From Sinomonas sp. R1AF57 (lineage in GTDB: Bacteria; Actinomycetota; Actinomycetes; Actinomycetales; Micrococcaceae): 64,000 nucleotides of DNA. The notes under the pieces were generated by a model. The model searched no databases and had not been told where the DNA came from. It saw only the letters and a list, made by a program, of their open reading frames with translations. The number at the start of each line of letters is the position of its first letter. Positions within the stretch are counted from its first letter, which is position 1. Where the stretch lies: NCBI RefSeq assembly GCF_002224485.1, contig NZ_CP022463.1:3355816-3419815 (forward strand), given 5' to 3'. Of the stretch, positions 1 to 64,000 are shown one piece after another. A program made the translations under genes and the position numbers.

Positions 1-936
1 GTACTCGATGGACACTCGACGGCCGGTCTTCTTGTAGTAGTCGTGCGCGGCGTCGAGGGCCTCGTCGACCTTCCAGCGGTTGTTGACGGGGATGAGCTCG
101 TCGCGGAGCTCGTCGTCGGGCGCGTGGAGGGAGAGCGCGAACGTGACCGGCAGGTCCTCGTCGGCGAGCTTGCGGATCGCGGGGACGAGGCCCACCGTCG
201 AGACTGTGATGTTGCGGGCGCTCATGCCCAGGCCCATCGGGACCGGGTCCACGAAGCGGTGCACCGCGTTCATGACGCGCTTGTAGTTGGCCAGCGGCTC
301 GCCCATGCCCATGAACACGATGTTGGTGACGCGCTCGTCGGGGTGCTCGGCCTGTCCCAGCTCGCCCGCGGCGATGAGCCGGTTCGCGGCGACGACCTGG
401 TCCACGATCTCGGCGGTGGACATGTTGCGGGTCAGACCGGCCTGGCCCGTGGCGCAGAACGGGCAGTTCATGCCGCAGCCGGCCTGGCTGGACACGCAGA
501 GGGTGATGCGGCCGGGGTAGCGCATGAGCACGGACTCGACGAGCGCGCCGTCGAAGAGGCGCCAGAGGAACTTGATGGTGTTGCCGTCGTCCGTCTTGAG
601 GCGGCGGACCTCGGTCAGCAGCGGCGGGAAGAGCTCGGAGGCGAGGTCCTCGCGGCCGGCCTTGGGGAGGTCGCTCATCGCGGCCGGGTCCGTGGTCCAG
701 TGCTGGAAGTAGTGGGTGCTCAGCTGCTTGGCGCGGAACGCCGGGAGGCCGAGCTCCTTGAGCTTGGCCTGGCGCTCCTCGAGGGAGAGGTCCGCGAGGT
801 GCTGCGGGGGCTGCTTGACCCTCGGGGACGCGAACTGGAGCAGCGGCCGGCCCTCGGGGGTGCGCTGCTGCTCCCAGCCCTCTGCCGTGGGCAGGACCTG
901 GGGACGGGTGTCGGGAGAGGCAGGGCGAGAAGTCAT
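1..936 (-). CDS. rlmN: Dual-specificity 23S rRNA/tRNA adenine-C2 methyltransferase RlmN, 3' end outside window
   Basis: Radical-SAM enzyme that methylates C2 of A2503 in 23S rRNA and of A37 in some tRNAs. The minus strand reads 312 codons without a stop up to the window edge. The [4Fe-4S] motif CxxxCxFC is visible as [12 protein letters not shown], followed by the family's [10 protein letters not shown] and the SAM-binding stretch around [10 protein letters not shown]. The ATG at 936 follows GGGAAGG on the minus strand, a good ribosome site. RlmN is usually about 350-400 residues, so some 40-80 C-terminal residues are missing, including the second methyl-carrying cysteine. Identity is secure. 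Confidence 0.95.
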
Positions 937-1057
937 CCTTCCCATCATCCCACGCCCGTTTGTTGAAGTGACAATCCGGGGACTATGATTCCGCTCTCGC
1001 GCGGGTTGGGCGGGGCCGGCGAGGCGGGGCGGCGCAGCTGGGCGGGCGGGGTCGTTT

Positions 1058-1126
1058 CGGGTACAGATGTTTCGGCCTCAGGGCCTTTCGGGTACAGATC
1101 TTTCGGCCTCAGGGCCTCTCGGGCAC
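1058..1126. repeat. 31-bp direct repeat, two copies plus a partial third
   Basis: Units start at 1058 and 1089 with CGGGTACAGAT, differ at very few bases, and are followed by a seven-base partial third copy. The reverse complement of each unit contains GTACCCGAAA, the same core found in the opposite orientation at 1332-1420. Confidence 0.8.
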
Positions 1127-1178
1127 GCACGACGGCGTGTGGCCGACGCACGCAGGTGCGCCGCGCCGTCGTGCGTGC
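1123..1178. repeat. Palindromic REP-like element, GCACGACGGCG family
   Basis: Left arm 1123-1137 (GCACGCACGACGGCG) pairs perfectly with 1164-1178, leaving a 26-base loop. The same core arms recur at 6348-6381, 15276-15306 and 36792-36827, with single arms near 3319 and 41027. Confidence 0.75.
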
Positions 1179-1331
1179 GTTCCCGTCCGATGCCGGGAGG
1201 CGGCTTGTTGCTGTTGAGTCAGGACATGACCCGCGCTGCGACGGCTTCTTGCGTGTGAGTCGCCCTCAGGCGATCTCCCTCGCCCCAAGCCGTCTCACCC
1301 CATCGCTATGCTCACAGGGTGTCGCCCTGAC

Positions 1332-1420
1332 GAATTTGGCGTACCCGAGACGCCGGGCCACCCGAATTCGCGTACCCGAGACGCCGGGCCACCCGAATTC
1401 GCGTACCCGAAACGCCGGGC
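1332..1420. repeat. 31-bp tandem repeat, nearly three copies
   Basis: The core GTACCCGA[GA]ACGCCGGGC occurs at 1341, 1372 and 1403, exactly 31 bases apart. Copies are joined by CCACCCGAATTCGC, with a one-base slip in the first linker. A stray piece of the same sequence (GGCGTACCCGAATTC) lies upstream of pobA near 6292. Confidence 0.8.
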
Positions 1421-1447
1421 GGCGAGGCGCGGGGGACCCGCCCGCCG

Positions 1448-3358
1448 TCAGGCCTGCCGGGCCGGCGACGGCGCCGCGGCCTGCTCGGCGTACAGCCCCG
1501 CGTAGGTCCCCCCGGCCGCGAGGAGCTCGGCGTGCGTTCCGCGCTCGACGATCCGGCCGCCGTCGACCACATAGATCACGTCCGCGCCGACAACGGTCGA
1601 GAGCCGGTGCGCGATCGCGATCGTGGTCCGGCCGTGGGCGGCGGCGTCGAGGGCGCGCTGGACGAGGCGTTCGGAGACGGTGTCGAGGGCGCTCGTCGCC
1701 TCGTCGAGAATGAGGACCTCGGGGTCCTTGAGCAGCACGCGCGCGATCGCAATCCGCTGCTTCTCCCCGCCGGAGAGCCGGTAGCCCCGCTCCCCCACCA
1801 CCGTGTCGTAGCCGTCCGGGAAGGACTGGATCGTGGCATGGATGTTCGCCGCGCGGCAGGCGGCCTCGAGCTCCTCGAGCGTCGCATCGGGCTTTGCGTA
1901 CCGCAGGTTCTCGGCGATCGAGGCGTGGAACAGGTACGTCTCCTGGCTCACGACGCCGATATGGCTCACCAGCGACTCGCGCTCGATATCGCGCACGTCC
2001 CGGCCCGCGAAGCGTACCGACCCCGAGGTCGCCTCATAGAAGCGCGGGATGAGGTACGAGACCGTCGTCTTGCCCGCGCCGCTGGGCCCGACGAAGGCGA
2101 CGTACTGCCCCGGCTCGATCGCGAACGACACGTCCTCCAAAGTGGCCCGCTCCTCGCCGCGCGCGTCCGGGTAGCGGAACGTCACGCCGTCGAACGCCAC
2201 CTCGCCCAGTCGCGGCGCGCCGTCGGGGAGGGGGGCGGCGTCGGGCGCGTCGGTGATCGCGGGCTTGAGGTCGAGGTACTCGAAGATGCGCGCGAACAGG
2301 GCGCCGGAGGTCTGCAGGTCGAGGGCCACGCGCATGAGGGCGATGAGCGGGAAGAGCAGGCGCGCCTGGACGTTGGTGAACGCGACGATCGTGCCGGCGG
2401 TGATCGCGGCCGGGGCGCCGGCCCCCACGCTCCCGGTCAGCAGCCACCCCGCCACGAGGTACACGATCGCCGGGATCGAGGACATGAAGATCGTCACGAG
2501 GGCGAAGAAGTACTGGCCGCTCATGGCCTGGCGGATCTGCAGCCGGACCAGGTTCCGGTTCTCCTTCGAGTACCGGCCGATCTCGTCCGGCTGGCGGTTG
2601 AAGCTCTTCGACAGCAGGATCCCCGAGACGCTCAGCGACTCCTGCGTGATGGCGGTCATGTCGGAGAGGGACTCCTGGGTCTTCGTCGCGATCCGGGCGC
2701 GGACCTGCCCGACCCGCCGCTGCGCGACGACGAGGAACGGCATGAGCACGACGGCGATGAGGGTCAGCTGCCAGTTCAGCGCCACCATGGCCACGAAGGC
2801 CGCGATGACCGTCACGACGTTGCCGACCACCCCCGAGACCGTGTTCGACAGCACCCCGGCGACCCCGCCGACGTCGTTCTGCAGCCGCGACTGGATCACG
2901 CCCGTCTTGGTGCGGGTGAAGAAGCTCAGTTCCATGGACTGCAGGTGCGTGAACAGGCGCACGCGCAGCGAGCCCATGACCTCGTTGCCCACCGTCGAGG
3001 TCAGGTACGTCTGCCACACACCCAGCAGGGCCGAGAGCACGTACGCGCCGACCATGAGACCCACGAGCTGGACCAGCATGGGGACGTCGGGGCGGCCCGT
3101 GGGCGGGAAGAGCCCCTGGTCGAAGATGCGCTGGGTCAGCAGCGGAGGGGCGACCGAGAGCGCCGCCGCCGCCAGGACCAGCACCACCGTGAGCGCGAGC
3201 GCCCCGCGGTGCGGGCGGAACAGCTCGGCGATCCGCGCGAGCAGGTGCGGGATCTTGGGCGCCTCGGCGTTGAGCTTCTTCTGCAGCGCCACATCGCCGG
3301 TTCCAATGCGCCCGCCGCGCACGACGGCGCCGGGTCGCCCGGGTGGGTGCATTGACAT
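1448..3358 (-). CDS. ABC exporter, fused membrane and ATPase domains (half-transporter)
   Basis: A 636-residue MdlB/MsbA-type half-transporter that would act as a dimer in the inner membrane to export drugs or lipids. Six transmembrane helices fill roughly residues 50-330. The C-terminal ATPase shows Walker A (GPSGAGKTT), the ABC signature LSGGEKQR, Walker B (VLILDEATSALD) and an H-loop (AIAHRLST). The ATG at 3358 has an AGGAG site. It lies 30 bases downstream of a padR gene on the same strand, so export is probably controlled by that repressor. The N-terminal codons contain one arm of the GCACGACGGCG repeat. Substrate unknown. Confidence 0.9.
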   Translation of the reverse strand: MSMHPPGRPGAVVRGGRIGTGDVALQKKLNAEAPKIPHLLARIAELFRPHRGALALTVVLVLAAAALSVAPPLLTQRIFDQGLFPPTGRPDVPMLVQLVGLMVGAYVLSALLGVWQTYLTSTVGNEVMGSLRVRLFTHLQSMELSFFTRTKTGVIQSRLQNDVGGVAGVLSNTVSGVVGNVVTVIAAFVAMVALNWQLTLIAVVLMPFLVVAQRRVGQVRARIATKTQESLSDMTAITQESLSVSGILLSKSFNRQPDEIGRYSKENRNLVRLQIRQAMSGQYFFALVTIFMSSIPAIVYLVAGWLLTGSVGAGAPAAITAGTIVAFTNVQARLLFPLIALMRVALDLQTSGALFARIFEYLDLKPAITDAPDAAPLPDGAPRLGEVAFDGVTFRYPDARGEERATLEDVSFAIEPGQYVAFVGPSGAGKTTVSYLIPRFYEATSGSVRFAGRDVRDIERESLVSHIGVVSQETYLFHASIAENLRYAKPDATLEELEAACRAANIHATIQSFPDGYDTVVGERGYRLSGGEKQRIAIARVLLKDPEVLILDEATSALDTVSERLVQRALDAAAHGRTTIAIAHRLSTVVGADVIYVVDGGRIVERGTHAELLAAGGTYAGLYAEQAAAPSPARQA

Positions 3359-3388
3359 GGCTTCTCCTGACTCGTGCTGTCCGGCTGG

Positions 3389-4027
3389 CTATTCCGCGAG
3401 GATCAGGTACAGGGCCTTGCGGGCCTCGTCGATCTTCGCGGCGGCCTGGGTGCGCTGCTCGTCCGTCGCGGCAGCACGGAACTGGTGCAGCACCCCCATG
3501 AACTTGCCGACGCTCTCCATGAACGCCTCGGTCGCCTCGCTCGTTCCGGGCGCGGCGTCCCAGGCCTTGGTGAGCTCTTCGGCATGGTCCGCGGCGTAGG
3601 CGCGGCCGGCGTCCGTGAGCGTGTACTCGGTGCGCTTGCCCTCTCCGGCCTGCTCGACGAGCTCCTCGTCGACGAGCTGGGCGAGTGTCGGGTACACGGA
3701 GCCGGGGCTCGGCTTCCACATGCCGTTGGTCTTGGCGCTGGCGGCCTGGATGATCCCGTAGCCGGTGAGCGGCTGCTCCGTGAGGAGTGAGAGCACCATG
3801 GCCCTCACGTCCCCGCGGCTAGCACGGCGTCCTCCGCGGGGCCCGAAGCCCGGGGGGAAGCCGTGGCCGGGGTGGTGGCCGTGGCCGCCCGGGCTGAAGC
3901 CATGGCCGGGGAACCCGGGGAAGCCGGGGGCTCCTGGGGCGAAGCCCGGGAAGCCCGAGCCGGGACGGTGGGGTCCGTCGTGGTGGTGCATTTCTTCATG
4001 GTGGCGGTGTCGTGGCATTTCGCACAT
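3389..4027 (-). CDS. PadR-family repressor with His/Gly/Pro-rich N-terminus
   Basis: A 212-residue protein. Residues 1-70 are an extended tail rich in His, Gly, Pro and Phe (MPRHRHHEEMHHHD, then FPG/GHG repeats). After it comes a PadR winged helix (MVLSLLTEQPLTGYGIIQ ... GSVYPTLAQLVDEELVE) and a helical C-terminal dimerisation region. The ATG at 4027 is preferred because it has a GGGAGA site and because a farther upstream ATG would overlap the promoter. It is co-directional with the ABC exporter, the classic PadR arrangement of a repressor controlling its own efflux pump. The histidine tail could bind metal, but that is only a guess. Confidence 0.88.
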   Translation of the reverse strand: MCEMPRHRHHEEMHHHDGPHRPGSGFPGFAPGAPGFPGFPGHGFSPGGHGHHPGHGFPPGFGPRGGRRASRGDVRAMVLSLLTEQPLTGYGIIQAASAKTNGMWKPSPGSVYPTLAQLVDEELVEQAGEGKRTEYTLTDAGRAYAADHAEELTKAWDAAPGTSEATEAFMESVGKFMGVLHQFRAAATDEQRTQAAAKIDEARKALYLILAE

Positions 4028-4082
4028 GGTGTTCTCCCGAAGCGGATAGATCTGCGCCGGCCCCGGGCGGAGTCGGAACTTA

Positions 4083-4111
4083 ACGATATATCGCTGAACA
4101 TCGGAGAACAA
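4083..4111 (-). promoter_or_regulatory. Probable promoter and operator of the padR-ABC operon
   Basis: On the minus strand a TTGTTC -35 (4111-4106) and a TATCGT -10 (4088-4083) are 17 bases apart. The -10 is embedded in a perfect palindrome CGATATATCG (4084-4093). An AT-rich palindrome over the -10 in otherwise GC-rich DNA fits a repressor site. Confidence 0.55.
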
Positions 4112-4125
4112 CCCCTCTCTTTGCC

Positions 4126-4188
4126 GAGGTCACCTCCCCTGACGCCGAGGTCATCCCCTCTGACGCCGAGGTCACCTCTCCGACCGCG
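4126..4188. repeat. 21-bp repeat, three copies, GAGGTCACC orientation
   Basis: Units begin at 4126, 4147 and 4168 with GAGGTCA[CT]C and share the linker CTGACGCC. They are inverted relative to the longer array at 4293-4460. Confidence 0.75.
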
Positions 4189-4292
4189 CCAGCGGGACAT
4201 CAGCTGCCCACAGCCGCTTCTGCTGCGTGAATTGGCTCAGGAAATGCGGCTTAGGGCAGCACATGCGGGACCGCCAACCGGCATTCCCCGGC

Positions 4293-4460
4293 GGGGTGAC
4301 CTCCGCGCCACACGGGATGACCTCCGCGCCACACGGGGTGACCTCGCCGCCACACGCGGTGACCTCGGCACCGCACGCGGTGACCTCGGCACCACACGCG
4401 GTGACCTCGGCGCCACACGGGGCGACCTCGGCACCACACGCGGTGACCTCGGCGCTAGGG
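4293..4460. repeat. 21-bp tandem array, eight copies, GGTGACCTC core
   Basis: Eight consecutive 21-base units start at 4293, 4314, 4335, 4356, 4377, 4398, 4419 and 4440, each close to GCGGTGACCTCGGCACCACAC. The last unit runs into the stop codon of the AhpD-like gene (4455). No gene is supported between 4112 and 4454. The core also appears at 8529-8572 and 34890-34912. Confidence 0.85.
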
Positions 4461-4937
4461 GCCGACCTTGTGGCGGCTCACGATCGAGACGCGGTTGAAC
4501 GCGTTCATCGAGATGGCGGCCCAGCACAGCGCCGAGTACCGGGCATCCCCCAGCTCCGCCCGGGCCCGCGCGAGTGCGGAGATGCGCTCCTCGTCGTCGG
4601 GCAGGTGCGTGACGGCCTCGGCGATATCCAGGGCGGCCCGCTCGAGCACCGTGAAGAGCCCAGCCTCGCGCCAAGCCGGCAGGACGTGCAGCTTCCGCTC
4701 GGGCACGCCGGCCTCGACCGCAAGCCGGCCATGGAGGTCCAGGCAGAACGCGCACCCGTTGATCTGCGAGATCCGCACCGAGGCGAGCTCGACGACGGCG
4801 CGCGGCAGGCCGGCGTCGTCCGTCACCTTCCGCACCTGGAGGGTGAAGGCATTGAGGGCCTTCCAGACCGCGGGGTCGGACTTGTCGAGGTAGAAGGCGG
4901 GCTCGTCGTCGGGTTCGGGGGCGGGGCTCTGGGTCAT
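4455..4937 (-). CDS. Carboxymuconolactone decarboxylase-family / AhpD-like protein
   Basis: A 160-residue all-helical protein of the AhpD/CMD superfamily. The redox motif CxxC with its histidine is present as C62-A-F-C65-L-D-L-H69, and a conserved glutamate (E50) lies 12 residues before it, as in peroxidatic AhpD proteins. It would reduce peroxides or act as a small thiol oxidoreductase. The CxxC argues against a true 4-carboxymuconolactone decarboxylase, so it is probably not a pathway enzyme despite lying next to pobA. A strong hairpin at 4965-4998 separates it from pobA, so it is likely transcribed on its own. Confidence 0.85.
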   Translation of the reverse strand: MTQSPAPEPDDEPAFYLDKSDPAVWKALNAFTLQVRKVTDDAGLPRAVVELASVRISQINGCAFCLDLHGRLAVEAGVPERKLHVLPAWREAGLFTVLERAALDIAEAVTHLPDDEERISALARARAELGDARYSALCWAAISMNAFNRVSIVSRHKVGP

Positions 4938-4964
4938 GGACCCATCATGGCCGGAAGACGCCGA

Positions 4965-4998
4965 ACGGCCCCCGGAACCTGGAGGTACCGGGGGCCGT
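4965..4998. terminator. Hairpin terminator downstream of pobA
   Basis: A perfect 11-bp stem (ACGGCCCCCGG with CCGGGGGCCGT) and a 12-base loop, placed 17 bases after the pobA stop. There is no long T tract, as is common for GC-rich actinobacterial terminators. Confidence 0.7.
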
Positions 4999-5015
4999 GG
5001 CGCGGGCGCAGGAGG

Positions 5016-6206
5016 CTACTTCGTCTGCCACCCCGTGTAGCACTCGGCGATGTAGGCGCGGCCGTGCTCGGAATCGAGCAGCGAGCGGAGCTCGCCGAGC
5101 TGGCGGGCGCGGAAGAACGCGTGGTTCTCCTCCTGCGGGACGGTGTGCAGGAGCGTCGTCATCCAGTACGAGAAGTTCTGTGCCTTCCACACCCGGTCCA
5201 GCGCGCGCTCCGAGTAGGCGTCGAGGATCGCGGACGAGCCGGACTTGAAGAACGAGTCGAGGCCCTCGAACAGGAGGCGGACGTCGTGCAGCGCAAGGTT
5301 GAGGCCCTTGGCGCCGGTGGGCGGCACGGTGTGCGCGGCGTCGCCGGCGAGGAACAGGTTCCCGTACCGCATCGGCTCGGCGACGAACGAGCGGAACGGC
5401 AGCACGACCTTGCTCGTGACCGGACCCTCCTTGAGCTCGAAGCCGTTGCCGTTCACCCGCAGGCGCAGCTGCTCCCAGATCTGCTCGTCAGTCCACTCGT
5501 CCGGGTTGGTGCCCGGGTCGCACTGGAAGTACATGCGCTGCACGGTGTCGGTGCGCTGGGAGATGAGCGCGAAGCCGTGCTCGGAGTTGGCGTAGATGAG
5601 CTCGGGCGAGCTGCGCGGGGCCTCGGTGAGGATGCCGAACCAGGCGAAGGGGTACTCGTTGAAGTACCAGCGTCGCTCGGACTCGGGGATCGCGGAACGG
5701 CAGTGGCTGCGGGAGCCGTCGGCGCCGACGAGGATCTGGGCGCGGAGCTCGAAGTCCTTGCCGTCCTCGTCCGTGAAGAAGACCTTGGGCTGGCCGGTGA
5801 GGTCCGCGGTGTCGACGTTGCTGCACGAGTAGCGGACGTCGCCGCCGTCAGCCTCGCGCCGGGCGGCGAGGTCGTCGAACACGTCGTTCTGCGGGTACAG
5901 CCACACCGACTGGCCGACGAGGCCCTTGAAGTCGATGCGGTGGCTCACGCCGTTGACGCGGAACTCCGTGCCCTCGTGCTCGTGGCCGTTGCGCAGCACG
6001 TTGTCCACACCGGAGTCGACGAGCAGGTTGACGCTGCCGGCCTCGAGGATGCCGGCGCGGATCGTGTTGGAGATCGCCTCGCGGCTGCGGATCTCCACGA
6101 CGGTGCTGTCGATGCCGGCCTGCGCGAGCAGGTGGGAGAGCATGAGGCCCGCGGGCCCTGCGCCCATGATGGCCACCTGCGTGGTGATGACGGTGCGATC
6201 GCCCAT
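5016..6206 (-). CDS. pobA: 4-hydroxybenzoate 3-monooxygenase
   Basis: A flavoprotein that hydroxylates 4-hydroxybenzoate to protocatechuate using NAD(P)H and O2. The 396 residues match the family length. The FAD Rossmann motif is at residues 15-20 (GAGPAG), with TIRAGILEAG near 48-57 and the second FAD motif LFLAGDAAHTVPPTGAKGLN. The helix that sets NADPH preference in Pseudomonas enzymes (ERQTPDY) reads EIRSREA here, which would fit the NADH-accepting actinobacterial type; this is inferred. The ATG at 6206 has an AAGGAAC site, and an upstream extension would run through the promoter. The product feeds the lig operon at 22.5-29.2 kb. Confidence 0.95.
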   Translation of the reverse strand: MGDRTVITTQVAIMGAGPAGLMLSHLLAQAGIDSTVVEIRSREAISNTIRAGILEAGSVNLLVDSGVDNVLRNGHEHEGTEFRVNGVSHRIDFKGLVGQSVWLYPQNDVFDDLAARREADGGDVRYSCSNVDTADLTGQPKVFFTDEDGKDFELRAQILVGADGSRSHCRSAIPESERRWYFNEYPFAWFGILTEAPRSSPELIYANSEHGFALISQRTDTVQRMYFQCDPGTNPDEWTDEQIWEQLRLRVNGNGFELKEGPVTSKVVLPFRSFVAEPMRYGNLFLAGDAAHTVPPTGAKGLNLALHDVRLLFEGLDSFFKSGSSAILDAYSERALDRVWKAQNFSYWMTTLLHTVPQEENHAFFRARQLGELRSLLDSEHGRAYIAECYTGWQTK

Positions 6207-6303
6207 GATCGTTCCTTTCGGGGGTGGGGCCGGCTCGCGGGATCCGCGGCGGCGAAGCGTCTGGAATGAGTGTGACGCGCATCGCCTGCGCGGCGTACCC
6301 GAA

Positions 6304-6318
6304 TTCCATTGATCGGAA
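6304..6318. promoter_or_regulatory. Imperfect palindrome upstream of pobA, probable IclR site
   Basis: TTCCATTGATCGGAA shares its left half with the near-perfect palindrome at 7198-7212 on the other side of the iclR gene. The pair suggests that one IclR protein controls both pobA and the importer. Confidence 0.5.
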
Positions 6319-6347
6319 GGCACCGACGAAAACGAGAGGTGCGCTCC

Positions 6348-6381
6348 CGCCGTCGTGCGCCGTTCGGCCCGCACGACGGCG
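6348..6381. repeat. Palindromic REP-like element, GCACGACGGCG family
   Basis: A perfect 12-bp stem (CGCCGTCGTGCG, 6348-6359, with 6370-6381) and a 10-base loop, between the iclR stop and the pobA promoter. It may also terminate iclR transcription. Confidence 0.75.
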
Positions 6382-6408
6382 CACGCCCGCCGCGCGCGGC
6401 CGGCCCGC

Positions 6409-7158
6409 CTACTGCGCGCGCTCGCCGAGCTGCCTGCCGATGCCCCGGGCCGCCGTCATGAGCGCTGGGACGAGCTGCTGGATCCGCACCTCGGCGAGCG
6501 GGACCACAACGCCGATGGCCGCGACGGGCCGACGCTGGCGGTCGTGGATGGGCACGGCGATGCCCCATGTGTCGGGGTCGACCACGCCTGCGAGTTCCGC
6601 GAAGCCCTGGGTCGCGGCCGCGGCGAGGATCTGACGGACATGCTCGGCGGTCGTCCTCCCCGTGGGGTCGCGGAAGCGCGCGAGGTAGGCCGCCTGGACG
6701 TGCGGCGGCTGCGCAGACATGATCGCCACGCCGGCGGAGGAGATGTGCACGGGCATGCGGCCCGCGACCTTGGCACGGTTGGCCACAGAACCCCTGCGGG
6801 AGAGCCGCTCGACGAAGAGGACGTCGTCCCCCTGGAGCACCGCGAGGTTCACGTTCTGGTTGAGGACCTGGTGGATGTCGTCCATGAAGGGCAGCGCCGC
6901 CTGGCGCAGGACGAGCGTGGGCGAGTTCCGGTTCACGAGCTCCCAGAGCCGCAGGCCGAGCTGCACCTTGCCGCCCGGGGCCTGCTCGAGGAGTCGGTGC
7001 TCGGCGAGTTGCTTGACGAGCCGGTGCGCGCTCGTGAGCGGAAGGCCCGCGCGGGCCGCGAGCTCGCCGAGCGGGAGCGAGCTGACGCCCTCGGGGAAGG
7101 CCTCGAGGACGCGGACCACGCGGTCCACCACCGAGTCCCCGGTCGTCGAATTCGCCAT
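6409..7158 (-). CDS. IclR-family regulator (PobR/PcaR-like) of 4-hydroxybenzoate genes
   Basis: A 249-residue IclR regulator: N-terminal winged helix (LPLGELAARAGLPLTSAHRLVKQL) and C-terminal effector-binding domain (from about residue 80; GRMPVHISSAGVAIMSAQ, WGIAVPIHDRQRRPVAAIGVVVPL). It lies between pobA (same strand) and a divergent aromatic-acid importer, so its effector is probably 4-hydroxybenzoate or protocatechuate. The ATG at 7158 has an AGGAG site. Longer readings would run through the operator at 7198-7212. Confidence 0.88.
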   Translation of the reverse strand: MANSTTGDSVVDRVVRVLEAFPEGVSSLPLGELAARAGLPLTSAHRLVKQLAEHRLLEQAPGGKVQLGLRLWELVNRNSPTLVLRQAALPFMDDIHQVLNQNVNLAVLQGDDVLFVERLSRRGSVANRAKVAGRMPVHISSAGVAIMSAQPPHVQAAYLARFRDPTGRTTAEHVRQILAAAATQGFAELAGVVDPDTWGIAVPIHDRQRRPVAAIGVVVPLAEVRIQQLVPALMTAARGIGRQLGERAQ

Positions 7159-7197
7159 CTCGGCCTCTCCTGTCGCACCCGCACCGGTCCAACCCGA

Positions 7198-7232
7198 TTC
7201 CATTGAATGGATCCCAGTGTCGCACACGACAC
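7198..7232. promoter_or_regulatory. Two palindromes in the iclR/importer divergent promoter
   Basis: TCCATT-G-AATGGA (7199-7211) is a perfect 6-1-6 palindrome related to the site upstream of pobA. GTGTCG-CACA-CGACAC (7217-7232) is a second, unrelated 6-4-6 palindrome. Both lie in the 96 bases between the divergent starts and are placed to control both genes. Confidence 0.6.
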
Positions 7233-7254
7233 GGCTCGGTGATACACCTCTCAG

Positions 7255-8511
7255 GTGCGGAACGATGCAATGATGCCCCAGACCCCCGTGTCCTCGAAGA
7301 AGTCCCAGTGGCCGGTGTGGCTCTGCTGGCTCGCCATGGTCCTCGATGGCTTCGACCTCGTGGTCCTCGGCGCCGTCATCCCCACGCTGCTCAAGACCAA
7401 GGAACTCGGCTTCGACCCGGTCGGCGCCACGTTCGCTGCGACCATCTCCCTCGTCGGCGTGGGCCTCGGCGCCCTGTTCATCGCGCCGCTCTCCGACAGG
7501 TTCGGCCGCCGGCGCCTCCTGATCGCGTGCGTCGCGTGGTTCTCGGTGTTCACCCTCGCGGTGGTCATCGCGCCGAACGTCGCACTCTTCGGCCTGTTCC
7601 GGCTCCTCGCGGGCCTGGGCCTGGGCGCCTGCCTGCCGGCTGCGCTGGCCTACATCAACGACTACGCTCCGGCCGGCTCCGGCGCCTCGAACACGACCCG
7701 CACGATGACCGGGTACCACGTGGGCGCCGTCGCGACCGCGTTCCTCGCGCTCATGGTCATCCCGGACTGGCGCGTGATGTTCATCGCGGGCGGCCTCGCG
7801 GGCCTCGCGCTCGTGCCGTTCCTGTGGTTCAAGCTCCCCGAATCGCTGCCGTCGAAGGCCGCCCCCGAGGGCACACTCGAGCCTGCCGAGGTCGCCGAGG
7901 AGTCCCAGCCGGTCGGCTTCAAGAGCCTCCTGCAGAAGCCGTACCCGCTCGTGGCACTCGGGATCGCCGTCGCCTCCTTCATGGGCCTCCTGCTCGTCTA
8001 CGGCCTCAACACGTGGCTGCCCACCCTCATGGCCGAGGCCGGGTACTCGCTCAGCTCGTCGCTCACGCTCCTGCTCGTGCTCAACATCGGCGCCGTGGCG
8101 GGCCTCGTGCTCGCAGGCTGGCTCGCAGACAAGCACGGGGCCAAGCGGATCGTGCTGATGTGGTTCGGGGTCTCCGCGGTACTGCTGGCGTTCCTGAGCA
8201 TCAAGATGCAGAACGAGCTCCTGCTCAACGCGGCCGTCTTCGTCACCGGGGTGTTCGTGTTCAGCGCCCAGGTGCTCGTCTACGCCTGGGTCTCGCAGAT
8301 CTTCCCGGCGCACCTCCGCGGCACAGCCCTCGGCTTCTCCGCCGGGGTGGGGCGCATCGGTGCGATCCTCGGGCCGGCCGTGACGGGCACCCTCGTGACG
8401 CTGGGCATCGCGTACCCGTGGGGCTTCTACGTCTTCGCCGCGGCCGCCGTGCTGGCCGTGCTCGCGCTGGTGGCCGTCCCGCACGTCGTCCCGGGCCGCA
8501 ACGACCTCTGA
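7255..8511 (+). CDS. pcaK: MFS aromatic acid:H+ symporter (AAHS family, PcaK-like)
   Basis: A 418-residue, 12-helix importer for 4-hydroxybenzoate or protocatechuate. The AAHS signature DGFDLVVLG lies in helix 1 (about residues 31-39), and the MFS loop 2-3 motif reads DRFGRRR. It diverges from the iclR gene and shares its palindromic promoter. The start is uncertain: GTG at 7255 gives the full frame, but ATG at 7270 or 7273 is possible because no strong ribosome site is visible for any of them. Substrate is inferred from family and position; vanillate or another benzoate cannot be excluded. Confidence 0.85.
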   Translation: MRNDAMMPQTPVSSKKSQWPVWLCWLAMVLDGFDLVVLGAVIPTLLKTKELGFDPVGATFAATISLVGVGLGALFIAPLSDRFGRRRLLIACVAWFSVFTLAVVIAPNVALFGLFRLLAGLGLGACLPAALAYINDYAPAGSGASNTTRTMTGYHVGAVATAFLALMVIPDWRVMFIAGGLAGLALVPFLWFKLPESLPSKAAPEGTLEPAEVAEESQPVGFKSLLQKPYPLVALGIAVASFMGLLLVYGLNTWLPTLMAEAGYSLSSSLTLLLVLNIGAVAGLVLAGWLADKHGAKRIVLMWFGVSAVLLAFLSIKMQNELLLNAAVFVTGVFVFSAQVLVYAWVSQIFPAHLRGTALGFSAGVGRIGAILGPAVTGTLVTLGIAYPWGFYVFAAAAVLAVLALVAVPHVVPGRNDL

Positions 8512-8521
8512 CCCCTTCCCT

Positions 8522-8562
8522 CTGGGGGTCACCTCCTGAGAGTCACCTCATGTGACCCCCAG
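8522..8562. terminator. Inverted repeat between convergent genes, likely bidirectional terminator
   Basis: CTGGGGGTCAC (8522-8532) pairs perfectly with GTGACCCCCAG (8552-8562). Two further GGTGAC copies follow (8565, 8579), so the site also belongs to the GGTGACC repeat family. Confidence 0.6.
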
Positions 8563-8586
8563 AAGGTGACCCCCAGAAGGTGATCC

Positions 8587-9660
8587 TCAGACGGCGGAGG
8601 GGCGCGGGCGCACCAGGGTGGCCCACAGGTGCCAGAGCATCCCGGCGAACGCGGCGAGGAACGCCGCAAGCGCCACCCACAGCTCCGCGCGCCCGATGAA
8701 CGCCACAATCGGCAGGTGGTCCGCCCGGCCGAGGTAGATCCCGGCGACGGCGTACATGCCGAGCGGGAAGATGACGCTCCACAGGCCCGGCTCGTACCCG
8801 AGCGGCACGCGGTGGACGAAGTGCCGCCACCATCCGGCCGCGAGGAGCACGGGGAACAGCCACGAGGCGAAGGACCAGAACACCACCGAGGAGCCGGCCA
8901 CGAGTCCCCGCGTCGCGTCCACCATCGGCGCACCGGCCATCTCCACGATCCGGGCCCCGGCAAGGACGCTGATCGCCATTGCGCCCATCGCCACGAAGTA
9001 CTGCGGGCGCAGGTCCTCGGGCCGGATCGGGTACGTCATGAGCCGCAGGGACACGAAGATCCCCACCGCCGCGTACAGGATGAGGCCCACGGACCAGGCG
9101 ACCACGGCGGTCAGCGCCAGGGCCGAGCGCCACTCGTCGCCCACCCCGGGCTCGAGCGACGCCGCCGCGACCGCCACGGACTGGCTCGCCACCACCCAGA
9201 TGAACCACGTCCCGTTGGCGTCCCTGACCACCGGCCGCTCGTCGCGGCCGAGCACCGCGGTCCACGGCACCACATAGCCCAGGACCACCCAGGCGAGCAC
9301 CGCCACGGCGAGCAGCACCGCCGTCGCCCCTGACAAGCCGGCCATTCCGAGCCGCACGCCGAGGACATCGGTGCCCGCGATGAACGTGAAGAACCCGAAC
9401 GCGCGGCCCGGATCCATGAAGTCCCGCGCCATGGCGTCCCGGAAGCGGGTCAGCCGGATGAGGGTAAGGACGAGGATCACGGCGTAGGCGACGGCGCAGA
9501 TCCACAGCAGGACGGCGGAGAGCACGCCGAACCCCTCGAGCTCGAGGCCCACGGAGATGATCCCGCTGGCCATCACGAGCGCGAAGTACCCCGGCGTGAG
9601 CGTCTGGACCGCCTCCGCATAGCGGGACCGGACGGGCTCACGGGGAGGGGCGGCGCTCAT
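8587..9660 (-). CDS. TDT-family transporter (tellurite-resistance/C4-dicarboxylate/sulfite type)
   Basis: A 357-residue membrane protein with about ten helices, matching the TehA/Mae1/Ssu1 family. Typical stretches are GYFALVMASGIISVGLEL near residue 24, the FGFFTFIAGTDVLG segment, and WSVIFPLGMYAVAGIYL near the C-terminus. Members export or import small anions such as malate, sulfite or chloride. The sequence alone does not show which. It converges on the importer gene and stands alone on its strand. Confidence 0.85.
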   Translation of the reverse strand: MSAAPPREPVRSRYAEAVQTLTPGYFALVMASGIISVGLELEGFGVLSAVLLWICAVAYAVILVLTLIRLTRFRDAMARDFMDPGRAFGFFTFIAGTDVLGVRLGMAGLSGATAVLLAVAVLAWVVLGYVVPWTAVLGRDERPVVRDANGTWFIWVVASQSVAVAAASLEPGVGDEWRSALALTAVVAWSVGLILYAAVGIFVSLRLMTYPIRPEDLRPQYFVAMGAMAISVLAGARIVEMAGAPMVDATRGLVAGSSVVFWSFASWLFPVLLAAGWWRHFVHRVPLGYEPGLWSVIFPLGMYAVAGIYLGRADHLPIVAFIGRAELWVALAAFLAAFAGMLWHLWATLVRPRPSAV

Positions 9661-9673
9661 GCCCGCAGTCTAG

Positions 9674-10690
9674 TCAGGGCACCAGGACCACCTTGCCGGT
9701 GTTGTGCCGCCCCTCGAGGTAGGCGTGGGCCGCTCCGGCGTCAGCGAGCGGGAAGGTGCGGTCCACGTGCGGGCGCACCCACCCGTCGTCGACGCCCTCG
9801 AGGATGGCTGTCGCCCAGCCGCGGACCTTGTCGCCTTCGGTGAACAAGTGCCCGAGGTTCACTCCGAACACGCCGAGGTTCCGGTTCATGAGCGGGATCG
9901 GGTTGAACAGCGGCTGGCGTGCCACGAGCCCCAGGAGCTTGAGCTTCCCGGGGAGCCTCGACGAGACCGAGCCGGCCACGCTGAACATCCCCAGCCGCCC
10001 GGACGCCCGCAGCACCCTGTAGCTCTGCTTCCAGTGGCGCCCGCCGAAGGGGTCCAGGACGAGTTCGACGCCGCGGCCTCCCGTGAGCCGCATGACCTCC
10101 TCGGGCCAGTCCCGGGTGGTGTAGTCGATGGCCTCGTGGAGGCCCCGCTCGGCCAGGAAGGCGTGCTTGCGGGCACTCGCGGTGCCGATCATCCGCGCGC
10201 CGACATGCCGCCCGATGTCCACGGCGGCCAGCCCCACTCCCCCGCCGGCGTTGTGGATCAGGACGGTCTCATCGGCGGAAAGCGAGCCCATGACCACCAT
10301 GAGCTGCCACGCGGCGAGGTACGTGACCGGGATGGCCGCGGCCTCGGCGTGCGACAGCCGGGACGGCTTCTCGAACACCTGCTCCTGCGGGACGCAGACC
10401 ATGTCCGCGTACCCGCCGAAGTGGGTGAGGGCGACGACGTCGTGCCCCTCCCACTGCGGGTCTGCCTCCGGCCCCACAGCGTCCACCACGCCGGAGATCT
10501 CGTAGCCCACGACCGCCGGGAACCGTGACACGTCCGGGTATAGGCCCTTCCGGGCGAGGATGTCCGCGAAGTTGACCCCCGAGGCCCGCACCTGGATCCG
10601 GACCTCGCGTCCCCGCGGCGCCGGATCCGGGCCTTCGCGCAGGGCCATCCGCTCTGGACCGCCCACCCCGGTGATCACTGCCTGCCTCAC
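9674..10690 (-). CDS. Zinc-free medium-chain dehydrogenase, quinone oxidoreductase/VAT1-like
   Basis: A 338-residue MDR-superfamily protein. The GroES-like N-terminal domain carries the quinone-reductase signature ASGVNFADILARKGLYP. The Rossmann domain has the glycine-rich HNAGGGVGLAAVDIG near residues 145-160. Cysteine zinc ligands are absent, as in quinone or enone reductases. It would reduce quinones or alpha,beta-unsaturated carbonyls with NADPH. The GTG start at 10690 follows GGGGTGAGGC. It ends 13 bases from the TDT gene start, so the two may share a transcript. Confidence 0.85.
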   Translation of the reverse strand: MRQAVITGVGGPERMALREGPDPAPRGREVRIQVRASGVNFADILARKGLYPDVSRFPAVVGYEISGVVDAVGPEADPQWEGHDVVALTHFGGYADMVCVPQEQVFEKPSRLSHAEAAAIPVTYLAAWQLMVVMGSLSADETVLIHNAGGGVGLAAVDIGRHVGARMIGTASARKHAFLAERGLHEAIDYTTRDWPEEVMRLTGGRGVELVLDPFGGRHWKQSYRVLRASGRLGMFSVAGSVSSRLPGKLKLLGLVARQPLFNPIPLMNRNLGVFGVNLGHLFTEGDKVRGWATAILEGVDDGWVRPHVDRTFPLADAGAAHAYLEGRHNTGKVVLVP

Positions 10691-10817
10691 GCCTCACCCC
10701 TGTCCTTGTCAAACCCCGGCCCTGGTCGCCGACGGGGCGATCATAGCCCCGCCCGGGAAACGGCCGGGGCGTCTTCCCTCGGCCCCGTAGCCTTGGAGCA
10801 CCGACGGAAGGACGCCC

Positions 10818-11453
10818 ATGCCCGCGCACATCATCCGCTTCGCCGACCTCCGCCCGGAGAAGTGGCGCAACGGCGGCGGAACCACGGTCGAGATCGCGAG
10901 CGGGCCCGAGCGTACCCCCGCCTCAGGGGAGGACTGGGGCTGGCGGCTGAGCATCGCGGACGTCGAGCGCGCCGGCGACTTCTCCGCCTTCGCCGGCATG
11001 GAGCGCGTGCTCACGGTGGTGGAGGGCGAGCTGCTGGTCCTGACCGTGGACGGCCGCGAGCACGGCCTCGAGCGCTTCCGCCCGTTCCGTTTCGACGGCG
11101 GTGCGCCCGCCAGCGCGATCCTGCCCACCGGCTCGATCCGCGACCTCAACCTCATCACCCGCCGCGGCGTGTTCACCGGCTACGTGACGATCCTCGAGCT
11201 CTCCAAGAAGCGCTCCCTGCCCCTCTCGGCCGGCCAGCTCGGCGTCCTCCTCCAAGGCGACGCCGTCGCCTCGGGCGCGGGTCCGGCGGACGACGGCGGC
11301 ACTCGCCTCGGGCGGTACGACACCGTGGTCGCCGGTGCCGTCGAGGAGGGCGAACCGCCGGTCGAGGTGTCCGGCCGGGGCTTCTTCGCGGTGGTCTCCC
11401 TCGAAGCCGACTCGCCCGCGGCCGACACCCGCGGAGGAGGCGCGCATGCCTGA
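10818..11453 (+). CDS. HutD/Ves-family protein
   Basis: A 211-residue cupin-like protein. The family signature WRNGGGTTVEIA lies at about residues 16-27, with GWRLSIADVERAGDFSAFAGMERVLTVVEG following. HutD proteins often accompany histidine-utilisation genes and may regulate flux or bind formylglutamate, but no hut genes are present here. The ATG at 10818 follows GGAAGGA. The C-terminal 50 residues are less conserved in appearance. Confidence 0.85.
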   Translation: MPAHIIRFADLRPEKWRNGGGTTVEIASGPERTPASGEDWGWRLSIADVERAGDFSAFAGMERVLTVVEGELLVLTVDGREHGLERFRPFRFDGGAPASAILPTGSIRDLNLITRRGVFTGYVTILELSKKRSLPLSAGQLGVLLQGDAVASGAGPADDGGTRLGRYDTVVAGAVEEGEPPVEVSGRGFFAVVSLEADSPAADTRGGGAHA

Positions 11454-11516
11454 CCGCTTCCGTCCAGTGGAAGCCGCGGGTGGCGGTGAGTACGCGCGGC
11501 GCGGTCCACTGGCACC

Positions 11517-12227
11517 ATGGCACTGAAGCGCACGGCGGCCGTGAACCACGTCGGCCGGGAGGTCGCGTCGTCGATTCCCGCGGAAGCAGACGGGGTGTTC
11601 GGCCTCGCTGAGACCGGCGACCACGGACTCGACGGCGAGCTGTCGCGGATCTGGCCGCGCGCCGTCGTGCATCTGGGGGTGCGCAGCAACGACGCCCACA
11701 CGCTGTACGCGGTGGCGATCGCGCGCTCGCTGCTGGCAGCACACCCGGGGGCGGAGGCCGGCGTCGTGCTTCCGGCGATCATGCTGCACGACATCGGCTG
11801 GTCGCGGGTGCCGGCCGCCGAGGTGCTCGAGGCGATCGCGCCCGGCGGCGGGCGGCCGGACCTCGTGCTGCTGCACGAGAAGGAGGGCGCCCGGCTCGCG
11901 GAGGGCATCCTCGCCGAGTCAGGCGTGCCCCCGGAGCGCGCGGCGCGGATCGTCGAGATCATCGACGGCCACGACTCGCGGCGCGAGGCGATCTCTGTCG
12001 AGGACGCCATCGTGAAGGACGCGGACAAGGTCTGGCGGCTGAGCCCGCACGGCATCGACACGGTCATGGACTGGTTCGGGCTGGACCGCGGGCAGGCGCT
12101 GCGACTGTGCAGCTCGCGCGTGCACGCGCACCTGTTCACGGACGCCGCGAAGGCGCTCGCGCGGGGCCTCGCGGCGATCGAGTCCGCGAACCTGTGGCCG
12201 GAGCGGGCGGCGCTAGAGTTGCCCTAG
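11517..12227 (+). CDS. HD-domain metal-dependent phosphohydrolase-like protein
   Basis: A 236-residue HD-superfamily protein. Metal-binding elements in order are a histidine in the VRSNDAHTLYAVAIAR helix, the HD pair in MLHDIGWSRV (about residue 85), IIDGHDSRRE, and the terminal aspartate in VKDADKVWRLS. It would hydrolyse a nucleotide or another phosphate ester; substrate not evident. It lies 64 bases after hutD and upstream of an iclR gene on the same strand. The gap contains TCCAGTGGA and TCCACTGG, which resemble half-sites. Confidence 0.8.
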   Translation: MALKRTAAVNHVGREVASSIPAEADGVFGLAETGDHGLDGELSRIWPRAVVHLGVRSNDAHTLYAVAIARSLLAAHPGAEAGVVLPAIMLHDIGWSRVPAAEVLEAIAPGGGRPDLVLLHEKEGARLAEGILAESGVPPERAARIVEIIDGHDSRREAISVEDAIVKDADKVWRLSPHGIDTVMDWFGLDRGQALRLCSSRVHAHLFTDAAKALARGLAAIESANLWPERAALELP

Positions 12228-12298
12228 CCGCGGCGGGCGCGCCAGCGCCGGGCTCAGGACGCCGAGCGGCGGCACAGCGGCAGGGGCGAGGAGGCGTG

Positions 12299-13090
12299 AT
12301 GGCGGGCGGCAGCAACGAGCCGGGCCGCACGGTCACGTCCAAGTCGCTGGCGATCCTGTTCGCGTTCGAATCCGGGCGCCGTTCCCTGAGCCTCTCGGAG
12401 CTCGCCGAGGCAGCCCACCTGCCGCTCAGCACCACCCACCGGCTGGTCGCGGAGCTGGTCGAGTGGGGTGCCCTGGCACGGGACCCGCAGGGCCGCATCC
12501 AGCTCGGGCTTCGGCTGTGGGAGCTGGGCCAGAACGCCGGGCGGGCGCTGCGCGACACGGCGCATCCGTTCATCCAGGACCTCTTCTCGCTCACCGGCGA
12601 GACGGCGCACCTCGCGATCCGGGAGGGCCACGAGGTCCTCTACATCGACCGCATCTACGGGACCAAGCGCGTGCCGCGCGCCTCTCGCGTGGGCGGCCGC
12701 CTGCCCATGCACGCGACCGCTGTCGGCAAGGTGATCCTCGCCTACGAGGAGGACTGGGTCCGCGACGCCTACTTCCACCGGCACCTCGAGCAGCCCACGG
12801 CGTACACGCACGTCAACCCGGCGCGCCTCGCCGAGGAGCTCGTCCAGATCCGCGAACAGGGCTACGCGACGACGGCCGAGGAGATGCGGCTCGGGTCCGC
12901 ATCGATCGCCGTGCCCGTGTTCCACACGGGACGGATCGGGGCCGGGCTGGGGATCGTGGTGCTGTCCTCCCAGGCCGGCACGATGCTCCGGCACCTGCCC
13001 ACCCTGCGCGGCATCTCGGCGCAGATCGAGCGGGCGACGGCGCACATCCCCCTGGAGACCCTCCGCGCGAGCGCGAAGATCGGCGGCTGA
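12299..13090 (+). CDS. IclR-family transcriptional regulator
   Basis: A 263-residue protein with an N-terminal winged helix (LSLSELAEAAHLPLSTTHRLVAELVEWGAL) and an IclR effector domain (GETAHLAIREGHEVLYIDRIYG, GGRLPMHATAVGKVILAY, GSASIAVPVFHTGRIGAGLGIVVL). The ATG at 12299 follows GAGGAGG. The next gene, a kinase-like protein, starts six bases after its stop, so the two are co-transcribed. Target genes are not evident; the downstream kinase and glyoxalase-like genes are the nearest candidates. Confidence 0.88.
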   Translation: MAGGSNEPGRTVTSKSLAILFAFESGRRSLSLSELAEAAHLPLSTTHRLVAELVEWGALARDPQGRIQLGLRLWELGQNAGRALRDTAHPFIQDLFSLTGETAHLAIREGHEVLYIDRIYGTKRVPRASRVGGRLPMHATAVGKVILAYEEDWVRDAYFHRHLEQPTAYTHVNPARLAEELVQIREQGYATTAEEMRLGSASIAVPVFHTGRIGAGLGIVVLSSQAGTMLRHLPTLRGISAQIERATAHIPLETLRASAKIGG

Positions 13091-13096
13091 GGCGGC

Positions 13097-14176
13097 GTGC
13101 AGGGGAAACGGTCGGACCTACGGGCGGCCGTCGAGGCGGCCCTCGGGTGCGAGGCCGAGGGCCTGGAGGACGTGCGCTCCGAGGCGCTGGACTACGACGC
13201 GTTCCTCGCGCACCGGACGGTCCGCCGCATCCACGGGCGCGCCCGCGTTGATGGCGGGTGCCGCCCGTGGTCCCTGATCGAGAAGACCACCGAGGGGCCC
13301 GAGCTCGCCGAGCGGTACCTGCTGGACAACGGGGCGCGGGAGTTCGCCGCCTATTCGAGCGGCCTGCTGGATGGCCTCGCCCCGTCGGTCCGCGCGCCGC
13401 GCCTCTACGGCTCCCGCGCCGGCGACGGCGGGCGGCTGGTCCTCTGGCTGGAGGAGGTCGCGCACGACGGCGCGCGGCCGCTTGACGCCGTCTCCCTCCT
13501 GGCCGCCGCACGGGACCTCGGCGCCATGGCCGGCAGCTGGCACCGTCGCGTGCCCGCGGAGCGGTGGCTGTTCGGCGGCTGGATCGACCGCCACAGCCAG
13601 CCGGAAGCGGTCCCCGCCGGGCTCGCCGCGCTCAGCACGGTGAACCGAGAGGTCGTTGCCCTGCTCGGGACCCGCCTCGCGGCCGGGCGGGCCCTGGTCG
13701 CCGCGCAGCCGCGCGTGCGTGCCATCCTCGAGTCGCTGCCCCAGACGCTGTGCCACCATGACGCGGTCGGCGCCAACGTGTTCGTGTCCTCGGGGACCAC
13801 GGTGCTCATCGACTGGGAATCGGTGGGACCTGGCGCTGTGGGCGCGGACCTGGCCTCGCTGCTGTTCTCATCGGTCCGCCGCGGCGACGCCATGGCCTCC
13901 GTGGTGGCCTCGGTCCTCGACAGCGCCGTCTCGGCGTACACGGAGAGCGTGCGCGAGCAGGACCCCTCGGTCTCCGCGAAGGACGTCCGGCGCGGGTTCG
14001 ACGCCGCGGTCGCCCTGCGCTGGAAGCTCATCGCCGACCTTGCAGACGCGGCGGAGCGGCAGCGTCCGATCCGGCGCGGCAGCCGGCCGGACGAGCCGGC
14101 TCGGGAATCGCTCGGCGAACTCGTCGCCCTCGCCGATCTCCTGCTCGATGCCGCCCACCGTGCCCTCGATCACTGA
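13097..14176 (+). CDS. Aminoglycoside phosphotransferase/choline kinase-fold protein
   Basis: A 359-residue APH-fold small-molecule kinase. Brenner's catalytic motif appears as LCHHDAVGANVFV (canonical HxDxxxxN), and the Mg-binding motif as VLIDWESVGPGAVGADLASLL. The N-terminal ATP-binding lobe is weakly conserved. The GTG start at 13097 sits six bases after the iclR stop. It could phosphorylate a sugar, amine or antibiotic. Nothing nearby shows drug resistance, so a metabolic role under the IclR regulator is more likely. Confidence 0.8.
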   Translation: MQGKRSDLRAAVEAALGCEAEGLEDVRSEALDYDAFLAHRTVRRIHGRARVDGGCRPWSLIEKTTEGPELAERYLLDNGAREFAAYSSGLLDGLAPSVRAPRLYGSRAGDGGRLVLWLEEVAHDGARPLDAVSLLAAARDLGAMAGSWHRRVPAERWLFGGWIDRHSQPEAVPAGLAALSTVNREVVALLGTRLAAGRALVAAQPRVRAILESLPQTLCHHDAVGANVFVSSGTTVLIDWESVGPGAVGADLASLLFSSVRRGDAMASVVASVLDSAVSAYTESVREQDPSVSAKDVRRGFDAAVALRWKLIADLADAAERQRPIRRGSRPDEPARESLGELVALADLLLDAAHRALDH

Positions 14177-14220
14177 CAGACTGGGGGTGGTTCAACCAGC
14201 GAGCAGCGAGAGGTGATCCT

Positions 14221-14661
14221 GTGGCCCTTCAGCGGATGGACAATGTCGCCATCGTCGTCGACGACCTGGACGCGGCTGTCGCGTTCTTCACCGAGCTCGG
14301 GATGGAGGTGGACGGCCGGGCCTCGATCGAGGGGCTCTTCGCCGACCAGACCGTCGGGCTCGACGGCGTGCGCAGCGACATCGCCATGATGGCGGCCCCG
14401 GACGGCCACGGCAGGCTGGAGCTGACGAAGTACCACCACCCCGTCGCCGTGGCCGCGCAGCCTCCGGCCCCGCCGCCCAACACGCTGGGCCTCCACCGCG
14501 TGATGTTCGCCGTGGACGACATCGACGACACCCTCGCCCGCCTGCGCGCCCACGGCGCCGAACTCCTCGGGGAGGTGGCGGAGTACGAGGGCATCTACCG
14601 GCTCTGCTACCTTCGCGGGCCGGCAGGCATCATCGTCGCCCTGGCCGAGCAGATCGGCTGA
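14221..14661 (+). CDS. VOC-superfamily (glyoxalase/bleomycin-resistance fold) protein
   Basis: A 146-residue protein with two beta-alpha-beta-beta-beta modules: MDNVAIVVDDLDAAVAFFTELGM at the start and LHRVMFAVDDIDDTLARLRAHGAELLGEV in the second half. It ends in YLRGPAGIIVALAEQIG, with a glutamate at the usual metal position. It may be a lyase, isomerase or binding protein. The GTG start at 14221 follows GAGAGGTG. The MFS gene begins six bases after its stop, so the two are likely co-transcribed. Confidence 0.82.
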   Translation: MALQRMDNVAIVVDDLDAAVAFFTELGMEVDGRASIEGLFADQTVGLDGVRSDIAMMAAPDGHGRLELTKYHHPVAVAAQPPAPPPNTLGLHRVMFAVDDIDDTLARLRAHGAELLGEVAEYEGIYRLCYLRGPAGIIVALAEQIG

Positions 14662-14667
14662 GTCCGG

Positions 14668-15894
14668 GTGAGGCGACCCCGGACCGACGCGGCACGCCGC
14701 CCCCGGTGGCTCACGCGCAACGTCGCGACGCTCTCCGGAGTGAGCTTCCTCCAGGACGCCGCGAGCGAGCTCCTATACCCGATCCTGCCCATCTTCCTCA
14801 CGACCGTCCTCGGCGCCCCCGCCGCGGTAGTCGGCGCCGTCGAGGGCGCCGCGGAGGGCGCCGCGTCCCTCACGAAGATCTGGGCCGGCCGGCTCGCGGA
14901 CCGCTCCTCGAAGCGCCCCCTCATCGCCGCCGGCTACGGTCTCGCGGCAGTGGGGAAGCTCATGATCGCCCTCGCGACGACCTGGCCCCTGGTGCTCGCA
15001 GCTCGCTGCGTCGACCGGCTCGGCAAGGGCATCCGCGGCGCCCCCCGCGACGCGCTCCTCATGGACGGAGCCGATCCGGCGAACCGCGGCCGGATCTTCG
15101 GCTTCCACCGCACGGCAGACACGCTCGGCGCCGTCGTCGGACCGTCCCTGGGGCTGATCCTCTACGAGCTGTTCAACCGGCAGATCCCGCCCCTGCTGTG
15201 GATCGCTGTCGTCCCCGCGGTCCTCTCGGTGCTGCTCGTCGCCGCGGTGAGGGAGAAGCGGACGGCACCTGCCGACGTCGTGCGCGGGGCGGGTCAACGC
15301 ACGACGGCGGCGCCGCGCCCGGGTGCCGCGGGCCGGCTGCCGGCGCGGCTGCGCCTGCTGATCGCCGGGCTGACGCTGTTCTCGCTCGTGAACTTCCCGG
15401 ATGCGCTCCTGCTGCTGCGTGCGCACGACCTCGGGCTCTCCACCGAGGGAGTGATCGGGGCGTACATCCTGTACAACGTGGCGTACGCGGCGCTGTCCTA
15501 CCCGGCCGGGGCGCTTTCCGACCGCGTCCCGCGGCACCTCGTGTTCGCGGCCGGGCTGGGGCTCTTCGCGGTCGGGTACCTCGGGCTCGGCCTCATCAAC
15601 GACCCCGCGCTCGTGTTCCCGATCCTCATCGCCTACGGCGGGTTCACGGCGGCGACCGACGGCGTGGGGAAGGCGTGGGTCGCGAGCCTGGCCCCCGCAG
15701 AGCTGCAGGGCAGGGCGCAGGGCCTCTTCCAGGGGCTCACCGGCGGCGGCATCCTCATTGCGGGGATCTGGGCGGGGCTCGCGTGGGGCGACGCCGGGCG
15801 GGTGCCGCTGCTGGTGAGCGGCGCGGCGGGGCTGGTGCTCGCCGTCGTGCTCGTGGTGGCAGGGCGCCGGCTCTCCACGCGGCGCTTGCGGTGA
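14668..15894 (+). CDS. MFS transporter with a REP-like palindrome inside its central loop
   Basis: A 408-residue, 12-helix major facilitator. The N-terminal half shows SLTKIWAGRLADRSSKRPLIAAGY (loop 2-3 motif) and CVDRLGKGIRGAPRDALL, typical of a subfamily of uncharacterised bacterial MFS exporters. The central cytoplasmic loop (about residues 195-225) contains an inverted repeat of the intergenic GCACGACGGCG family, read as VVRGAGQRTTAA. The GTG start at 14668 closely follows the VOC gene. Substrate unknown. Confidence 0.85.
   Translation: MRRPRTDAARRPRWLTRNVATLSGVSFLQDAASELLYPILPIFLTTVLGAPAAVVGAVEGAAEGAASLTKIWAGRLADRSSKRPLIAAGYGLAAVGKLMIALATTWPLVLAARCVDRLGKGIRGAPRDALLMDGADPANRGRIFGFHRTADTLGAVVGPSLGLILYELFNRQIPPLLWIAVVPAVLSVLLVAAVREKRTAPADVVRGAGQRTTAAPRPGAAGRLPARLRLLIAGLTLFSLVNFPDALLLLRAHDLGLSTEGVIGAYILYNVAYAALSYPAGALSDRVPRHLVFAAGLGLFAVGYLGLGLINDPALVFPILIAYGGFTAATDGVGKAWVASLAPAELQGRAQGLFQGLTGGGILIAGIWAGLAWGDAGRVPLLVSGAAGLVLAVVLVVAGRRLSTRRLR
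15276..15306. repeat. REP-like palindrome within an MFS coding sequence
   Basis: CGTCGTGCG (15276-15284) and CGCACGACG (15298-15306) are perfect 9-bp arms. The copy keeps the reading frame and falls in the variable loop between helices 6 and 7. Confidence 0.6.
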
Positions 15895-16002
15895 GCTCCG
15901 ACGTCTCACGGCTGTCCGGCGCCGGCCGCAGGTGTCTCGCCAGGCCACATCCGCGCGGAACTGCGGCAGTCTGGTAGGGGGCCGACAGGAGGAGGAATCG
16001 AC

Positions 16003-16173
16003 ATGATGCCGATCGTCTTGATTATCGACATCGAACGTCCGATCGAGGGCGGCTGGCGCTGTGGCGCGCCCACCCGGCGTCGTGCGCTCCTGCCCATTTC
16101 ACCCGTGGCGGCTACCCAGAGGCGACGGCGAAAAGCCCCGCGACGCCGAGCAGGTAGAGGACCAGCACGATGA
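16003..16173 (+). pseudogene. Candidate 5' gene remnant with a strong ribosome site
   Basis: GGAGGAGGAA precedes ATGATG at 16003. The first 18 residues (MMPIVLIIDIERPIEGGW) look like a protein start. After about residue 20 the reading becomes Arg-rich and collides with the antisense end of the antiporter gene. A gene truncated near 16060 would explain a perfect start with no body. Not recognised; a real 56-residue protein cannot be excluded. Confidence 0.25.
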
Positions 16174-17176
16174 ACGAGTCCGCGCCCATGCCGGCGACCC
16201 GCCGCTTGGGCCTGAAGATCAGGCTCATGACGTAGACGAGGGTCAGCAGGATCGCGAGCGCTGTCAGGTAGATGTCCGTGTTGTGCGCCTGCGGCAGGAC
16301 CGGTGTGCCCGAGATGAGCACCGCAACCAGGAACAGCACGGGGAGGAAGGCATTGCCGCCGAAGATGTCGCTGACCGCCAGCTTGTAGTCGCCCTGCTTC
16401 ACGGAGGCCAGGCCGGTCGAGATCTCGGGCAGGGACGTTGCCAGGGCAAGGATGGTCGCGCCGAAGAGGACCCCGGAGAGGCCGATGTGGCCGGCAATCT
16501 CGTCGCCGCTGCGCTCCAGAGCCACGCCTGCGACCAGGGTCGCCACGGCCGCTACCGAGAAGATGAGTATCGCCCGGCCCGTGCTGGTCTTCGTTCCCCG
16601 ACTGCCGTCGGCGGGATCCTTGCTGTGCCCCCGCGGCTTGTCCTGCGCACCGGGGGCGTTGCCCTGCTCGTGCCACGGCAGGCCCTTCTGTGCCCGCCGC
16701 ACGGCGAGGAGCCCCACGACCCATACCGCCGTGATCAGGACGGCCGCTGGCGTCAGGCGGAAGGCCACGAGGCCGGCGGGCATCTGGCTCCCGGCGATGA
16801 CGACCCCGAGGACGCCCACCACGGTAACCGCCTCGATGACGAGGGTGAGGGAGGACGCTCGGTACATCAAGGGGTCGCCCCGTCTGGTCCCGAAGGCGTC
16901 AAGAGCCACGAGGACGACGGTCTGGATCGCGATGCCGCCGAGGATGTTGCCCACCGCGACCCCGACGTTGCCGGACACGGCCGCGCTGACGGTGATGGCG
17001 ATCTCAGGGAGATTGGTTGCGACGGCCAGGAGGATCAAACCTCCGAGGGCGGATCCGAGGTGGAGCCTCACATCGAGGATGTCGGTCTGCTTGGAGAGCT
17101 GGATGCCTGCCAGCCAGATCACGGCGGCGGCAGCGACGAAGAGCAGCAGCAACGCCCAGAGGGGCCAGGACGACAT
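16112..17176 (-). CDS. Sodium/calcium exchanger-family (CaCA) antiporter
   Basis: A 354-residue membrane protein with the two inverted alpha-repeats of CaCA antiporters. The first is GGLILLAVATNLPEIAITV followed by VGNILGGIAIQT; the second is GATILALATSLPEISTGL followed by VSDIFGGNAFLP. A hydrophilic loop of about 45 residues joins the halves. It would exchange Ca2+ (or another cation) for Na+ or H+. The ATG at 17176 follows AAAGGAGA. A MarR gene diverges from it across a 98-base region holding a perfect 9-1-9 palindrome, so expression is probably repressed by that MarR protein. Confidence 0.9.
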   Translation of the reverse strand: MSSWPLWALLLLFVAAAAVIWLAGIQLSKQTDILDVRLHLGSALGGLILLAVATNLPEIAITVSAAVSGNVGVAVGNILGGIAIQTVVLVALDAFGTRRGDPLMYRASSLTLVIEAVTVVGVLGVVIAGSQMPAGLVAFRLTPAAVLITAVWVVGLLAVRRAQKGLPWHEQGNAPGAQDKPRGHSKDPADGSRGTKTSTGRAILIFSVAAVATLVAGVALERSGDEIAGHIGLSGVLFGATILALATSLPEISTGLASVKQGDYKLAVSDIFGGNAFLPVLFLVAVLISGTPVLPQAHNTDIYLTALAILLTLVYVMSLIFRPKRRVAGMGADSFIVLVLYLLGVAGLFAVASG

Positions 17177-17227
17177 GGGCGAATCTCCTTTCTTGAGAGG
17201 ATGGGACGATCACACCGACCCAGAAGC

Positions 17228-17246
17228 TTCCGCAAACTTTGCGGAA
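17228..17246. promoter_or_regulatory. Perfect MarR-type operator between antiporter and marR genes
   Basis: TTCCGCAAACTTTGCGGAA is a perfect 9-1-9 palindrome. A possible plus-strand -35 (TTGCGG, 17239) lies in its right arm, with GATACT (17263) as -10 18 bases on. Transcription would then start at or just before the marR ATG. Confidence 0.75.
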
Positions 17247-17274
17247 TCGCAACGGGTCAACGGATACTGGGAGC

Positions 17275-17760
17275 ATGGACAAGACCGGGGGCGTGGGGAG
17301 AGCCGAGCAGGTGGACGCTGTCCTGCGCGCAGCGGATGTCCTGCTGAGGGTGGTTGCGGCATCCGTGGCTGAGGTCGAGGATGTGGTCACCACCCCGCAG
17401 CTGCGGGTCCTCGTGCTCCTCGCCCTCCATGGGCCCCAGAATCTGGGCGCGGTGGCCCGGGAACTCGGAGTGCATGCGTCCAACGCGACGCGCACCTGTG
17501 ACCGACTCGTCGTCGCCGGCCTGGTGAGCCGGCGGGACGATCCCTCTGACAGGCGCTTCCTCCAGCTGGACCTCACCCCCGAGGGGAAGGAACTTGTCGA
17601 GACGGTGTTCGAGCACCGCCGCCAGGCCATCGCCGAGGTTATCGGGCGGATGCCCAAGGATTCGCGGAACGAGGTCGCGGCGGCGATGGCGTCGTTCGCC
17701 GACGCCGCAGGCGGGTCCGGCACCGAGGACGGACGCTTCACGCTCGGCCTCAGCGGCTGA
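17275..17760 (+). CDS. MarR-family transcriptional regulator
   Basis: A 161-residue MarR protein. The winged helix reads TTPQLRVLVLLALHGPQNLGAVARELGVHASNATRTCDRLVVAGLVSRRDDPSDRRFLQLDLTPEG in pieces, with the wing DPSDRR intact. The ATG at 17275 is chosen because a TTG at 17239 would lie inside the operator. No ribosome site is clear, and the predicted transcript may be leaderless. It diverges from the Ca2+/Na+ antiporter and most likely represses it and itself. Confidence 0.88.
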   Translation: MDKTGGVGRAEQVDAVLRAADVLLRVVAASVAEVEDVVTTPQLRVLVLLALHGPQNLGAVARELGVHASNATRTCDRLVVAGLVSRRDDPSDRRFLQLDLTPEGKELVETVFEHRRQAIAEVIGRMPKDSRNEVAAAMASFADAAGGSGTEDGRFTLGLSG

Positions 17761-17783
17761 CCGGCCGCGCGGGGTGTCCGCGG

Positions 17784-18746
17784 TCATCGCCTCCCACCCG
17801 AGGGCCGCGGCTCGATGCCCCAGACGGCGGTGTGCGACTCCCCCGGCCCGAGCTCGATGAGGCCCTCGCCCGAATTGAAGGCGTCGGGCGCGCAGGTCAT
17901 CGGCTCCACGCCGAGCCCTGTGCGCCTGCGGTCCTCCTGGGGCAGGGTGTCCCCGGTGAAGATCTCGAAGTAGGGGTAGGCCTCGTCGGCCCACAGCGCC
18001 GCGGCCCGGGTTCCGTCGCGGCCCTCGAGGTGGACCCGGGCGCGGCCGTCGTCGTCCCGGGCCAGCTCGGTGTAGGTGACGTCGATCCGGCGGTCGCCGA
18101 GCACCGTCATCTCGCGCAGGTCGTAGGCGGTGCCGTCCACGCGGCGTCGTCCGGTGGGGATCCCCTGGTCGTCGACGGGCAGGTAGACGCCGCCGGGGAC
18201 CTGCACCCGCGCCGGGTCGATGGACGGCGTGCCCGCGGTAAGGTACGGATGCGCGCCGGTCCCGTACGGGCAGGGGTCCGCGCTCCGGTTCACCGCCGTG
18301 GTCCTCACCGAGAGGCCGGAATCATCGAGCTGGTACTCGATCCGGCACTCGAGCACCCACGGCCACCCCTGGCAGGCGTGCTGCGTGTGGACGAAGCTGG
18401 CAGCGCTCGCGCTGAGCTGCTCGAGCCGCCAGTTCGCCCAGCGGGTCAGGCCGTGGATCGCCCCGCCCTTCTCCGGCTCGGTCAGCGCGAGCTGCTCGGT
18501 GCGCCCGCCCCAGCTGTACCGCCCCTGACGGATGCGATTGGGCCAAGGGATGAGCGACTGGCCGCGGGCCCCGGTGCACACCTCATCCTCGGTGTAGCCG
18601 TCCAGGACGTCTCGGCCCTCGCACTCGAAGCGGCGGAGCGAGGCCCCCACTTCGGTGATGGCTGCAGAGCAGCCGGCGTGCGCAAGGGTGACCTGACGGC
18701 CCGACGGCAGGTGGCGCTCGTCAGCCCTTCCGGGAGTCAAATCCAT
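17784..18746 (-). CDS. Aldose 1-epimerase (galactose mutarotase) family protein
   Basis: A 320-residue mutarotase-fold protein. Recognisable elements are LIPWPNRIRQGRYSWGG, GAIHGLTRWANW (first catalytic-site histidine), GTGAHPYL (second catalytic histidine) and C-terminal GLGVEPMTCAPDAFN with the catalytic glutamate. It interconverts anomers of hexoses or a phosphorylated sugar. The ATG at 18746 follows GAGGAAAGGG on the minus strand. Upstream sits an inverted repeat ATGCAA-N12-TTGCAT that may bind a sugar-responsive regulator. It converges on marR. Confidence 0.85.
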   Translation of the reverse strand: MDLTPGRADERHLPSGRQVTLAHAGCSAAITEVGASLRRFECEGRDVLDGYTEDEVCTGARGQSLIPWPNRIRQGRYSWGGRTEQLALTEPEKGGAIHGLTRWANWRLEQLSASAASFVHTQHACQGWPWVLECRIEYQLDDSGLSVRTTAVNRSADPCPYGTGAHPYLTAGTPSIDPARVQVPGGVYLPVDDQGIPTGRRRVDGTAYDLREMTVLGDRRIDVTYTELARDDDGRARVHLEGRDGTRAAALWADEAYPYFEIFTGDTLPQEDRRRTGLGVEPMTCAPDAFNSGEGLIELGPGESHTAVWGIEPRPSGGRR

Positions 18747-18769
18747 CGCGTGTCCCTTTCCTCGCATGC

Positions 18770-18793
18770 ATGCAAAAATCGCAATGGTTGCAT
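18770..18793. promoter_or_regulatory. Inverted repeat in the epimerase/protease divergent region
   Basis: ATGCAA (18770-18775) and TTGCAT (18788-18793) are separated by 12 bases within an AT-rich island of the 105-base divergent promoter. The left side also reads GCATGCATGC. Confidence 0.35.
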
Positions 18794-18851
18794 ACCCGCA
18801 AAAGACGTGGGAAAACAATCAGTGAGGGGCTGCCAGCGAAGGGAGAATCCG

Positions 18852-19958
18852 ATGAGGACCACACGCGCACAGCGACTCTGGAGGGGCCTTCTGGTCGCCA
18901 CGGCGTCCGCCGCGCTCGCTGCGTGCACGGCGTCGGGCGGCACGGCGCCGGGCGGCACGGCGGGGGCGAGCGGCGCTCCCGCGACCGGGCCGGCCGGGGC
19001 GCCGTCGTCGGCCGGGCCGTCCGGTGCCACCGGCGGCGGGGGCCTCGCCGCGGTGCCCGGCGTCGTGAAGGAGATCGAGCCCTCGGTGGTCACCGTGAAG
19101 ACCCCGCTCGGGCTCGGCAGCGGCGTCGTCTACCACAGCGACGGCGCGCTCGTGACCGATGCACACGTGGTCGAAGACCAGCAGAAACGCCCCTACAAGA
19201 CCGTGCAGGTCCAGTTCGCCGATGGGTCGCAGGCGCCTGCCGACGTGGCCGGCGTGGACGACGTCACCGACGTCGCCGTGCTCAAAGTCAGCCGCGATGG
19301 GCTCCCCGCTCCCAGGTACGCCACGGGGGCGCCGGACGTCGGCTCGCTCACCGTCGTGATCGGCAGTCCGCTCGGCCTCGACGAGACCGTCACCGCGGGC
19401 ATCGTCTCGGCGCTCCACCGGAACATGCCGCCTTCCACGGAATCACCCCATGGGGCGATCGACCTCCTCCAGACCGACGCGCCCATCTCCCCCGGCAACT
19501 CGGGCGGCGCGGTCGCGGACGCGAACGGCCAGATCATCGGGCTCTCCGAGGCCTACCTGCCGCCGAGCTCGGGCGCGGTCGCCATCGGCTTCGTCACCCC
19601 TGCCAGCACCGTGACCTCCGTGGCCGACCAGCTGCTGGCCAACGGCACGGTCAAGCACGCGGCCCTCGGCATCGTTCCCGCCGACATCACCGCCCAGACC
19701 GCGCAGCGGTTCGGACTGGCCACCACCGAGGGCGCCCTCGTCATCGACGTGAACGCGCAGGGGCCGGCCGACAAGGCCGGGATGAAGCCGGGGGACATCA
19801 TCACCGACTTCGCCGGCGCCAAGGTCAAGGACGTCACCGACCTCCTGGCAGCCCTGCGGAAGCAGGACCCCGGCCAGACCGTGACCGCCACCGTCCGGCG
19901 CGGCGACAGCACCCAAAACCTGAAGGTCACCCTTGGCGACCTCGGGCAGCAGAAGTGA
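18852..19958 (+). CDS. HtrA/DegP-like serine protease, lipoprotein
   Basis: A 368-residue exported protease. A lipobox (ALAAC, cysteine 25) predicts lipid anchoring to the outer face of the membrane, followed by a Gly/Ala/Pro/Ser linker to about residue 65. The trypsin-like domain has His105 (TDAHVVE), Asp140 (VTDVAVL) and Ser217 (SPGNSGGAV). A PDZ domain (LGIVPADIT ... GPADKAGMKPGDIITDFAG) ends the protein. It would degrade misfolded envelope proteins. The ATG at 18852 follows AAGGGAGA. Confidence 0.92.
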   Translation: MRTTRAQRLWRGLLVATASAALAACTASGGTAPGGTAGASGAPATGPAGAPSSAGPSGATGGGGLAAVPGVVKEIEPSVVTVKTPLGLGSGVVYHSDGALVTDAHVVEDQQKRPYKTVQVQFADGSQAPADVAGVDDVTDVAVLKVSRDGLPAPRYATGAPDVGSLTVVIGSPLGLDETVTAGIVSALHRNMPPSTESPHGAIDLLQTDAPISPGNSGGAVADANGQIIGLSEAYLPPSSGAVAIGFVTPASTVTSVADQLLANGTVKHAALGIVPADITAQTAQRFGLATTEGALVIDVNAQGPADKAGMKPGDIITDFAGAKVKDVTDLLAALRKQDPGQTVTATVRRGDSTQNLKVTLGDLGQQK

Positions 19959-20027
19959 GCGGAGCGGGTAGGCTCGCGTGCGACCAACGCATGCGCAGCG
20001 CGCATATCAGTGAGGGTGAGGAGTCCC

Positions 20028-20588
20028 GTGGACCTGCTGGCCGGACTGAGCCGCGACGATCTGCGCACCTGGTGTTGGCTCCTGCCCATCGCCTTCGCGC
20101 TGGCGGCAGGCTTCTGGCGCCCGCGCCGGTTCCATTGGACGGCACTGGGGGCCGTCCTGCTCTTCGCCGCCCTCAGCGCCGGCACCGGGGTCTACGTCCT
20201 GAACCACTTCAGCGACCCACGCTGGGCCACCGGGGGTGAGCAGCCGCTGACGGCGCCGTCGTTCTCCGGGACGCCCATCGCGGGGCAGTTCCTGGGCCCT
20301 CTGGACTCTGCGCTGAACGGCGTGGTCGGCGGCGTGAACGAGTTCCTGGCGCTCAGGCAGGCCCTTCCCGTGGCCATGGACTTCTTCACCGCGTCTGGCT
20401 GGGCCCTGCTGGCGTCGTTCCCGCTCGCGATTCTCGCCGCGAGCGTGACGTACGGTCAGGCGCGGCGCCGGAGGGCTGAGTTCGAGGAATACCGCGCGAC
20501 GGTGGACCAGCTCAACGACGAGCTTGCGCAGGTCAAGCGGCAGCTTCCGCCAGCCGGGCCACCGCAGCCACACGACGCCTCATCGTGA
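20028..20588 (+). CDS. Membrane protein of unknown function with C-terminal coiled coil
   Basis: A 186-residue protein not recognised as a known family. It has two N-terminal transmembrane helices (about residues 15-55), an extracytoplasmic loop, a third helix around residues 125-145 (WALLASFPLAILAASVTYG) and a charged coiled coil (RRRRAEFEEYRATVDQLNDELAQVKRQL). GTG at 20028 is preferred for its GAGGAG site; GTG at 20010 is an alternative. It lies just before the iron permease-like gene and may be co-transcribed with it. Confidence 0.65.
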   Translation: MDLLAGLSRDDLRTWCWLLPIAFALAAGFWRPRRFHWTALGAVLLFAALSAGTGVYVLNHFSDPRWATGGEQPLTAPSFSGTPIAGQFLGPLDSALNGVVGGVNEFLALRQALPVAMDFFTASGWALLASFPLAILAASVTYGQARRRRAEFEEYRATVDQLNDELAQVKRQLPPAGPPQPHDASS

Positions 20589-20620
20589 GGCATCCGCCCT
20601 TGATCGGGCAGGATGTGGCC

Positions 20621-21007
20621 ATGGACAGCGAGACGACACACCGCCAGGACTTCTTCACACGGTTCGCGACCCGGACCTCCAAGGTGCTCGGGCATCCCTG
20701 GGTCTTCTCGGCCGCGATCGCCATCCTCGTCCTCTGGGGCTTCTCGGGGCCGTTCCTCGGCTTCTCCGACACCTGGCAGCTGGTCATCAACACCGGCACG
20801 ACGATCGTGACGTTCCTGATGGTGTTCATCATCCAGAACACCCAGAACCGGGATTCCGCGGCGCTGCACATCAAGCTCGATGCGGTGATGCGGGAACTGC
20901 AGATCACCAACTCGAGGCTCTACGAGGCCGAGGAGGAGGGCGAGAAGGAACTCGAGCGGGAGCGCCACCGCCTCGAGCACGAGGCCGGCGACACGGGCGG
21001 CTCGTAG
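20621..21007 (+). CDS. Low-affinity iron permease-family small membrane protein
   Basis: A 128-residue protein with two transmembrane helices. The family signature GFSDTWQLVINTGTTIVTFLMVFIIQNTQNRD spans about residues 50-80, followed by the characteristic ALHIKLDAVMREL. Fungal Fet4 carries iron; the role of short bacterial forms is unproven. The ATG at 20621 follows GGCAGGA; a GTG at 20585 would overlap the previous gene's end. The C-terminus is a Glu-rich coiled coil. Confidence 0.82.
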   Translation: MDSETTHRQDFFTRFATRTSKVLGHPWVFSAAIAILVLWGFSGPFLGFSDTWQLVINTGTTIVTFLMVFIIQNTQNRDSAALHIKLDAVMRELQITNSRLYEAEEEGEKELERERHRLEHEAGDTGGS

Positions 21008-21034
21008 CAGCCGCGCGGGGAAGCGGAGGATGTC

Positions 21035-21115
21035 GTGGACAAGGGCGTGCTCGTGGACCCGCAGGGGCTCGAGGCGACCGTCGCGGCGATCCGAACGGCA
21101 CTCGGCGCAGAGTAG
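21035..21115 (+). pseudogene. Possible 3' gene fragment
   Basis: The frame DVVDKGVLVDPQGLEATVAAIRTALGAE ends at TAG 21113-21115. It reads like the C-terminal end of a larger enzyme, with protein-like composition and GC-rich third positions, but has no body upstream. Parent family not identified. Confidence 0.2.
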
Positions 21116-21155
21116 CAGGGCGGGCGGTACGGCCGGGCCGACAGGTACCGGGGCG

Positions 21156-21935
21156 TCAGCCCTGGAGGCCGACGGCGAGCCTCGCCTCGATCGCGGCGGC
21201 GGTGTCCCGCAGCGCGTTGACGATGTCCGGCATCGCCGGGCGCTTGAAGCGCGAGGCGGGGATCGCCGTCGTGATCGCCGCGACGGGCTCCCCGGCGGGG
21301 TCGTGGATGGCGACGCCGAGGCCGACCACCCCCGACTCGGTCTCCTCGAAGTTGGTGCCGAAGCCGGCCCGGCGCACGTCCGCCATGGACTTCTTGAGCC
21401 GACCGATGGTGGCGATGGGGCTCGTGGGCCAGGGCGGCAGGCCGTTGCGGTAGATCTCCTCGAGCTCCGGGTTGCTCAGCTCGGCGAGGATCGCCTTCCC
21501 TCCCGCGGAGGCGAAGGCCGGCATCTGGTCGCCCCGCCGGGCGGTGACGCGCAGGACGGCGTCGGCCTCCACGCCGTCGACGAACATGATGTTCCCGCCG
21601 CGGCGGACCATGAGCTGGACCGTCTCGCCCAGCCGTTCGGCGAGTTCGTTCAGCGGGCCCTCGGCGGCGCGGCGCAGCTGGGCCAGTGAGGCGCCGTGGG
21701 CCCGGTCGGGGACGAGCGCGGGGCCGACCCGGTAGCGGCGGTCGCCCGTGCGGGCGGCGAAGTTCCGCAGGACGAAGGTGGCGAGCATCCGGTGCGCCGT
21801 CGAGGGAGCGATCCCGAGCGCCTCCGAGGTCTCCTTGACCGACAGCGACCCGTGCTCGCGCAGCAGCTCCACCAGCCGGAGCGTGCGGTCCACGGATTCG
21901 ATCGGGCTCGCTTCTCCCCCGCTGCCCTCAGCCAT
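21156..21935 (-). CDS. IclR-family transcriptional regulator
   Basis: A 259-residue IclR protein: winged helix (GSLSVKETSEALGIAPSTAHRMLATFVL) and effector domain (GETVQLMVRRGGNIMFVDGVEADAVLRVTARRGDQMPAFASAGGKAILAEL, then GVVGLGVAIHDPAGEPVAAITTAIP). The start is uncertain. ATG at 21935 sits right after GGTGAGG with little spacing, and ATG at 21980 is an alternative. It diverges from a YciI gene across about 140 bases and may control it or the lig operon beyond. Confidence 0.85.
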   Translation of the reverse strand: MAEGSGGEASPIESVDRTLRLVELLREHGSLSVKETSEALGIAPSTAHRMLATFVLRNFAARTGDRRYRVGPALVPDRAHGASLAQLRRAAEGPLNELAERLGETVQLMVRRGGNIMFVDGVEADAVLRVTARRGDQMPAFASAGGKAILAELSNPELEEIYRNGLPPWPTSPIATIGRLKKSMADVRRAGFGTNFEETESGVVGLGVAIHDPAGEPVAAITTAIPASRFKRPAMPDIVNALRDTAAAIEARLAVGLQG

Positions 21936-22078
21936 CCTCACCCCGTCCCGCGCCCGCACTGTGCGGCCGCTCCGGTCCATTCTCGCAAGGGTGTTGAGCC
22001 GGACGCCGCATCCGGGACACGATGGCCTCACGGGGGTGAGGACGAGCCTCCGTGCCGCGACGAAGGAGTGCGACACGA

Positions 22079-22420
22079 ATGACGAAGTACCTGATCTCGT
22101 TTCCGAGCGCTGCCATGGTCGTTCCTGCCGGCGAGCTCGAGTCCGTGGCGGCGGCGGCCCACGCCGTGGTCCAGGAGGCGAAGGACGCCGGCGTCTGGGT
22201 GTTCGGCGGCGGCATCGACGAGAGCGTCCCGCCGGTCATGGTCGACGCCGACGGTGCTGTGCGCGAGGGCACCTACCCGCAGACGGCGCAGCTCGAGGGC
22301 GGCTACTCGGTGCTGGAGCTGCCCTCACACGATGCGGCCCGGGAGTGGGCCGCGAAGATTGCCGCCGCCTGCCGCTGCGCCCAGGAGGTGCGCGCCTTCC
22401 AGTACGACCCGGCCAGCTGA
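22079..22420 (+). CDS. YciI-family (YCII-domain) protein
   Basis: A 113-residue protein of the dimeric ferredoxin-like YCII fold, the subgroup found beside ECF sigma factors (MTKYLISFPSAAMVVP, GVWVFGGGIDESVPPVMVDADG, QLEGGYSVLELPSHDAAREWAAKIAAACR). Function is unknown; some members catalyse small eliminations or isomerisations. The ATG at 22079 follows AAGGAG at a slightly long spacing. A strong hairpin ends the transcript. Confidence 0.82.
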   Translation: MTKYLISFPSAAMVVPAGELESVAAAAHAVVQEAKDAGVWVFGGGIDESVPPVMVDADGAVREGTYPQTAQLEGGYSVLELPSHDAAREWAAKIAAACRCAQEVRAFQYDPAS

Positions 22421-22440
22421 CTCCGGACCCGCTGACGCCG

Positions 22441-22486
22441 CAGGCGAGCAGCAGCCCGACCGCAGTACGGGGGTGCTGCTCGCCTG
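22441..22486. terminator. Bidirectional hairpin terminator of yciI and the lig operon
   Basis: CAGGCGAGCAGCA (22441-22453) pairs perfectly with TGCTGCTCGCCTG (22474-22486) around a 20-base loop, between two convergent stop codons. Confidence 0.75.
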
Positions 22487-22490
22487 AGCG

Positions 22491-23195
22491 CTAGAAGCCG
22501 GCAGGGGCGAAGCTGTGCTCCGCCACGATCGGTGCCGCTTCCTCCGAGGTGAAGAACCGAAGTACCTCGAGCGCTGCAGCGCGGTCGTCCGCCGCGGCCG
22601 CGACCGCTCCGGCGAAGACGGTGTCGATCGCGCAGTCCGGTGGCAGGACGCCGAGGATCCGGATGCCCGGCTGCCCCACGAGCTCGCTGAGCTGCTGGAA
22701 GCCCAGGTCGACCTCGCCCTCGGCGAGCGAGCGCGCCACCGGAATGCCCGGGCGCGCCTGGACCATCCGCTGGCCCAGCTCGTCGCCGAGCCCCCAGCCG
22801 TCGATCATCTTCACGAGCGCGACGCCGCTGGGCCCGGTCGAGTAGCCGATGCGGCCGGCCTCCTGCAGGGCGGCCCGGAGGCCCGCGGCGTCCGGGAACG
22901 CGTGGCCGCCGTCGTGGGCGGCAGGCTCCTCGGACTCGGAGGGAACGGCGACCGCGACCTGCGACAGCATGAGCGGCGTGACCGAATCCGCCACGACGTG
23001 GCCGTCGTCGGCGAGCCGGCGCAGCGCGCCCTCGGCGAGGAACACCAGGTCAAGCTTCTCGCCGTCTGCGACGCGCTTCGCCGCGTCGACGCCGCCGACC
23101 GACTCGAGCTCCACCTCGGGCAGGCCGGCCCTGACGGCGGCTGCCGCCAGGTCGGTGAGGACGTGGCGGGTCGCCATCGAGGAGATCCCCCTCAT
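22491..23195 (-). CDS. ModA-like substrate-binding-fold protein without signal peptide
   Basis: A 234-residue periplasmic-binding-fold protein resembling molybdate-binding proteins (LDLVFLAEGALRRLADDGHVV, SQVAVAVP, GIPVARSLAEGEVDLGFQQLSEL, VLPPDCAIDTVFAGAVAA). It has no signal peptide or lipobox, so it is predicted cytoplasmic. It is the last gene of the lig operon; its ATG overlaps the stop of the reductase gene by four bases, so the two are translationally coupled. It may bind a pathway intermediate as a sensor or enzyme. Its role is unknown. Confidence 0.75.
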   Translation of the reverse strand: MRGISSMATRHVLTDLAAAAVRAGLPEVELESVGGVDAAKRVADGEKLDLVFLAEGALRRLADDGHVVADSVTPLMLSQVAVAVPSESEEPAAHDGGHAFPDAAGLRAALQEAGRIGYSTGPSGVALVKMIDGWGLGDELGQRMVQARPGIPVARSLAEGEVDLGFQQLSELVGQPGIRILGVLPPDCAIDTVFAGAVAAAADDRAAALEVLRFFTSEEAAPIVAEHSFAPAGF

Positions 23196-24166
23196 GCGGC
23201 GTCCTCGAAGGACTCGGCGTCGACCTCGCGCGACGCGGCGGGCGCATAGCGCGGGCCGGACACGGTGGAGGTTCCGATGAGCTCGCCCGCGCGGGCGAGC
23301 AGCCCGGCGTCGACCGTGAGGTCCACGGCCGCCTGGTTCTCGCGGAGGTGGTCCAGCCGGGTCGTCCCCGGGATCGGGACCACGTGGTCTCCGCGGGAGA
23401 GCACCCACGCGAGCGCGAGCTGGCCCGGGGTGCAGCCTGCCTCCTGCGCCAGCGCCCGCCACTGGGGCAGCAGCGACGCGTTGGCGGCCCAGTGCTCCGG
23501 CTGGAAGCGGGGCATGTTCCGGCGGATGTCCTTCGGCGCGAACTCCGCCGGGTCGTCGAAGCCGTCGCTGAGGAAGCCGCGCGCGAGCGGCGAGAAGGCC
23601 ACGAGTGCGACCCCGCTCTCGCGGGTCGCCTCGAGCATGCCGAGCTCGGGGTTGCGGCTCCACAGCGAGTACTCGTTCTGCACCGCCGCGATCGGAGCGA
23701 CGGCCTGCGCCTCGCGCAGGCGCGGCACCGACACCTCGGAGAGCCCGATGGCGCCGATCTTGCCGGCTGCCACCATCTCGGCCAGCGCACCGACGCTCTC
23801 GCCGATCGGCACCTGCTTGTCCCACCGGTGCAGGTAGTACAGGTCGATGTGCTCGACACCGAGGCGCCCGAGCGATGCGTCGACCTGCGCACGCAGCGTC
23901 TCGGGGCGCCCGTCGATGACCTTGACGCCGTCGACCATCGCCATGCCGCACTTGCTGGCCAGCACGACCTCGTCGCGGCGCCCGGCGATCGCCTGCCCGA
24001 CCAGTTCCTCGTTGCGGCCGCCGCCATAGAGCGTGGCGGTGTCGAGCATCCGCACGCCCTCATCGAGCGCTGAGCGCAGGAACGCCAGACCGTCCTCGAC
24101 CGACGGCGGAACCCCGTAGGCGTGGCTCAGCGACATGCAGCCGAGGCCGATCTTCGGCAGGATCAC
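23192..24166 (-). CDS. Aldo/keto reductase, lig operon member
   Basis: A 324-residue TIM-barrel NADPH-dependent oxidoreductase. The catalytic tetrad is complete: Asp42, Tyr47, Lys72 and His113 (DLYYLHRWD). The cofactor-binding end reads VVPIPGTTRLDHLRENQAA. The GTG start at 24166 overlaps the ligC stop by four bases. Known protocatechuate 4,5-cleavage pathways need no such reductase, so it may reduce a side aldehyde such as a muconate semialdehyde, or an entry substrate. That is inference from operon position. Confidence 0.88.
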   Translation of the reverse strand: MILPKIGLGCMSLSHAYGVPPSVEDGLAFLRSALDEGVRMLDTATLYGGGRNEELVGQAIAGRRDEVVLASKCGMAMVDGVKVIDGRPETLRAQVDASLGRLGVEHIDLYYLHRWDKQVPIGESVGALAEMVAAGKIGAIGLSEVSVPRLREAQAVAPIAAVQNEYSLWSRNPELGMLEATRESGVALVAFSPLARGFLSDGFDDPAEFAPKDIRRNMPRFQPEHWAANASLLPQWRALAQEAGCTPGQLALAWVLSRGDHVVPIPGTTRLDHLRENQAAVDLTVDAGLLARAGELIGTSTVSGPRYAPAASREVDAESFEDAA

Positions 24167-25125
24167 GCCAGCTGCTCCTCGAGCTGGCCGAGCACGCGGT
24201 AGCAGTCGATGACCTGGCGGATCGAGGAGTTCGGCTCGCGGCCCTCGCGGATCGCGCTGACGAACTCACGGTCCTGCAGCTCGATGCCGTTCATGCTGAC
24301 GGCGACCTTGGACACGTCGATCTGCTCGTCCTTGCCGGTGTACAGGTCGTCGTAGCGCGCGATGTAGGTCGCGGTGTCGCCGATGTAGCGGAAGAACGTG
24401 CCGAACGGGCCGTCGTTGTTGAACGACAGGGACAGCGTGCAGATCGCCCCGGTCTCGCTCTTGAGCTGGATCGACATGTCCATCGCGATGCCGAGCTCGG
24501 GGTGGATCGGGCCCTGGATGGCGTTCGCCTGCACGATCTTGCCCGCCTGGTAGGCGAACAGGTCGACCGTGTGGGCGGCGTGGTGCCACAGCAGGTGGTC
24601 GGTCCAGGAGCGGGGCTCACCCTTGGCGTTCGTGTTGGTGCGGCGGAAGAAGTACGTCTGGACGTCCATCTGCTGCACGTTGAACTCGCCCGCAGCGATG
24701 CGGTTGTGCACGAGCTGGTGCGAGGGGTTGAAGCGGCGCGTGTGGCCGACCATCGCGACACGGCCGGACGCGTCTGCGGCCTCGGCGGCGGCGAGGGTCG
24801 CCTCGGCGTCGGCCAGAGAGTCCGCGAGCGGGATCTCGACCTGCACGTGCTTGCCCGCCTTGAGGACCTCCTGCGTCTGCGAGGCGTGCAGGCCCGTGGG
24901 GGTGGCGAGGATGACGGCGTCGACGTCGTCGCGCTCGAGCACGGCGTCGAGCCCGACGACGGCGTTGGCGATGCCGTACTTCCCGGCGACACCATCGGCC
25001 TTCTCCTGCGAGGTGGCGCTGACGACGGTGACCTCGGCGTCCTCGATGTTCTTCAGGCCGTCGAGGTGCTTCATGCCGAAGGCGCCGTTGGCGCCGACGA
25101 CGGCGACGCGGATCTTGTCGGTCAT
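24163..25125 (-). CDS. ligC: 4-carboxy-2-hydroxymuconate-6-semialdehyde dehydrogenase
   Basis: A 320-residue Gfo/Idh/MocA-family NAD(P)+ dehydrogenase. The Rossmann motif VAVVGANGAFGMKHLDGL lies at residues 7-24, with ATPTGLHASQTQEVLKAGKHVQVEIPLADS and the catalytic-region HTRRFNPSH and DHLLWHHAAHTVDLFAYQ following. LigC oxidises the hemiacetal of the ring-cleavage product to 2-pyrone-4,6-dicarboxylate. Assignment rests on family plus its place directly after the fused ligAB gene. The ATG at 25125 follows AAAGGAG. Confidence 0.88.
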   Translation of the reverse strand: MTDKIRVAVVGANGAFGMKHLDGLKNIEDAEVTVVSATSQEKADGVAGKYGIANAVVGLDAVLERDDVDAVILATPTGLHASQTQEVLKAGKHVQVEIPLADSLADAEATLAAAEAADASGRVAMVGHTRRFNPSHQLVHNRIAAGEFNVQQMDVQTYFFRRTNTNAKGEPRSWTDHLLWHHAAHTVDLFAYQAGKIVQANAIQGPIHPELGIAMDMSIQLKSETGAICTLSLSFNNDGPFGTFFRYIGDTATYIARYDDLYTGKDEQIDVSKVAVSMNGIELQDREFVSAIREGREPNSSIRQVIDCYRVLGQLEEQLA

Positions 25126-25159
25126 TCGTTACTCCTTTTCGCGAATCCGGATGAGAGTG

Positions 25160-26557
25160 TCAGGCGTTCGGAACTGCCGCGGTCTCCGCGGGCTCGGGGG
25201 CCGGCACCTGATCCGCGGACTCGGCCGCGACCGCGTCGTCGGCGGAGCCGGTCGTCGGCGCCACCGGGTTCGAGATCACGAGGTGCCCGACCGCGGTGTT
25301 GGAGGCAGGCACGTGGTAGAACCGGTGGTCGACTCGGGGCGCCTCGCCGCCGAACTGGTCGTCCATCGCACCTCGGGCAATCAGCCAGTCGACGAGCTCG
25401 ATGCCCTCGGAGCCAGCCTCGTCGACGTACTCCATGTGGTCCCACTCGGTGAGGCCCAGCGGGTCGGCGATCAGGTGGTCGAGGAACGCGTTGTCCCACT
25501 CCTCGTTGATGAGGCCGGCGCGGGGGCCCTGGAGCTGGTGGCTCATGCCGCCTGTGCCCCAGATCTGCACGTTGAGCTCGGGGCCGTCCCACTTGTCGAG
25601 GGCGCGGCGCAGGGCCTTGCCGAGCTCATAGCAGCGGCGGCCGGAAGGCACGGGGTACTGGACCACGTTGACGGCCAGCGGGATGACCTTGCACGGCCAC
25701 TCCTTGACGTCGCCGAAGACGAGCGAGAGCGGCACGGTGAGGCCGTGGTCCACGACCATCTCGTTGACGAGGGTGAGGTCGAAGTCGTCCTGGATGACGG
25801 ACTGCGCGATGTGCGCGGCGAACTCCGGGTAGCCCTTCACGTCCGGCACCGGGCGGGGGCCGTAGCCCTCGTCGGCGACGGGGTACTCGACGCCCGTGCC
25901 GAGCACGAAGGTCGGGATGATGGAGGAGTCGAACGCGGTGGCGTGGTCGTTGTAGACGAGGATGACGACGTCGGGCGTGTTCTCCTTGGCCCACTTGCGG
26001 GTCCACTCGTAGCCGTCGAAGACCTTCTTCCAGTACGGCTCCTCGGTCTTGCCGAGGTCCATCGCGGCACCGATCGCCGGCACGTGCGAGGTGAACAGCG
26101 CCGACGTGTACTTCGCCGGGGCGTTCTCGCGCATGGTCTCGGACTTCTCGTGCGGCGCGGGCGGGACCCAGCCGTCGAGGTCCTTGGCACGGTTGCCCTC
26201 GGGGCGCCGGCCGCCGCCGATCATCATGTCGCGGTAGGCGGCCTCGGACATGCCCGTCATGGAGCCGGCCATCTGCTGGAAGCTCAGGCCGTGGGTGGCG
26301 CCGATCTTGCTCAGGAAGTAGATGTTGCCGCCCTCGGCCATCATGGCGTTGAGGTCCATGTCGAGCACGGCCTGGCGCTGCTTCGGGGAGAGGGGCCACT
26401 CGTCGAGGTACGCCTCGCGGTCGGCCAGGTAGCGCTCCCGGTTCTCGGGCTTCATCAGGGACATCGAGAACTGGTTCAGGTGGTATCCCTTACGGGCCAT
26501 CTCGGCGTCGAAGATGATCGTGCCGGGAACCTGCTTGTACGGCTTGTCGAGTGCCAT
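25160..26557 (-). CDS. ligAB: Protocatechuate 4,5-dioxygenase, alpha and beta subunits fused
   Basis: A 465-residue extradiol dioxygenase that opens the protocatechuate ring between C4 and C5. Residues 1-120 match the small LigA subunit (GTIIFDAEMARKGYHLNQFSMSL ... GATHGLSFQQMAGSMTG); residues 150-430 match LigB. Iron ligands and base are in place by comparison with Sphingobium LigB: His158 (TSHVPAIG), His205 (NDHATAF), Glu387 (SEGIELVDW) and His340 (GGMSHQLQGP). A Pro/Lys/Glu-rich linker joins the halves. The Ala/Glu-rich tail after residue 430 is extra. The ATG at 26557 follows GAAGGAG. Fused forms are known from actinobacterial pcm genes. Confidence 0.93.
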   Translation of the reverse strand: MALDKPYKQVPGTIIFDAEMARKGYHLNQFSMSLMKPENRERYLADREAYLDEWPLSPKQRQAVLDMDLNAMMAEGGNIYFLSKIGATHGLSFQQMAGSMTGMSEAAYRDMMIGGGRRPEGNRAKDLDGWVPPAPHEKSETMRENAPAKYTSALFTSHVPAIGAAMDLGKTEEPYWKKVFDGYEWTRKWAKENTPDVVILVYNDHATAFDSSIIPTFVLGTGVEYPVADEGYGPRPVPDVKGYPEFAAHIAQSVIQDDFDLTLVNEMVVDHGLTVPLSLVFGDVKEWPCKVIPLAVNVVQYPVPSGRRCYELGKALRRALDKWDGPELNVQIWGTGGMSHQLQGPRAGLINEEWDNAFLDHLIADPLGLTEWDHMEYVDEAGSEGIELVDWLIARGAMDDQFGGEAPRVDHRFYHVPASNTAVGHLVISNPVAPTTGSADDAVAAESADQVPAPEPAETAAVPNA

Positions 26558-26558
26558 G

Positions 26559-27494
26559 TCATGCTCCTTCGGGCCAGTAGAGGCGATGGGGGTTGTCCAC
26601 GAGGAGGCGCTGCTGGAGCTCCGCCGTCGTCGCGATCTGGGGGATGTAGTCGACCAGGAGCCCGTCGTCGGGCATGTGGTCCTTGAGGTTGGGGTGGGGC
26701 CAGTCCGTACCCCACAGGACGCGGTCGGGGAACTCCTCGACCACGCGACGGGCGAACGGCACCACGTCGGTGTAGGCGTGCTGCTCGCCGTCCAGGGCGC
26801 GCGGCCCGGTGACGGAGAGGCGCTCCGGGCAGGAGACCTTGGTCCAGACGTTCGGGTTCTCGCGCATGAAGCGCAGGAACAGCTCGAACTCCGGGCCGTC
26901 CGGGTCCTTCGTCACGTCGGGTCGGCCCATGTGGTCCACCACGACGTCGGTCTTGATGCTGGAGAAGAAGTCGTAGAGGTCGGGCAGGTCCGCCGCCTCG
27001 AAGTAGATCACCACATGCCAGCCGAGCGGCGCGATCTTCTCGACGATCTCCTCGAGGGAATCGGTGGGGACCCGGTCGACGAGGCGCTTGACGAAGTTGA
27101 ACCGCACGCCGCGGACACCCGCCTCGTGCAGCTCGGCGAGCTGCTCCTCGGTCACGTCCCGGCGGACGGTCGCGACACCGCGGGCCCGGCCCTCGCTGCG
27201 GCGCAGCGCGTCGACCAGTGCACGGTTGTCGGCGCCGTGGCAGGTCGCCTGGACGATCACGTTGCGGTCGAAGCCGAGGTGGTCGCGCAGGGCGAAGAGC
27301 TCCTCGGCGGAGGCGTCGCAGGGCGTGTACTTCCGCTCGGGGGCGTAGGGGAACTCGGCACCGGGGCCGAACACGTGGCAGTGGGCGTCGACCGCGCCGG
27401 CGGGCAGGCGGAAGGTGGGCTTGGAGGGGCCCTCGTACCAGTCGAGCCAGCCGGGGGTCTTCTCGAAGTCGCCCGTCGTCTTTCCGTGCGCCAT
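26559..27494 (-). CDS. ligI: 2-pyrone-4,6-dicarboxylate hydrolase
   Basis: A 311-residue amidohydrolase-superfamily lactonase that hydrolyses 2-pyrone-4,6-dicarboxylate to 4-oxalomesaconate. The family's DAHCHVFGPGAEFPYAPERKYTP opening, GVRGVRFNFVKR, DHMGRPD and the closing GTDWPHPN with the catalytic aspartate are all visible. It sits one base before ligAB and two bases after ligK in a tightly packed operon. The ATG at 27494 has a GGAGAA site. Confidence 0.93.
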   Translation of the reverse strand: MAHGKTTGDFEKTPGWLDWYEGPSKPTFRLPAGAVDAHCHVFGPGAEFPYAPERKYTPCDASAEELFALRDHLGFDRNVIVQATCHGADNRALVDALRRSEGRARGVATVRRDVTEEQLAELHEAGVRGVRFNFVKRLVDRVPTDSLEEIVEKIAPLGWHVVIYFEAADLPDLYDFFSSIKTDVVVDHMGRPDVTKDPDGPEFELFLRFMRENPNVWTKVSCPERLSVTGPRALDGEQHAYTDVVPFARRVVEEFPDRVLWGTDWPHPNLKDHMPDDGLLVDYIPQIATTAELQQRLLVDNPHRLYWPEGA

Positions 27495-27496
27495 GG

Positions 27497-28189
27497 TCAG
27501 TTCTCCACGTACTCGAGGCCGGCGGCGGCAAGCGGCTCGCGCATGCCGTAGAGGTCGAGGCCGAGGACGCCCTCGCGGAACTTCTGGCGCTTGCTCTCCT
27601 CGTTGTCCTCGCGCTTCTGGCTCGCCTCGGCGACGGCGCCGACGAGCTCGCGCGGCACGACGACGACGCCGTCGACGTCCGCGACGACCACATCGCCCGG
27701 GTTGACGAGCGCGTTGGCCACGACGACCGGGACGTTCACGGAGCCGAGCGTGGCCTTGACCGTGCCCTTGGCGTTGATGGCGCGGGAGAACACCGGGAAG
27801 TCCATCTTCTCGAGGTCGGCGACGTCGCGCACTCCGCCGTCGATGACCAGGCCCTTGCAGCCGCGCGCGCTCAGCGACGTGGCGAGCAGCTCGCCGAAGA
27901 AGCCGTCCTCGCTCTCGGTGGTGCAGCCGGCGACGATGACGTCGCCCTCCTGCACCTGCTCGGCGGCGGCGTGGAACATCCAGTTGTCGCCGGGCTGGAG
28001 CAGCACGGTGACGGCCGGGCCGCAGAGCTTGGCGCCGTTGTAGACGGGGCGGATGTAGGGGCGCAGGAGGCCCACACGGCCCATCGCCTCGTGGATCGTC
28101 GCGACGCCGAACTTCGAGAGGCGTGCCACGTCCTCGGGGTCGGGACGCTCGATGTTGGTGTGGATGAGTCCGAGGTTGTTCAGTCGCAA
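27497..28189 (-). CDS. ligK: 4-carboxy-4-hydroxy-2-oxoadipate aldolase/oxaloacetate decarboxylase
   Basis: A 230-residue class II-type aldolase of the RraA/LigK fold that splits the last intermediate into pyruvate and oxaloacetate. The active-site stretch is [28 protein letters not shown], and the C-terminal signature is [19 protein letters not shown]. The TTG start at 28189 is supported by an excellent AGGAGGAACCACC leader. It lies 15 bases after ligJ. Confidence 0.93.
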
Positions 28190-28204
28190 GGTGGTTCCTC
28201 CTCT

Positions 28205-29233
28205 TTAGAGCCCGCGGGCGGTCAGGGCGCGGTCAAGGCGCGGGTACACGCGGCGGGCGTTGGCTTCGAAGACCTGCGCGCGCTGCGCGTCGGTCAGGCT
28301 CTCGGTGGCGTCGACGTACCGCTTCGTGTCGTCGAAGTAGTGGCCGGTGCGCGGGTCGATGTCGCGGACGGCGCCGATCATCTCGCTGGCGAAGAGGATG
28401 TTGTCCGTCGGGATGACCTTCGTGAGCAGGTCGATGCCGGGCTGGTGGTAGACGCAGGTGTCGAAGAAGACGTTGTTGAGCAGGTGCTCCTCGAGCTCCG
28501 GCTTGCCCAGTGCCATGGCGAGGCCGCGGAACCGGCCCCAGTGGTACGGCACCGCGCCGCCGCCGTGCGGGATGACGAGCTTGAGTTCGGGGAAGTCCTT
28601 GAACAGGTCGCCCTTGAGCAGCTGCATGAAGGCGGTCGTGTCCGCGTTGAGGTAGTGATCGCCCGTGGTGTGGAAGACCGGCTTGCAGGAGGTGCTGACG
28701 TGCACCATTGCGGGGATCTCGTACTCGACGAGCTTCTCGTAGATCGGGTACCAGGACCGGTCGGTCAGCGCCGGGGCGGTCCACTTGCCGCCGGAGGGAT
28801 CCGGGTTGAGGTTGACCGTGACGGCGCCGAGCTCCTCGACGGCCCGGGTCAGCTCGGCGACCGTGGTGGCCGGGTCCTCTCCGGGCGACTGCGGGAGCAT
28901 GGCGCCCATGAGGAACCGGTCCGGGAAGAGCTCGCTGACCCGCGCGCAGAGGTCGTTGCAGATGCGGGCCCAGGTCTTGCTGACCTCGAGGTCGCCGATG
29001 TGGTGGGCCATGAACGAGGCGCGCGGGCTGAAGACCGTGATGTCGCTGCCGCGGTCGTTCATGAGCCGCAGCTGGTTCGCCTCGATGGTCTCGCGGATGT
29101 CATCGTCGGAGATCTTCAGCGTCGCCGGGTCCGGAGCCTCGCCCCGCCCTTCCGTGAAGGCGATCTGCTGGTCGCGCCAGGCGCCGAGCTGGGCCGGGGC
29201 CGTCGTGTAGTGGCCATGGATGTCGATGATCAA
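28205..29233 (-). CDS. ligJ: 4-oxalomesaconate hydratase
   Basis: A 342-residue amidohydrolase-family zinc enzyme that hydrates 4-oxalomesaconate to 4-carboxy-4-hydroxy-2-oxoadipate. The opening metal motif is MIIDIHGHYTTAP; further markers are SPRASFMAHHIGD, NLNPDPSGGKWTAPALTDRSWYPIYEKL, VIPHGGGAVPYHWGRFRG and ILFASEMIGAV. It is the first gene of the seven-gene lig operon. The start is TTG at 29233 with an AAGGA site. The LysR gene diverges 108 bases away. Confidence 0.92.
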   Translation of the reverse strand: MIIDIHGHYTTAPAQLGAWRDQQIAFTEGRGEAPDPATLKISDDDIRETIEANQLRLMNDRGSDITVFSPRASFMAHHIGDLEVSKTWARICNDLCARVSELFPDRFLMGAMLPQSPGEDPATTVAELTRAVEELGAVTVNLNPDPSGGKWTAPALTDRSWYPIYEKLVEYEIPAMVHVSTSCKPVFHTTGDHYLNADTTAFMQLLKGDLFKDFPELKLVIPHGGGAVPYHWGRFRGLAMALGKPELEEHLLNNVFFDTCVYHQPGIDLLTKVIPTDNILFASEMIGAVRDIDPRTGHYFDDTKRYVDATESLTDAQRAQVFEANARRVYPRLDRALTARGL

Positions 29234-29300
29234 CGAGTGTCGTCCTTGTCACTTGGAGGCTTGTCTCCAACCATGCTAGGCAGGGCGCTCGGATGCAGTC

Positions 29301-29332
29301 GAATAGATATTCATTGCCGCCTGCATAGATAT
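29301..29332. promoter_or_regulatory. Probable LysR operator for the lig operon
   Basis: GAATA-GA-TATTC (29301-29312) is a 5-2-5 palindrome, and its core ATAGATAT repeats 22 bases on (29325-29332). This two-site layout, about two helical turns apart in an AT-rich divergent promoter, fits LysR recognition and activation sites. Confidence 0.6.
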
Positions 29333-29341
29333 CATCAATGG

Positions 29342-30232
29342 ATGGCGCTGACCGACCTCAACCAGCTGCGCACGTTCGTGGTGCTCTACGAACTGCGCAG
29401 CGTCACCGCCGTCGCCGAGCGCCTGCACGTCACCCAGCCGACGGTCAGCTACACGCTCCGGCGGCTCCGGGCGCGGTTCGACGACGAGCTGTTCCGCCGC
29501 GAGGGGCATGACATGGTGCCGACCGCGAAGGCCACCCAGCTGTTCGGCCCGCTGCACGATGCGCTCGCGCAGATCGACGCGACCGTGAACGAGACGGAGG
29601 CCTTCGAGCCCGCCGGCTTCAACGGCCAGCTCACGCTCGGGCTCACCTCGATCGGCGAGCAGACGTTCCTCCCGCCGATCATGACGGCGCTGACGCGCGA
29701 GGCCTCCCGGCCGCACCTGCAGGTGGAGCGGCTGGACTCGGACCTGGTCGAGGACGGGCTCACCCGCGGAACGGTGGACCTGGCGATGACGGTGTCGATG
29801 ATCGGCAGCCCGCGGCTGTGGCGCTCGCACGTGCGCGCCGTCGAGTACGTCGCGCTCGTCTCGGGCGAGCACCCGCTGCCGCCCACCGGGCCCGACATGT
29901 TCGCGGGCCGCCACTTCCTGCGCGTCTCGGCGCGCGGCGGCCACATCTTCCCGCTGCAGGCGCTCACCGAGCACGGGCTGATGCAGCAGATCGTCCTCAC
30001 CGTGGAGGAGTACGCGACCGTCCCCGCGGTCCTGGAGGCCACCGACCTCGTCGTGCTGCTGCCGCGCCACGTCGCCGAGGTGTTCACCGGCTGGTTCCCG
30101 GGCCTGCTGATCGCGGACCTCCCGTGGCCGGGGCAGAGCACCCCGGTGTCGCTGTACACGCGGCGGGAGGCGAGCCTGACGCCGGCCCAGCGGTGGTTCC
30201 GCTCGCTGGTCCTGGCCGCGGTCCGCGAATAG
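29342..30232 (+). CDS. LysR-family regulator of the protocatechuate 4,5-cleavage operon
   Basis: A 296-residue LTTR. The DNA-binding helix-turn-helix reads NQLRTFVVLYELRSVTAVAERLHVTQPTVSYTLRRLRARFDDELF. The effector domain starts near residue 95 (GQLTLGLTSIGEQTFLPPIM). It is divergent from ligJ with LysR-type sites between them, so it most likely activates the lig operon in response to protocatechuate or a pathway intermediate. The ATG at 29342 is chosen; a second ATG overlaps just upstream in another frame. Confidence 0.9.
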   Translation: MALTDLNQLRTFVVLYELRSVTAVAERLHVTQPTVSYTLRRLRARFDDELFRREGHDMVPTAKATQLFGPLHDALAQIDATVNETEAFEPAGFNGQLTLGLTSIGEQTFLPPIMTALTREASRPHLQVERLDSDLVEDGLTRGTVDLAMTVSMIGSPRLWRSHVRAVEYVALVSGEHPLPPTGPDMFAGRHFLRVSARGGHIFPLQALTEHGLMQQIVLTVEEYATVPAVLEATDLVVLLPRHVAEVFTGWFPGLLIADLPWPGQSTPVSLYTRREASLTPAQRWFRSLVLAAVRE

Positions 30233-30247
30233 GGCGGACGACGGCGG

Positions 30248-30901
30248 TCAGCTGCGCTTGCGGTTCCAGCTCGCCTTCGCCGGGGCAAAGGGGCTGCGCA
30301 CGTGGATCGACCACGAGGAGTGCGGGTGGATCGAGAGGATGCACCGCTCGTACCAGGCGCGCGCCTCGTCCGAGAGCCTGGGCAGCACCGCGTCCTTGTC
30401 GACGTCGTCCTCCGGGCGCGGCCGCAGCGCCTTCCAGACCAGCTGCACCTCGGGCGCACCGGTGGGTATGCCGCCGACGTCGAGCACCGCGCGGTCCCAC
30501 GGCAGCTGGAGCCGCGGGTCCCGCTTGTACACCCAGGCCCGCGGCGCGCCGTCTTCCAGGTTGACCTTCAGTACCCACGCGTCCTTCCCGACGTCGCGGA
30601 TGAGCACGGGCTGCACCTCGTCGCCGGCCTGGACCTCCGCGAACGGCACGAGGTCGTCCTCATCGCGCACTGCCCACGCGTCGTAGCCGGCCGGAAGGCT
30701 CGCGACGAGCTGCGGAAGGTCGCCGAACACCACGCTCACGTCCGTGTTGGACCGCTTGCGGATGGGCTCGCCCAGCCAGCGGTCGAGGGCGACGCCGCCC
30801 GAGAGCCACCAGCGGACGGGCGACGACGCGAGCAGGTCTGCGGCGGCCTGCGCGCTGAGGGGCTCCCACCTCGAGTCGGGAGTGGGTGCGGAAGAGGCCA
30901 T
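30248..30901 (-). CDS. Nucleotidyltransferase-fold protein (aminoglycoside adenylyltransferase-like)
   Basis: A 217-residue protein with the polymerase-beta-like fold of AadB-type enzymes: WWLSGGVALDRWLGEPIRKRSNTDVSVVF near residue 31. The usual two catalytic acids (DxD) appear as D-V-S, so the second acid is replaced by serine, which questions nucleotide transfer. The C-terminal part (GAPEVQLVWKALRPRPEDDVDKDAVLPRLSDEARAWYE) matches the family's helical end. It stands alone and converges on the LysR gene. Confidence 0.7.
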   Translation of the reverse strand: MASSAPTPDSRWEPLSAQAAADLLASSPVRWWLSGGVALDRWLGEPIRKRSNTDVSVVFGDLPQLVASLPAGYDAWAVRDEDDLVPFAEVQAGDEVQPVLIRDVGKDAWVLKVNLEDGAPRAWVYKRDPRLQLPWDRAVLDVGGIPTGAPEVQLVWKALRPRPEDDVDKDAVLPRLSDEARAWYERCILSIHPHSSWSIHVRSPFAPAKASWNRKRS

Positions 30902-30986
30902 GGCTCAAGGTTACCCACGCGATGGCCGCCGAATACCCGCCCGTACACTGAGTCCGAGCGACGGCGACAGTGAGAAGGAGCGGCAC

Positions 30987-31709
30987 TTGGATCAGGAGAC
31001 GTATGTGCTCGTCCACGGGGCGTGGCACGGGGCGTGGTGCTGGAGACCCGTGGAGCGACTCCTCGAGGCCGCCGGTGCCCGGGTCTTCACGCCGACTCTG
31101 ACGGGGTTGGGCGACCGAGCGCACCTGCTGACCCCCGACGTCGGCCTGGACACCCACATCGCCGACGTGCGGGCCGCGATCGAGACCGAGGAGCTGCGCG
31201 ACGTCGTCCTGGTCGGCCACAGCTACGCGGGGATGGTCGTGACCGGGGTCGCGGCCGAGATCCCCGACCGGATCAAGCGCCTCGTCATCATCGACGGCTT
31301 CCTGCCCGAGGCCGGCGAAGCCGCCATCCGGCTCCTCCCCGAGCACGCGGCCGCCCACTACCTCGAATCAGCGGAGGCCAATGACGGGCTCGTGATCGAC
31401 CCGCGGCCTGTTGCCAACCTCGGCGTCACGGACCAGCAGGTCATCGACGAGCTCACGCCGCGGCTCACGCCGCAGCCTGCCAAGACCTACATGGACTCGA
31501 TCGGGCGCGGGCTCGGAGAGCTCCCGTTCACCGGCGACTACCTCCTGTGCTCCGGCTGGCGCACGCCGTTCGCCCGGTTCGCGGACCGGGCGGCCTCCGC
31601 CGGCTGGAACGTCACCGAGCTCGACGCCGACCACGAGGTCCTCGTGACCAACCCCGAGCTGCTCGCGCAGCACCTCCTCCAGTCCGGCGCCACGGCGTCG
31701 GCCGACTAG
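30987..31709 (+). CDS. Alpha/beta hydrolase
   Basis: A 240-residue serine hydrolase of the MenH/esterase type. Visible are the oxyanion strand LVHGAWHGAWCW, the nucleophile elbow GHSYAG, an acidic residue after strand 6 (IIDGFLPE) and the terminal histidine in DADHEVLVTNP. The TTG start at 30987 is supported by AAGGAG. It is followed 14 bases later by a muconolactone-isomerase-like gene and then a ketopantoate-reductase-like gene, a probable three-gene unit. It could hydrolyse an enol-lactone or ester, but no substrate is shown. Confidence 0.82.
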   Translation: MDQETYVLVHGAWHGAWCWRPVERLLEAAGARVFTPTLTGLGDRAHLLTPDVGLDTHIADVRAAIETEELRDVVLVGHSYAGMVVTGVAAEIPDRIKRLVIIDGFLPEAGEAAIRLLPEHAAAHYLESAEANDGLVIDPRPVANLGVTDQQVIDELTPRLTPQPAKTYMDSIGRGLGELPFTGDYLLCSGWRTPFARFADRAASAGWNVTELDADHEVLVTNPELLAQHLLQSGATASAD

Positions 31710-31723
31710 AGAGCGAGACGACC

Positions 31724-32011
31724 ATGGAATTCCTGGTGAGGCAGGAGAACCGGATGCCGGTCATGCCGGCGGAGGAGGCTGCGCGGATCAAGGCCGCCGA
31801 ACGGGAGTATGCCCAGCAGCTGCGGGACCGCGGGATCCTCCGGCGCCTCTGGCGCGTCCCGGGCACGCGCACGGCGATCGGCTGGTACGAGGCCGACGAC
31901 GCGACAGAGCTCCACGACGTGCTGTCGGGGCTGCCGACGTTCCCGTGGCAGACGATCACCGTCGAGGCGCTGGCCACCCACCCGCAGGAGCAGCCGCTCC
32001 GGCGAGAGTGA
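31724..32011 (+). CDS. Muconolactone delta-isomerase-family protein
   Basis: A 95-residue ferredoxin-like protein matching CatC in length and shape (MEFLVRQENRMPVMPAEEAARIKAAEREYAQQL, then RVPGTRTAIGWYEADDATELHDVLSGLPTFPW). True CatC isomerises muconolactone in the beta-ketoadipate pathway. No catA or catB is present here, so a related isomerase or unknown activity is more likely. Co-directional with the upstream hydrolase. Confidence 0.75.
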   Translation: MEFLVRQENRMPVMPAEEAARIKAAEREYAQQLRDRGILRRLWRVPGTRTAIGWYEADDATELHDVLSGLPTFPWQTITVEALATHPQEQPLRRE

Positions 32012-32096
32012 GGCGGCGCCGTCGGGCACGCCGTGGCACGCCGCGCCGTGCCGGTACCCTGCGCGGCGCCGGTACCCTGACGGAGGAGGCGAGGCA

Positions 32097-33032
32097 ATGA
32101 GGATACTGATCGCGGGCGCTGGGGCTACGGGTGGCTACTTCGGGGCGCGACTGGCCCAGGCCGACCGGGACGTCACTTTCCTGGTCCGGGCAGGCCGGGC
32201 GGAACAGCTCGGGAAGGGTCTGCGGCTGATCGGCCCGGACACAGACGAGACGGTGCAGGTGCACGCTCTGACCGCCGAGCAGCTCGACGAGCGGCCATAC
32301 GATCTCGTGATCCTGGCGCTCAAGGCGAGCGCCCTCGAGAGCGTGCTCGACCAGCTCGGGCCGGCGATCGGCCCCGAGACGCTGGTCCTCCCGTTCCTCA
32401 ACGGCATGCGGCACCTCCGGCTCCTCAACGACCGCTTCGGCACCGATAGGGTGCTCGGCGGATCCGTGCGCGTGGTCACCCACGTCACCCCGGAGGGGGC
32501 GATCCGCCAGGTCCTCCCGCTGGCCGAGATCGTCCTCGGCGCCCAGCCGGGCGGTCCCGCCGCCCGGGCCGAAGAGGTCGGCCGCGAGCTCTCCGTGCCC
32601 GGCTTCAGGCTGCGCGTCACCCAGGACATCCTGACGACGATGTGGCACAAGTGGGCCTTCATCGTGGCCTCTGGAGTCGGATCGATCCTCATGCGCGCCG
32701 CCTTCGGAAAGATCTCCGCGGTGCCGGAGGGCCAGGACTTCATCCGGGCTGTGGTCGCCGAGACCGAAAGCGTCCTGGACGCTGCCGGCTATCCGGCGTC
32801 CGAGTCCTCGCACCGGTCGTCGCTGGAGATGCTGACCCAGCCGGGCTCGCCCTTCGTCCCCTCCCTGTACCGCGACTTCACCGAGGGCCGGGAGCACGAG
32901 GGCGAGCACCTCATCGGCGACTTCGCCGCCACCGCGCGTGAGCTGGGGGTCCACACGCCGCTGACGGACCTGGCCCTCCTGCAGATCCGCGTCCACGACC
33001 GGGCGAAGGCTCTCGCGTCCGATCGCGTCTGA
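32097..33032 (+). CDS. Ketopantoate reductase (ApbA/PanE) family protein
   Basis: A 311-residue NADP-dependent reductase. The N-terminal Rossmann motif is MRILIAGAGATGGYFGARLA; the linker and active-site region contain LVILALKASALES and LPFLNGMRH; the C-terminal domain carries the catalytic lysine in TMWHKWAFIVASG. It may make pantoate, or reduce another 2-oxoacid, since the genome may hold a separate panE. The ATG at 32097 follows CGGAGGAGG. A 12-base direct repeat GCCGGTACCCTG lies just upstream at 32050 and 32068. Confidence 0.82.
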   Translation: MRILIAGAGATGGYFGARLAQADRDVTFLVRAGRAEQLGKGLRLIGPDTDETVQVHALTAEQLDERPYDLVILALKASALESVLDQLGPAIGPETLVLPFLNGMRHLRLLNDRFGTDRVLGGSVRVVTHVTPEGAIRQVLPLAEIVLGAQPGGPAARAEEVGRELSVPGFRLRVTQDILTTMWHKWAFIVASGVGSILMRAAFGKISAVPEGQDFIRAVVAETESVLDAAGYPASESSHRSSLEMLTQPGSPFVPSLYRDFTEGREHEGEHLIGDFAATARELGVHTPLTDLALLQIRVHDRAKALASDRV

Positions 33033-33123
33033 CACACAGGCGCCAACGGGCCAACCGCCTGCACCACCGCAGCCCCGACTCGCTCCTGTTGACCCCGGAA
33101 CCGCCACCGCGCACTGTGGAACC

Positions 33124-34218
33124 GTGCACTGGGCACTGGCCGTCCTCACCGTCATCGCGTTCGTGACCCTGCCGCTCGGGTCCGCGAGCTTCGAGCAGCA
33201 GCCGCTGATGACCCTGCTCGTCGGGCTGGCGTTCTCCCTGCTGGCAGTCTTCGGCTTCCGCTTCGTGCAGGGGAGCTCCTTCTGGCGGAGGGCGCCCTTC
33301 ATCGGCGTGCTGCTGGTGCTCGGCTTCTGGGAGTTCTCGCTCTCGGGGGCAGCAGTCGGCTCTGTCCTGTTCCTCGTCGTGCTCGTGTCGGAGAGCGTGC
33401 TGCTCCTGCCGCTGCCTGCCGCGGCCGCGGTCGCCGCCGTCATCCCGCTCATCCACCTCGGGATGGACTGGCGCGACGGCCTGCGCGAGGGGCTCGGCAC
33501 CCTGGCCGCCACGGTCTTCACGCTCATCGTCACCGAACTGCTCGTGCGGGAGCAGAAGGCCCGGGCGGAGCTCGCCACCGCCAATGAGCGGCTGCGCGGC
33601 TACGCCGCCCAGGCCGAGCAGCTCGCCACCATCCAGGAGCGCAACCGGCTCGCGCGGGACATCCACGACGGCGTGGGCCACCACCTCACGGTCGTGCAGA
33701 TGCAGCTCGAGGCGGCGCGCGCCGTCCTCCGCACCGCGGGGCCTGAGCGACTCGACGCCATGCTGGCCACCGCGCAGGAGCAGTCGCGGCAGGCCCTCGC
33801 CGAGGTGCGGCGGTCGGTGGCTGCCCTGCGGGAGCAGCGCCCCTCCCTCGAGGAGGCACTTCGGGTCCTCACCGCGGAGGCGACCCAGACCGGCGTGCCG
33901 GCCGAGGTCGAGGTCCGCGGCACGGCCCGGCCCCTCCGGGCCGAGGTGGAGGAGTCCCTCTTCCGGGCCGCCCAGGAGGGCCTCACGAATGCCCGCAAGC
34001 ACGCCCAGGCGAGCCGCATCGCCGTCGTCCTCGACTACCGCGGTGCGGACCGCGTGCGGCTCGAGGTGCACGACGACGGTCGGGGCCTCGGCGAGCAGCC
34101 CGGCGCCGGATTCGGGCTGACCGGGCTGCGCGAGCGGATGGCGGGTCTCGGCGGGCGCCTGTCCCTCGATCCGGCCGACCCCACCGGGCTCACCCTCACC
34201 GTGGAAGTGCCGGCGTGA
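33124..34218 (+). CDS. NarL-type sensor histidine kinase
   Basis: A 364-residue membrane kinase. Five or so transmembrane helices fill residues 1-140, followed by a coiled coil. The HisKA_3 dimerisation box is ERNRLARDIHDGVGHHLT with the phosphorylated His181. The ATPase domain shows EEGLTNARKHAQ-type N-box (AAQEGLTNARKHAQAS), DDGRGL and GFGLTGLRERM. It phosphorylates the response regulator encoded by the overlapping downstream gene. The GTG start at 33124 has only a weak ribosome site. The stimulus is not evident; the large membrane part suggests sensing in the membrane. Confidence 0.9.
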   Translation: MHWALAVLTVIAFVTLPLGSASFEQQPLMTLLVGLAFSLLAVFGFRFVQGSSFWRRAPFIGVLLVLGFWEFSLSGAAVGSVLFLVVLVSESVLLLPLPAAAAVAAVIPLIHLGMDWRDGLREGLGTLAATVFTLIVTELLVREQKARAELATANERLRGYAAQAEQLATIQERNRLARDIHDGVGHHLTVVQMQLEAARAVLRTAGPERLDAMLATAQEQSRQALAEVRRSVAALREQRPSLEEALRVLTAEATQTGVPAEVEVRGTARPLRAEVEESLFRAAQEGLTNARKHAQASRIAVVLDYRGADRVRLEVHDDGRGLGEQPGAGFGLTGLRERMAGLGGRLSLDPADPTGLTLTVEVPA

Positions 34219-34853
34219 CGATCCGGGTGCTCGTCGCCGACGACCAGGCGCTGTTCCGCGAGGCGCTCGTGACACTGCTCGAGGTGCAGGCCGGGGTCGA
34301 GGTGGTCGGCGAGGCCGCCAACGGCGACGAGGCCGTGCGCCGGAGCCGCGAACTGCACCCCGACGTGGTGCTCATGGACCTGCGGATGCCGGTGCTGGAC
34401 GGCATCGCCGCGACCGCGCGGCTGCATGCCGAGCAGCCCGGCGTGCGGGTCCTGGCGCTGACGACGTTCGACGACGACGAGAACGTCTTCGCCGCGCTGC
34501 GCGCTGGCGCCGTCGGGTATCTGCTCAAGGACGTGACCTCGGCGCGGCTCGTCGAGGCGCTCGAGGCGGCGGCCCGGGGCGGATCCGTGCTCGAGCCGTC
34601 CGTCGCGGCGAAGGTCGTGGCCCGAGTCGCGAGCCTCCCCGCGGAAGCGCCGGCGCCGGAGCATCCGCTGTCCGGGCGGGAGGTCGAGGTCGTGCGGATG
34701 CTCGCCCAGGGGCGCAGCAACCGCGAGATCGCCGCCGTGCTCTTCCTCGCCGAGGGCACGGTGAAGAACCTCGTCACGAGCGTGCTGTCGAAGCTGGACG
34801 TGCGCGACCGCACCCAGGCGGCCCTCAAGGCCCGGGACCTCGGGCTCCTCTGA
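34215..34853 (+). CDS. NarL/LuxR-family response regulator
   Basis: A 212-residue regulator: receiver domain with acidic pair D9-D10, phospho-acceptor Asp55 (VVLMDLRMP) and Lys in GYLLKDV, then a LuxR helix-turn-helix (LSGREVEVVRMLAQGRSNREIAAVLFLAEGTVKNLV). Its GTG overlaps the kinase stop by four bases, so the pair is translationally coupled. The two genes that follow on the same strand, a small membrane protein and an exported DJ-1-like protein, are the nearest candidate targets. Confidence 0.92.
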   Translation: MTIRVLVADDQALFREALVTLLEVQAGVEVVGEAANGDEAVRRSRELHPDVVLMDLRMPVLDGIAATARLHAEQPGVRVLALTTFDDDENVFAALRAGAVGYLLKDVTSARLVEALEAAARGGSVLEPSVAAKVVARVASLPAEAPAPEHPLSGREVEVVRMLAQGRSNREIAAVLFLAEGTVKNLVTSVLSKLDVRDRTQAALKARDLGLL

Positions 34854-34885
34854 ACCGCCTCTCGTCTGACCTGCCTCTCACGCGA

Positions 34886-34915
34886 CCCCGGGTCACCCCG
34901 CGAAGGTGACCCCGG
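34886..34915. terminator. Hairpin after the two-component genes, GGTGACC family
   Basis: GGGTCACC (34890-34897) pairs with GGTGACCC (34905-34912) around a seven-base loop, with further GC pairing outside a one-base bulge. It probably ends the kinase/regulator transcript. Confidence 0.55.
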
Positions 34916-34994
34916 CCATGACCTCCGGCACCTGACCCGGCCTCTGCCCCGGGACGACGATTCCTATGTCCGCAAGGAATCAACAGGAGCAGAG

Positions 34995-35384
34995 ATGAAC
35001 CACCAAGAGAAGACCTCGCACCGTCCCTCCGCACGCCGCTTCGCGCTGCACGGCCTGGAGATGGTGATCGCCATGCTGGTCGGCATGGTGGTGCTGGGGA
35101 CCGTCTGGTCGTGGCTGGGGCTGAGCCACGACACCGCCGTGGAGTCGCTCGTCATGGCCACGGACATGGCGATCGCCATGGCGGTCTGGATGCGCTTCCG
35201 CGGCCACGGGCTGCCGGCCATCGTCGAGATGTCCGCGGCGATGTACGTGCCGTTCCTGACGCTGCTGCCGTTCTACTGGACCGGCGCGCTCTCCGCCATG
35301 GACTTCATGAGTGCCGGCCACGTGCTCATGCTCCCGGCCATGCTGGCCTCGATGCTGCGCCGGCGGCACGAATACGGGTGGTAA
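34995..35384 (+). CDS. Small four-helix membrane protein, unknown function
   Basis: A 129-residue, Met-rich integral membrane protein. Helices are predicted around residues 18-42, 52-68, 75-95 and 100-120, and the tail is basic (RRRHEYGW). The Met-rich helices (VIAMLVGMVV, SLVMATDMAIAMAVWM, AMDFMSAGHVLMLPAMLASML) could suit copper or heme chemistry, but this is speculation. The ATG at 34995 follows AGGAGCAG. The exported DJ-1-like gene starts two bases after its stop, so they form an operon. Confidence 0.7.
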   Translation: MNHQEKTSHRPSARRFALHGLEMVIAMLVGMVVLGTVWSWLGLSHDTAVESLVMATDMAIAMAVWMRFRGHGLPAIVEMSAAMYVPFLTLLPFYWTGALSAMDFMSAGHVLMLPAMLASMLRRRHEYGW

Positions 35385-35386
35385 CG

Positions 35387-36754
35387 ATGCGCGCCCTCCT
35401 GAAGGCCGTCGCGAAGGTCCTCGTGGTCGTGGTCGCCGCCTTGGCACTCCCTGCCGCGCCAGGCGCCGCCGCCGTCAACGACCTGGTCTCCACCCTCAAT
35501 GCACCCCGGACCGACGGCGTCACGGCGCGGCCCGCACCCGCGGCCTACGACCCGGCGAAGCCTACCGCCGTCGTCGTGGTCGGCGACAAGGGCGCGGTGG
35601 TGTCCGACGCCCTCGCCCCCTACGAGATCCTTGCCAGCACGGGTGCGTTCAACGTCTACACCGTGGCCCCCGAGGCGCACCCGGTTCCCCTGACCGGCGG
35701 GCTCGACCTGGTCCCGGACTTCACCTTCGCACAGCTCGAGCGCCTGATCGGAAAGGCGAGCGACGTCGTCGTCGTGCCCGCCATGCCCGACGTCGCCAAT
35801 CCCTCCGCGGATCCGGTGGCCGGCTGGCTCGCGCGGCAGGCCTCCGCGGGCTCGCTGGTGCTGACCGTCTGCAACGGCGGCGCGATCGCCGCGTCGGCCG
35901 GGGTCCTCGACGGGCACCGGGCCACCGCGCACTGGCTGCGGCTGGACGAGTGGGCGCGCACGTACCCGCGCGTCGACTGGGTGCGCGGCACAAGGTATGT
36001 CGACGACGGCGTGGTGGTCAGCACGGCCGGCATCCTGTCCGGCGTGGACGGCACGCTGCGCGTCGTCGAGCGGCTCGTCGGGGCGAAGGCCGCCGCCGAT
36101 GCCGCCGCGGCGATCGGCTGGCCGCACTACCACCCGGGCGGTCCCGCGCCGATGCAGCAGGCCCGGCTCGAGCCGCGCGACGCCGTCGCGGCGTTGAACA
36201 CCGCGTTCCGCTGGGACCGGCAGAAGGTCGGAGTGCTGCTCGAGGACGGAGTGGGCGAGATCGAGCTCGCCTCGGTGTTCGACACGTTCGGGCAGTCCCT
36301 GGCGGTCCGCACGGTCGCCGTGGGAGCCGGCCCGGTACACACCCGTCACGGGCTCACGTTCGTGCCGCGGGCCGGGACGGCGGCGGGGCTTGACCGGCTG
36401 GTGGTGCCCGGCTCCGGGAGCGGCGGGGCGGTCGCCGGGGCCGCGGCCGGGGCGGCTGCCGAGTACCCGCACCGGGACGGGGGCTTCCCGTACGACGGCG
36501 TGCTGCGCTACCTCGCGCGCACCACGGACGTCGCGACGGCGGACTGGACGGCGAAGGTCCTCGAGTACCCGGTCGACGGCCTGGGCCTCGCGGGGCAGCC
36601 GTGGCCATGGGACGAGACGCTGCGCCCCGTCGCCCTCGCGCTCGTCGGCGTGCTTGCGGCGCTCGGAGCGTTCGCGCTCGTCCGCGCGCGCCGGCGGCCG
36701 ACGCCGGGCCCCGCCGTGAGGGAGCGGGAGCCGGAAGGGGCCGGGACACGGTAG
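35387..36754 (+). CDS. Exported, membrane-anchored DJ-1/PfpI-domain protein
   Basis: A 455-residue protein. A signal peptide (residues 1-29, ending PGAAA) leads to a DJ-1/PfpI domain at about 58-215, with Glu80 and the nucleophile-elbow Cys162 (LTVCNGGAIAASAGVL). A second, cysteine-less DJ-1-like segment follows at about 225-370 (KVGVLLEDGVGEIELASVFDTFGQ). A C-terminal transmembrane helix (about 413-436) and Arg-rich tail anchor it facing outward. Family members are glyoxalases, chaperones or amidases. The start is the ATG at 35387. Confidence 0.75.
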   Translation: MRALLKAVAKVLVVVVAALALPAAPGAAAVNDLVSTLNAPRTDGVTARPAPAAYDPAKPTAVVVVGDKGAVVSDALAPYEILASTGAFNVYTVAPEAHPVPLTGGLDLVPDFTFAQLERLIGKASDVVVVPAMPDVANPSADPVAGWLARQASAGSLVLTVCNGGAIAASAGVLDGHRATAHWLRLDEWARTYPRVDWVRGTRYVDDGVVVSTAGILSGVDGTLRVVERLVGAKAAADAAAAIGWPHYHPGGPAPMQQARLEPRDAVAALNTAFRWDRQKVGVLLEDGVGEIELASVFDTFGQSLAVRTVAVGAGPVHTRHGLTFVPRAGTAAGLDRLVVPGSGSGGAVAGAAAGAAAEYPHRDGGFPYDGVLRYLARTTDVATADWTAKVLEYPVDGLGLAGQPWPWDETLRPVALALVGVLAALGAFALVRARRRPTPGPAVREREPEGAGTR

Positions 36755-36791
36755 CTCCGCTGTGGGCGGGGGCGCTCCCGCAGAGCTGTCA

Positions 36792-36827
36792 GCGCACGAC
36801 GGCGGGTGGGCACCCGCCGTCGTGCGC
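36792..36827. repeat. Near-perfect hairpin REP element, GCACGACGGCG family
   Basis: GCGCACGACGGCGGGTG (36792-36808) is followed after two bases by its exact reverse complement (36811-36827): a 17-bp stem, the longest in the window. It lies between the DJ-1-like gene and the next gene and may end the transcript. Confidence 0.85.
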
Positions 36828-36904
36828 GTCCGCGGGAGGCTGCGATCCGACCAGTCGGGTCCCCCGCTCTTACGCTGGCGACCGGCCGGTGGAAGGCTGG
36901 CGCC

Positions 36905-37471
36905 ATGCGGAAACTGATCTACGGCATGAACGTGACCCTGGACGGCTACATCGCGGCGGTCGGCGACGATATCGGCTGGAGCGAGCCCAGCGAGGAACTG
37001 TTCGCGTGGTGGCTCGACCAGGAGCAGGCGAGCGGCCTGACGCTGTACGGACGCAAGCTGTGGGAGACCATGAGTGTCTACTGGCCGACCGCGGACCAGC
37101 AGCCCGACGCCAACCCGTTGGAGATCGAGTTCGCGCGGAACTGGCGCGACTCGCCCAAGGTCGTGTTCTCCTCGACGCTGGACGGGGACCTCGGCTGGAA
37201 CACCCGCCTCGTCGCCGGGGACCCGGTCGCCGAGATCTCCCGGCTCAAGGACGAGGACGGCGCCCCCATGACCATCGGCGGCGCAACGCTCGCAGCAGCA
37301 GCCATGCAGGCAGGGCTGATCGACGAGTACGTGCTGGCCACCCATCCCGTCCTGGTCGGCGGCGGCACCCCGTTCTTCACCGCAATGGACAGCTGGGTGA
37401 ACCTTGACCTAGTGGAGACGCGGGCGTTCCCCGGCGGCGTCGTGATGACGCGGTACGAGGCGAGGCGCTGA
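36905..37471 (+). CDS. Dihydrofolate reductase/RibD C-terminal-family protein
   Basis: A 188-residue NADPH-binding protein of the uncharacterised YwjB/RibD_C group. It opens with the family's MRKLIYGMNVTLDGYIA and has LTLYGRKLWETMSVYWP, KVVFSSTLDG, MTIGGATLAAAAMQAGLIDEY and HPVLVGGGTPFF. Substrate unknown; it is not a folate-pathway DHFR. The ATG at 36905 follows GGAAGG. It converges on the SOUL gene. Confidence 0.85.
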   Translation: MRKLIYGMNVTLDGYIAAVGDDIGWSEPSEELFAWWLDQEQASGLTLYGRKLWETMSVYWPTADQQPDANPLEIEFARNWRDSPKVVFSSTLDGDLGWNTRLVAGDPVAEISRLKDEDGAPMTIGGATLAAAAMQAGLIDEYVLATHPVLVGGGTPFFTAMDSWVNLDLVETRAFPGGVVMTRYEARR

Positions 37472-37502
37472 GCCGGCGGAGCCGGGTGCCCCACCGCCGT
37501 CG

Positions 37503-38141
37503 TCAGCTCTCCGCCGACGGCCTCGCAGCCTGGTCAGGCGCCACGTCCTGGATGACCTCGTTTCGGCGGAGGAACCAGGGCTTGAACGGTGGGTCGAATC
37601 GGGCGAAGCGGGGAGCACCTGACGGTTTCAGGCCAGCCGCGGTCAGGGCTTCCTGGAGTTCGCGGTTGCGCTTGGCGAAGTCAGCTTCGGTCCCGCGGCC
37701 CGTGAAGCGGACAACTGCCGCCGTGGAGCCCGGCACGGCCCGGATCGTCACGCGCGGGTCCGCCGGCACCGGGGCCGCTTCCTCCGTCATTCCGGTCGGG
37801 AGCACGAACGACACGACGTACGCGCCACCGTCCGGCTCCCCGCCGCCGGCAGGGCCTCCGCCCAAGGGACCCTGCTGGAGCACCGGCGCCGTCATCTGCA
37901 CCTTCTGGGACGGAGGCTCGCGGCTCGGCGCAGCGCCTTGGAGGACGGGCGCGGTCATCGGCACCGACTGGCGGGCCATGTTGTTGCCGCTGATGTAGTT
38001 GAACAGGTGGCGGAAGGCGGCATTGCCGGCGCGGTCGAAGGTCGCGTCGACCTCTACTTCCGCGACGGTGTGCTCCGGATACCGCCGCAGCTCGAAGTCC
38101 GCGTAGCGCTGCAGAAGCTCGTAGGGCTGCTGTTCAGTCAT
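37503..38141 (-). CDS. SOUL-family heme-binding protein
   Basis: A 212-residue SOUL/HBP-domain protein: YELLQRYADFELRRYPEHTVAEVEVD, the typical FNYISGNNMARQSVPMTAPVLQ, a repeated QMTAPVL segment, and the C-terminal GLKPSGAPRFARFDPPFKPWFLRRNEV. SOUL proteins bind heme or porphyrins; their bacterial role is unproven. A Gly/Pro-rich insertion (about residues 93-106) lies in the middle loop. Confidence 0.85.
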   Translation of the reverse strand: MTEQQPYELLQRYADFELRRYPEHTVAEVEVDATFDRAGNAAFRHLFNYISGNNMARQSVPMTAPVLQGAAPSREPPSQKVQMTAPVLQQGPLGGGPAGGGEPDGGAYVVSFVLPTGMTEEAAPVPADPRVTIRAVPGSTAAVVRFTGRGTEADFAKRNRELQEALTAAGLKPSGAPRFARFDPPFKPWFLRRNEVIQDVAPDQAARPSAES

Positions 38142-38192
38142 CCTCCCTCAGACGCTACGCCCCGGGTGGCGCTGAGAACAGGGGCGTATGCC

Positions 38193-38771
38193 TCAGCGCG
38201 TCGGGCAGGCCTCGTCGATGAGCCGCCGGGCCAGACCGAGCGCGCGGTTGCCGTAGGTGCGCCCATCGAGGACCGCCGCGGTGGCGTAGGCGCCGTTCAG
38301 CACGATCAGCAGTTCCTCGGCCAGGCGGCCGGGATCTTCGGCGCCGGCCTGCTCGGCAAGCGAGTGGAGCCAGTCGCGCACCTTCTGCTTGTGGTCGACG
38401 GCGACACGGTGCGCCGGGTGGTCCCCCTCGGGGAATTCGGTATTCGTGTTCAGCATGGGGCAGCCTCGGTACCCTGTTCCCGCGGTGTCCTCCGCGAGGA
38501 CCTCGAATACTGCGCTGAGCTTCTGCCGAGGCTCCACGTGCTCGGCCGCGGCGTGCTCCATGCGCTCGAACCACGCGTCGGCACGGCCTCGGACATAGGC
38601 GGTGGCCAAAGCGTCCTTGGTGGGGAACTGCCGGTAGACCGTGGCGTTCCCTACGCCGCACTCCTTCACGACAGCGTCCATGCCCACCGCGCGGATCCCC
38701 TGCTGGTAGTAGAGGCGCGTGGCCACTTCCAGGATGTTGCGCCTGTTCTCTTCAGCCGTCCGCCGCGTCAC
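38193..38771 (-). CDS. TetR-family repressor
   Basis: A 192-residue TetR protein. The helix-turn-helix is NILEVATRLYYQQGIRAVGMDAVVKECGVGNATVYRQFPTKDAL (residues 13-56); the rest is the helical ligand domain, with GCPMLNTNTEFPEGDHP typical of a redox-stress-related subgroup. The GTG start at 38771 follows AGGAGGAA. Two tandem GACGGA-N4-TCCGTC sites lie in the region shared with the divergent NADP-binding reductase gene, which it most likely represses along with itself. Confidence 0.88.
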   Translation of the reverse strand: MTRRTAEENRRNILEVATRLYYQQGIRAVGMDAVVKECGVGNATVYRQFPTKDALATAYVRGRADAWFERMEHAAAEHVEPRQKLSAVFEVLAEDTAGTGYRGCPMLNTNTEFPEGDHPAHRVAVDHKQKVRDWLHSLAEQAGAEDPGRLAEELLIVLNGAYATAAVLDGRTYGNRALGLARRLIDEACPTR

Positions 38772-38815
38772 CGCGATCTTCCTCCTCGTGCCGTCCGTGC
38801 CCTTCCAGCTTGACA

Positions 38816-38869
38816 GACGGACCGATCCGTCACAAATATTGGACGGAACGATCCGTCACATCGGACGGA
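38816..38869. promoter_or_regulatory. Twin TetR operators plus a third half-site
   Basis: GACGGA-CCGA-TCCGTC (38816-38831) and GACGGA-ACGA-TCCGTC (38842-38857) are perfect 6-4-6 palindromes 26 bases apart. A lone GACGGA follows at 38864-38869. They fill the tetR/reductase divergent promoter. Confidence 0.8.
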
Positions 38870-38890
38870 TGGCGACTCGAAGGAGCCCCC

Positions 38891-39553
38891 ATGAAGATCG
38901 CAGTACTCGGGACCGGCATGGTCGGGCGCGCCCTCGCGGCCCGCCTCGCCGAGCTCGGCCACGCCGTCACCATCGGCACCCGCAACCCGGAGGAGACCCT
39001 CGCCCGCACCGGCGACGACGCGTTCGCCGCCTGGGCCGCGGCGAATCCGGCCGTCGGGCTCGCCGCGTTCCCCGACGCCGCCTCGGACGCCGAGGTGGCG
39101 ATCAACGCCACCAACGGTGGAGCGGCGCTCGAGGTCCTCTCACTGGCAGGTCAGGAGAACCTCGCGGGCAAGGTCCTCGTCGACATCGCGAACCCCCTGG
39201 ACTTCAGTGCCGGCATGCCGCCGACCCTGTTCGTGAAGGACACCGACTCGCTCGGCGAGCAGATCCAGCGCGCCCACCCCGACGCGCTCGTGGTCAAGAC
39301 CCTCAATACGCTCAACGCGTCCCTCATGGCGGACCCCGGCAAGCTGGGCGAGCCCAGCACGGTGTTCGTCTCCGGGAACGACGCCGCGGCGAAGGCCACC
39401 GCGTCCGGGCTCCTGGCAGAGATGGGTCATCAGGACATCATCGACCTCGGCGACATCACGACGGCCCGCGGCACCGAGATGCTCCTTCCCGTCTGGCTGC
39501 GCCTGTGGGGCGCTCTGGGGACACCGGAGTTCAACTTCAAGATCGTCCGCTGA
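38891..39553 (+). CDS. NADP-binding reductase (F420-dependent NADP reductase-like)
   Basis: A 220-residue Rossmann protein: MKIAVLGTGMVGRALAARLAELGHAVTIGTRNPEET (dinucleotide binding), then VLVDIANPLDFSAGMPPTLFVKDTDSLGEQIQ and VVKTLNTLNASLMADP, as in Npr/FNO-like proteins found widely in actinobacteria. It would transfer hydride between NADPH and F420 or an unknown acceptor. The ATG at 38891 follows GAAGGAG and lies 22 bases past the last TetR half-site, so the gene is under direct TetR control. Confidence 0.85.
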   Translation: MKIAVLGTGMVGRALAARLAELGHAVTIGTRNPEETLARTGDDAFAAWAAANPAVGLAAFPDAASDAEVAINATNGGAALEVLSLAGQENLAGKVLVDIANPLDFSAGMPPTLFVKDTDSLGEQIQRAHPDALVVKTLNTLNASLMADPGKLGEPSTVFVSGNDAAAKATASGLLAEMGHQDIIDLGDITTARGTEMLLPVWLRLWGALGTPEFNFKIVR

Positions 39554-39677
39554 CTGGGCGCCTCCTCGCCCAGCGGAAGCCCGAGCGGCACAATGGCTCT
39601 GGATGGCGAGGCTCCCGGACTGCGGTGGGGCCGCGCTGCCGCGCTGCGTCCACTCCCCCACCCCGAAGGAGCCACCC

Positions 39678-40325
39678 ATGGCAGTTCGCGTCGACCTCAA
39701 CATCTCCCTCGACGGCTACGCGTCCACAGCCGACCAGACGCCGGAGAACCCGATGGGCGAGGACTGGCCGCGCCTCGTCGCGGCCTACACCGGCACAAGG
39801 ACCTTCCGTGAACGGGTGCTCGGCGACCGCTCCGGCGAGGGGACTACAGGCGTCGACGATCGCTACGGGGCGGCCTACTTCGAGGGCATCGGCGCCGAGA
39901 TCATGGGCGCGGGCATGTTCGGCCTGCACACCTTCCCGGACGATCCGGACTGGCGCGGGTGGTGGGGCGACGAGCCGCCGTTCCACGCGCCGGTCTTCGT
40001 CCTGACGCACCACGCCGACCGCGCGCCCATCGAGTTCGACAACGGCACGGTGTTCCACTTCCTTTCGGCCACGCCGGAGGAGGCCCTGGCCAAGGCGACC
40101 GAGGCCGCAGGCGGGGCCCACGTGCGGATCGGCGGCGGGGTGGACATCGTTCGGGCGTTTCTGAAGGCTGGGCTCGTCGACCGGCTGCACGTGGCGATAT
40201 CGCCCATCCTGCTCGGCCGTGGGAAGAGCCTGTGGGAGGACCTGCGCGGGCTCGAGGCCGGCTACACCGTCAGCAGCGAGGTTGCCGAGAGCGGCGTCGT
40301 GCACATGACCTTCGCGCGGGACTGA
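39678..40325 (+). CDS. Dihydrofolate reductase/RibD C-terminal-family protein
   Basis: A 215-residue relative of the protein at 36905, in the larger subgroup that starts VRVDLNISLDGYAST. Further markers are GAEIMGAGMFGLHTFPDDPDWRGWWGDEPPFHAPVFVLTHH, VRIGGGVDIVRAFLKAGLVDRLHVAISPILLGRGKSLWEDL. An NADPH-dependent reductase of unknown substrate. The ATG at 39678 follows GAAGGAG; the same strand's TetR-controlled reductase ends about 125 bases upstream. Confidence 0.85.
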   Translation: MAVRVDLNISLDGYASTADQTPENPMGEDWPRLVAAYTGTRTFRERVLGDRSGEGTTGVDDRYGAAYFEGIGAEIMGAGMFGLHTFPDDPDWRGWWGDEPPFHAPVFVLTHHADRAPIEFDNGTVFHFLSATPEEALAKATEAAGGAHVRIGGGVDIVRAFLKAGLVDRLHVAISPILLGRGKSLWEDLRGLEAGYTVSSEVAESGVVHMTFARD

Positions 40326-40385
40326 CGCCGCGGCGCGCTTAGGGCCGCCGGCGGGCCGGCCCCGCATTCTCTGATGCCGCGGCGA

Positions 40386-40568
40386 TCAGCGGGCCTGCTG
40401 GGCGAGCCTCTTGACCGATTCGGGCGCTTCCTGACCGGCCTTCTCCAGAGCAGCCACGTAGACTTTGGCAGCTGCGGCGCGGTTGGCAGCCTTCTTGGAC
40501 ACGAACCGGCTGCCGGACGTGGTCTTACGCACAGTGCCAGTGACGTTGCGCTTGGTGCCTTCGGCCAT
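40386..40568 (-). CDS. Small basic hypothetical protein
   Basis: A 60-residue protein rich in Lys, Arg, Thr and Ala (MAEGTKRNVTGTVRKTTSGSRFVSKKAANRAAAAKVYVAALEKAGQ in pieces), with no hydrophobic segment. The ATG at 40568 has an ideal GGAGGA site. Its start shares a base with the stop of the frame upstream, so the two were a translationally coupled pair. Composition suggests nucleic-acid binding or a small toxin/antitoxin-like partner; neither is shown. Confidence 0.6.
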   Translation of the reverse strand: MAEGTKRNVTGTVRKTTSGSRFVSKKAANRAAAAKVYVAALEKAGQEAPESVKRLAQQAR

Positions 40569-40815
40569 CACGATTCCTCCGTCTGCTGGTCCTCTGATTG
40601 TGCCCCGGCTTGCTGCAAACCGTCTACGAGCTCGATCTCGTCACCCGGGAAGACGATCGGGTCGAGCGCAGTAGCTGCCATCGCGCCTCCCGGGCGCGCC
40701 GCTCCTCGCTGCGTCGGTTCAGGCGGGTTCCCCAGAAGGCCAAGGACGCCGCCAGCACGGCAGCTGCCCCGCCGAATCCCGGGGACATCAGCCATGCGCC
40801 GCAGTTCCATTCCAA
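40568..40815 (-). pseudogene. Small membrane-anchored protein gene, apparently frameshifted
   Basis: From 40815 (TTG after GAAGGGGG) or 40788 (ATG) one frame encodes a transmembrane segment and basic stalk: MSPGFGGAAAVLAASLAFWGTRLNRRSEERRAREARWQLL. It then decays into RSTRSSSRVTRSSS and stops at 40624. The neighbouring frame continues sensibly from the same point with ALDPIVFPGDEIELVDGLQQAG and ends at 40568, coupled to the 60-residue gene. Together they read as one protein of about 80 residues broken by a one-base loss near 40675-40685. An alternative is a separate 37-residue gene starting at ATG 40681, which has a GGGAGG site. Confidence 0.4.
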
Positions 40816-41026
40816 TGCCCCAGCCCCCTTCGCTGAACTACCCCTTCTACATCGTGAGGCTAGGGCCGTCCACCGACAGAAGCGGCTCGGAGGGTGAGTG
40901 CACATACTCGGCTTTCTCCCCAGCGCGCGCGTGACCCCCGGACCGTCGCGATGCATGCATTGCTGAGGCAGACCGGCTGCCGGCATGGCGTTTGTGCTCG
41001 GTCCCCGGCGCTCAGGAAGTTCCGTC

Positions 41027-41041
41027 GCACGCACGACGGCG
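41027..41041. repeat. Single arm of the GCACGACGGCG repeat
   Basis: GCACGCACGACGGCG matches the left arm at 1123-1137 exactly but has no partner arm nearby. It lies in the 267-base gap 40816-41082, where I see nothing else. Confidence 0.55.
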
Positions 41042-41082
41042 CTTCCCCGGCTCGGGTGCGCGGCGTCACCGGAGCGTCCGCC

Positions 41083-41523
41083 TTAGGGCCGCCCCTCCTC
41101 GACCACCCGCTTGATGTCCGCCAGGACGGGCGCCCACGCGTTGGCGACCATGGTGTCGGCGTCGGCCTGGGTCGGACTGTTGCCGTGGGTCAGGGTCAAC
41201 GTGGTGGCGCCGTCGTGCTCCGTCAGCTCGTAGGTGACGTGGTGGTAGTTCTCGGGCGAGTCGTCGGTGCCCGCCAACGGGCTCCAGTGGGTCGTGCTGA
41301 CGACCCTGGGCGGCTCGTAGCGCAGGACCGTGCCCTTGTCGGTGTAGCGCTGCCCCTTCCATTCCCCGCTCCAGGTCACGGAGCCGCCTACGCGCCAGTC
41401 AGCCTCGAGCGTCGTCCCGTGGAGGTACAGCGAGACGGTCTCGGGGTCGACGAGCGCGTCCCACACGCGCTCGATCGGGGCGTTGATCGTGATCGACGTC
41501 TGGGCCGAATAGGTATCCGCCAT
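41083..41523 (-). CDS. SRPBCC (AHSA1/START-like) domain protein
   Basis: A 146-residue protein of the activator-of-Hsp90-like START fold: TSITINAPIERVWDALVDPETVSLYLHGTTLEADWRVGGSVTWSGEW, then EPPRVVSTTHWSPL and HHVTYELTEHDGATTLTLTHGN. Bacterial members bind hydrophobic ligands; roles vary. The ATG at 41523 is chosen because earlier residues do not fit the fold. It stands alone. Confidence 0.85.
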   Translation of the reverse strand: MADTYSAQTSITINAPIERVWDALVDPETVSLYLHGTTLEADWRVGGSVTWSGEWKGQRYTDKGTVLRYEPPRVVSTTHWSPLAGTDDSPENYHHVTYELTEHDGATTLTLTHGNSPTQADADTMVANAWAPVLADIKRVVEEGRP

Positions 41524-41598
41524 GGCGCGATCGTAACGCCGTCCACGGGATGGGACGAGGGCTGGCGTGTGCATTGGAACTGGCCTCCGTGACTCGGC

Positions 41599-42519
41599 CT
41601 ACACGTGCGGCCCCGCCGTCTTCAGGAAGGCGGCAATGTCTTCGAGGGTGCTCAGGGCACCGGGCAGCAGGTTCACGTTGGCGAGGAAGCCATGCATCTG
41701 GCCCTCGATGAGGCGGGTACTGACCGGAACTCCGGCGGCAGCCAAGCGGTCAGCATAGGCCTGCCCCTCGTCTCGCAGGACGTCGTATTCGGCCAGGACC
41801 ACCATGGCCGGCGGAGCGCCGGCCAGACCTGTCGTGCGAAGCGGCGAGGCGCTCGGTTCGGTTCGGCGAGCGACCTCGGGGACGTACTGGTCCCAGAAGT
41901 AGCCCATCGTCTCCCGAGTCAGCGAGAGCTGATTGTCCTGGTGTGCGTACGACGGGTAGTCCATCGTGCAGTCGGTTACCGGACAGCACAGGATCTGGCA
42001 CGCCAACACTTCGGCTCGGCGGAGAGCCACGGCTGCCGCGAGGTTGCCACCAGCGCTCTCCCCGAGGACCATCACGGGTGCCGCTGAGGAACCGGTGAGG
42101 GCGCCGGCGTGAGCCGCTGCCCAGTCCACGGCTCTCACCGCATCGTCGAAGGCCGCCGGGTAGCGGTGCTCAGGAGCCTTGCGGTACTCGACCGCCACCA
42201 CCGTCATGCCGGCAAGCTGCGCGAGGTGGCGGCTCATCGGGGTGACGGCATCGACGTTGCCCAGTACCCACCCTCCTCCGTGGAATACGAGGACCACCCC
42301 GAGAGTGTGGCGGGAGCGCTTGAAGATCCGGGCCGAGAGGGGCCTGTCCGCATCGATGAGGACGTCTTCCTCATGGCTCATCGTCGGGCCGTTTCCGAGT
42401 GCCGGGAGGTTGCGCAGGGCTCGTTTGCGGGCTTCGGCCAGTGGGATTTCGTGCAGGGGAAGGCCGCCGGCCGCACGCATCGTTTCGAGCATCTTCTGGC
42501 TGGCCGCGTCAAGTGGCAC
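41599..42519 (-). CDS. HSL-family alpha/beta hydrolase (esterase) beside the BVMO gene
   Basis: A 306-residue hormone-sensitive-lipase-type esterase. The oxyanion motif HGGGW and nucleophile elbow GESAGG are present, with the acid in LAEYDVLRDEG and the histidine in GQMHGFLAN. The GTG start at 42519 follows GGGAG. It lies 34 bases after the Baeyer-Villiger monooxygenase gene on the same strand, so it most likely hydrolyses the ester that enzyme makes. The pairing resembles HapE/HapD in 4-hydroxyacetophenone breakdown, although the actual ketone is unknown. Confidence 0.88.
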   Translation of the reverse strand: MPLDAASQKMLETMRAAGGLPLHEIPLAEARKRALRNLPALGNGPTMSHEEDVLIDADRPLSARIFKRSRHTLGVVLVFHGGGWVLGNVDAVTPMSRHLAQLAGMTVVAVEYRKAPEHRYPAAFDDAVRAVDWAAAHAGALTGSSAAPVMVLGESAGGNLAAAVALRRAEVLACQILCCPVTDCTMDYPSYAHQDNQLSLTRETMGYFWDQYVPEVARRTEPSASPLRTTGLAGAPPAMVVLAEYDVLRDEGQAYADRLAAAGVPVSTRLIEGQMHGFLANVNLLPGALSTLEDIAAFLKTAGPHV

Positions 42520-42553
42520 GGTGTCTCCCGTTGTCCTAGGCAGGTCGCGTCGA

Positions 42554-44536
42554 TCAGTGGCGAACCGTGAAATCGCGGTCGAAATCGACCTCGTGGGTCA
42601 GTCGCCAGTACTCGAGATGGCTGAAAGGCCAGATCTGGGACACCCGGCCGTGGCGGTTCTTGTACCAGCTGCGTACCTGCGGCTGCCCCCAGGCGCGGGT
42701 GGCGTTCGCGGCGTCGACCTTCCCCGTGATGTCCTCGAGGGCAGACTGCTTCACATCGAAGCCCTTCACGCCCCGCAGCAGGGTCTGGTGGATGGCCTCG
42801 ACGGCGAATTCGACGCCGCACTCCATCATGAAGTGCTGGCTGCCGTGCACGACGTAGTTCGTGTTCGGACCCATGACGATGAACAGGTTCGGGTAGCCCG
42901 GGACCGAGATACCGCCCCATGCACGCGCGTCGCCCTGCCAGTGCTCCTTGAGCGTCTGGCCCGTCGCACCGCGGACCTCGATCGGGTCGAGGAAGTCAGA
43001 GGCGAGGAACCCTGTCGCATAGATGACGGCGTCGAACTCGTGGAAGTCGCCGTCTGCCGTCGTGATTCCGTCCTCGGTGAAGTGGTCGATGCCGCTTGTG
43101 ACAATCCGGGCGTGGGGGCGCTGTAGCGCCTCGGCCCACACGCCGTTGTCGCGCAGCATGCGTTTGGCACCCGGGGGGTAGTTCGGCACCACCGTGGCGA
43201 GCAGCTCTGGATGGTCCTTCCACTGCTCGCTGATGACGTCGGTGAGGATCTGGCGCACCTTGAGGTTGACGGGAGACACAGAGTCCTCGCGGTCCCAGCC
43301 GGCGGCGGCGACCACGGTGTGGGCTCGGCCGGTGGCGGACTGGAAGAAGCCGGAGAGGCGGAACCACTGCCCGTAGTAGGGGACGTGCTCGCACAGCCAG
43401 CTCAGCGCCGAGGGAGTCGCATCGTGGTAGTTCGGCGCCGGGACCATCCACGGGCCGGATCGCTGGAAGACGGTCAGCTGCGCGACGCGGTCCACGATGG
43501 CCGGGACGATCTGATAGGCGCTGGCACCGGTGCCGATGACGGCGACCCGCTTGCCGGCCAGATCCACCCCGTGGTCCCAGCGCGCGGAGTGCATCTGCGC
43601 GCCGCGGAAGTCGCCGCGCCCCGGGTATTCGGGGATGTTCGGCCGCTCGAGCTGGCCGACTGCCGAGATGACGGCGTTGAAGCGCTGGACGGTGTCTGTT
43701 CCCCCCGACCGCGTCACGACCTCCCAGTCCCCGCGCTCCTCGTCCCACGTGAGAGCCGTGACCTCGGTGCCGAACACGACGTGCTTGCGCAGGCCCGCTC
43801 GTTCAACGATCTCGAGCGCGTACTCCTCGATCTCCTCTCCCCTGGCGTAGGCGCTGGGCCAGTCGGCGCGTTGGGCGAAGGAGTAGCTGTAGGCGAAGGT
43901 CGGGGTGTCAAGGCGCACGCCGGGATAGGTGTTGGCCCACCACACCCCGCCGACGTCGGGGTTCTTCTCGAACGCCGTGAACGGTACGCCCGCCTGGCTC
44001 AGCCGGTACATGGCGGCGATGCCGGACATGCCCGTGCCGATCACCGCCACCTTGAACTCGCGGCCCTGGGAGACCTCTTCGAACGTCCAGTCAGGGGCAC
44101 CGAGCTTCTTCGGCGCGAGGTCCAGCTCGTGGGTCAGCAGCTCGGTGTCCGCATCGCTCGCCCCGTTGGTGAGGAAGTCGAGCAGGATGCGCGTCTCCGC
44201 CGCATCGAGGCGGCGCGGCGTGGTCAGGCGATCGTCGCGCACCCGCTTGAGGGCGGTGAGGGCCACGTCGCGTGCCTCTGCCTGCGCTTCGACACTCAGG
44301 CCGCCGTGCGGGGCCGGAACCACGTCCGCTGGCGGGAATGACGGCCGAAGCCCGGGCCGCAGCATCTGGAAGTCTCCTGTGACGGCGGCGAGCGCGACGA
44401 GCAGCGACGGCAGGTCAGCCTCGTTGACGATGCGCTGCAGGAACGCGTCGCCCTCAGTGATCGGATGGTACTCGTCGCGCCAGTACACGTCGTCGACGGC
44501 GCCTGTGAGCGTGCCGATCGCCTCGGGAATCGTCAT
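42554..44536 (-). CDS. Baeyer-Villiger monooxygenase, 4-hydroxyacetophenone monooxygenase-like
   Basis: A 660-residue class B flavin monooxygenase that would insert oxygen into a ketone using NADPH. The FAD motif GTGMSG is at 167-172, the type I BVMO fingerprint FRGAQMHSARWD at 310-321, and the NADPH motif GTGASA at 335-340. The roughly 160-residue N-terminal extension (DLPSLLVALAAVTGDFQMLRP) is typical of 4-hydroxyacetophenone monooxygenases rather than cyclohexanone-type enzymes. The ATG at 44536 follows GAGGAGG. An IclR gene diverges from it, and an esterase follows. Confidence 0.9.
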   Translation of the reverse strand: MTIPEAIGTLTGAVDDVYWRDEYHPITEGDAFLQRIVNEADLPSLLVALAAVTGDFQMLRPGLRPSFPPADVVPAPHGGLSVEAQAEARDVALTALKRVRDDRLTTPRRLDAAETRILLDFLTNGASDADTELLTHELDLAPKKLGAPDWTFEEVSQGREFKVAVIGTGMSGIAAMYRLSQAGVPFTAFEKNPDVGGVWWANTYPGVRLDTPTFAYSYSFAQRADWPSAYARGEEIEEYALEIVERAGLRKHVVFGTEVTALTWDEERGDWEVVTRSGGTDTVQRFNAVISAVGQLERPNIPEYPGRGDFRGAQMHSARWDHGVDLAGKRVAVIGTGASAYQIVPAIVDRVAQLTVFQRSGPWMVPAPNYHDATPSALSWLCEHVPYYGQWFRLSGFFQSATGRAHTVVAAAGWDREDSVSPVNLKVRQILTDVISEQWKDHPELLATVVPNYPPGAKRMLRDNGVWAEALQRPHARIVTSGIDHFTEDGITTADGDFHEFDAVIYATGFLASDFLDPIEVRGATGQTLKEHWQGDARAWGGISVPGYPNLFIVMGPNTNYVVHGSQHFMMECGVEFAVEAIHQTLLRGVKGFDVKQSALEDITGKVDAANATRAWGQPQVRSWYKNRHGRVSQIWPFSHLEYWRLTHEVDFDRDFTVRH

Positions 44537-44659
44537 TGAAGCCTCCTCATCCGGCATCACTCGTGTAGATAATGCACGTTCGTCTTGAAATGTGAGTAAA
44601 TAGTGATCGTCATAGATCGCCTTGTCAAGGAACTCGAGGAGCGTCGATACGCTGTGAGC

Positions 44660-45340
44660 ATGTCCGAGACTCCCCCCTCAGCTCCGCAGGGGTCGCAGAC
44701 GCTGGCGCGCGGAATTCAGGCGCTCAAGACCGTGGCGATGTCGCGGACGGGGCTCTCGATCCAGGAAGTGGCGGCTGGATTGGGTGTCCACCGCAGCGTG
44801 GCCTCGCGGTTGCTGCAAACCCTTTCGGAGGGCGGCCTGATCACGCGCGGAGGCGACGGACGGTATCGCGCCGGCGCGGGCCTGATCCCGTTGGCACGCA
44901 ACGGCGTCGCCGTCTTCCGTGAGGAGGCGCTGCCCGAGGTGAGGCGCCTTTGCGACAGGCTGGGCGCGACGATCGCCCTGTTCGTCGAGCAGGCAGGCGC
45001 AGCCTACGCACTGCTGGTGGAGGCCCCGCGATCGGCGGGCTTCCATCTCTCCCTCAGCGAGGGTGCCAGCTACCCCTTCGACCACGGCGCAGCCACGTGG
45101 GCGCTGCGTTCCCTCCATCCCGCGCGCCCAGACGACCCCGCCGTCTTGGCCGAGGCACGCTCGCGAGGCTGGGTGCGCACTGCCGGTGAGGTTGAACCGG
45201 GCGCGTATGCGTTGGCAGTCCCGATCGGCTCAGATGGCCTGCGTCCGAACTCCTGCCTGGCCGTCATCACGCTGCGGGAGGAGCTGCTCGACGGCGCACT
45301 CGAGCCGCTGCTCGAGTCTGCGCGCCGGATTGCCGCATGA
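44660..45340 (+). CDS. IclR-family regulator of the BVMO/esterase operon
   Basis: A 226-residue IclR-type protein: helix-turn-helix SIQEVAAGLGVHRSVASRLLQTLSEGGLITR and a shortened effector domain (GATIALFVEQAGAAYALLVEAPRSAGFHLSLSEGASYPFDHGAATWALRSL). ATG at 44660 is used, though its GAGGAG site is distant; GTG at 44603 or 44654 are alternatives. It diverges from the BVMO gene across 123 bases and probably controls it in response to the ketone substrate or product. Confidence 0.83.
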   Translation: MSETPPSAPQGSQTLARGIQALKTVAMSRTGLSIQEVAAGLGVHRSVASRLLQTLSEGGLITRGGDGRYRAGAGLIPLARNGVAVFREEALPEVRRLCDRLGATIALFVEQAGAAYALLVEAPRSAGFHLSLSEGASYPFDHGAATWALRSLHPARPDDPAVLAEARSRGWVRTAGEVEPGAYALAVPIGSDGLRPNSCLAVITLREELLDGALEPLLESARRIAA

Positions 45341-45356
45341 CCCTACGGCGGACCGG

Positions 45357-46070
45357 TCAGACTGCTCGGGAGCTGCCACCGTCGACGCGGATGTTCTGCC
45401 CGGTGATGTAGCTCGACTCGTCACTGGCGAGGAACCGGACGACACGCGCGACCTCCGCCGTGCTGGCAGCACGGCGGAGAGGGATGCGCGAGGTCCACTC
45501 GGCCGGGACGGTGCTGGGGTCCGGCTTGGTGAAGCCGGGCAGGACGTTGTTCATGCGGATGCCCTGCGGGCCGTACTCGTCCGCGTAGAGCTTGGCGAAC
45601 GAAGCAAGGCCGGCGCGGATGGTTGCCGAGACCGGGTAGGCAGGGTTCGGCTCGAAGGGTGAGCTCGTCGAGATGTTCACGATCGACCCGCCCCCGCCCT
45701 CCAGCATGAGGGGCGTGACAATGCGCGCCATGCGGACCACGTTCAGCAGACAGAGCTCCAGTCCGTCGAGCCAGTCCTGATCGCTCAGCTCGAGCACCTT
45801 GCCCTTCGCCGGGTGGCCGGTGCAGTTGACGACAGCATCGACACGGCCGTAGGCCGACACCGCCAGGTCGACAACCTCGCGGAGGTCGTCGACCGAACGG
45901 TTCGAACCGTCGACGCCGACGCCACCGAGGTCGCGCGCAAGGGCGGCGGCCCGGCCTGAGGGCGACAGCGCCGCGATGCGGTAGCCGGACGAGGCGAGCT
46001 CGGCGATGCTCGCCGCACCGATGCCGGATCCGCCGCCGACGACGATCGCGACCTTCCCCGGATCGGCCAT
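45357..46070 (-). CDS. Short-chain dehydrogenase-fold protein lacking the catalytic lysine
   Basis: A 237-residue SDR protein. The cofactor motif GGGSGIG is at 12-18, with VNCTG near 81-85, Ser134 (NISTSS) and Tyr145. The YxxxK lysine is replaced: Y145-P-V-S-A149, with R152 three residues on. The remainder (GIRMNNVLPGF, ITGQNIRVDGG) is canonical, so the subfamily either uses another base or has a different activity. It starts one base into the upstream TetR stop (shared TGATG), hence is translationally coupled to its likely regulator. Confidence 0.85.
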   Translation of the reverse strand: MADPGKVAIVVGGGSGIGAASIAELASSGYRIAALSPSGRAAALARDLGGVGVDGSNRSVDDLREVVDLAVSAYGRVDAVVNCTGHPAKGKVLELSDQDWLDGLELCLLNVVRMARIVTPLMLEGGGGSIVNISTSSPFEPNPAYPVSATIRAGLASFAKLYADEYGPQGIRMNNVLPGFTKPDPSTVPAEWTSRIPLRRAASTAEVARVVRFLASDESSYITGQNIRVDGGSSRAV

Positions 46071-46723
46071 CAGGAGTCCCCCTCCTTCGACTTCGCCTCG
46101 GCGCCGCGCTTCGCATAGTGTTCGGTCAGCAGGTCGACCGCCAGAGTCGACAGCTCGGCGAGCTCCTTGAAGTCGACGTCATCGCCGGCCGAGGCCGATA
46201 CGTAGAACCCCTCCGTCAGCGCGCGGCCGAAGGCCACGATCTTCCGCGCGAATTCCGGGTCCGCCCCGAGGGCCTCCGCCGGGAACTGTCCGCCCACCTG
46301 ACCCAAGGCGGTTTCGAACATGTCCGCGCGGATCTGAAGGTACTTCTGGCGCGCCTCGTTGTCCTCCAGACGCTTCTCGAGTGCGAAGACCAGGCCGATG
46401 ACCCAGAACGCGTGCTTCGCGTTGGCGGGGTTCGAGCGAGGGGCCGCCGCGCCCGCGATCGAGCTGCCCAGCAACTCGCGCTGGCTGCGTCCCCCGACCG
46501 AATCACGCCAGAGACCGAAGCAGTAGTCCAAGAGCGCGACGAACAGCTTCTCCTTGTTCTCGAAGTGCCAGTACACCGAGCCGATAGGGAGCCCGGAGAC
46601 GCGCGCGACCTCCGACATCGTCGTCCCCTCGTACCCCGCCTCAACCGCCAGGCCGAGGACCGCGTCCAGGATCGCCTTCTCGTTCTCCGGCGTCGTGTGG
46701 TGCACACTCCTGCGCTTGGCCAT
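46070..46723 (-). CDS. TetR-family regulator
   Basis: A 217-residue TetR protein. The DNA-binding domain reads AILDAVLGLAVEAGYEGTTMSEVARVSGLPIGSVYWHFENKEKLF (residues 17-61); the helical remainder carries a ligand pocket of unknown specificity. It is the first gene of a two-gene operon with the SDR protein. It ends in a Lys/Glu-rich tail. It may also act on the cluster that begins divergently at 47.1 kb. Confidence 0.87.
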   Translation of the reverse strand: MAKRRSVHHTTPENEKAILDAVLGLAVEAGYEGTTMSEVARVSGLPIGSVYWHFENKEKLFVALLDYCFGLWRDSVGGRSQRELLGSSIAGAAAPRSNPANAKHAFWVIGLVFALEKRLEDNEARQKYLQIRADMFETALGQVGGQFPAEALGADPEFARKIVAFGRALTEGFYVSASAGDDVDFKELAELSTLAVDLLTEHYAKRGAEAKSKEGDS

Positions 46724-47111
46724 GCTCCCTGCCTCCCTGGACCCGCAGCGCCTCGAAACCCTTGACGCCTGTGTGACCCACGATATACCGTCACATCAAT
46801 CCAGAATGCCCATTCTATAATTCAGGGAAGCAGCACGTGCGACCTGGACAATGGCTCCGCCTAGCGAGCCCAGAGCGTTCCGGCCGTCCCTGCGCAGCGC
46901 TTGCTCAGGGCACTGTCGCGGCCGGCGAATAGGGCCGCAGGACAGGAGACAGGGAAGCCGGCCGCTCGTTCTCCGCGCCTCACTTCACCCCGCAGACCGC
47001 GACAGCTATTCGGCCCGCTGCGAAAGCCATCCCCGCGGTCCGCTGCGATGCGCTTTGTGGATGCACTACCGCAGTAGTTTGTTAGAGTTGCAGAGTTACG
47101 AAAGAGGCGTC
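46724..47111. other. 388-base divergent region upstream of the catabolic island
   Basis: No gene is supported. It contains a TTGACG/TATACC pair (46762 and 46784, 16-base spacing) and TATAAT at 46816-46821 on the plus strand, and, near the right end, the ACTAC-CGCA-GTAGT palindrome at 47065-47078. It is clearly richer in AT than the surrounding genes. Confidence 0.5.
47065..47078. promoter_or_regulatory. Island operator, copy 1
   Basis: ACTAC-CGCA-GTAGT is a perfect 5-4-5 palindrome; its reverse strand reads CTGCGGTAGT, a variant of the TGCGCTAG motif found at six other promoters in the island. It is 34 bases before the crotonase ATG. Confidence 0.55.
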
Positions 47112-47759
47112 ATGGCGGCTGTTGTGAAATCAAGGATCGTGGACGGCGTAGGCGTGTTAACACTTGCCGACACTTCACGGGAAAATGTCCTATCGGAGGA
47201 ACTCGTCGGGCAAGCGCGGGATGTGCACCACTTGTTCCTCGAGAGTGATGTTCGCGTGGCGATCCTTGCCGCCGAGGGTTCCTCCTTCTGCTCCGGCCGT
47301 GATCCGCTTGCAGTGCGGGTGCCGGGGACGCAGCCCGCCGGAGCCATCCTCATCGACGAGATCGAGCGCTCGCCCCTGGCCTGGGTTGCGGCCGTTGACG
47401 GCCGTGCGATCGGCGCGGGCGTCCATCTCGTGACCGCCTGCATGCATGTCGTGGCCGGGCCAAACGCCCGTTTCCTCGTGCCCGAGCTGCTTCGCGGGAC
47501 CTACCCGCGGCCAGTGGCGGCCGAACTCGCACGGATCATCGGACCGCGGCGCACGATGGCGCTCATGCTTACGGGCGAGTCGTTCAACGCCACCTCGGCG
47601 GTGACGCTCGGGCTGGCGAGCGAGGCCGTGGGAGCCGGCGAGGTGGGAGGGCGCGCGCTAGCGCGCGCCCTCGCGCTCGCAGCGCTCGATCCGGCACTTC
47701 TGCAGTCCGCTCGCGTTGACTGGAGCACCCGCTTCACGACTTCGCAGACCACGGCCTGA
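47112..47759 (+). CDS. Enoyl-CoA hydratase/isomerase-family protein, short and possibly frameshifted
   Basis: A 215-residue crotonase-fold protein (GVGVLTLADTSRENVLSEELV, VRVAILAAEGSSFCSGRDP, WVAAVDGRAIGAGVHLVTACMHVVAGPNARFLVPELLRG). It would hydrate, isomerise or cleave an acyl-CoA. The usual length is about 250-260. In the frame starting at 47735 the reading continues coherently for 39 codons (HDFADHGLSALEGPGFGPLSAALAHLA and on) to TGA at 47852, with GC-rich third positions. One lost base near 47733-47737 would explain this. The ATG at 47112 follows AAAGAGG. Confidence 0.78.
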   Translation: MAAVVKSRIVDGVGVLTLADTSRENVLSEELVGQARDVHHLFLESDVRVAILAAEGSSFCSGRDPLAVRVPGTQPAGAILIDEIERSPLAWVAAVDGRAIGAGVHLVTACMHVVAGPNARFLVPELLRGTYPRPVAAELARIIGPRRTMALMLTGESFNATSAVTLGLASEAVGAGEVGGRALARALALAALDPALLQSARVDWSTRFTTSQTTA

Positions 47760-48125
47760 GCGCACTCGAAGGCCCAGGCTTCGGCCCGCTCAGTGCGGCA
47801 CTCGCGCATCTCGCAAGCGCGAATACGGGGTCAGTGGCCTCGGGAATGCCGTGAAGCGCGGCCGCGTCATAGCCGAAGCCCGCGCTCGGGCGCGGTTCGG
47901 CCTCGAGGGGCTCGGCGTGCGGCCCTTGTTCCTGGAGGTCCACACATGTCATCTTCGGCATTCCGAGGTTGACCGACCTCTCCGACGGCTTCGATCGGCT
48001 GCATCGCGGCGAGCTGGCGCGCGATGACCACCGACTTCAGCGCCGCCTGAGTGCGGGGAACGCACGCAAATAGTGCATCTCTGCGCTAGCAGGTCTAAGC
48101 TAGCAGAATGTGGAGGGAGGGTGTC
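47760..48125. other. 366-base gap between crotonase and nitroreductase genes
   Basis: The left 95 bases look like the displaced 3' end of the crotonase gene (frame ending 47854). Beyond it a frame ending at TAG near 48073 reads IFGIPRLTDLSDGFDRLHRGELARDD, which could be another gene scrap; parent not identified. The right end holds the nitroreductase promoter with the island operator. Confidence 0.35.
48081..48107. promoter_or_regulatory. Island operator, copy 2
   Basis: CTGCGCTAGC (48081-48090) is followed by AAGCTAGCAG (48098-48107), giving facing CTAGC/GCTAG elements 45 bases or fewer before the nitroreductase ATG. Confidence 0.55.
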
Positions 48126-48746
48126 ATGTGCGCACGCACGGTGGAACCGAATCATGCTGCCCGCACAACGGCGAACAGCGATGGCGCAGCGGCGACGACG
48201 TCGCTGACACCGCTACTGTTGCAGCGGTGGAGCCCGCGGTCGTTCGATCGTCTGGACGAGGTGTCCACGGCCGAGACCGACGCGCTCCTCGAGGCCGCCC
48301 GGTGGGCTCCGTCCTCGCGCAATGGCCAGTCGCGCCGCTTCGTCGTCGGACGTCGCGGCTGTGCGCTGTTCGAGCGGATCGCCGCGACGCTGAGCGGCCG
48401 GAACGCCGTGTGGGCACCGAACGCCGCGCTCCTCGTCGTCGGCGTCCTCATGCGCACTGACGAACAGGGACGCGCGCTCCGGTTCGCCGAGTACGATCTC
48501 GGGCAGGCCGTCGGCCACATGGCTGTGCAGGCGGAGGCGCTCGGCCTGCGGATGCGCCAGATGGGTGGCTTCGATCGCAACGCCCTCGCCGCGAGCCTCG
48601 CCCTCGATGCGGTGCACGAACCGTTCGTCGTTGCCGCCGTCGGGCGGCAGGCGCCGGCAGGCTGGCTCGACGCAGAGCTGGCCGAGCGGGAAGGGGCGGC
48701 GCGCGAGCGCCTGCCGCTGGCGGACCTCGTCCTCGCGAGGGACTAG
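48126..48746 (+). CDS. Nitroreductase-family protein
   Basis: A 206-residue FMN-dependent nitroreductase-fold protein: PLLLQRWSPRSFD (the phosphate-binding RxSxRxF-like start), LEAARWAPSSRNGQSRRFVVG, and EYDLGQAVGHMAVQAEALGLRMRQMGGFD. It would reduce a nitro, quinone or enone group, or dehydrogenate a substrate. The ATG at 48126 follows GGAGGGAGG; an ATG at 48108 lies within the operator region. First gene of the island with an unmistakable operator immediately upstream. Confidence 0.85.
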   Translation: MCARTVEPNHAARTTANSDGAAATTSLTPLLLQRWSPRSFDRLDEVSTAETDALLEAARWAPSSRNGQSRRFVVGRRGCALFERIAATLSGRNAVWAPNAALLVVGVLMRTDEQGRALRFAEYDLGQAVGHMAVQAEALGLRMRQMGGFDRNALAASLALDAVHEPFVVAAVGRQAPAGWLDAELAEREGAARERLPLADLVLARD

Positions 48747-48852
48747 ACGTCAGCGCCGGATCCGTCAACCACGGCGATCCGGGCACAATGCGATAATCGT
48801 CCAAATCAGAGAAAAGATCGGTGGCTCCCCTTTGACTACTACAGTCGAAGAA

Positions 48853-49461
48853 GTGAACAAGGCTCAGCGTTCGGCGGATGACGCGCCCAGTATCCTGGGC
48901 TTCGCGATCCTGCAACTCCTCTCCCGCATGCCGGCGAGTGGCTACGATCTGAAGGATCGCTTCCAGTCCTCGCTCGGCCGCGGCTGGCACGCGTACGACA
49001 CGCAGATCTACCGTGAGCTCAAGCGGCTGGAGGCCGCGGGCTTCACGGCGGGCGAGATCGTGAAGGGCCGGTCGGGCCCTCAGCGCCGTCTCTACACGAT
49101 CACCGACCGGGGCCTCGACGCGCTGCGTGAGTGGCTGTGCTCCCCGATCGACTTCTCGAAGACGAAGGAGGAGTTCCTCCTCCGTATCTGGACGCTTGAG
49201 CTGTTCCCTCCAGGGGAGGCGGAGGAGTTCCTCGTCCGCGCCCGCCACGAGTGGCACAGCCAGCTCCAGCATCAGCAGGCGTCACTGCGCACGCTGAACG
49301 ACTCCTACGGGGATGTCGACGAGGGTTCGTCAGACGTGTTCGCGCGGCAGCTGGGCATCGAGCTCACCATCGCGCTGACGAAGGCGCGGCTGAAGTGGAT
49401 CGAGCGAGCGCTCAAGGTGCTCGCCGCCCGGGCTGCCGCCTCCGGGCCTGAATCGCACTAA
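48853..49461 (+). CDS. PadR-family regulator, candidate master regulator of the island
   Basis: A 202-residue PadR protein: ILGFAILQLLSRMPASGYDLKDRFQSSLGRGWHAYDTQIYRELKRLEAAGFTAGEIVKGRSGPQRRLYTITDRGLDALREWL read in order is the winged helix with recognition helix and wing, followed by a helical C-terminal domain (EEFLLRIWTLELFPPGEAEEF). PadR proteins of this type respond to phenolic acids. GTG at 48853 is used; TTG at 48832 is possible and neither has a strong ribosome site. Its position within a set of promoters sharing one motif makes it the first candidate to bind that motif. Confidence 0.82.
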   Translation: MNKAQRSADDAPSILGFAILQLLSRMPASGYDLKDRFQSSLGRGWHAYDTQIYRELKRLEAAGFTAGEIVKGRSGPQRRLYTITDRGLDALREWLCSPIDFSKTKEEFLLRIWTLELFPPGEAEEFLVRARHEWHSQLQHQQASLRTLNDSYGDVDEGSSDVFARQLGIELTIALTKARLKWIERALKVLAARAAASGPESH

Positions 49462-49641
49462 TGCTCCCATAGAAAGAGTCCACATCCCTCCCGTCGATGG
49501 CCGCCGCACCCGGCGGGCTGAGGACGGCCTGTCTCACCGATGACCGACATCCCGCGACATTTCGCTGTCGAGCTGCTCCCGCGCGCCTGCGGACCAGTGC
49601 CGACGCGTGATCGACAGCGAACGGATTCACGCTCATGGCTA

Positions 49642-49659
49642 CTAGCAAGATGCGCTAGC
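49642..49659. promoter_or_regulatory. Island operator, copy 3
   Basis: CTAGC-N7-GCTAG (49642-49658) contains ATGCGCTAGC (49650-49659), about 85 bases before the dehydrogenase ATG. The rest of the gap 49462-49741 shows nothing else. Confidence 0.6.
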
Positions 49660-49741
49660 TTCGCCCTATGCTTGAACTTGGGTCTGCGACTCGTCGGCGC
49701 GAGACAGTGCGGCCTCGCGCATCTCAAAGGAGAGGACGCAC

Positions 49742-50659
49742 ATGAGTGTGGGTTACATCGGACTGGGCAGGATGGGCGGAAACATGGCCCTGCGGCTGCT
49801 CGAGTGTGGCGTCGATCTCGTCGTCACGGACGTCAGCAAGGACCAGGCGGGTGCTGTTCTGGAAGCAGGGGCCCGCTGGGTCGACACCGCCGCGGAGGTG
49901 GCCGCCGAGGCGGATGTCATCTTGACATCGCTCCCCGGGCCGCCGCAGGTGGAACAGGTCGCGGCCGGCCCGGGCGGGCTCCTCGAGGGCATGCGCCCGG
50001 GGTCCGCGTGGGTCGACATGAGCACCAGCTCCCCCGTCCTCATCCGCGCACTCGCCCAGCGCTTCGCCGAGAAGGGCGTGGACGTCATCGACGCTCCCGT
50101 CAGCGGTGGACCGCAGCACTGCCGAGCGGGCGAGCTGGTGATCTTCGTGGGTGCGGAGGACGAACAGCTGGCGCGTGTGGAACCTGTCCTCCAGCACCTC
50201 GCGACGGAGATCCTGCACATCGGCGCCCTCGGCGCGGGTGCGGTCGCGAAGCTCGTCAACAACGCGACAGCGCTCGGCACGTGGAGCCTGCTCTCTGAGG
50301 TTTTCAGCCTTGGCGTGAAGGCAGGCGTCGACCACCAGACGCTGCACGGCATGCTGTCGAAGGGTGCGTACGGGCGCGGCCTCATCCTGTCGCAGATGCT
50401 CCCAGGCGTCGCCTTCAAGCACAACTTCGACCCCGCGGGCTTCGCGCTCAACCTTGGGCGAAAGGATATCGCCCTCGCGAACGCGCTAGGACGTGACCTC
50501 AACGTGCCGCTGCCCGTCCTGAACCTCGTCGAGCAGTCCGCCGTTGAGATGGTCGGCCGTGGCCACGGCGATAAGGACACCGCCGTCGTGTTCAGCCTCC
50601 AGGAGGAGCGCGCCGGCGTGGTCATGCACGACGGCGACGCGAAGGAGTTCACCCTGTGA
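49742..50659 (+). CDS. 3-hydroxyisobutyrate dehydrogenase-family oxidoreductase
   Basis: A 305-residue beta-hydroxyacid dehydrogenase. The NAD(P) motif GYIGLGRMGGNMALRLLE is at residues 4-21, the substrate-binding DAPVSGGPQHCRAGEL near 118, and the catalytic lysine in GAGAVAKLVNN (about residue 170). It oxidises a beta-hydroxyacid or reduces a semialdehyde. Its stop overlaps the GTG of the aldehyde dehydrogenase gene by four bases, which suggests that the two catalyse consecutive steps. The ATG at 49742 follows AAAGGAGAGG. Confidence 0.88.
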   Translation: MSVGYIGLGRMGGNMALRLLECGVDLVVTDVSKDQAGAVLEAGARWVDTAAEVAAEADVILTSLPGPPQVEQVAAGPGGLLEGMRPGSAWVDMSTSSPVLIRALAQRFAEKGVDVIDAPVSGGPQHCRAGELVIFVGAEDEQLARVEPVLQHLATEILHIGALGAGAVAKLVNNATALGTWSLLSEVFSLGVKAGVDHQTLHGMLSKGAYGRGLILSQMLPGVAFKHNFDPAGFALNLGRKDIALANALGRDLNVPLPVLNLVEQSAVEMVGRGHGDKDTAVVFSLQEERAGVVMHDGDAKEFTL

Positions 50660-52113
50660 GCGAGCTGGTCGTGGTTCCGCTGCACATCGGCGGTGAGGAC
50701 GTCGCCGCTGGCGGGGGGACATACGTCGTCGTCAACCCGTCCACGGAGAAACCCTTCGGCGAGGCCCCGGAGGCGACGATTGCCGATGTCCAGGCCGCGG
50801 TCGACGCCGCGAACGCGGCCGCGCCTGCCTGGGCTGCCACGCCGCGGCGGGAGCGCGCGCGACTGCTCCACGCGCTGGCCGACCGGCTCGACCAGGAGCG
50901 AGGACGCCTCGTGCCGTGGCTGGGTGCCGAGATGGGAGGGGTCCAGAACGGCTCGGCAGGACGCACGCTCGACGTCGCGATCGAGGCATTCCGCGCATTC
51001 GGCGAACGAGCCAACCTCGACCTCTCCGAGAACTACGCGCCGCGCGTGTCGATGGGTGAGGTCGTATCCGGTGTCGCGCGGCGCAGGCCGGTCGGCGTCG
51101 TCGCCGTCATCGCCGCGTACAACGCCCCGCTCGTGAACACCTCCACGATGGCGGGCCCGGCACTCGCCGCCGGCAACACCGTCATCATCAAGCCAGCCCC
51201 GCAGGACCCCCTGACGACCCTGGAACTCGCCCGGATCGCGACCGAGGTCGGCTTCCCACCCGGCGTCGTGAACACGGTCAACGCCGTCGATCCGGAGATC
51301 GGGCGCGAGCTCGTACGCAATGCCGGCGTGCACGGCGTCGGATTCACGGGCAGCCCGACGGTGGGTGTGGAGATCGCCCAGGCCGCGGCCGCGCAGCTGA
51401 AGCCGGTGCTCCTCGAACTCGGCGGCAAGGGCGCGTGCATCGTGCTCGACGACGCCGACCTCGACATCGCCGTGAACGTCCTGTCGCTCACGTGGCGGAT
51501 GCACTCGGGCCAGATCTGCGGCGCGCCGACCCGCGCGATCGTGCACGAGTCCGTCCGGGACGAGCTTGTCCGTCGGCTCGCCGCCGTCGCGGAGACGCTC
51601 GTCGTCGGCCCCGGCGACCACCCGCAGACGACCGTCGGCCCCGTGATCAACGGCGGTCACCGCGACCGCATCGAGGGCTACATCGCCTCGGCGCGCGAAG
51701 CGGGGGCGACGACGGCCGTCGGCGGTAGCAGACCAGACGTCTCACCGGGGTTCTACGCCGCACCGACGCTGCTCGTCGACTGCACGCCGGACATGGCGGC
51801 CGTCCGTGAGGAGATCTTCGGTCCGGTCATCTCGATGATCACGATCACCGAGGACGACGAGGCGGTCGCGATCGCGAACGACAGCGACTACGGCCTGGTG
51901 AACTACGTCGTCTCCGGGAACAGCGCACGCGCGCTCTCGATCGCGGAGCGGCTGGAGTCCGGCGTCGTCAGCATCAACACGCCGCAGAGCGCCGGCAACG
52001 GCATCGAGGAGATGCCGTTCGGCGGTCGCAAGCTCAGTGGCTTCGGCCGCAAGGGCGGTATCCACGCGATGCTCGCCTTCACCGAGCCGGCGGGCATCGT
52101 GCTCCGGAGTTGA
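50656..52113 (+). CDS. NAD(P)-dependent aldehyde dehydrogenase
   Basis: A 485-residue ALDH. The catalytic glutamate lies in LLELGGKGACIVLDDADLD and the catalytic thiol is Cys288 in HSGQICGAPTR. The family's KPAPQDPLTTLELARI, GFTGSPTVGVEIAQ and C-terminal EEIFGPVISMI and MPFGGRKLSGFGRKGG are intact. It oxidises an aldehyde from the preceding dehydrogenase or the P450/monooxygenase steps. The GTG start at 50656 is coupled to the previous gene. Confidence 0.9.
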   Translation: MSELVVVPLHIGGEDVAAGGGTYVVVNPSTEKPFGEAPEATIADVQAAVDAANAAAPAWAATPRRERARLLHALADRLDQERGRLVPWLGAEMGGVQNGSAGRTLDVAIEAFRAFGERANLDLSENYAPRVSMGEVVSGVARRRPVGVVAVIAAYNAPLVNTSTMAGPALAAGNTVIIKPAPQDPLTTLELARIATEVGFPPGVVNTVNAVDPEIGRELVRNAGVHGVGFTGSPTVGVEIAQAAAAQLKPVLLELGGKGACIVLDDADLDIAVNVLSLTWRMHSGQICGAPTRAIVHESVRDELVRRLAAVAETLVVGPGDHPQTTVGPVINGGHRDRIEGYIASAREAGATTAVGGSRPDVSPGFYAAPTLLVDCTPDMAAVREEIFGPVISMITITEDDEAVAIANDSDYGLVNYVVSGNSARALSIAERLESGVVSINTPQSAGNGIEEMPFGGRKLSGFGRKGGIHAMLAFTEPAGIVLRS

Positions 52114-52126
52114 TGAACTCGACATA

Positions 52127-52152
52127 TAGCGCACTATTGTGTTAGCTAGCTA
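52127..52152. promoter_or_regulatory. Island operator, copy 4
   Basis: TAGCGCACT (52127-52135; AGTGCGCTA on the other strand) followed by TGTTAGCTAGCTAG, upstream of the binding-protein gene with a leader of about 125 bases. Confidence 0.55.
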
Positions 52153-52274
52153 GAGCCGATACCTTCGTATTCATCGCCCCAAGTCTTCTCCCGGGCACCA
52201 AACGACGCCCAAGTCGTCCCCGCGGAGTCGTATGAGAGTCACAAACAATTGCATGATCTGACAAGGAAGTCACC

Positions 52275-53324
52275 ATGAACAAGATCCTGTCCGCCATCGG
52301 CGTCGGCGTGGTCGCGCTGCTCGCCCTCACGGCTTGCGGCACTGCCGCGGCAGAGACGCCCGCGAGCACCGCGGCCGCCGTCGAGGCCGGAAACCTGGAC
52401 GCGCTCGTCGCGGCCGCCAAGAAGGAAGGCACGTTGCGCATCTACGGGCAGATCCCGGAGGCGTCAATGACGGCCCTCTCCAATGACTTCCAGAAGAAGT
52501 ACGGCATCACGGTCGAGGCCCTGCGCCTCGGCGGCAACACCCTCGCGCAGCGGTTCGACACCGAGACCCAGGCCCACACCCCGAGCGCAGACATGATCGT
52601 CGTGGTCGACGTGCAGTACCTCGCGACCGCCGCGAAGGCCGGCTCGGTGGTCGCGTACTCGAAGTCGGGCGTGGCCGACCTTCTCGACCTCCCCAAGGAA
52701 GCCGTCTTCAGCGACTACGACGCGCCGAGCGTGCAGGTACTCGACACGGGCTTCATCTACAACACGGACAAGGTGAGGAAGAGCGAGATTCCGACGACAT
52801 GGTCGGCGCTGGAAGACCCTAGCTGGAAGGGCCGGTACTGCGCCGTCGACCCGGGCACGTCCGTGAACGTCGCCCACTCCTTCTGGTCCGTCGGCCAGAA
52901 GGAAGGGGCCGACGCCCTGAAGAAGCTCGGCGAGAACATCGGTCGGTGGTACCCGAACGTCATCGCAATGAACGAGGCCGTCGCGGTGGGCGAATGCCAG
53001 CTGGGCCTGTTCAGCGCGAAGTTCTTCGTCGCAGGCATGCAGGGCAACGGGGCGAAGGTCGAGTTCGCCACGGCACCCTCCAGCGTCCCGCCGCTCGTCT
53101 CCGCGGCCGTCGCGGCGAAGGCGGAGCACCCGAATGCCGCACGCCTGTTCATGGAATACCTCCTCAGCAAGGAGGGAAACGCGGTCCTGAACAACCCGGA
53201 CACCGGTTCGATCGGACCCTGGGACATGGCCCGCCTGCCAGCCGGGTTCTCGGCTCCGACGCCGGACGACTTCCAGCGCGTGCATGAGGCTACGCCGGAC
53301 GTCATCAAGGCTCTCGGTCTCTGA
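52275..53324 (+). CDS. ABC-importer substrate-binding lipoprotein (ferric/organic-ion type)
   Basis: A 349-residue binding protein. The signal peptide ends in a lipobox (LLALTAC, cysteine about 21), so it is lipid-anchored outside the cell. The body matches family-1 ferric/thiamine/2-aminoethylphosphonate-type binders: LVAAAKKEGTLRIYGQIPEASMTALSNDFQKKYGI, VLDTGFIYNTDKV, PTTWSALEDPSWKGRYC, HPNAARLFMEYLLSKEG. It is paralogous to the protein at 63219. The permease and ATPase genes lie 5.2 kb downstream. The ligand may be an aromatic or organic acid rather than iron, given the catabolic setting. Confidence 0.88.
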   Translation: MNKILSAIGVGVVALLALTACGTAAAETPASTAAAVEAGNLDALVAAAKKEGTLRIYGQIPEASMTALSNDFQKKYGITVEALRLGGNTLAQRFDTETQAHTPSADMIVVVDVQYLATAAKAGSVVAYSKSGVADLLDLPKEAVFSDYDAPSVQVLDTGFIYNTDKVRKSEIPTTWSALEDPSWKGRYCAVDPGTSVNVAHSFWSVGQKEGADALKKLGENIGRWYPNVIAMNEAVAVGECQLGLFSAKFFVAGMQGNGAKVEFATAPSSVPPLVSAAVAAKAEHPNAARLFMEYLLSKEGNAVLNNPDTGSIGPWDMARLPAGFSAPTPDDFQRVHEATPDVIKALGL

Positions 53325-53348
53325 TCCGAGACTCGGCGTGACGACCCT

Positions 53349-53387
53349 CGCGGGCACGGTCCAGCTGTCGCCACGATCGTGCCCGCG
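53349..53387. terminator. Hairpin terminator after the binding-protein gene
   Basis: CGCGGGCACG (53349-53358) pairs perfectly with CGTGCCCGCG (53378-53387); 19-base loop. It explains why the binding protein can be made in excess of its neighbours. Confidence 0.65.
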
Positions 53388-53442
53388 CGGCGCGCCCCAG
53401 AGGCCGTCCGCGCCGGTCTCATTCCGTTGTAAGAAGAGATAA

Positions 53443-53453
53443 AGTGCGTTAGC
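53443..53453. promoter_or_regulatory. Island operator, copy 5
   Basis: AGTGCGTTAGC lies 44 bases before the cytochrome P450 ATG, next to an AT-rich stretch (AAGAAGAGATAAA). Confidence 0.5.
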
Positions 53454-53496
53454 TTGACCTCAGTTCCCGTGATCGACGACGCCTGCGGAGGCACAC

Positions 53497-54705
53497 ATGA
53501 TGGACCAAGAGACAATTTCGCCCGAATCCGACTTCGACCCGATGGCCGACGAGTTCACGGCGGACCAGCACAGGGAGCTCAAGCGGCTGCGCGAAGAATC
53601 GCCCGTCGCGTACTCCTCGCAGTTCGGGGGATTCTGGGCGCTCACGCGCCGTGCCGACCTCGTCAATGCGGCGCGCAACCATGAGCAGCTGATCAACTCG
53701 ATCCTGCATACCGTGCCGCACGGGCTTGCCGGCAACACCCGCCCGCTCATGCACTCGGACCAACCAGAGCACACGATCTACAAGGACGTCATCCAGAAGG
53801 TCCTCGGAAGTGACGAACTCCGTGACCGGGTGGTGTCCGAGGTGCGTCAGCGCGCCAAGGAGCTCGTCGCGAAGATCGCTTCGGAAGGCACGGGTGACCT
53901 CGCCACCGAGTACGCAGATCCGCTGATGGGCTTCGCAATCACATCGATCTTCAACATCGAAGAGGTCACGGGCGACGAGATGGACCGGACCATCCGCGAC
54001 TACGTCATCGGAGGCCAGGTGCGTGCGGCGCAGCTCGCCCAGGACGCGAGCGCCAGGATGTTCAGCATCACGAAGAACCTCCTCGACGACCGCAGGGAGA
54101 ACCCGCGAGACCCGTCGACCGACCTCGCCACGGCGCTCGTCCAAGCGCAGGAGGCCGGCATCCTCGTCGACGAGGAGAAGGTTCTCGGCGCGCAGCGGCA
54201 GCCCCTCGTCATCGTGTGGCTGGCCACCGCGCACACGCTGACGAACATCTTCCGGCGACTCCTCACCGACCACGGGCTCACAGCGAAGCTGCGGGCCGAG
54301 CCAGAGCTCATCGCCGACTCGGTCGACGAGTTCCTCCGCATGGACCAGCCGCAGATCGGCTTCGCCCGCTCCAGCACCGTCGACCTCGAGTTCGGCGGAC
54401 GCCGCATCCCGGCCGGCTCCGCGATCGCGCTCGTCTTCCCGGCGGGCAACCGCGACCCCGAGGCATTCGAGGACCCGGAGACGTTCATGATCGGCCGCAC
54501 TCCGAACCCGCACCTCGCGTTCGGCCACGGCATCCACAGCTGCCCGGGCAGGAGCATCGCACGGGGATTGGTGCAGACCGCAATCGAGGAACTCCTTGCG
54601 GGCACCGCGGACTTCGAGCTCTCGATCCCGGTCTCCGAGGTTCCGAACGAGCACTGGCCCTTCCGAGCGTCGCTGTCCCTTCCCGCGACGGTCCAGGCGC
54701 GGTAG
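53497..54705 (+). CDS. Cytochrome P450 with an unusual I-helix
   Basis: A 402-residue bacterial class I-type P450. The heme loop FGHGIHSCPGRSIAR holds Cys349; the K-helix ExxR is EFLR. The I-helix oxygen-activation motif, normally AGxET or AGxDT, reads A-T-A-H246-T247, so the acid is histidine. Such changes occur in P450s with peroxide-driven or atypical chemistry. No ferredoxin or ferredoxin reductase gene is nearby. The ATG at 53497 or the next codon is the start. Substrate unknown. Confidence 0.92.
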   Translation: MMDQETISPESDFDPMADEFTADQHRELKRLREESPVAYSSQFGGFWALTRRADLVNAARNHEQLINSILHTVPHGLAGNTRPLMHSDQPEHTIYKDVIQKVLGSDELRDRVVSEVRQRAKELVAKIASEGTGDLATEYADPLMGFAITSIFNIEEVTGDEMDRTIRDYVIGGQVRAAQLAQDASARMFSITKNLLDDRRENPRDPSTDLATALVQAQEAGILVDEEKVLGAQRQPLVIVWLATAHTLTNIFRRLLTDHGLTAKLRAEPELIADSVDEFLRMDQPQIGFARSSTVDLEFGGRRIPAGSAIALVFPAGNRDPEAFEDPETFMIGRTPNPHLAFGHGIHSCPGRSIARGLVQTAIEELLAGTADFELSIPVSEVPNEHWPFRASLSLPATVQAR

Positions 54706-54749
54706 ACCGTGGCCTGCCTCGCGACGCTGGCGCATCCCGCCGTCGCGCG

Positions 54750-55982
54750 GTGAACTCGCGCCAGGCACACGGGGGGCACGGGCTGGGCGTCGGGGGGTTC
54801 ATTCTCCTCGCCGCCCTGTCGGGGCTCTCGCCCCTCACCAGCGTGTTCATCCTCCCGGCCCTTCCAGAACTAGCGGACGATCTACACACCAGCCTGTCCG
54901 GTGCGCAGTTCGCCCTCTCCGCGGGGTTCGCGGGACTCGCGGTCGGTCTTCTCATGGTTGGTCCACTCAGCGACCGGCACGGTCGCCGCGCGCCGCTCAT
55001 TCTCGGCCTCGTGGCCTACATCGCGACGACGGTGCTGTGCTCCTTCGCACCCGACATCGCGACGCTCATTGTCTTCCGGGCGCTGCAGGGGGTCTGCGGC
55101 GGGGCGGTGTGGGTGATCACCCGGGCCGTCGTGCGGGACTCTTACGCGGGGCAGGCGACGGCCCGCGTGCTCTCGCAGATGTCGATGGTGACCGCACTCG
55201 CTCCCGTGGTCGCGCCATCCCTCGCCGGACAGCTCCTCCTGTTCACGGACTGGCGCGGCCTGTTCCTCGCCCTGGCGGCGTTCGGCGCCGTCGTAATGTC
55301 CATGGGCGTGCTGTTCATGCGGGAGACTCTGCTCGTCGAGCGTCGGCAGAACAATGATCTGCGCGCTCAGCTCGCCGTGATCCATGGATTCTTCCGCGCG
55401 CCCTACTACTTCCTGTCGTTCGCCGCCCTGGGCGTCGTGCAGTCGGCGATGTACTTCACGTTCGTCATCATGAGCCCGTTCGTCTTCGTCGACGACTTCG
55501 GGATGACCGCCCAGCAGTTCGGCATGCTGTTCGGCGTCGCCGCGCTCATGATGGCGCTCGGGAACCAGTCGAACGTGCTGCTGCTACGCAGATGGAGGCC
55601 GGAGACCGTGCTGCGCTTCCTGCTCACGATCGCATTCGTCGGATCGGTCGCATACCTCGTGGCGGTCGTGCTGCATGCGCCACTGTCACTCGTGATCGTC
55701 GCCGTGCTTCTCGTCCCGCTGGCCGCGGGCGCCTCGAACGCCGACATCACCGCGTTGACGCTCGCACCGTTCCCACACGCCGCGGGTTCGGCGGCCGCGC
55801 TGCTGGGAGCATGCCAGTTCGGCGTGGCGGCCCTCGTGCCGCCGCTCGTGTCGCTTGCCGGCGTCAGCGCGCTCTCGATGGCCCTCACCATGCTCGTGAC
55901 AGCGGTCGGGGCGTGGTGGATCGGCATAGCGATGCGGGCCAGGCGGGGCTTGCCAGCCGACCCGGACCCGGTCGCAGCCTGA
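54750..55982 (+). CDS. MFS drug-resistance transporter, Bcr/CflA-like
   Basis: A 410-residue, 12-helix efflux-type transporter. Helix 1 and loop 2-3 match the DHA1 Bcr/CflA group: LSPLTSVFILPALPELADDLHTS, then VGPLSDRHGRRAPLILG, RALQGVCGGAVWVITRAVVRDSY. It may export a toxic intermediate or take up the substrate. The GTG start at 54750 has no clear ribosome site. It lies 44 bases after the P450 gene and is probably co-transcribed. Confidence 0.85.
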   Translation: MNSRQAHGGHGLGVGGFILLAALSGLSPLTSVFILPALPELADDLHTSLSGAQFALSAGFAGLAVGLLMVGPLSDRHGRRAPLILGLVAYIATTVLCSFAPDIATLIVFRALQGVCGGAVWVITRAVVRDSYAGQATARVLSQMSMVTALAPVVAPSLAGQLLLFTDWRGLFLALAAFGAVVMSMGVLFMRETLLVERRQNNDLRAQLAVIHGFFRAPYYFLSFAALGVVQSAMYFTFVIMSPFVFVDDFGMTAQQFGMLFGVAALMMALGNQSNVLLLRRWRPETVLRFLLTIAFVGSVAYLVAVVLHAPLSLVIVAVLLVPLAAGASNADITALTLAPFPHAAGSAAALLGACQFGVAALVPPLVSLAGVSALSMALTMLVTAVGAWWIGIAMRARRGLPADPDPVAA

Positions 55983-56089
55983 GCCCGGCGCATTCCGCCT
56001 AACGCAGATTTCTAGTACACACTCGCGGCTGTCATCAGAGCTTTCAACCGAAATATCGCCTATTAAGATGACATCCCGGTCCTTATCAG

Positions 56090-56098
56090 TAGCGCATT
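56090..56098. promoter_or_regulatory. Island operator, copy 6
   Basis: TAGCGCATT (AATGCGCTA on the other strand) lies about 80 bases before the YciI ATG in an AT-rich promoter segment (56040-56110). Confidence 0.5.
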
Positions 56099-56180
56099 AG
56101 TTCTTTTCATGCCAAGATGTCTGTGGGACGTGCGGAACCTCCAACCGGACCCAACGCATCTATCTCGACAACGGAGTGAC

Positions 56181-56582
56181 ATGGAAGCGAAGCACATGCT
56201 TTCCGGCACGCTCGGACGCACGCTCTACGTCGTACACAGCGAGCCCGCCGAGGGTGTCGACCCTGCGGCTGGCGTCGCATACCTCGAGGAGCACCTCCGC
56301 CGCCTCACCGAATGGGAGCGCAACGGCGTCCTTTTCGCGGCGGGACCCTACAAGCGCGAGGGCAAACCCACCCCACGCGCGCTGTACATCCTCCGGGCGG
56401 CCAGCCTCGCCGAGGCCACCAGGCTGGCGGCCGAAGAGCCGCTCCACAAGCACGGCGTACGCGTCTTCACGATCGACGAATGGGCCCTCAACCAGGGACG
56501 CATCAACGTCTCCCTCGACTTCTCAACTCAGCGCGGCGGGCTGGACGGCGCGCCGCAGTACCCCGCACACCTCAACGACTAG
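56181..56582 (+). CDS. YciI-family protein of the island
   Basis: A 133-residue YCII-domain protein: LYVVHSEPAEGVDPAAGVAYLEEHLRRLTEWERNGVLFAAGPYKREG carries the family histidine pair, followed by LYILRAASLAEATRLAAEEPLHKHGVRVFTIDEWALNQG. Some YciI proteins act in aromatic catabolism, for example TftG, which removes chloride from a chlorohydroxyquinol made by a two-component flavin monooxygenase. Here it is also directly upstream of a two-component monooxygenase, so a follow-up elimination or isomerisation step is plausible. The ATG at 56181 follows CGGAGT. Confidence 0.85.
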   Translation: MEAKHMLSGTLGRTLYVVHSEPAEGVDPAAGVAYLEEHLRRLTEWERNGVLFAAGPYKREGKPTPRALYILRAASLAEATRLAAEEPLHKHGVRVFTIDEWALNQGRINVSLDFSTQRGGLDGAPQYPAHLND

Positions 56583-56597
56583 GCGGCAAGGAGCATC

Positions 56598-57779
56598 ATG
56601 ACCACTGCAAGCGCACAGCGGGACGTCACAGCCGAGGCGGTCATCGACCGCGTCAAGGCACTGATCCCCACGATCGCGGAGCGGGCCGCCGAAGGCGACC
56701 GCGACCGCAGCGTCCCGGCCGAGATCGTGGCCGCCCTCGTTGAGGCCGGCGTCGCAAGGGTCCTCGTTCCTGCCGCCTTCGGCGGCGCGGAGCTGGGCCT
56801 CGAAACCTGGTTCGAGATCGTCCACGAGATCGCCAAGTCGGACATGTCCACCGCGTGGATCGCCAGCCTCGCGATGCACCACCCCCACTACATCGCGCAG
56901 TTCCCGCTCGCGGCGCAGGAGGAGGTGTGGAGGGACGGACCCGATGTCGTCATCGCAGCCTCCATCGCGCCCGTCTGCAAGATCGAGCCGGTCGAGGGCG
57001 GCTACCGCGTGACCGGCCGTTCGCCGTTCACGAGCGGGATCAACAACAGCACGTGGGCCATGGTGAGCGGCTTCGTGCCGGGGTCCGGTCCCGGTCCGGA
57101 CTGGCGCTTCTTCCTCATGCCGGTGAGCGACTACGAGGTGCTCGACACCTGGGACGTCGTCGGCATGCGGGGCACCGGCAGCAACACGATCGTGACGGAG
57201 GGCGTCTTCGTCCCCGAGCACCGCGTGCTCGCCTATGCGGACCTCAACGAGGGCGTATCCCCCGGCTCAAAGGTGCACGACAACCCGATGTACGCGCTGC
57301 CGTTCAAGTCGTACTCGTCGCTGACGTTCTCCGTGCCGATCCTCGGCGCCGCGCGCGGGGTGTACGAGAAGTTCGTCGCCTGGACTGCCAGCCGCGTCGC
57401 GGCCGGCGGTGCGGCGGTCCGCGACTTCACGAGCGTGCGCGTCAAGCTGTCGCGCGCCGCCGCCAGCATCGATGCGGCGGAGCTGATGCTGCGCCGCATC
57501 CTCGACACAGCGATCGGACCGGTCCGACCGACCGAGGACGACCGCGCGCGTGCGATGCGTGACTACTCCCGGGCCGTGGAGCTCGCGGTCGAGGCGATCG
57601 ACGCGCTCGTCGCCATCGGCGGCTCGGCCGTGTTCGGAGCCTCGCATCCGATCCAGCGCGCATGGCGTGACGTGCACTTCGCGAGCACGCACATCTCGCT
57701 CAATCCAGAGACCAACTACGACCACTACGGCCGGCTCGCTCTGGGCATGGGCCGTGCCCCGCAGAACCTCAGCTACTGA
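56598..57779 (+). CDS. Flavin-dependent monooxygenase, oxygenase component (acyl-CoA dehydrogenase fold)
   Basis: A 393-residue protein of the group that includes HsaA, DszC and the C2 4-hydroxyphenylacetate hydroxylase. It has the acyl-CoA dehydrogenase fold (EAGVARVLVPAAFGGAELGLETWFEIVHEIAKSDMSTAWIASL, GYRVTGRSPFTSGINNSTWAM, VVGMRGTGSNTIVTEGVFVPEHR) but is paired with a flavin reductase 29 bases downstream. It would hydroxylate a phenolic ring, or oxidise a hetero-atom, using reduced flavin supplied by that reductase. A true acyl-CoA dehydrogenase is the alternative; the reductase partner argues against it. Confidence 0.85.
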   Translation: MTTASAQRDVTAEAVIDRVKALIPTIAERAAEGDRDRSVPAEIVAALVEAGVARVLVPAAFGGAELGLETWFEIVHEIAKSDMSTAWIASLAMHHPHYIAQFPLAAQEEVWRDGPDVVIAASIAPVCKIEPVEGGYRVTGRSPFTSGINNSTWAMVSGFVPGSGPGPDWRFFLMPVSDYEVLDTWDVVGMRGTGSNTIVTEGVFVPEHRVLAYADLNEGVSPGSKVHDNPMYALPFKSYSSLTFSVPILGAARGVYEKFVAWTASRVAAGGAAVRDFTSVRVKLSRAAASIDAAELMLRRILDTAIGPVRPTEDDRARAMRDYSRAVELAVEAIDALVAIGGSAVFGASHPIQRAWRDVHFASTHISLNPETNYDHYGRLALGMGRAPQNLSY

Positions 57780-57808
57780 GGCCTGCGGAAGAAGACAGGG
57801 GTGAGGGC

Positions 57809-58330
57809 ATGACGGCAGATACGGAGACCCGACGTCGCTTCCGCGACGTCATGGGTCGCTTCGCGACCGGGGTGACCGTGATCACTACACAGTCCGAGGG
57901 TCAAACGCACGGCATGACGGCCAACGGCTTCATGTCGGTGTCCCTGGAGCCGCCGCTCGTGGTCATCTCGGTGCGCTGCGAATCCAAGATGATCGGCTCG
58001 ATCGACGCGGCAGGCGCCTATGGCGTGAGCGTGCTCGGCTTCGAGCAGGCGTTCCTCAGCAGGCACTTTGCGGGTCGCCCTGCGGAGGGCCTCGAGGAGC
58101 CGTTCGTCGAGATCGACGGCATCCCGCTCATCCGGGGCGCCATCGCCCACATTGCGGCGAAAGTGGTGGACCGACACGTGGTCGGCGACCATGTCCTGTT
58201 CGTGGGCGAGGTCACGACGGCGGAGCACGTCTCGGGCGATCCGCTCATCTTCCATGGCGGCAGCTACCACGCGCTGTCTGACATGGGCGAGTGGACGGCA
58301 CGTTGGAACGTGGCCGGCGGGTGGTGGTGA
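57809..58330 (+). CDS. Flavin reductase component of the two-component monooxygenase
   Basis: A 173-residue HpaC/HsaB-type NAD(P)H:flavin oxidoreductase: FRDVMGRFATGVTVITTQSEGQTHGMTANGFMSVSLEPPLVVISV, CESKMIGSIDAAGAYGVSVL and the terminal GDPLIFHGGSYHAL. It supplies reduced FMN or FAD to the oxygenase encoded just upstream. The ATG at 57809 follows GGGTGAGGG. Last gene of the yciI-oxygenase-reductase unit. Confidence 0.92.
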   Translation: MTADTETRRRFRDVMGRFATGVTVITTQSEGQTHGMTANGFMSVSLEPPLVVISVRCESKMIGSIDAAGAYGVSVLGFEQAFLSRHFAGRPAEGLEEPFVEIDGIPLIRGAIAHIAAKVVDRHVVGDHVLFVGEVTTAEHVSGDPLIFHGGSYHALSDMGEWTARWNVAGGWW

Positions 58331-58374
58331 CCGCTCGGCTACCGCATCCAGAGGTTCTAGTAAATAGGCAACTA

Positions 58375-58397
58375 TTGCGCTAGATAACTGCGGTAGA
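58375..58397. promoter_or_regulatory. Island operator, copy 7, doubled
   Basis: TTGCGCTAGA (58375-58384) and CTGCGGTAGA (58388-58397) are direct repeats 13 bases apart, the clearest pair in the island, upstream of the importer permease unit. Confidence 0.65.
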
Positions 58398-58482
58398 TAC
58401 CCTAAACGCCGGGAGAACAGCCGTGGTGCCACCTAGGCATCACTAGCTGAGAATTTCTTTCACAACGACAAAGAGGTCACTG

Positions 58483-58542
58483 ATGAAGACGCTCCTTTCC
58501 CAAACCGGCACGAGCACTCACGCGGCAGGTGCTGATGATTGA
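58483..58542 (+). other. 19-codon leader reading frame overlapping the permease start
   Basis: ATG at 58483 follows AAAGAGG and encodes MKTLLSQTGTSTHAAGADD, stopping at 58540-58542, seven bases inside the permease gene. Its leader and first codons resemble those of the binding-protein gene at 52275 (AAGGAAGTCACC ATG AAC AAG). It could be a coupling leader peptide or the 5' stub of a deleted binding-protein gene. Confidence 0.45.
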
Positions 58543-60292
58543 CACGTCGACGGTGGCCGGCGCCGGGATCCGCTCCGTGCGGCCCAGGCGCTTCCGCGCC
58601 CCATCCCCCTTCGCCGCGATGTCCCTGACCCTCGCACTCGTCATGATCGCGATCACTGTGGCGTCCGTCGGAACAGTGATCGTGAGCATGTTCGTTGCCC
58701 AAGGGTCGCCCGCGGTCTCCGTTCTCACCGATCCGCGCACGTGGCAGCTCGTCGGCGCGACTGCGATCATCACGAGCGCCAGCACGATTATTGCCTCCCT
58801 GATCGGCGGCGGCCTTGCGTGGCTCAATGAGCGGACGAACGCCCGGATGGGAATCTTCTCCGACATCCTGCCGCTGATGAGCTTCCTGCTCCCGCCCGTG
58901 GCAGGATCGCTCGGCTACATCCTGCTGTTCGCGCCCAAGGCCGGGTACGTGAACCAGGCATGGCGCGGGTTCCTCTCGCTCTTCGGCGTCATCGACGCCG
59001 CACCGCTACTGGACATCTACAGCTGGGCCGGTCTCATCATCGTCTTCTCCGTCTACGGCGTGCCGTTCACGTACATGATGATCGCGCCCGCGCTCCGAAT
59101 GATGGACTCGGGGTTGGAGGAGGCAGCGCGCATGTTCGGCGCCGGTCCGATCCGGACGATGTTCCGGGTCACGCTCCCCGCGGTCCTCCCAGCAATGGGG
59201 GCCGGCGCGTTCCTCTGGATCTGGGTCTCCTTCTCGATGGTCGACATCCCGTTGATGATCGGCACGGGGGCGCGGATCGAGGTCCTCGCCTCGCGGATCG
59301 TCCAGCTCCTCGCGTTCTCATATCCCGCAAACCGGCCAGGTGCGGTCGGCCTCAGCCTCATCATCACGGCCGTCGTGCTCATCGCGTGGTTCATCCAGTC
59401 CCGCATCCTCCGTGCGAGCAAGCACGCGACGGTCGGAAGCAAGGGTGCCAAGACTGCTCCGGTGGACCTCGGAAGGTGGCGTACGCCGGCGCGCATGTTG
59501 GTTATCGTGTACTCCGCCGTCACGATCCTGCTGCCGGCACTCGCACTGATCTACGTCTCCCTCGCAGGCACGTGGCGCAGCGGGATCTCGCTTGAGGGAC
59601 TGACCTTCAATGAGTTCGCGAAGATCTTCTCGAACCCGTACACACTCGCGGGTCTGCGGAACAGCTTCGGCCTCGGCCTGCTCACGTCGACGATCGTGGT
59701 GCTCATCGCGGCGATCATCGCCCTCTACGTCGCGCGGGCCGGTTCCTTCACGGGCCGACTTGTTGACGCGGGCATCAAGCTGCCCGCGACGCTCGGAACC
59801 GTTGTGCTCGTGGTCGGCATGGTGCTGCTGTTCACGGGCGCCCCGTTCCACCTTGGCGGAACGCTTACCATCCTCTTGATCGCCTACACAACGCTGAGCC
59901 TGCCGAACGCCTCGGTGTCGGCGGATGCCGCCGTTGCCGGCGTGGGCAACTCACTCACGGAGGCCGCACGGATGTCCGGGGCGAGCGAGAGCCGCACGTT
60001 CTTCCGCGTCATCTTCCCACTCCTCATCCCCGGCCTCGTCGGGGCCTGGGCCGCCGTGTTCGTCCGCTCGGTGGGCGACCTCACGGCGTCGTCGATGCTC
60101 TCCGGCGCCAACAACCCGGTGATCGGCTTCCAGATCCTGGAACAGAGCAGGTACGGATCATACGCAACTACCTCGGCCCTGTCCTTCACGCTCGCCGTCG
60201 TCTCCTCCATCACCGTGCTCGGCGCGGTCTGGATCGGCCGCCGGAGCAGCCGGTGGACCCAGGCCTCCACCACCCGTTCTCGAAAGCGTTAG
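58535..60292 (+). CDS. ABC importer permease, two fused membrane domains (FbpB type)
   Basis: A 585-residue permease with about twelve transmembrane helices forming two transporter halves. Both EAA coupling motifs are visible: EEAARMFGAGPIRTMFRVTLPAVLPAMGAG (about residues 190-220) and EAARMSGASESRTFFRVIFPLLIPGLVGAW (about 475-505). Such fused permeases serve ferric-ion, thiamine or aminoethylphosphonate importers. The ATG at 58535 follows GGCAGG; a GTG two codons earlier is possible. It pairs with the ATPase 20 bases downstream and with the binding protein at 52275 and/or 63219. Confidence 0.9.
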   Translation: MIDTSTVAGAGIRSVRPRRFRAPSPFAAMSLTLALVMIAITVASVGTVIVSMFVAQGSPAVSVLTDPRTWQLVGATAIITSASTIIASLIGGGLAWLNERTNARMGIFSDILPLMSFLLPPVAGSLGYILLFAPKAGYVNQAWRGFLSLFGVIDAAPLLDIYSWAGLIIVFSVYGVPFTYMMIAPALRMMDSGLEEAARMFGAGPIRTMFRVTLPAVLPAMGAGAFLWIWVSFSMVDIPLMIGTGARIEVLASRIVQLLAFSYPANRPGAVGLSLIITAVVLIAWFIQSRILRASKHATVGSKGAKTAPVDLGRWRTPARMLVIVYSAVTILLPALALIYVSLAGTWRSGISLEGLTFNEFAKIFSNPYTLAGLRNSFGLGLLTSTIVVLIAAIIALYVARAGSFTGRLVDAGIKLPATLGTVVLVVGMVLLFTGAPFHLGGTLTILLIAYTTLSLPNASVSADAAVAGVGNSLTEAARMSGASESRTFFRVIFPLLIPGLVGAWAAVFVRSVGDLTASSMLSGANNPVIGFQILEQSRYGSYATTSALSFTLAVVSSITVLGAVWIGRRSSRWTQASTTRSRKR

Positions 60293-60311
60293 TCAAAGGA
60301 TCCGTGCTGCC

Positions 60312-61484
60312 ATGACCACTGAACCGATCACCAAGACGCCGATGACGACCACGACCGCCGGCTGGTCCGCCGCCGCCCCTGACCAGCCCCTGCTGGCCAT
60401 CCAGGGCCTGCGCAAGCAGTTCACCCGTGCGAACGGCCAGATCGTCACTGCCGTCGACGACATCTCGTTGTCGATCGCGCCCGGCGAGTTCATCGTCCTG
60501 CTGGGTCCGTCCGGCTGCGGCAAGACGACGCTGCTGCGCTGCATCGGCGGCCTCGAGAGCGCCAGCGAGGGCACCATCGAGATCAACGGCCAGCCCATGT
60601 TCAGCGCCGAACTGGGCATCGACATTCCGACGCGTCGCCGCGGCATCAGCATGGTGTTCCAGTCGTACGCGCTGTGGCCGAACATGACCGTGTTCGACAA
60701 CATCGCCTTCCCGCTGAAGAGCCGGCGCCGTGGCATGTCCAAGGCGGAGACGGCGACCGCGGTCGACGAGATCGCGCGAGTCGTCGGCATCGCTGACCTG
60801 CTCACGCAGTACCCGCACCACATCAGCGGTGGCCAGCAGCAGCGCGTCGCACTCGCCCGCGCGCTCGTCGACGGCAACGCCCTCGTGCTGTTCGACGAAC
60901 CGCTCTCGAACGTCGACGCGAAGGTCCGCAAAGATCTGCGCGTCGAACTCGCGAGCCTCCAGGGCAAATACGGTTTCGCCGCGGTCTACGTGACGCATGA
61001 CCAGGAGGACGCGATGGAGCTCGCGGACCGCATCGTTGTGCTCGACGGCGGACGCATCGCGCAAGTCGGCGCCCCTCAGGACATCTACCAGAACCCCTCG
61101 AGCAGCTACGTGGCGGCCTTCGTGGGATCGAGCAACTCGCTCCCGGGCACCGTGACGTCGGCCACGCCAACCGCGGTGACCTTGGAGAGCGCGTTCGGCA
61201 CCGTGAGCGCACGACCGTCGGATGACGTCGAGCCCGGACAGGCGGTCGACGTCATGTTCCGTCCGCAGCACGTGCGCATCCACACCGAGCGTCCGGTCGG
61301 CGAGAACACGTGGCGGATGTGCCTGCGCAAGATCATGCACGCCGGCACGCACGCCGAGGCGGTGCTGACGCACGACCACAATATCTACCAAGCCCGCGTG
61401 GAGGTCGACTTCGACGCCCCGCTGGACACGGATGTCTGGGTTCAGGTAGCCCCGCGCCACGTGTTCGCCTTCCCGCAGGGCTGA
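60312..61484 (+). CDS. ABC importer ATPase (FbpC/PotA type)
   Basis: A 390-residue ATPase. Walker A GPSGCGKTTLL, Q-loop MVFQSYALWPNMTV, signature SGGQQQRVALARAL, Walker B LVLFDEPLSNVDAK and H-loop VTHDQEDAM are all intact. The C-terminal 110 residues form the TOBE regulatory domain (VMFRPQHVRIHTERP). It powers the permease encoded just upstream. A hairpin at 61561-61594 follows. Confidence 0.93.
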   Translation: MTTEPITKTPMTTTTAGWSAAAPDQPLLAIQGLRKQFTRANGQIVTAVDDISLSIAPGEFIVLLGPSGCGKTTLLRCIGGLESASEGTIEINGQPMFSAELGIDIPTRRRGISMVFQSYALWPNMTVFDNIAFPLKSRRRGMSKAETATAVDEIARVVGIADLLTQYPHHISGGQQQRVALARALVDGNALVLFDEPLSNVDAKVRKDLRVELASLQGKYGFAAVYVTHDQEDAMELADRIVVLDGGRIAQVGAPQDIYQNPSSSYVAAFVGSSNSLPGTVTSATPTAVTLESAFGTVSARPSDDVEPGQAVDVMFRPQHVRIHTERPVGENTWRMCLRKIMHAGTHAEAVLTHDHNIYQARVEVDFDAPLDTDVWVQVAPRHVFAFPQG

Positions 61485-61560
61485 CTCCCCGCGCGACGGC
61501 CTCCGAGGGCGGGCGGTGGGCGGCCTCCAGGCCCCGCTGACCGCCGTCCACGGGAAGAAA

Positions 61561-61594
61561 GGCGGTGTTCCGGCGCTCGTGCCGGGACACCGCC
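61561..61594. terminator. Hairpin terminator after the importer operon
   Basis: GGCGGTGTTCCGGC (61561-61574) pairs with GCCGGGACACCGCC (61581-61594) with one T-G wobble and a six-base loop. The rest of the 295-base gap 61485-61779 holds a CGCTAGCG palindrome near 61725, possibly a weak island-type site, and no gene. Confidence 0.6.
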
Positions 61595-61779
61595 GACGCG
61601 TCGTCGCGGCATCCACGCTGATCGCGGTGCCGCTCGTGCTGATATCGCGCGGCGGCCGAGGCCATCCAGCAGATGACCAGTCCCCGAGCAGCGCCTGAAC
61701 TGGCGCGGAACCGCTGACGAGACGCTAGCGGCAGCCCCACCCCGGGGCAGCGCCCGCGGCGTCGTGAGGAGGAAGAACT

Positions 61780-63162
61780 GTGACTATGACGCAGCTCCGC
61801 GATCTCGCGGAATGGGCGGCGACGCTCACCATCGACGATATCCCGGACGAAGTCCTCACGCAGGCCGCGTGGTGTGTCCTCGACCTGCTGGGCGTCACCG
61901 TCGCGGCGTCGCGCGACGACGCCGTCACCCGTCTCATCGCGGCGGAGCGGACGATGGACGACTCCCGCCAGGCGCGCGTGCTGGTGCGCGGCGATCGCTT
62001 CTCCGTCCCCGCGGCGGCACGGATCAATGCGTTCACCTCGAGCCTCACCGAACTTGCCGACAACGTGTCCGTGCACGCGAACGAGGCCAATATCCCACTG
62101 GCCCTTGCCTACGGCGAGCACCACGGGGTGAACGGTGCCGATGTGCTCGTCGCCGTCGTCGTCGGCGCCGAGACAGCCCGCCGTCTGCACGACGTGTACT
62201 ACGACGCGAAGAGGCCGGCCAGCGAGTTCCCGGTGGGGATGACGTCGCCACTCAACACGTTCGGCAGCGCGTTCACGGCCGCGCGTCTCATGGGCGCGGA
62301 CCCGCAGACGATGCTCGACACCGCAAACGTGTCCTTCAACCTCATCGCCTCCGCTCTGGACGTGACGGTGATGCGCGGCAGCGAGCTCAAGCCCATGCTG
62401 TTCAGCGGTTGGCCCAGCGCTTGCGGCTACACCGCGGCGACGTACGCGGCGCACGGTCTCACCGCGGCGCCCGATTCGTTCTTCAGCCCACGGGGCGGTT
62501 GGCTCCCGGGCGCGGCGGAGGTGTGGAATGCGGATGAGTTCACCCGCGACCTCGGCACGCGGTGGGAGCTGCAGCGGCCTGATCGCAAGCGCCACGCGGC
62601 CTGTGGGTTCTCCCACTCCGCGCTCGACAGCGTGCTGGACCTGACGCGGGACGTGACGGACATGGACCGCATCGAGCGGATTGACGTGGGACTGTTCCCG
62701 TTCGGCGCGCAGACCGTCGGCGGGCCGGCAGACGGGATCACGACGAGCACGGCAGCGAAGTTCAACCTGCGCTACCTCATCGCGAGCGCCCTGCGCTGCG
62801 GCAGCGTCGTCGCGATCGGGGACACCGCCGAAGGCACGATCCCTGACCGCCTCGCGGACCCGGAGTTCGTCAAGGTCATGGACAAGGTCACTGTGACGGC
62901 GAACGAGGAGTACGGTTTCGCGCGGCGGTTCACGTCCGACGTCCGTGTCCGACTGGCCGGCGGAGAAGAGCGAACCGCGGTGCTCGACCACGCCCGCGGC
63001 CGCGGCGACAACCAGCTGACCAAGACCGAGCTGGACGAGAAGTACACGACGCTTGCTGCGCCCGTGCTCGGCGACGAGCGAGCCGAGCAGGTGCGTCGCG
63101 TGGTAGACGAACTCGTGGGGGTTGCCGATGTGACGACGCTCGTCGACCTGCTCGTCGACTGA
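61780..63162 (+). CDS. MmgE/PrpD-family protein
   Basis: A 460-residue protein of the MmgE/PrpD superfamily (2-methylcitrate dehydratase, cis-aconitate decarboxylase, iminodisuccinate epimerase relatives). The all-helical domain (LAEWAATLTIDDIPDEVLTQAAWCVLDLLGVTVAASR) and the small lid domain (ERIDVGLFPFGAQTVGGPADGITTSTAAKFNLRYLIASAL, with FN/RY positions near the usual active site) are visible. It would dehydrate, isomerise or epimerise a polycarboxylic acid. The GTG start at 61780 follows GGAGGAA; ATG at 61786 is possible. Confidence 0.87.
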   Translation: MTMTQLRDLAEWAATLTIDDIPDEVLTQAAWCVLDLLGVTVAASRDDAVTRLIAAERTMDDSRQARVLVRGDRFSVPAAARINAFTSSLTELADNVSVHANEANIPLALAYGEHHGVNGADVLVAVVVGAETARRLHDVYYDAKRPASEFPVGMTSPLNTFGSAFTAARLMGADPQTMLDTANVSFNLIASALDVTVMRGSELKPMLFSGWPSACGYTAATYAAHGLTAAPDSFFSPRGGWLPGAAEVWNADEFTRDLGTRWELQRPDRKRHAACGFSHSALDSVLDLTRDVTDMDRIERIDVGLFPFGAQTVGGPADGITTSTAAKFNLRYLIASALRCGSVVAIGDTAEGTIPDRLADPEFVKVMDKVTVTANEEYGFARRFTSDVRVRLAGGEERTAVLDHARGRGDNQLTKTELDEKYTTLAAPVLGDERAEQVRRVVDELVGVADVTTLVDLLVD

Positions 63163-63170
63163 CCCGACAA

Positions 63171-63211
63171 CGACGAAGGCCGTGCCCTGGTTCAGGGCAC
63201 GGCCTTCGTCG
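63171..63211. terminator. Bidirectional terminator, 19-bp perfect stem
   Basis: The arms 63171-63189 and 63193-63211 are exact reverse complements around a three-base loop (CGACGAAGGCC... paired with ...GGCCTTCGTCG). It separates two convergent genes. Confidence 0.9.
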
Positions 63212-63218
63212 GTCCGGC

Positions 63219-64000
63219 TCAGAGGCCGAGCAGCTTCATGATGTCCGCGGACTCCCCCAGCGCTGCCTTCTGGTCGGCGGGGCTGAGCACCGAGAACCCG
63301 GCGGGGTACTTCTCGGCGTCCATCGCCCCATACGATCCGATCGACACGTCGTTGACCGTGGCGCCACCCTCGGACGAAAGGCTGTAGAGCATGAAGAGGC
63401 GCGCGGCGTTCGGGTGCTGCGCCGCGCCGGCGACCGCGACGCCGACGACCGGGTAGACGGCGGTTGGGGCCGCGGCGAACTCGACCGCCGCGCCCTTGGC
63501 CTTCATCGCGTGGGCGAAGAACTCCGCGCTGTTGAGGCCGAGAGCGCACTCCCCGGAGGCGACCGCCTCGTTCATGGGGATGACGCTGGGGTACCACCGC
63601 GCGATCTTCGAGCCGAGCTTGGACAGCACGCCGTCCCCTCCGGCGTTCCGCAGCGACGCCATGAAGACCATCAGGGACTCGGACGTGTCCGGGGACACGG
63701 CGCAGGTCTTGCCCGCGAGCGGGGAGGCGACGAGGTCCTGCCAGGAGGTCGGGATGTCGGCCGGCGACACCATGCCGGTGTTGTAGATGAACCCCGTCGA
63801 GAGCACCTGGAACATAGGGATGCCGGCGTACTGGTTGAGCTCGGCGGTTGGGGGGAGGCCGTTCAGCATCGCGGGGACGCCGCTGTCCGTGAAGGGGACG
63901 AGCGCACCCTCGTCGGTCGCCTTGAGGAGGAAGTCGAGCGTGGTGGAGAGCAGGACGTCACCCGACGGACTTCCCGCCGCCGTCTCCGACTCGAACCGGG
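63219..64000 (-). CDS. Second ABC binding protein, N-terminus outside window
   Basis: The minus strand is open from the window edge to the stop at 63219, giving 259 residues of a family-1 binding protein. It is clearly related to the lipoprotein at 52275: RFESETAAGSPSGDVLLSTTLDF, VLSTGFIYNTGMV, PTSWQDLVASPLAGKTCAVSPDTS, RWYPSVIPMNEAVASGECALGL and HPNAARLFMLYSLSSEGG align with it throughout. It is encoded convergently to the MmgE gene, and any partner permease lies beyond the window. It could feed the same permease with a different ligand or belong to a second transporter. Confidence 0.88.
   Translation of the reverse strand, partial: RFESETAAGSPSGDVLLSTTLDFLLKATDEGALVPFTDSGVPAMLNGLPPTAELNQYAGIPMFQVLSTGFIYNTGMVSPADIPTSWQDLVASPLAGKTCAVSPDTSESLMVFMASLRNAGGDGVLSKLGSKIARWYPSVIPMNEAVASGECALGLNSAEFFAHAMKAKGAAVEFAAAPTAVYPVVGVAVAGAAQHPNAARLFMLYSLSSEGGATVNDVSIGSYGAMDAEKYPAGFSVLSPADQKAALGESADIMKLLGL

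Follow-up and report, generated by a model that had tools for sequence, protein, structure and literature searches.

A shared 20-bp inverted repeat before genes of a Sinomonas catabolic island and a PadR-family protein as its candidate reader

The window analysed here, a 64-kb stretch of the Sinomonas sp. R1AF57 genome, contains an uncharacterised P450/flavin-monooxygenase catabolic island (Table 1), and raises the question of whether its genes are controlled together and, if so, by which regulator. A preliminary description had listed octamers of the form TGCG[CTG]TA[GC] 30–150 bases before several of these genes, proposing a cluster-wide candidate regulon under the PadR-family protein encoded within the island or, as second choice, under the TetR-family protein at 46070.

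An inverted repeat shared by the island promoters

Unsupervised motif discovery placed the octamer in a longer inverted repeat of 20 bp, cTAgCGcA-N4-TgCGcTAg, of which it forms one arm; the log-likelihood of this motif, 53.6–54.2, exceeded those of all 100 shuffled sets (mean 31.0, sd 2.8, maximum 41.1). In plain letters, the arms read CTAGCGCA and TGCGCTAG, separated by an N4 spacer. The listed octamer sites are all present, each displaced by one or two bases from where the preliminary description had placed it, and the two palindromes reported with them are real, their common unit being the 20-bp repeat. The site at 52127, however, has TGCGCTAT as its minus-strand sequence and falls outside the octamer pattern, yet it provides the best 20-mer, and an octamer at 55999–56006 (minus strand, TGCGTTAG) had been missed. 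The sites do precede genes, but over a slightly wider range than proposed, lying about 18–165 bp from the start codon by our own reading of site and gene positions. A description based on the octamer alone was dropped: it leaves out both the 52127 site and those Arthrobacter sites that lack the octamer (see below), all of which the 20-mer takes in. Among the titles listed by a literature search with the octamer letters, none is on the subject.

Table 1. Operators, genes and regulators of the island, in window coordinates
Feature	Position	Strand	Sequence, basis or remark
TetR-family regulator	46070..46723	-	Pfam; proposed reader of the other palindrome
Separate palindrome in TetR promoter	46803..46816	.	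AGAATGCCCATTCT; genome (G000) 3402618-3402631
Operator 1	47066..47085	.	CTACCGCAGTAGTTTGTTAG; precedes crotonase (ATG 47112)
Crotonase (enoyl-CoA hydratase/isomerase)	47112..47759	+	Pfam
Operator 2	48070..48089	.	ATAGTGCATCTCTGCGCTAG; precedes nitroreductase gene, with PadR downstream of nitroreductase
Nitroreductase-family protein	48126..48746	+	Pfam (from ATG 48108)
PadR-family regulator, candidate reader	48832..49461	+	start taken as TTG 48832; alternative GTG 48853
Operator 3	49639..49658	.	single strong arm (TGCGCTAG); precedes HIBADH-like dehydrogenase/ALDH
HIBADH-like dehydrogenase	49742..50659	+	Pfam
Aldehyde dehydrogenase	50656..52113	+	Pfam
Operator 4	52126..52145	.	ATAGCGCACTATTGTGTTAG; highest-scoring site; precedes solute-binding protein
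ABC solute-binding protein	52275..53324	+	Pfam
Operator 5	53433..53452	.	single strong arm (TGCGTTAG); precedes P450
Cytochrome P450	53497..54705	+	Pfam
MFS transporter	54750..55982	+	Pfam
Operator 6a	55999..56018	.	CTAACGCAGATTTCTAGTAC; upstream of YciI; absent from the preliminary description
Operator 6b	56089..56108	.	GTAGCGCATTAGTTCTTTTC; upstream of YciI
YciI-like protein	56181..56582	+	Pfam
HsaA/HpaB-type flavin monooxygenase (acyl-CoA dehydrogenase type 2 fold)	56598..57779	+	Pfam
Flavin reductase	57809..58330	+	Pfam
Operator 7	58364..58383	.	ATAGGCAACTATTGCGCTAG; precedes ABC permease
Extra half-site	58389..58396	+	TGCGGTAG; adjoins operator 7
ABC permease	58535..60292	+	Pfam (from GTG 58529)

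One operator type is common to several linked transcription units, with the stronger arm in either orientation relative to the gene, and two of the seven window promoters are one-armed. In leave-one-out scans, windows as good as operator 1 were found in 0/197 AT-matched and 0/4266 of all control windows; the corresponding counts were 7/1262 and 8/4750 for operator 2, 0/18 and 0/10420 for operator 4, 0/5 and 0/8508 for operator 6a, and 0/16 and 4/8508 for operator 7. The HIBADH and P450 promoters did not stand out as full palindromes in these scans: the top 20-mer of the operator 3 gap fell elsewhere and was no better than chance (53/560), and 338/2456 AT-matched windows equalled operator 5. 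Operator 3 is also missing from the places that score 11 or more with the discovered motif.

Simple AT-richness of the promoters, or an element resembling a −10 box, would account for the location of the sites in AT-richer gaps, for the overlap of some with TA-containing hexamers and for the failure of three of the nine gaps in leave-one-out. It accounts poorly for the varying orientation of the stronger arm, for how seldom the observed scores were attained once these gaps had been dinucleotide-shuffled, for AT-matched windows rarely scoring as high at six of the nine regions (three of the control sets being small, at 5, 16 and 18 windows), and for the higher frequency of the 20-mer in the island than in a 380-kb control sample. 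On the shuffles and the AT-matched leave-one-out controls, we rejected this explanation as very improbable. A promoter scan yielded one promoter-like site against 0.8 expected, none overlapping an operator.

Among the island products, the P450 has a 57% identical paralog encoded directly beyond the window and, besides that paralog, relatives in three other genomes at 33–35% identity, while the solute-binding protein has relatives in 86 plasmid records, all below 60% identity. The flavin monooxygenase matches the NCBIfam HsaA model at 5.4e-99 with 331.5 bits, under the cut-off of 450.

Operator frequency within and beyond the window

The octamer pattern TGCGBTAS has 451 matches in the 3,939,870-bp genome and 18 in the window against 4.9 expected, a count reached in none of 100 shuffles; certain window matches are coding, such as that at 45977 inside an SDR gene. 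The rarer form TGCGYTAG has 25 matches in the 3.94-Mb genome, five of which lie in the window within 10.3 kb (48082, 49651, 53445, 55999 and 58376; genome 3403897–3414198) and a further one at genome position 3421559, 1.7 kb past the window end. Coding overlap does not discriminate between these places, mechanical ORFs of at least 100 codons covering 16 of the 19 distant and four of the six island TGCGYTAG matches.

A matrix built solely from the eight window 20-mers returned, at scores of at least 11, two matches in 380 kb of control genome, none in window positions 1–46000, three in the first 10.5 kb of the stretch beyond the window (L033) and four in a 20.6-kb locus of an Arthrobacter MAG (L081). 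Whole-locus shuffles (40 each) gave a mean of 0.25 and a maximum of 2 matches in L081 and none in L033 1–10500, and the observed scores of the site stretches in both loci were reached in 0–9 of 1000 shuffles. The recovery of sites past the window and in the Arthrobacter island by a window-only matrix supports the candidate regulon. A genome-wide search with a model of the same sites (R1) returned, at E<=10, the binding-protein site alone in the Sinomonas genome and no place in the Arthrobacter genome. The plain consensus CTAGCGCA-N4-TGCGCTAG, with at most three mismatches, occurs at 16 genome places, three of which are window operators, and the reversed control pattern at 30; across the whole genome the consensus is therefore not enriched.

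The matrix sites past the window precede the second P450, MmgE/PrpD, RraA and VOC genes, and a match at L033:8759 (score 10.6) is coding. Model R1 marked four places in L033, each upstream of genes. The second-P450 stretch belonged to the motif discovery set, and the register was therefore not learned blind to that stretch.

The Arthrobacter locus encodes a PadR 59% identical to that of the window, neighboured by P450, ABC, MFS, HIBADH-ALDH and MmgE genes. This PadR is the sole regulator among the 18 ORFs scanned for domains; the locus has 42 ORFs that reach 130 aa, many of them overlapping frames, and the scan covered all but about 5.4 kb of the contig. Of the first four R1 places in the locus, three fall in gaps and one at a gene junction; one of the four sites overlaps the end of a GMC gene, and a fifth, weaker place lies inside the padR coding sequence. 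The octamer in its originally described sense is kept in only one of the four sites, while the 20-bp operator type is kept with PadR across species in all four, in one independent relative. Between the window and S. cellulolyticus, the operators are not significantly more conserved than other intergenic bases (5/192 against 74/1663, P = 0.34). The analysis shows the shared motif, its local enrichment, its position before genes and, in a second genus, like sites next to a PadR orthologue.

Candidate readers of the operator

The window PadR contains an N-terminal winged helix matching Pfam PadR (PF03551, 1.6e-13, 50.9 bits against a cut-off of 27), followed by Vir_act_alpha_C (PF10400, 1.8e-5, 25.8 bits against 22.4) at residues 110–196, a large, predicted multi-helix C-terminal domain of the subfamily 1 kind. 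Its structural relatives in the PDB include 5x11 (E 2.5e-18), which we take to be Bacillus subtilis PadR, and 5z7b (E 2.2e-16), presumably VanR. The VanR operator, too, is an inverted repeat whose arms lie 4 bases apart, and its letters differ from those of the island operator; among the titles listed by a literature search with VanR operator letters, none is on VanR.

Beyond its own gene, no PadR orthologue was found at E<=1e-40 in 396 order or 394 class genomes; in 395 family genomes, a draw that overlaps with those two as they do with each other, the top-scoring match other than its own gene was 40% identical, and the 128 plasmid records with relatives were all below 60% identity. The Arthrobacter protein is the one independent orthologue found. 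In the recognition helix, only this clade of three PadRs reads DTQIYREL; among the 29 remaining relatives, 27 carry DSQIYPEL. Co-occurrence with the sites and this conserved, distinctive recognition helix support the original first choice and make PadR the best-supported candidate reader of the operator.

PadR might instead be a passenger beside a real operator that another protein recognises, either a regulator encoded at a distance or the nearby IclR (44603–45340), whose gene ends 1.7 kb from operator 1; moreover, the leave-one-out scan found no good 20-bp site in the gap of about 85 bp before PadR. We consider this unlikely, given that the Arthrobacter island keeps PadR together with sites of the operator type, none of the 18 ORFs scanned there encoding an IclR, and that the PadR wHTH is selectively conserved between the two genera (57/75 identical residues, 76%, against 52/111, 47%, in the C-terminal part).

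The TetR gene and the first target gene diverge, with operator 1 in the gap between them, an arrangement that would suit TetR as reader of the 20-bp motif. Its own promoter, however, bears a different palindrome (Table 1), and AGAATNNNNATTCT (AGAAT-N4-ATTCT) occurs just three times genome-wide, the other two places preceding genes for an MFS transporter and a dioxygenase-like protein. AGAAT-N4-ATTCT is absent from the Arthrobacter genome (a MAG of about 4.0 Mb, and therefore possibly incomplete), yet the island in that genome has 20-bp-type sites. On the separate palindrome and its absence from Arthrobacter, we rejected TetR, the original second choice, as an exceedingly improbable reader of the operator.

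A proposed circuit and known PadR-type systems

We infer, with a probability of roughly two in three, that the island's PadR reads the 20-bp sites, represses the island and is released by a pathway compound. A PadR homodimer would sit on the operator with one winged helix per arm and repress the crotonase, nitroreductase-PadR, dehydrogenase pair, ABC importer, P450 and YciI/flavin monooxygenase units, and, past the window, the second P450, MmgE/PrpD, RraA and VOC genes. A substrate or intermediate of the pathway may release it, an aromatic or terpenoid acid being the probable kind. Autoregulation of PadR would run through the nitroreductase promoter, as the gap upstream of padR itself has no good site. 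With PadR as reader of about ten promoters, the island would be a single switchable regulon. The loose octamer list would thereby become a testable regulon of one 20-bp operator, one candidate repressor and about ten promoters, with a second species; such a regulon would delimit the co-acting genes of the island and offer, through the inducer, a handle for finding its substrate.

A more ambitious version, to which we give somewhat less than even odds, is that a rare PadR clade, its recognition helix altered from DSQIYPEL to DTQIYREL, reads a new operator class, CTAGCGCA-N4-TGCGCTAG, as master switch of a catabolic island of roughly 27 kb. Promoter thresholds would then differ between full palindromes and one-armed sites, and TetR, with its own three-site palindrome, would run a second regulatory layer within that island.

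Repression of the island by PadR would resemble known systems in part. VanR of Corynebacterium glutamicum is likewise an actinobacterial PadR-type repressor, its target vanABK being an aromatic catabolic operon with a transporter, but it controls one operon, against about ten promoters here, and its inducer is vanillate, in vitro (PMC8358305). PadR/LmrR-type regulators recognise ATGT-N8/10-ACAT (PMC3506622, PMC5050560) and share the PadR winged helix with the island protein, subfamily 1 also having a large C-terminal domain, of 80–90 aa (PMC3506622). The ATGT/ACAT arms are missing from the island consensus, which has CTAGCGCA/TGCGCTAG arms together with the DTQIYREL helix; a natural change in the PadR recognition helix would be paired with a non-canonical operator. 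The canonical operator is not universal among PadRs, as cdPadR1 of Clostridium difficile also departs from it, with the motif TACT-N11/12-AGTA (PMC5050560). It differs from the island PadR in its PadR-s2 subfamily, AT-rich core and other arms, but resembles the proposed role of the island PadR in reading an inverted repeat that has matches in front of many genes, half-sites among them (PMC5050560).

Two-armed sites upstream of the island genes

Variants of the octamer TGCG[CTG]TA[GC] before seven genes had been put forward in the preliminary description as a candidate regulon, and their positions proved right to within 1-2 bases. The narrower form TGCGYTAG is rare, occurring only 25 times in 3.94 Mb (both strands). 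The form TGCGBTAS occurs 18 times in the window versus 4.9 expected, a count reached in 0/100 shuffles, and 451 times in the whole genome. Five of the 25 TGCGYTAG fall in 10.3 kb of the window, where proportion alone gives ~0.07 (our own arithmetic, for a region picked after the fact), and another lies 1.7 kb beyond the window end, immediately upstream of the second P450 gene. Mechanical overlap with open frames fails to tell the island from the rest of this GC-rich genome, covering 16/19 distant and 4/6 island TGCGYTAG; the island sites are called intergenic because of gene boundaries backed by Pfam.

Nine intergenic stretches were submitted to an EM motif search: eight came from window 46724-58528, the ninth from the region before the second P450 (2476-2900 of L033, the same genome from 3419000 onward). 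A palindromic model of 20 bases gave cTAgCGcA-nTAn-TgCGcTAg at convergence, with a log-likelihood of 53.6-54.2 versus a mean of 31.0 (sd 2.8, maximum 41.1) for 100 dinucleotide-shuffled sets, and a non-palindromic 14-base model also lay above 100/100 shuffles (46.9 versus a maximum of 42.9). The TGCGYTAG-type octamer is thus a single arm of a two-armed 20-base site. In a leave-one-out analysis, the best 20-mer of each held-out region was compared with AT-matched, overlapping windows from 420 kb of control sequence, of which the following fractions scored equal or better: crotonase 0/197, nitroreductase 7/1262, gap before PadR 107/359, HIBADH 53/560, binding protein 0/18, P450 338/2456, YciI 0/5, permease 0/16 and second P450 2/56. 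A clear full site is therefore present in six of the nine regions; the HIBADH and P450 promoters have a single good arm each, and the gap before PadR showed no good arm.

Matches beyond the window and in relatives

A matrix was built from the eight window sites only, with a flat background that gives no reward to AT-richness as such. In this check, proposed earlier, few matches scored at least 11 in 380 kb of control genome (2) versus the first 10.5 kb of L033 (3); there were none in window 1-46000, none in the remaining L033 and four in L081, a related island locus on an Arthrobacter MAG contig. L033:8759, inside coding sequence, scored 10.6. The bare consensus with up to three mismatches was not enriched genome-wide, with 16 places (three being these operators) versus 30 for the reversed pattern. 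A calibrated model made from the same eight sites returned, at E<=10, the training sites and nothing else in the window, and four places in L033 (Table). Those at 2559 and 2853 lie inside the discovery-set stretch, which leaves the VOC and RraA sites as the wholly new ones in L033 (the RraA start being set at ATG 9634, not TTG 9487). In 1000 shuffles per stretch, the observed score was reached 0 (P450/MmgE), 9 (RraA) and 0 (VOC) times.

A PadR protein search of genome contigs identified two loci, in Sinomonas cellulolyticus (PadR 99% and DNA 97% identical to the window, which points to a Sinomonas origin of the latter) and in L081 (1-20558; PadR 59% identical). In searches of 396 genomes of the order and 394 of the class, the own gene alone reached E<=1e-40, and the best-scoring match besides it in 395 family genomes is 40% identical; the Arthrobacter MAG holds the one independent PadR orthologue among the genomes sampled. 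L081 carries the island in rearranged form, PadR included, with genes for a flavin reductase, GMC oxidoreductase, ABC ATPase and permease, P450, monooxygenase, MFS, binding protein, HIBADH, ALDH (by DNA similarity) and MmgE/PrpD, and an FAA hydrolase at one end.

Footprinting in relatives was likewise suggested earlier. The window-trained model found four places in L081, plus a fifth and weakest one. When the window is compared with S. cellulolyticus, operator bases show no significant excess of conservation over the remaining intergenic ones (5/192 versus 74/1663, P = 0.34). The L081 E-values are weak (0.1-1.3 in 20 kb), and nothing was returned at E<=10 over the whole Arthrobacter genome; in 1000 shuffles of each of the four stretches with the stronger places, the observed scores were reached 0, 0, 2 and 2 times. 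Conservation mainly concerns the CTA...TAG frame and its 20-bp spacing, which three of the four L081 sites show clearly, and the octamer is kept at the P450/PadR site only.

Table. Model places, AGAATNNNNATTCT copies and duplicated genes
Feature	Position	Context
Model place	L033:2559	before second P450
Model place	L033:2853	before MmgE/PrpD gene
Model place	L033:9550	before RraA gene
Model place	L033:10328	before VOC gene
Model place	L081:3830	GMC/flavin-reductase junction, overlapping final bases of GMC frame
Model place	L081:9746	between P450 and PadR
Model place	L081:13218	before MFS
Model place	L081:16509	between binding protein and HIBADH
Model place, weakest	L081:10018	within padR
AGAATNNNNATTCT copy 1	window 46803-46816 (genome 3402618)	TetR gene promoter
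AGAATNNNNATTCT copy 2	L033:17610-17623 (genome 3436609)	promoter of MFS transporter (aromatic acid type)
AGAATNNNNATTCT copy 3	L033:19207-19220 (genome 3438206)	before extradiol dioxygenase-like gene (read by eye only)
P450	window 53497-54705; L033:1231-2475	duplicated
Solute-binding protein	window 52275-53324; L033:35-1081	duplicated
MmgE/PrpD	window 61780-63162; L033:2901-4442	duplicated

PadR as candidate reader

PadR, originally the first-choice regulator, keeps that place as a candidate: it is the sole regulator among the 18 ORFs scanned in L081 (20.6 of the contig's 26.0 kb), and its DNA-reading part is selectively conserved (57/75 identities between window and L081 at residues 19-93 versus 52/111 at 94-205), as a common operator predicts. 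Such selective conservation is common among regulators generally. The recognition helix is distinctive, reading DTQIYREL in all three members of the clade, versus DSQIYPEL in 27 and KAQVYRTL in two of 29 other relatives, taken as the best-scoring family loci. By the sequence tests made, PadR fits subfamily 1; the canonical ATGT/ACAT operator is absent from the consensus.

Because repression is the usual mode in the PadR family, and by analogy with VanR of C. glutamicum, we propose that PadR, predicted to bind the operators, would act as island repressor. VanR, the closest functional analogue, is described as repressor of an aromatic catabolic operon, inhibited by vanillate in vitro (PMC8358305), and symmetric binding of PadR-family proteins to inverted repeats has been reported or modelled (PMC3506622, PMC5050560). 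Visual inspection revealed -10-like hexamers just 3' of the nitroreductase and HIBADH operators (TAAGCT at 48096, TATGCT at 49667); a promoter scan supported no promoter at either.

A second palindrome and the island gene content

TetR, formerly the second choice as reader of the octamer, is no longer favored, its own promoter having a different palindrome, AGAATNNNNATTCT, with exactly three copies in the 3.94-Mb genome and none in the Arthrobacter genome. This palindrome is a candidate TetR operator, other than the 20-bp site, and a second, TetR-run regulon probably lies beside the PadR one. The MFS promoter region (L033:17486-17627) consists of two adjoining pieces resembling TetR-flanking sequences (window 45975-46038 and 46744-46820; 89% identical over 64 bp and 87% over 77 bp), and looks like a copy of the SDR-TetR region minus the TetR gene.

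The island genes are catabolic, including an HsaA-like flavin monooxygenase, a flavin reductase and two P450s, which share 57% identity and whose nearest solved relatives include CYP125 and P450cin. With P450, solute-binding protein and MmgE/PrpD each present twice, the island looks as if composed of two related modules. Beyond the window, in L033:8147-15561, RraA/CHA-aldolase-like and FAA-hydrolase genes precede those for a LigXa-type Rieske oxygenase and a LigB-type extradiol dioxygenase, together likely a 4,5-cleavage branch of protocatechuate or gallate type.
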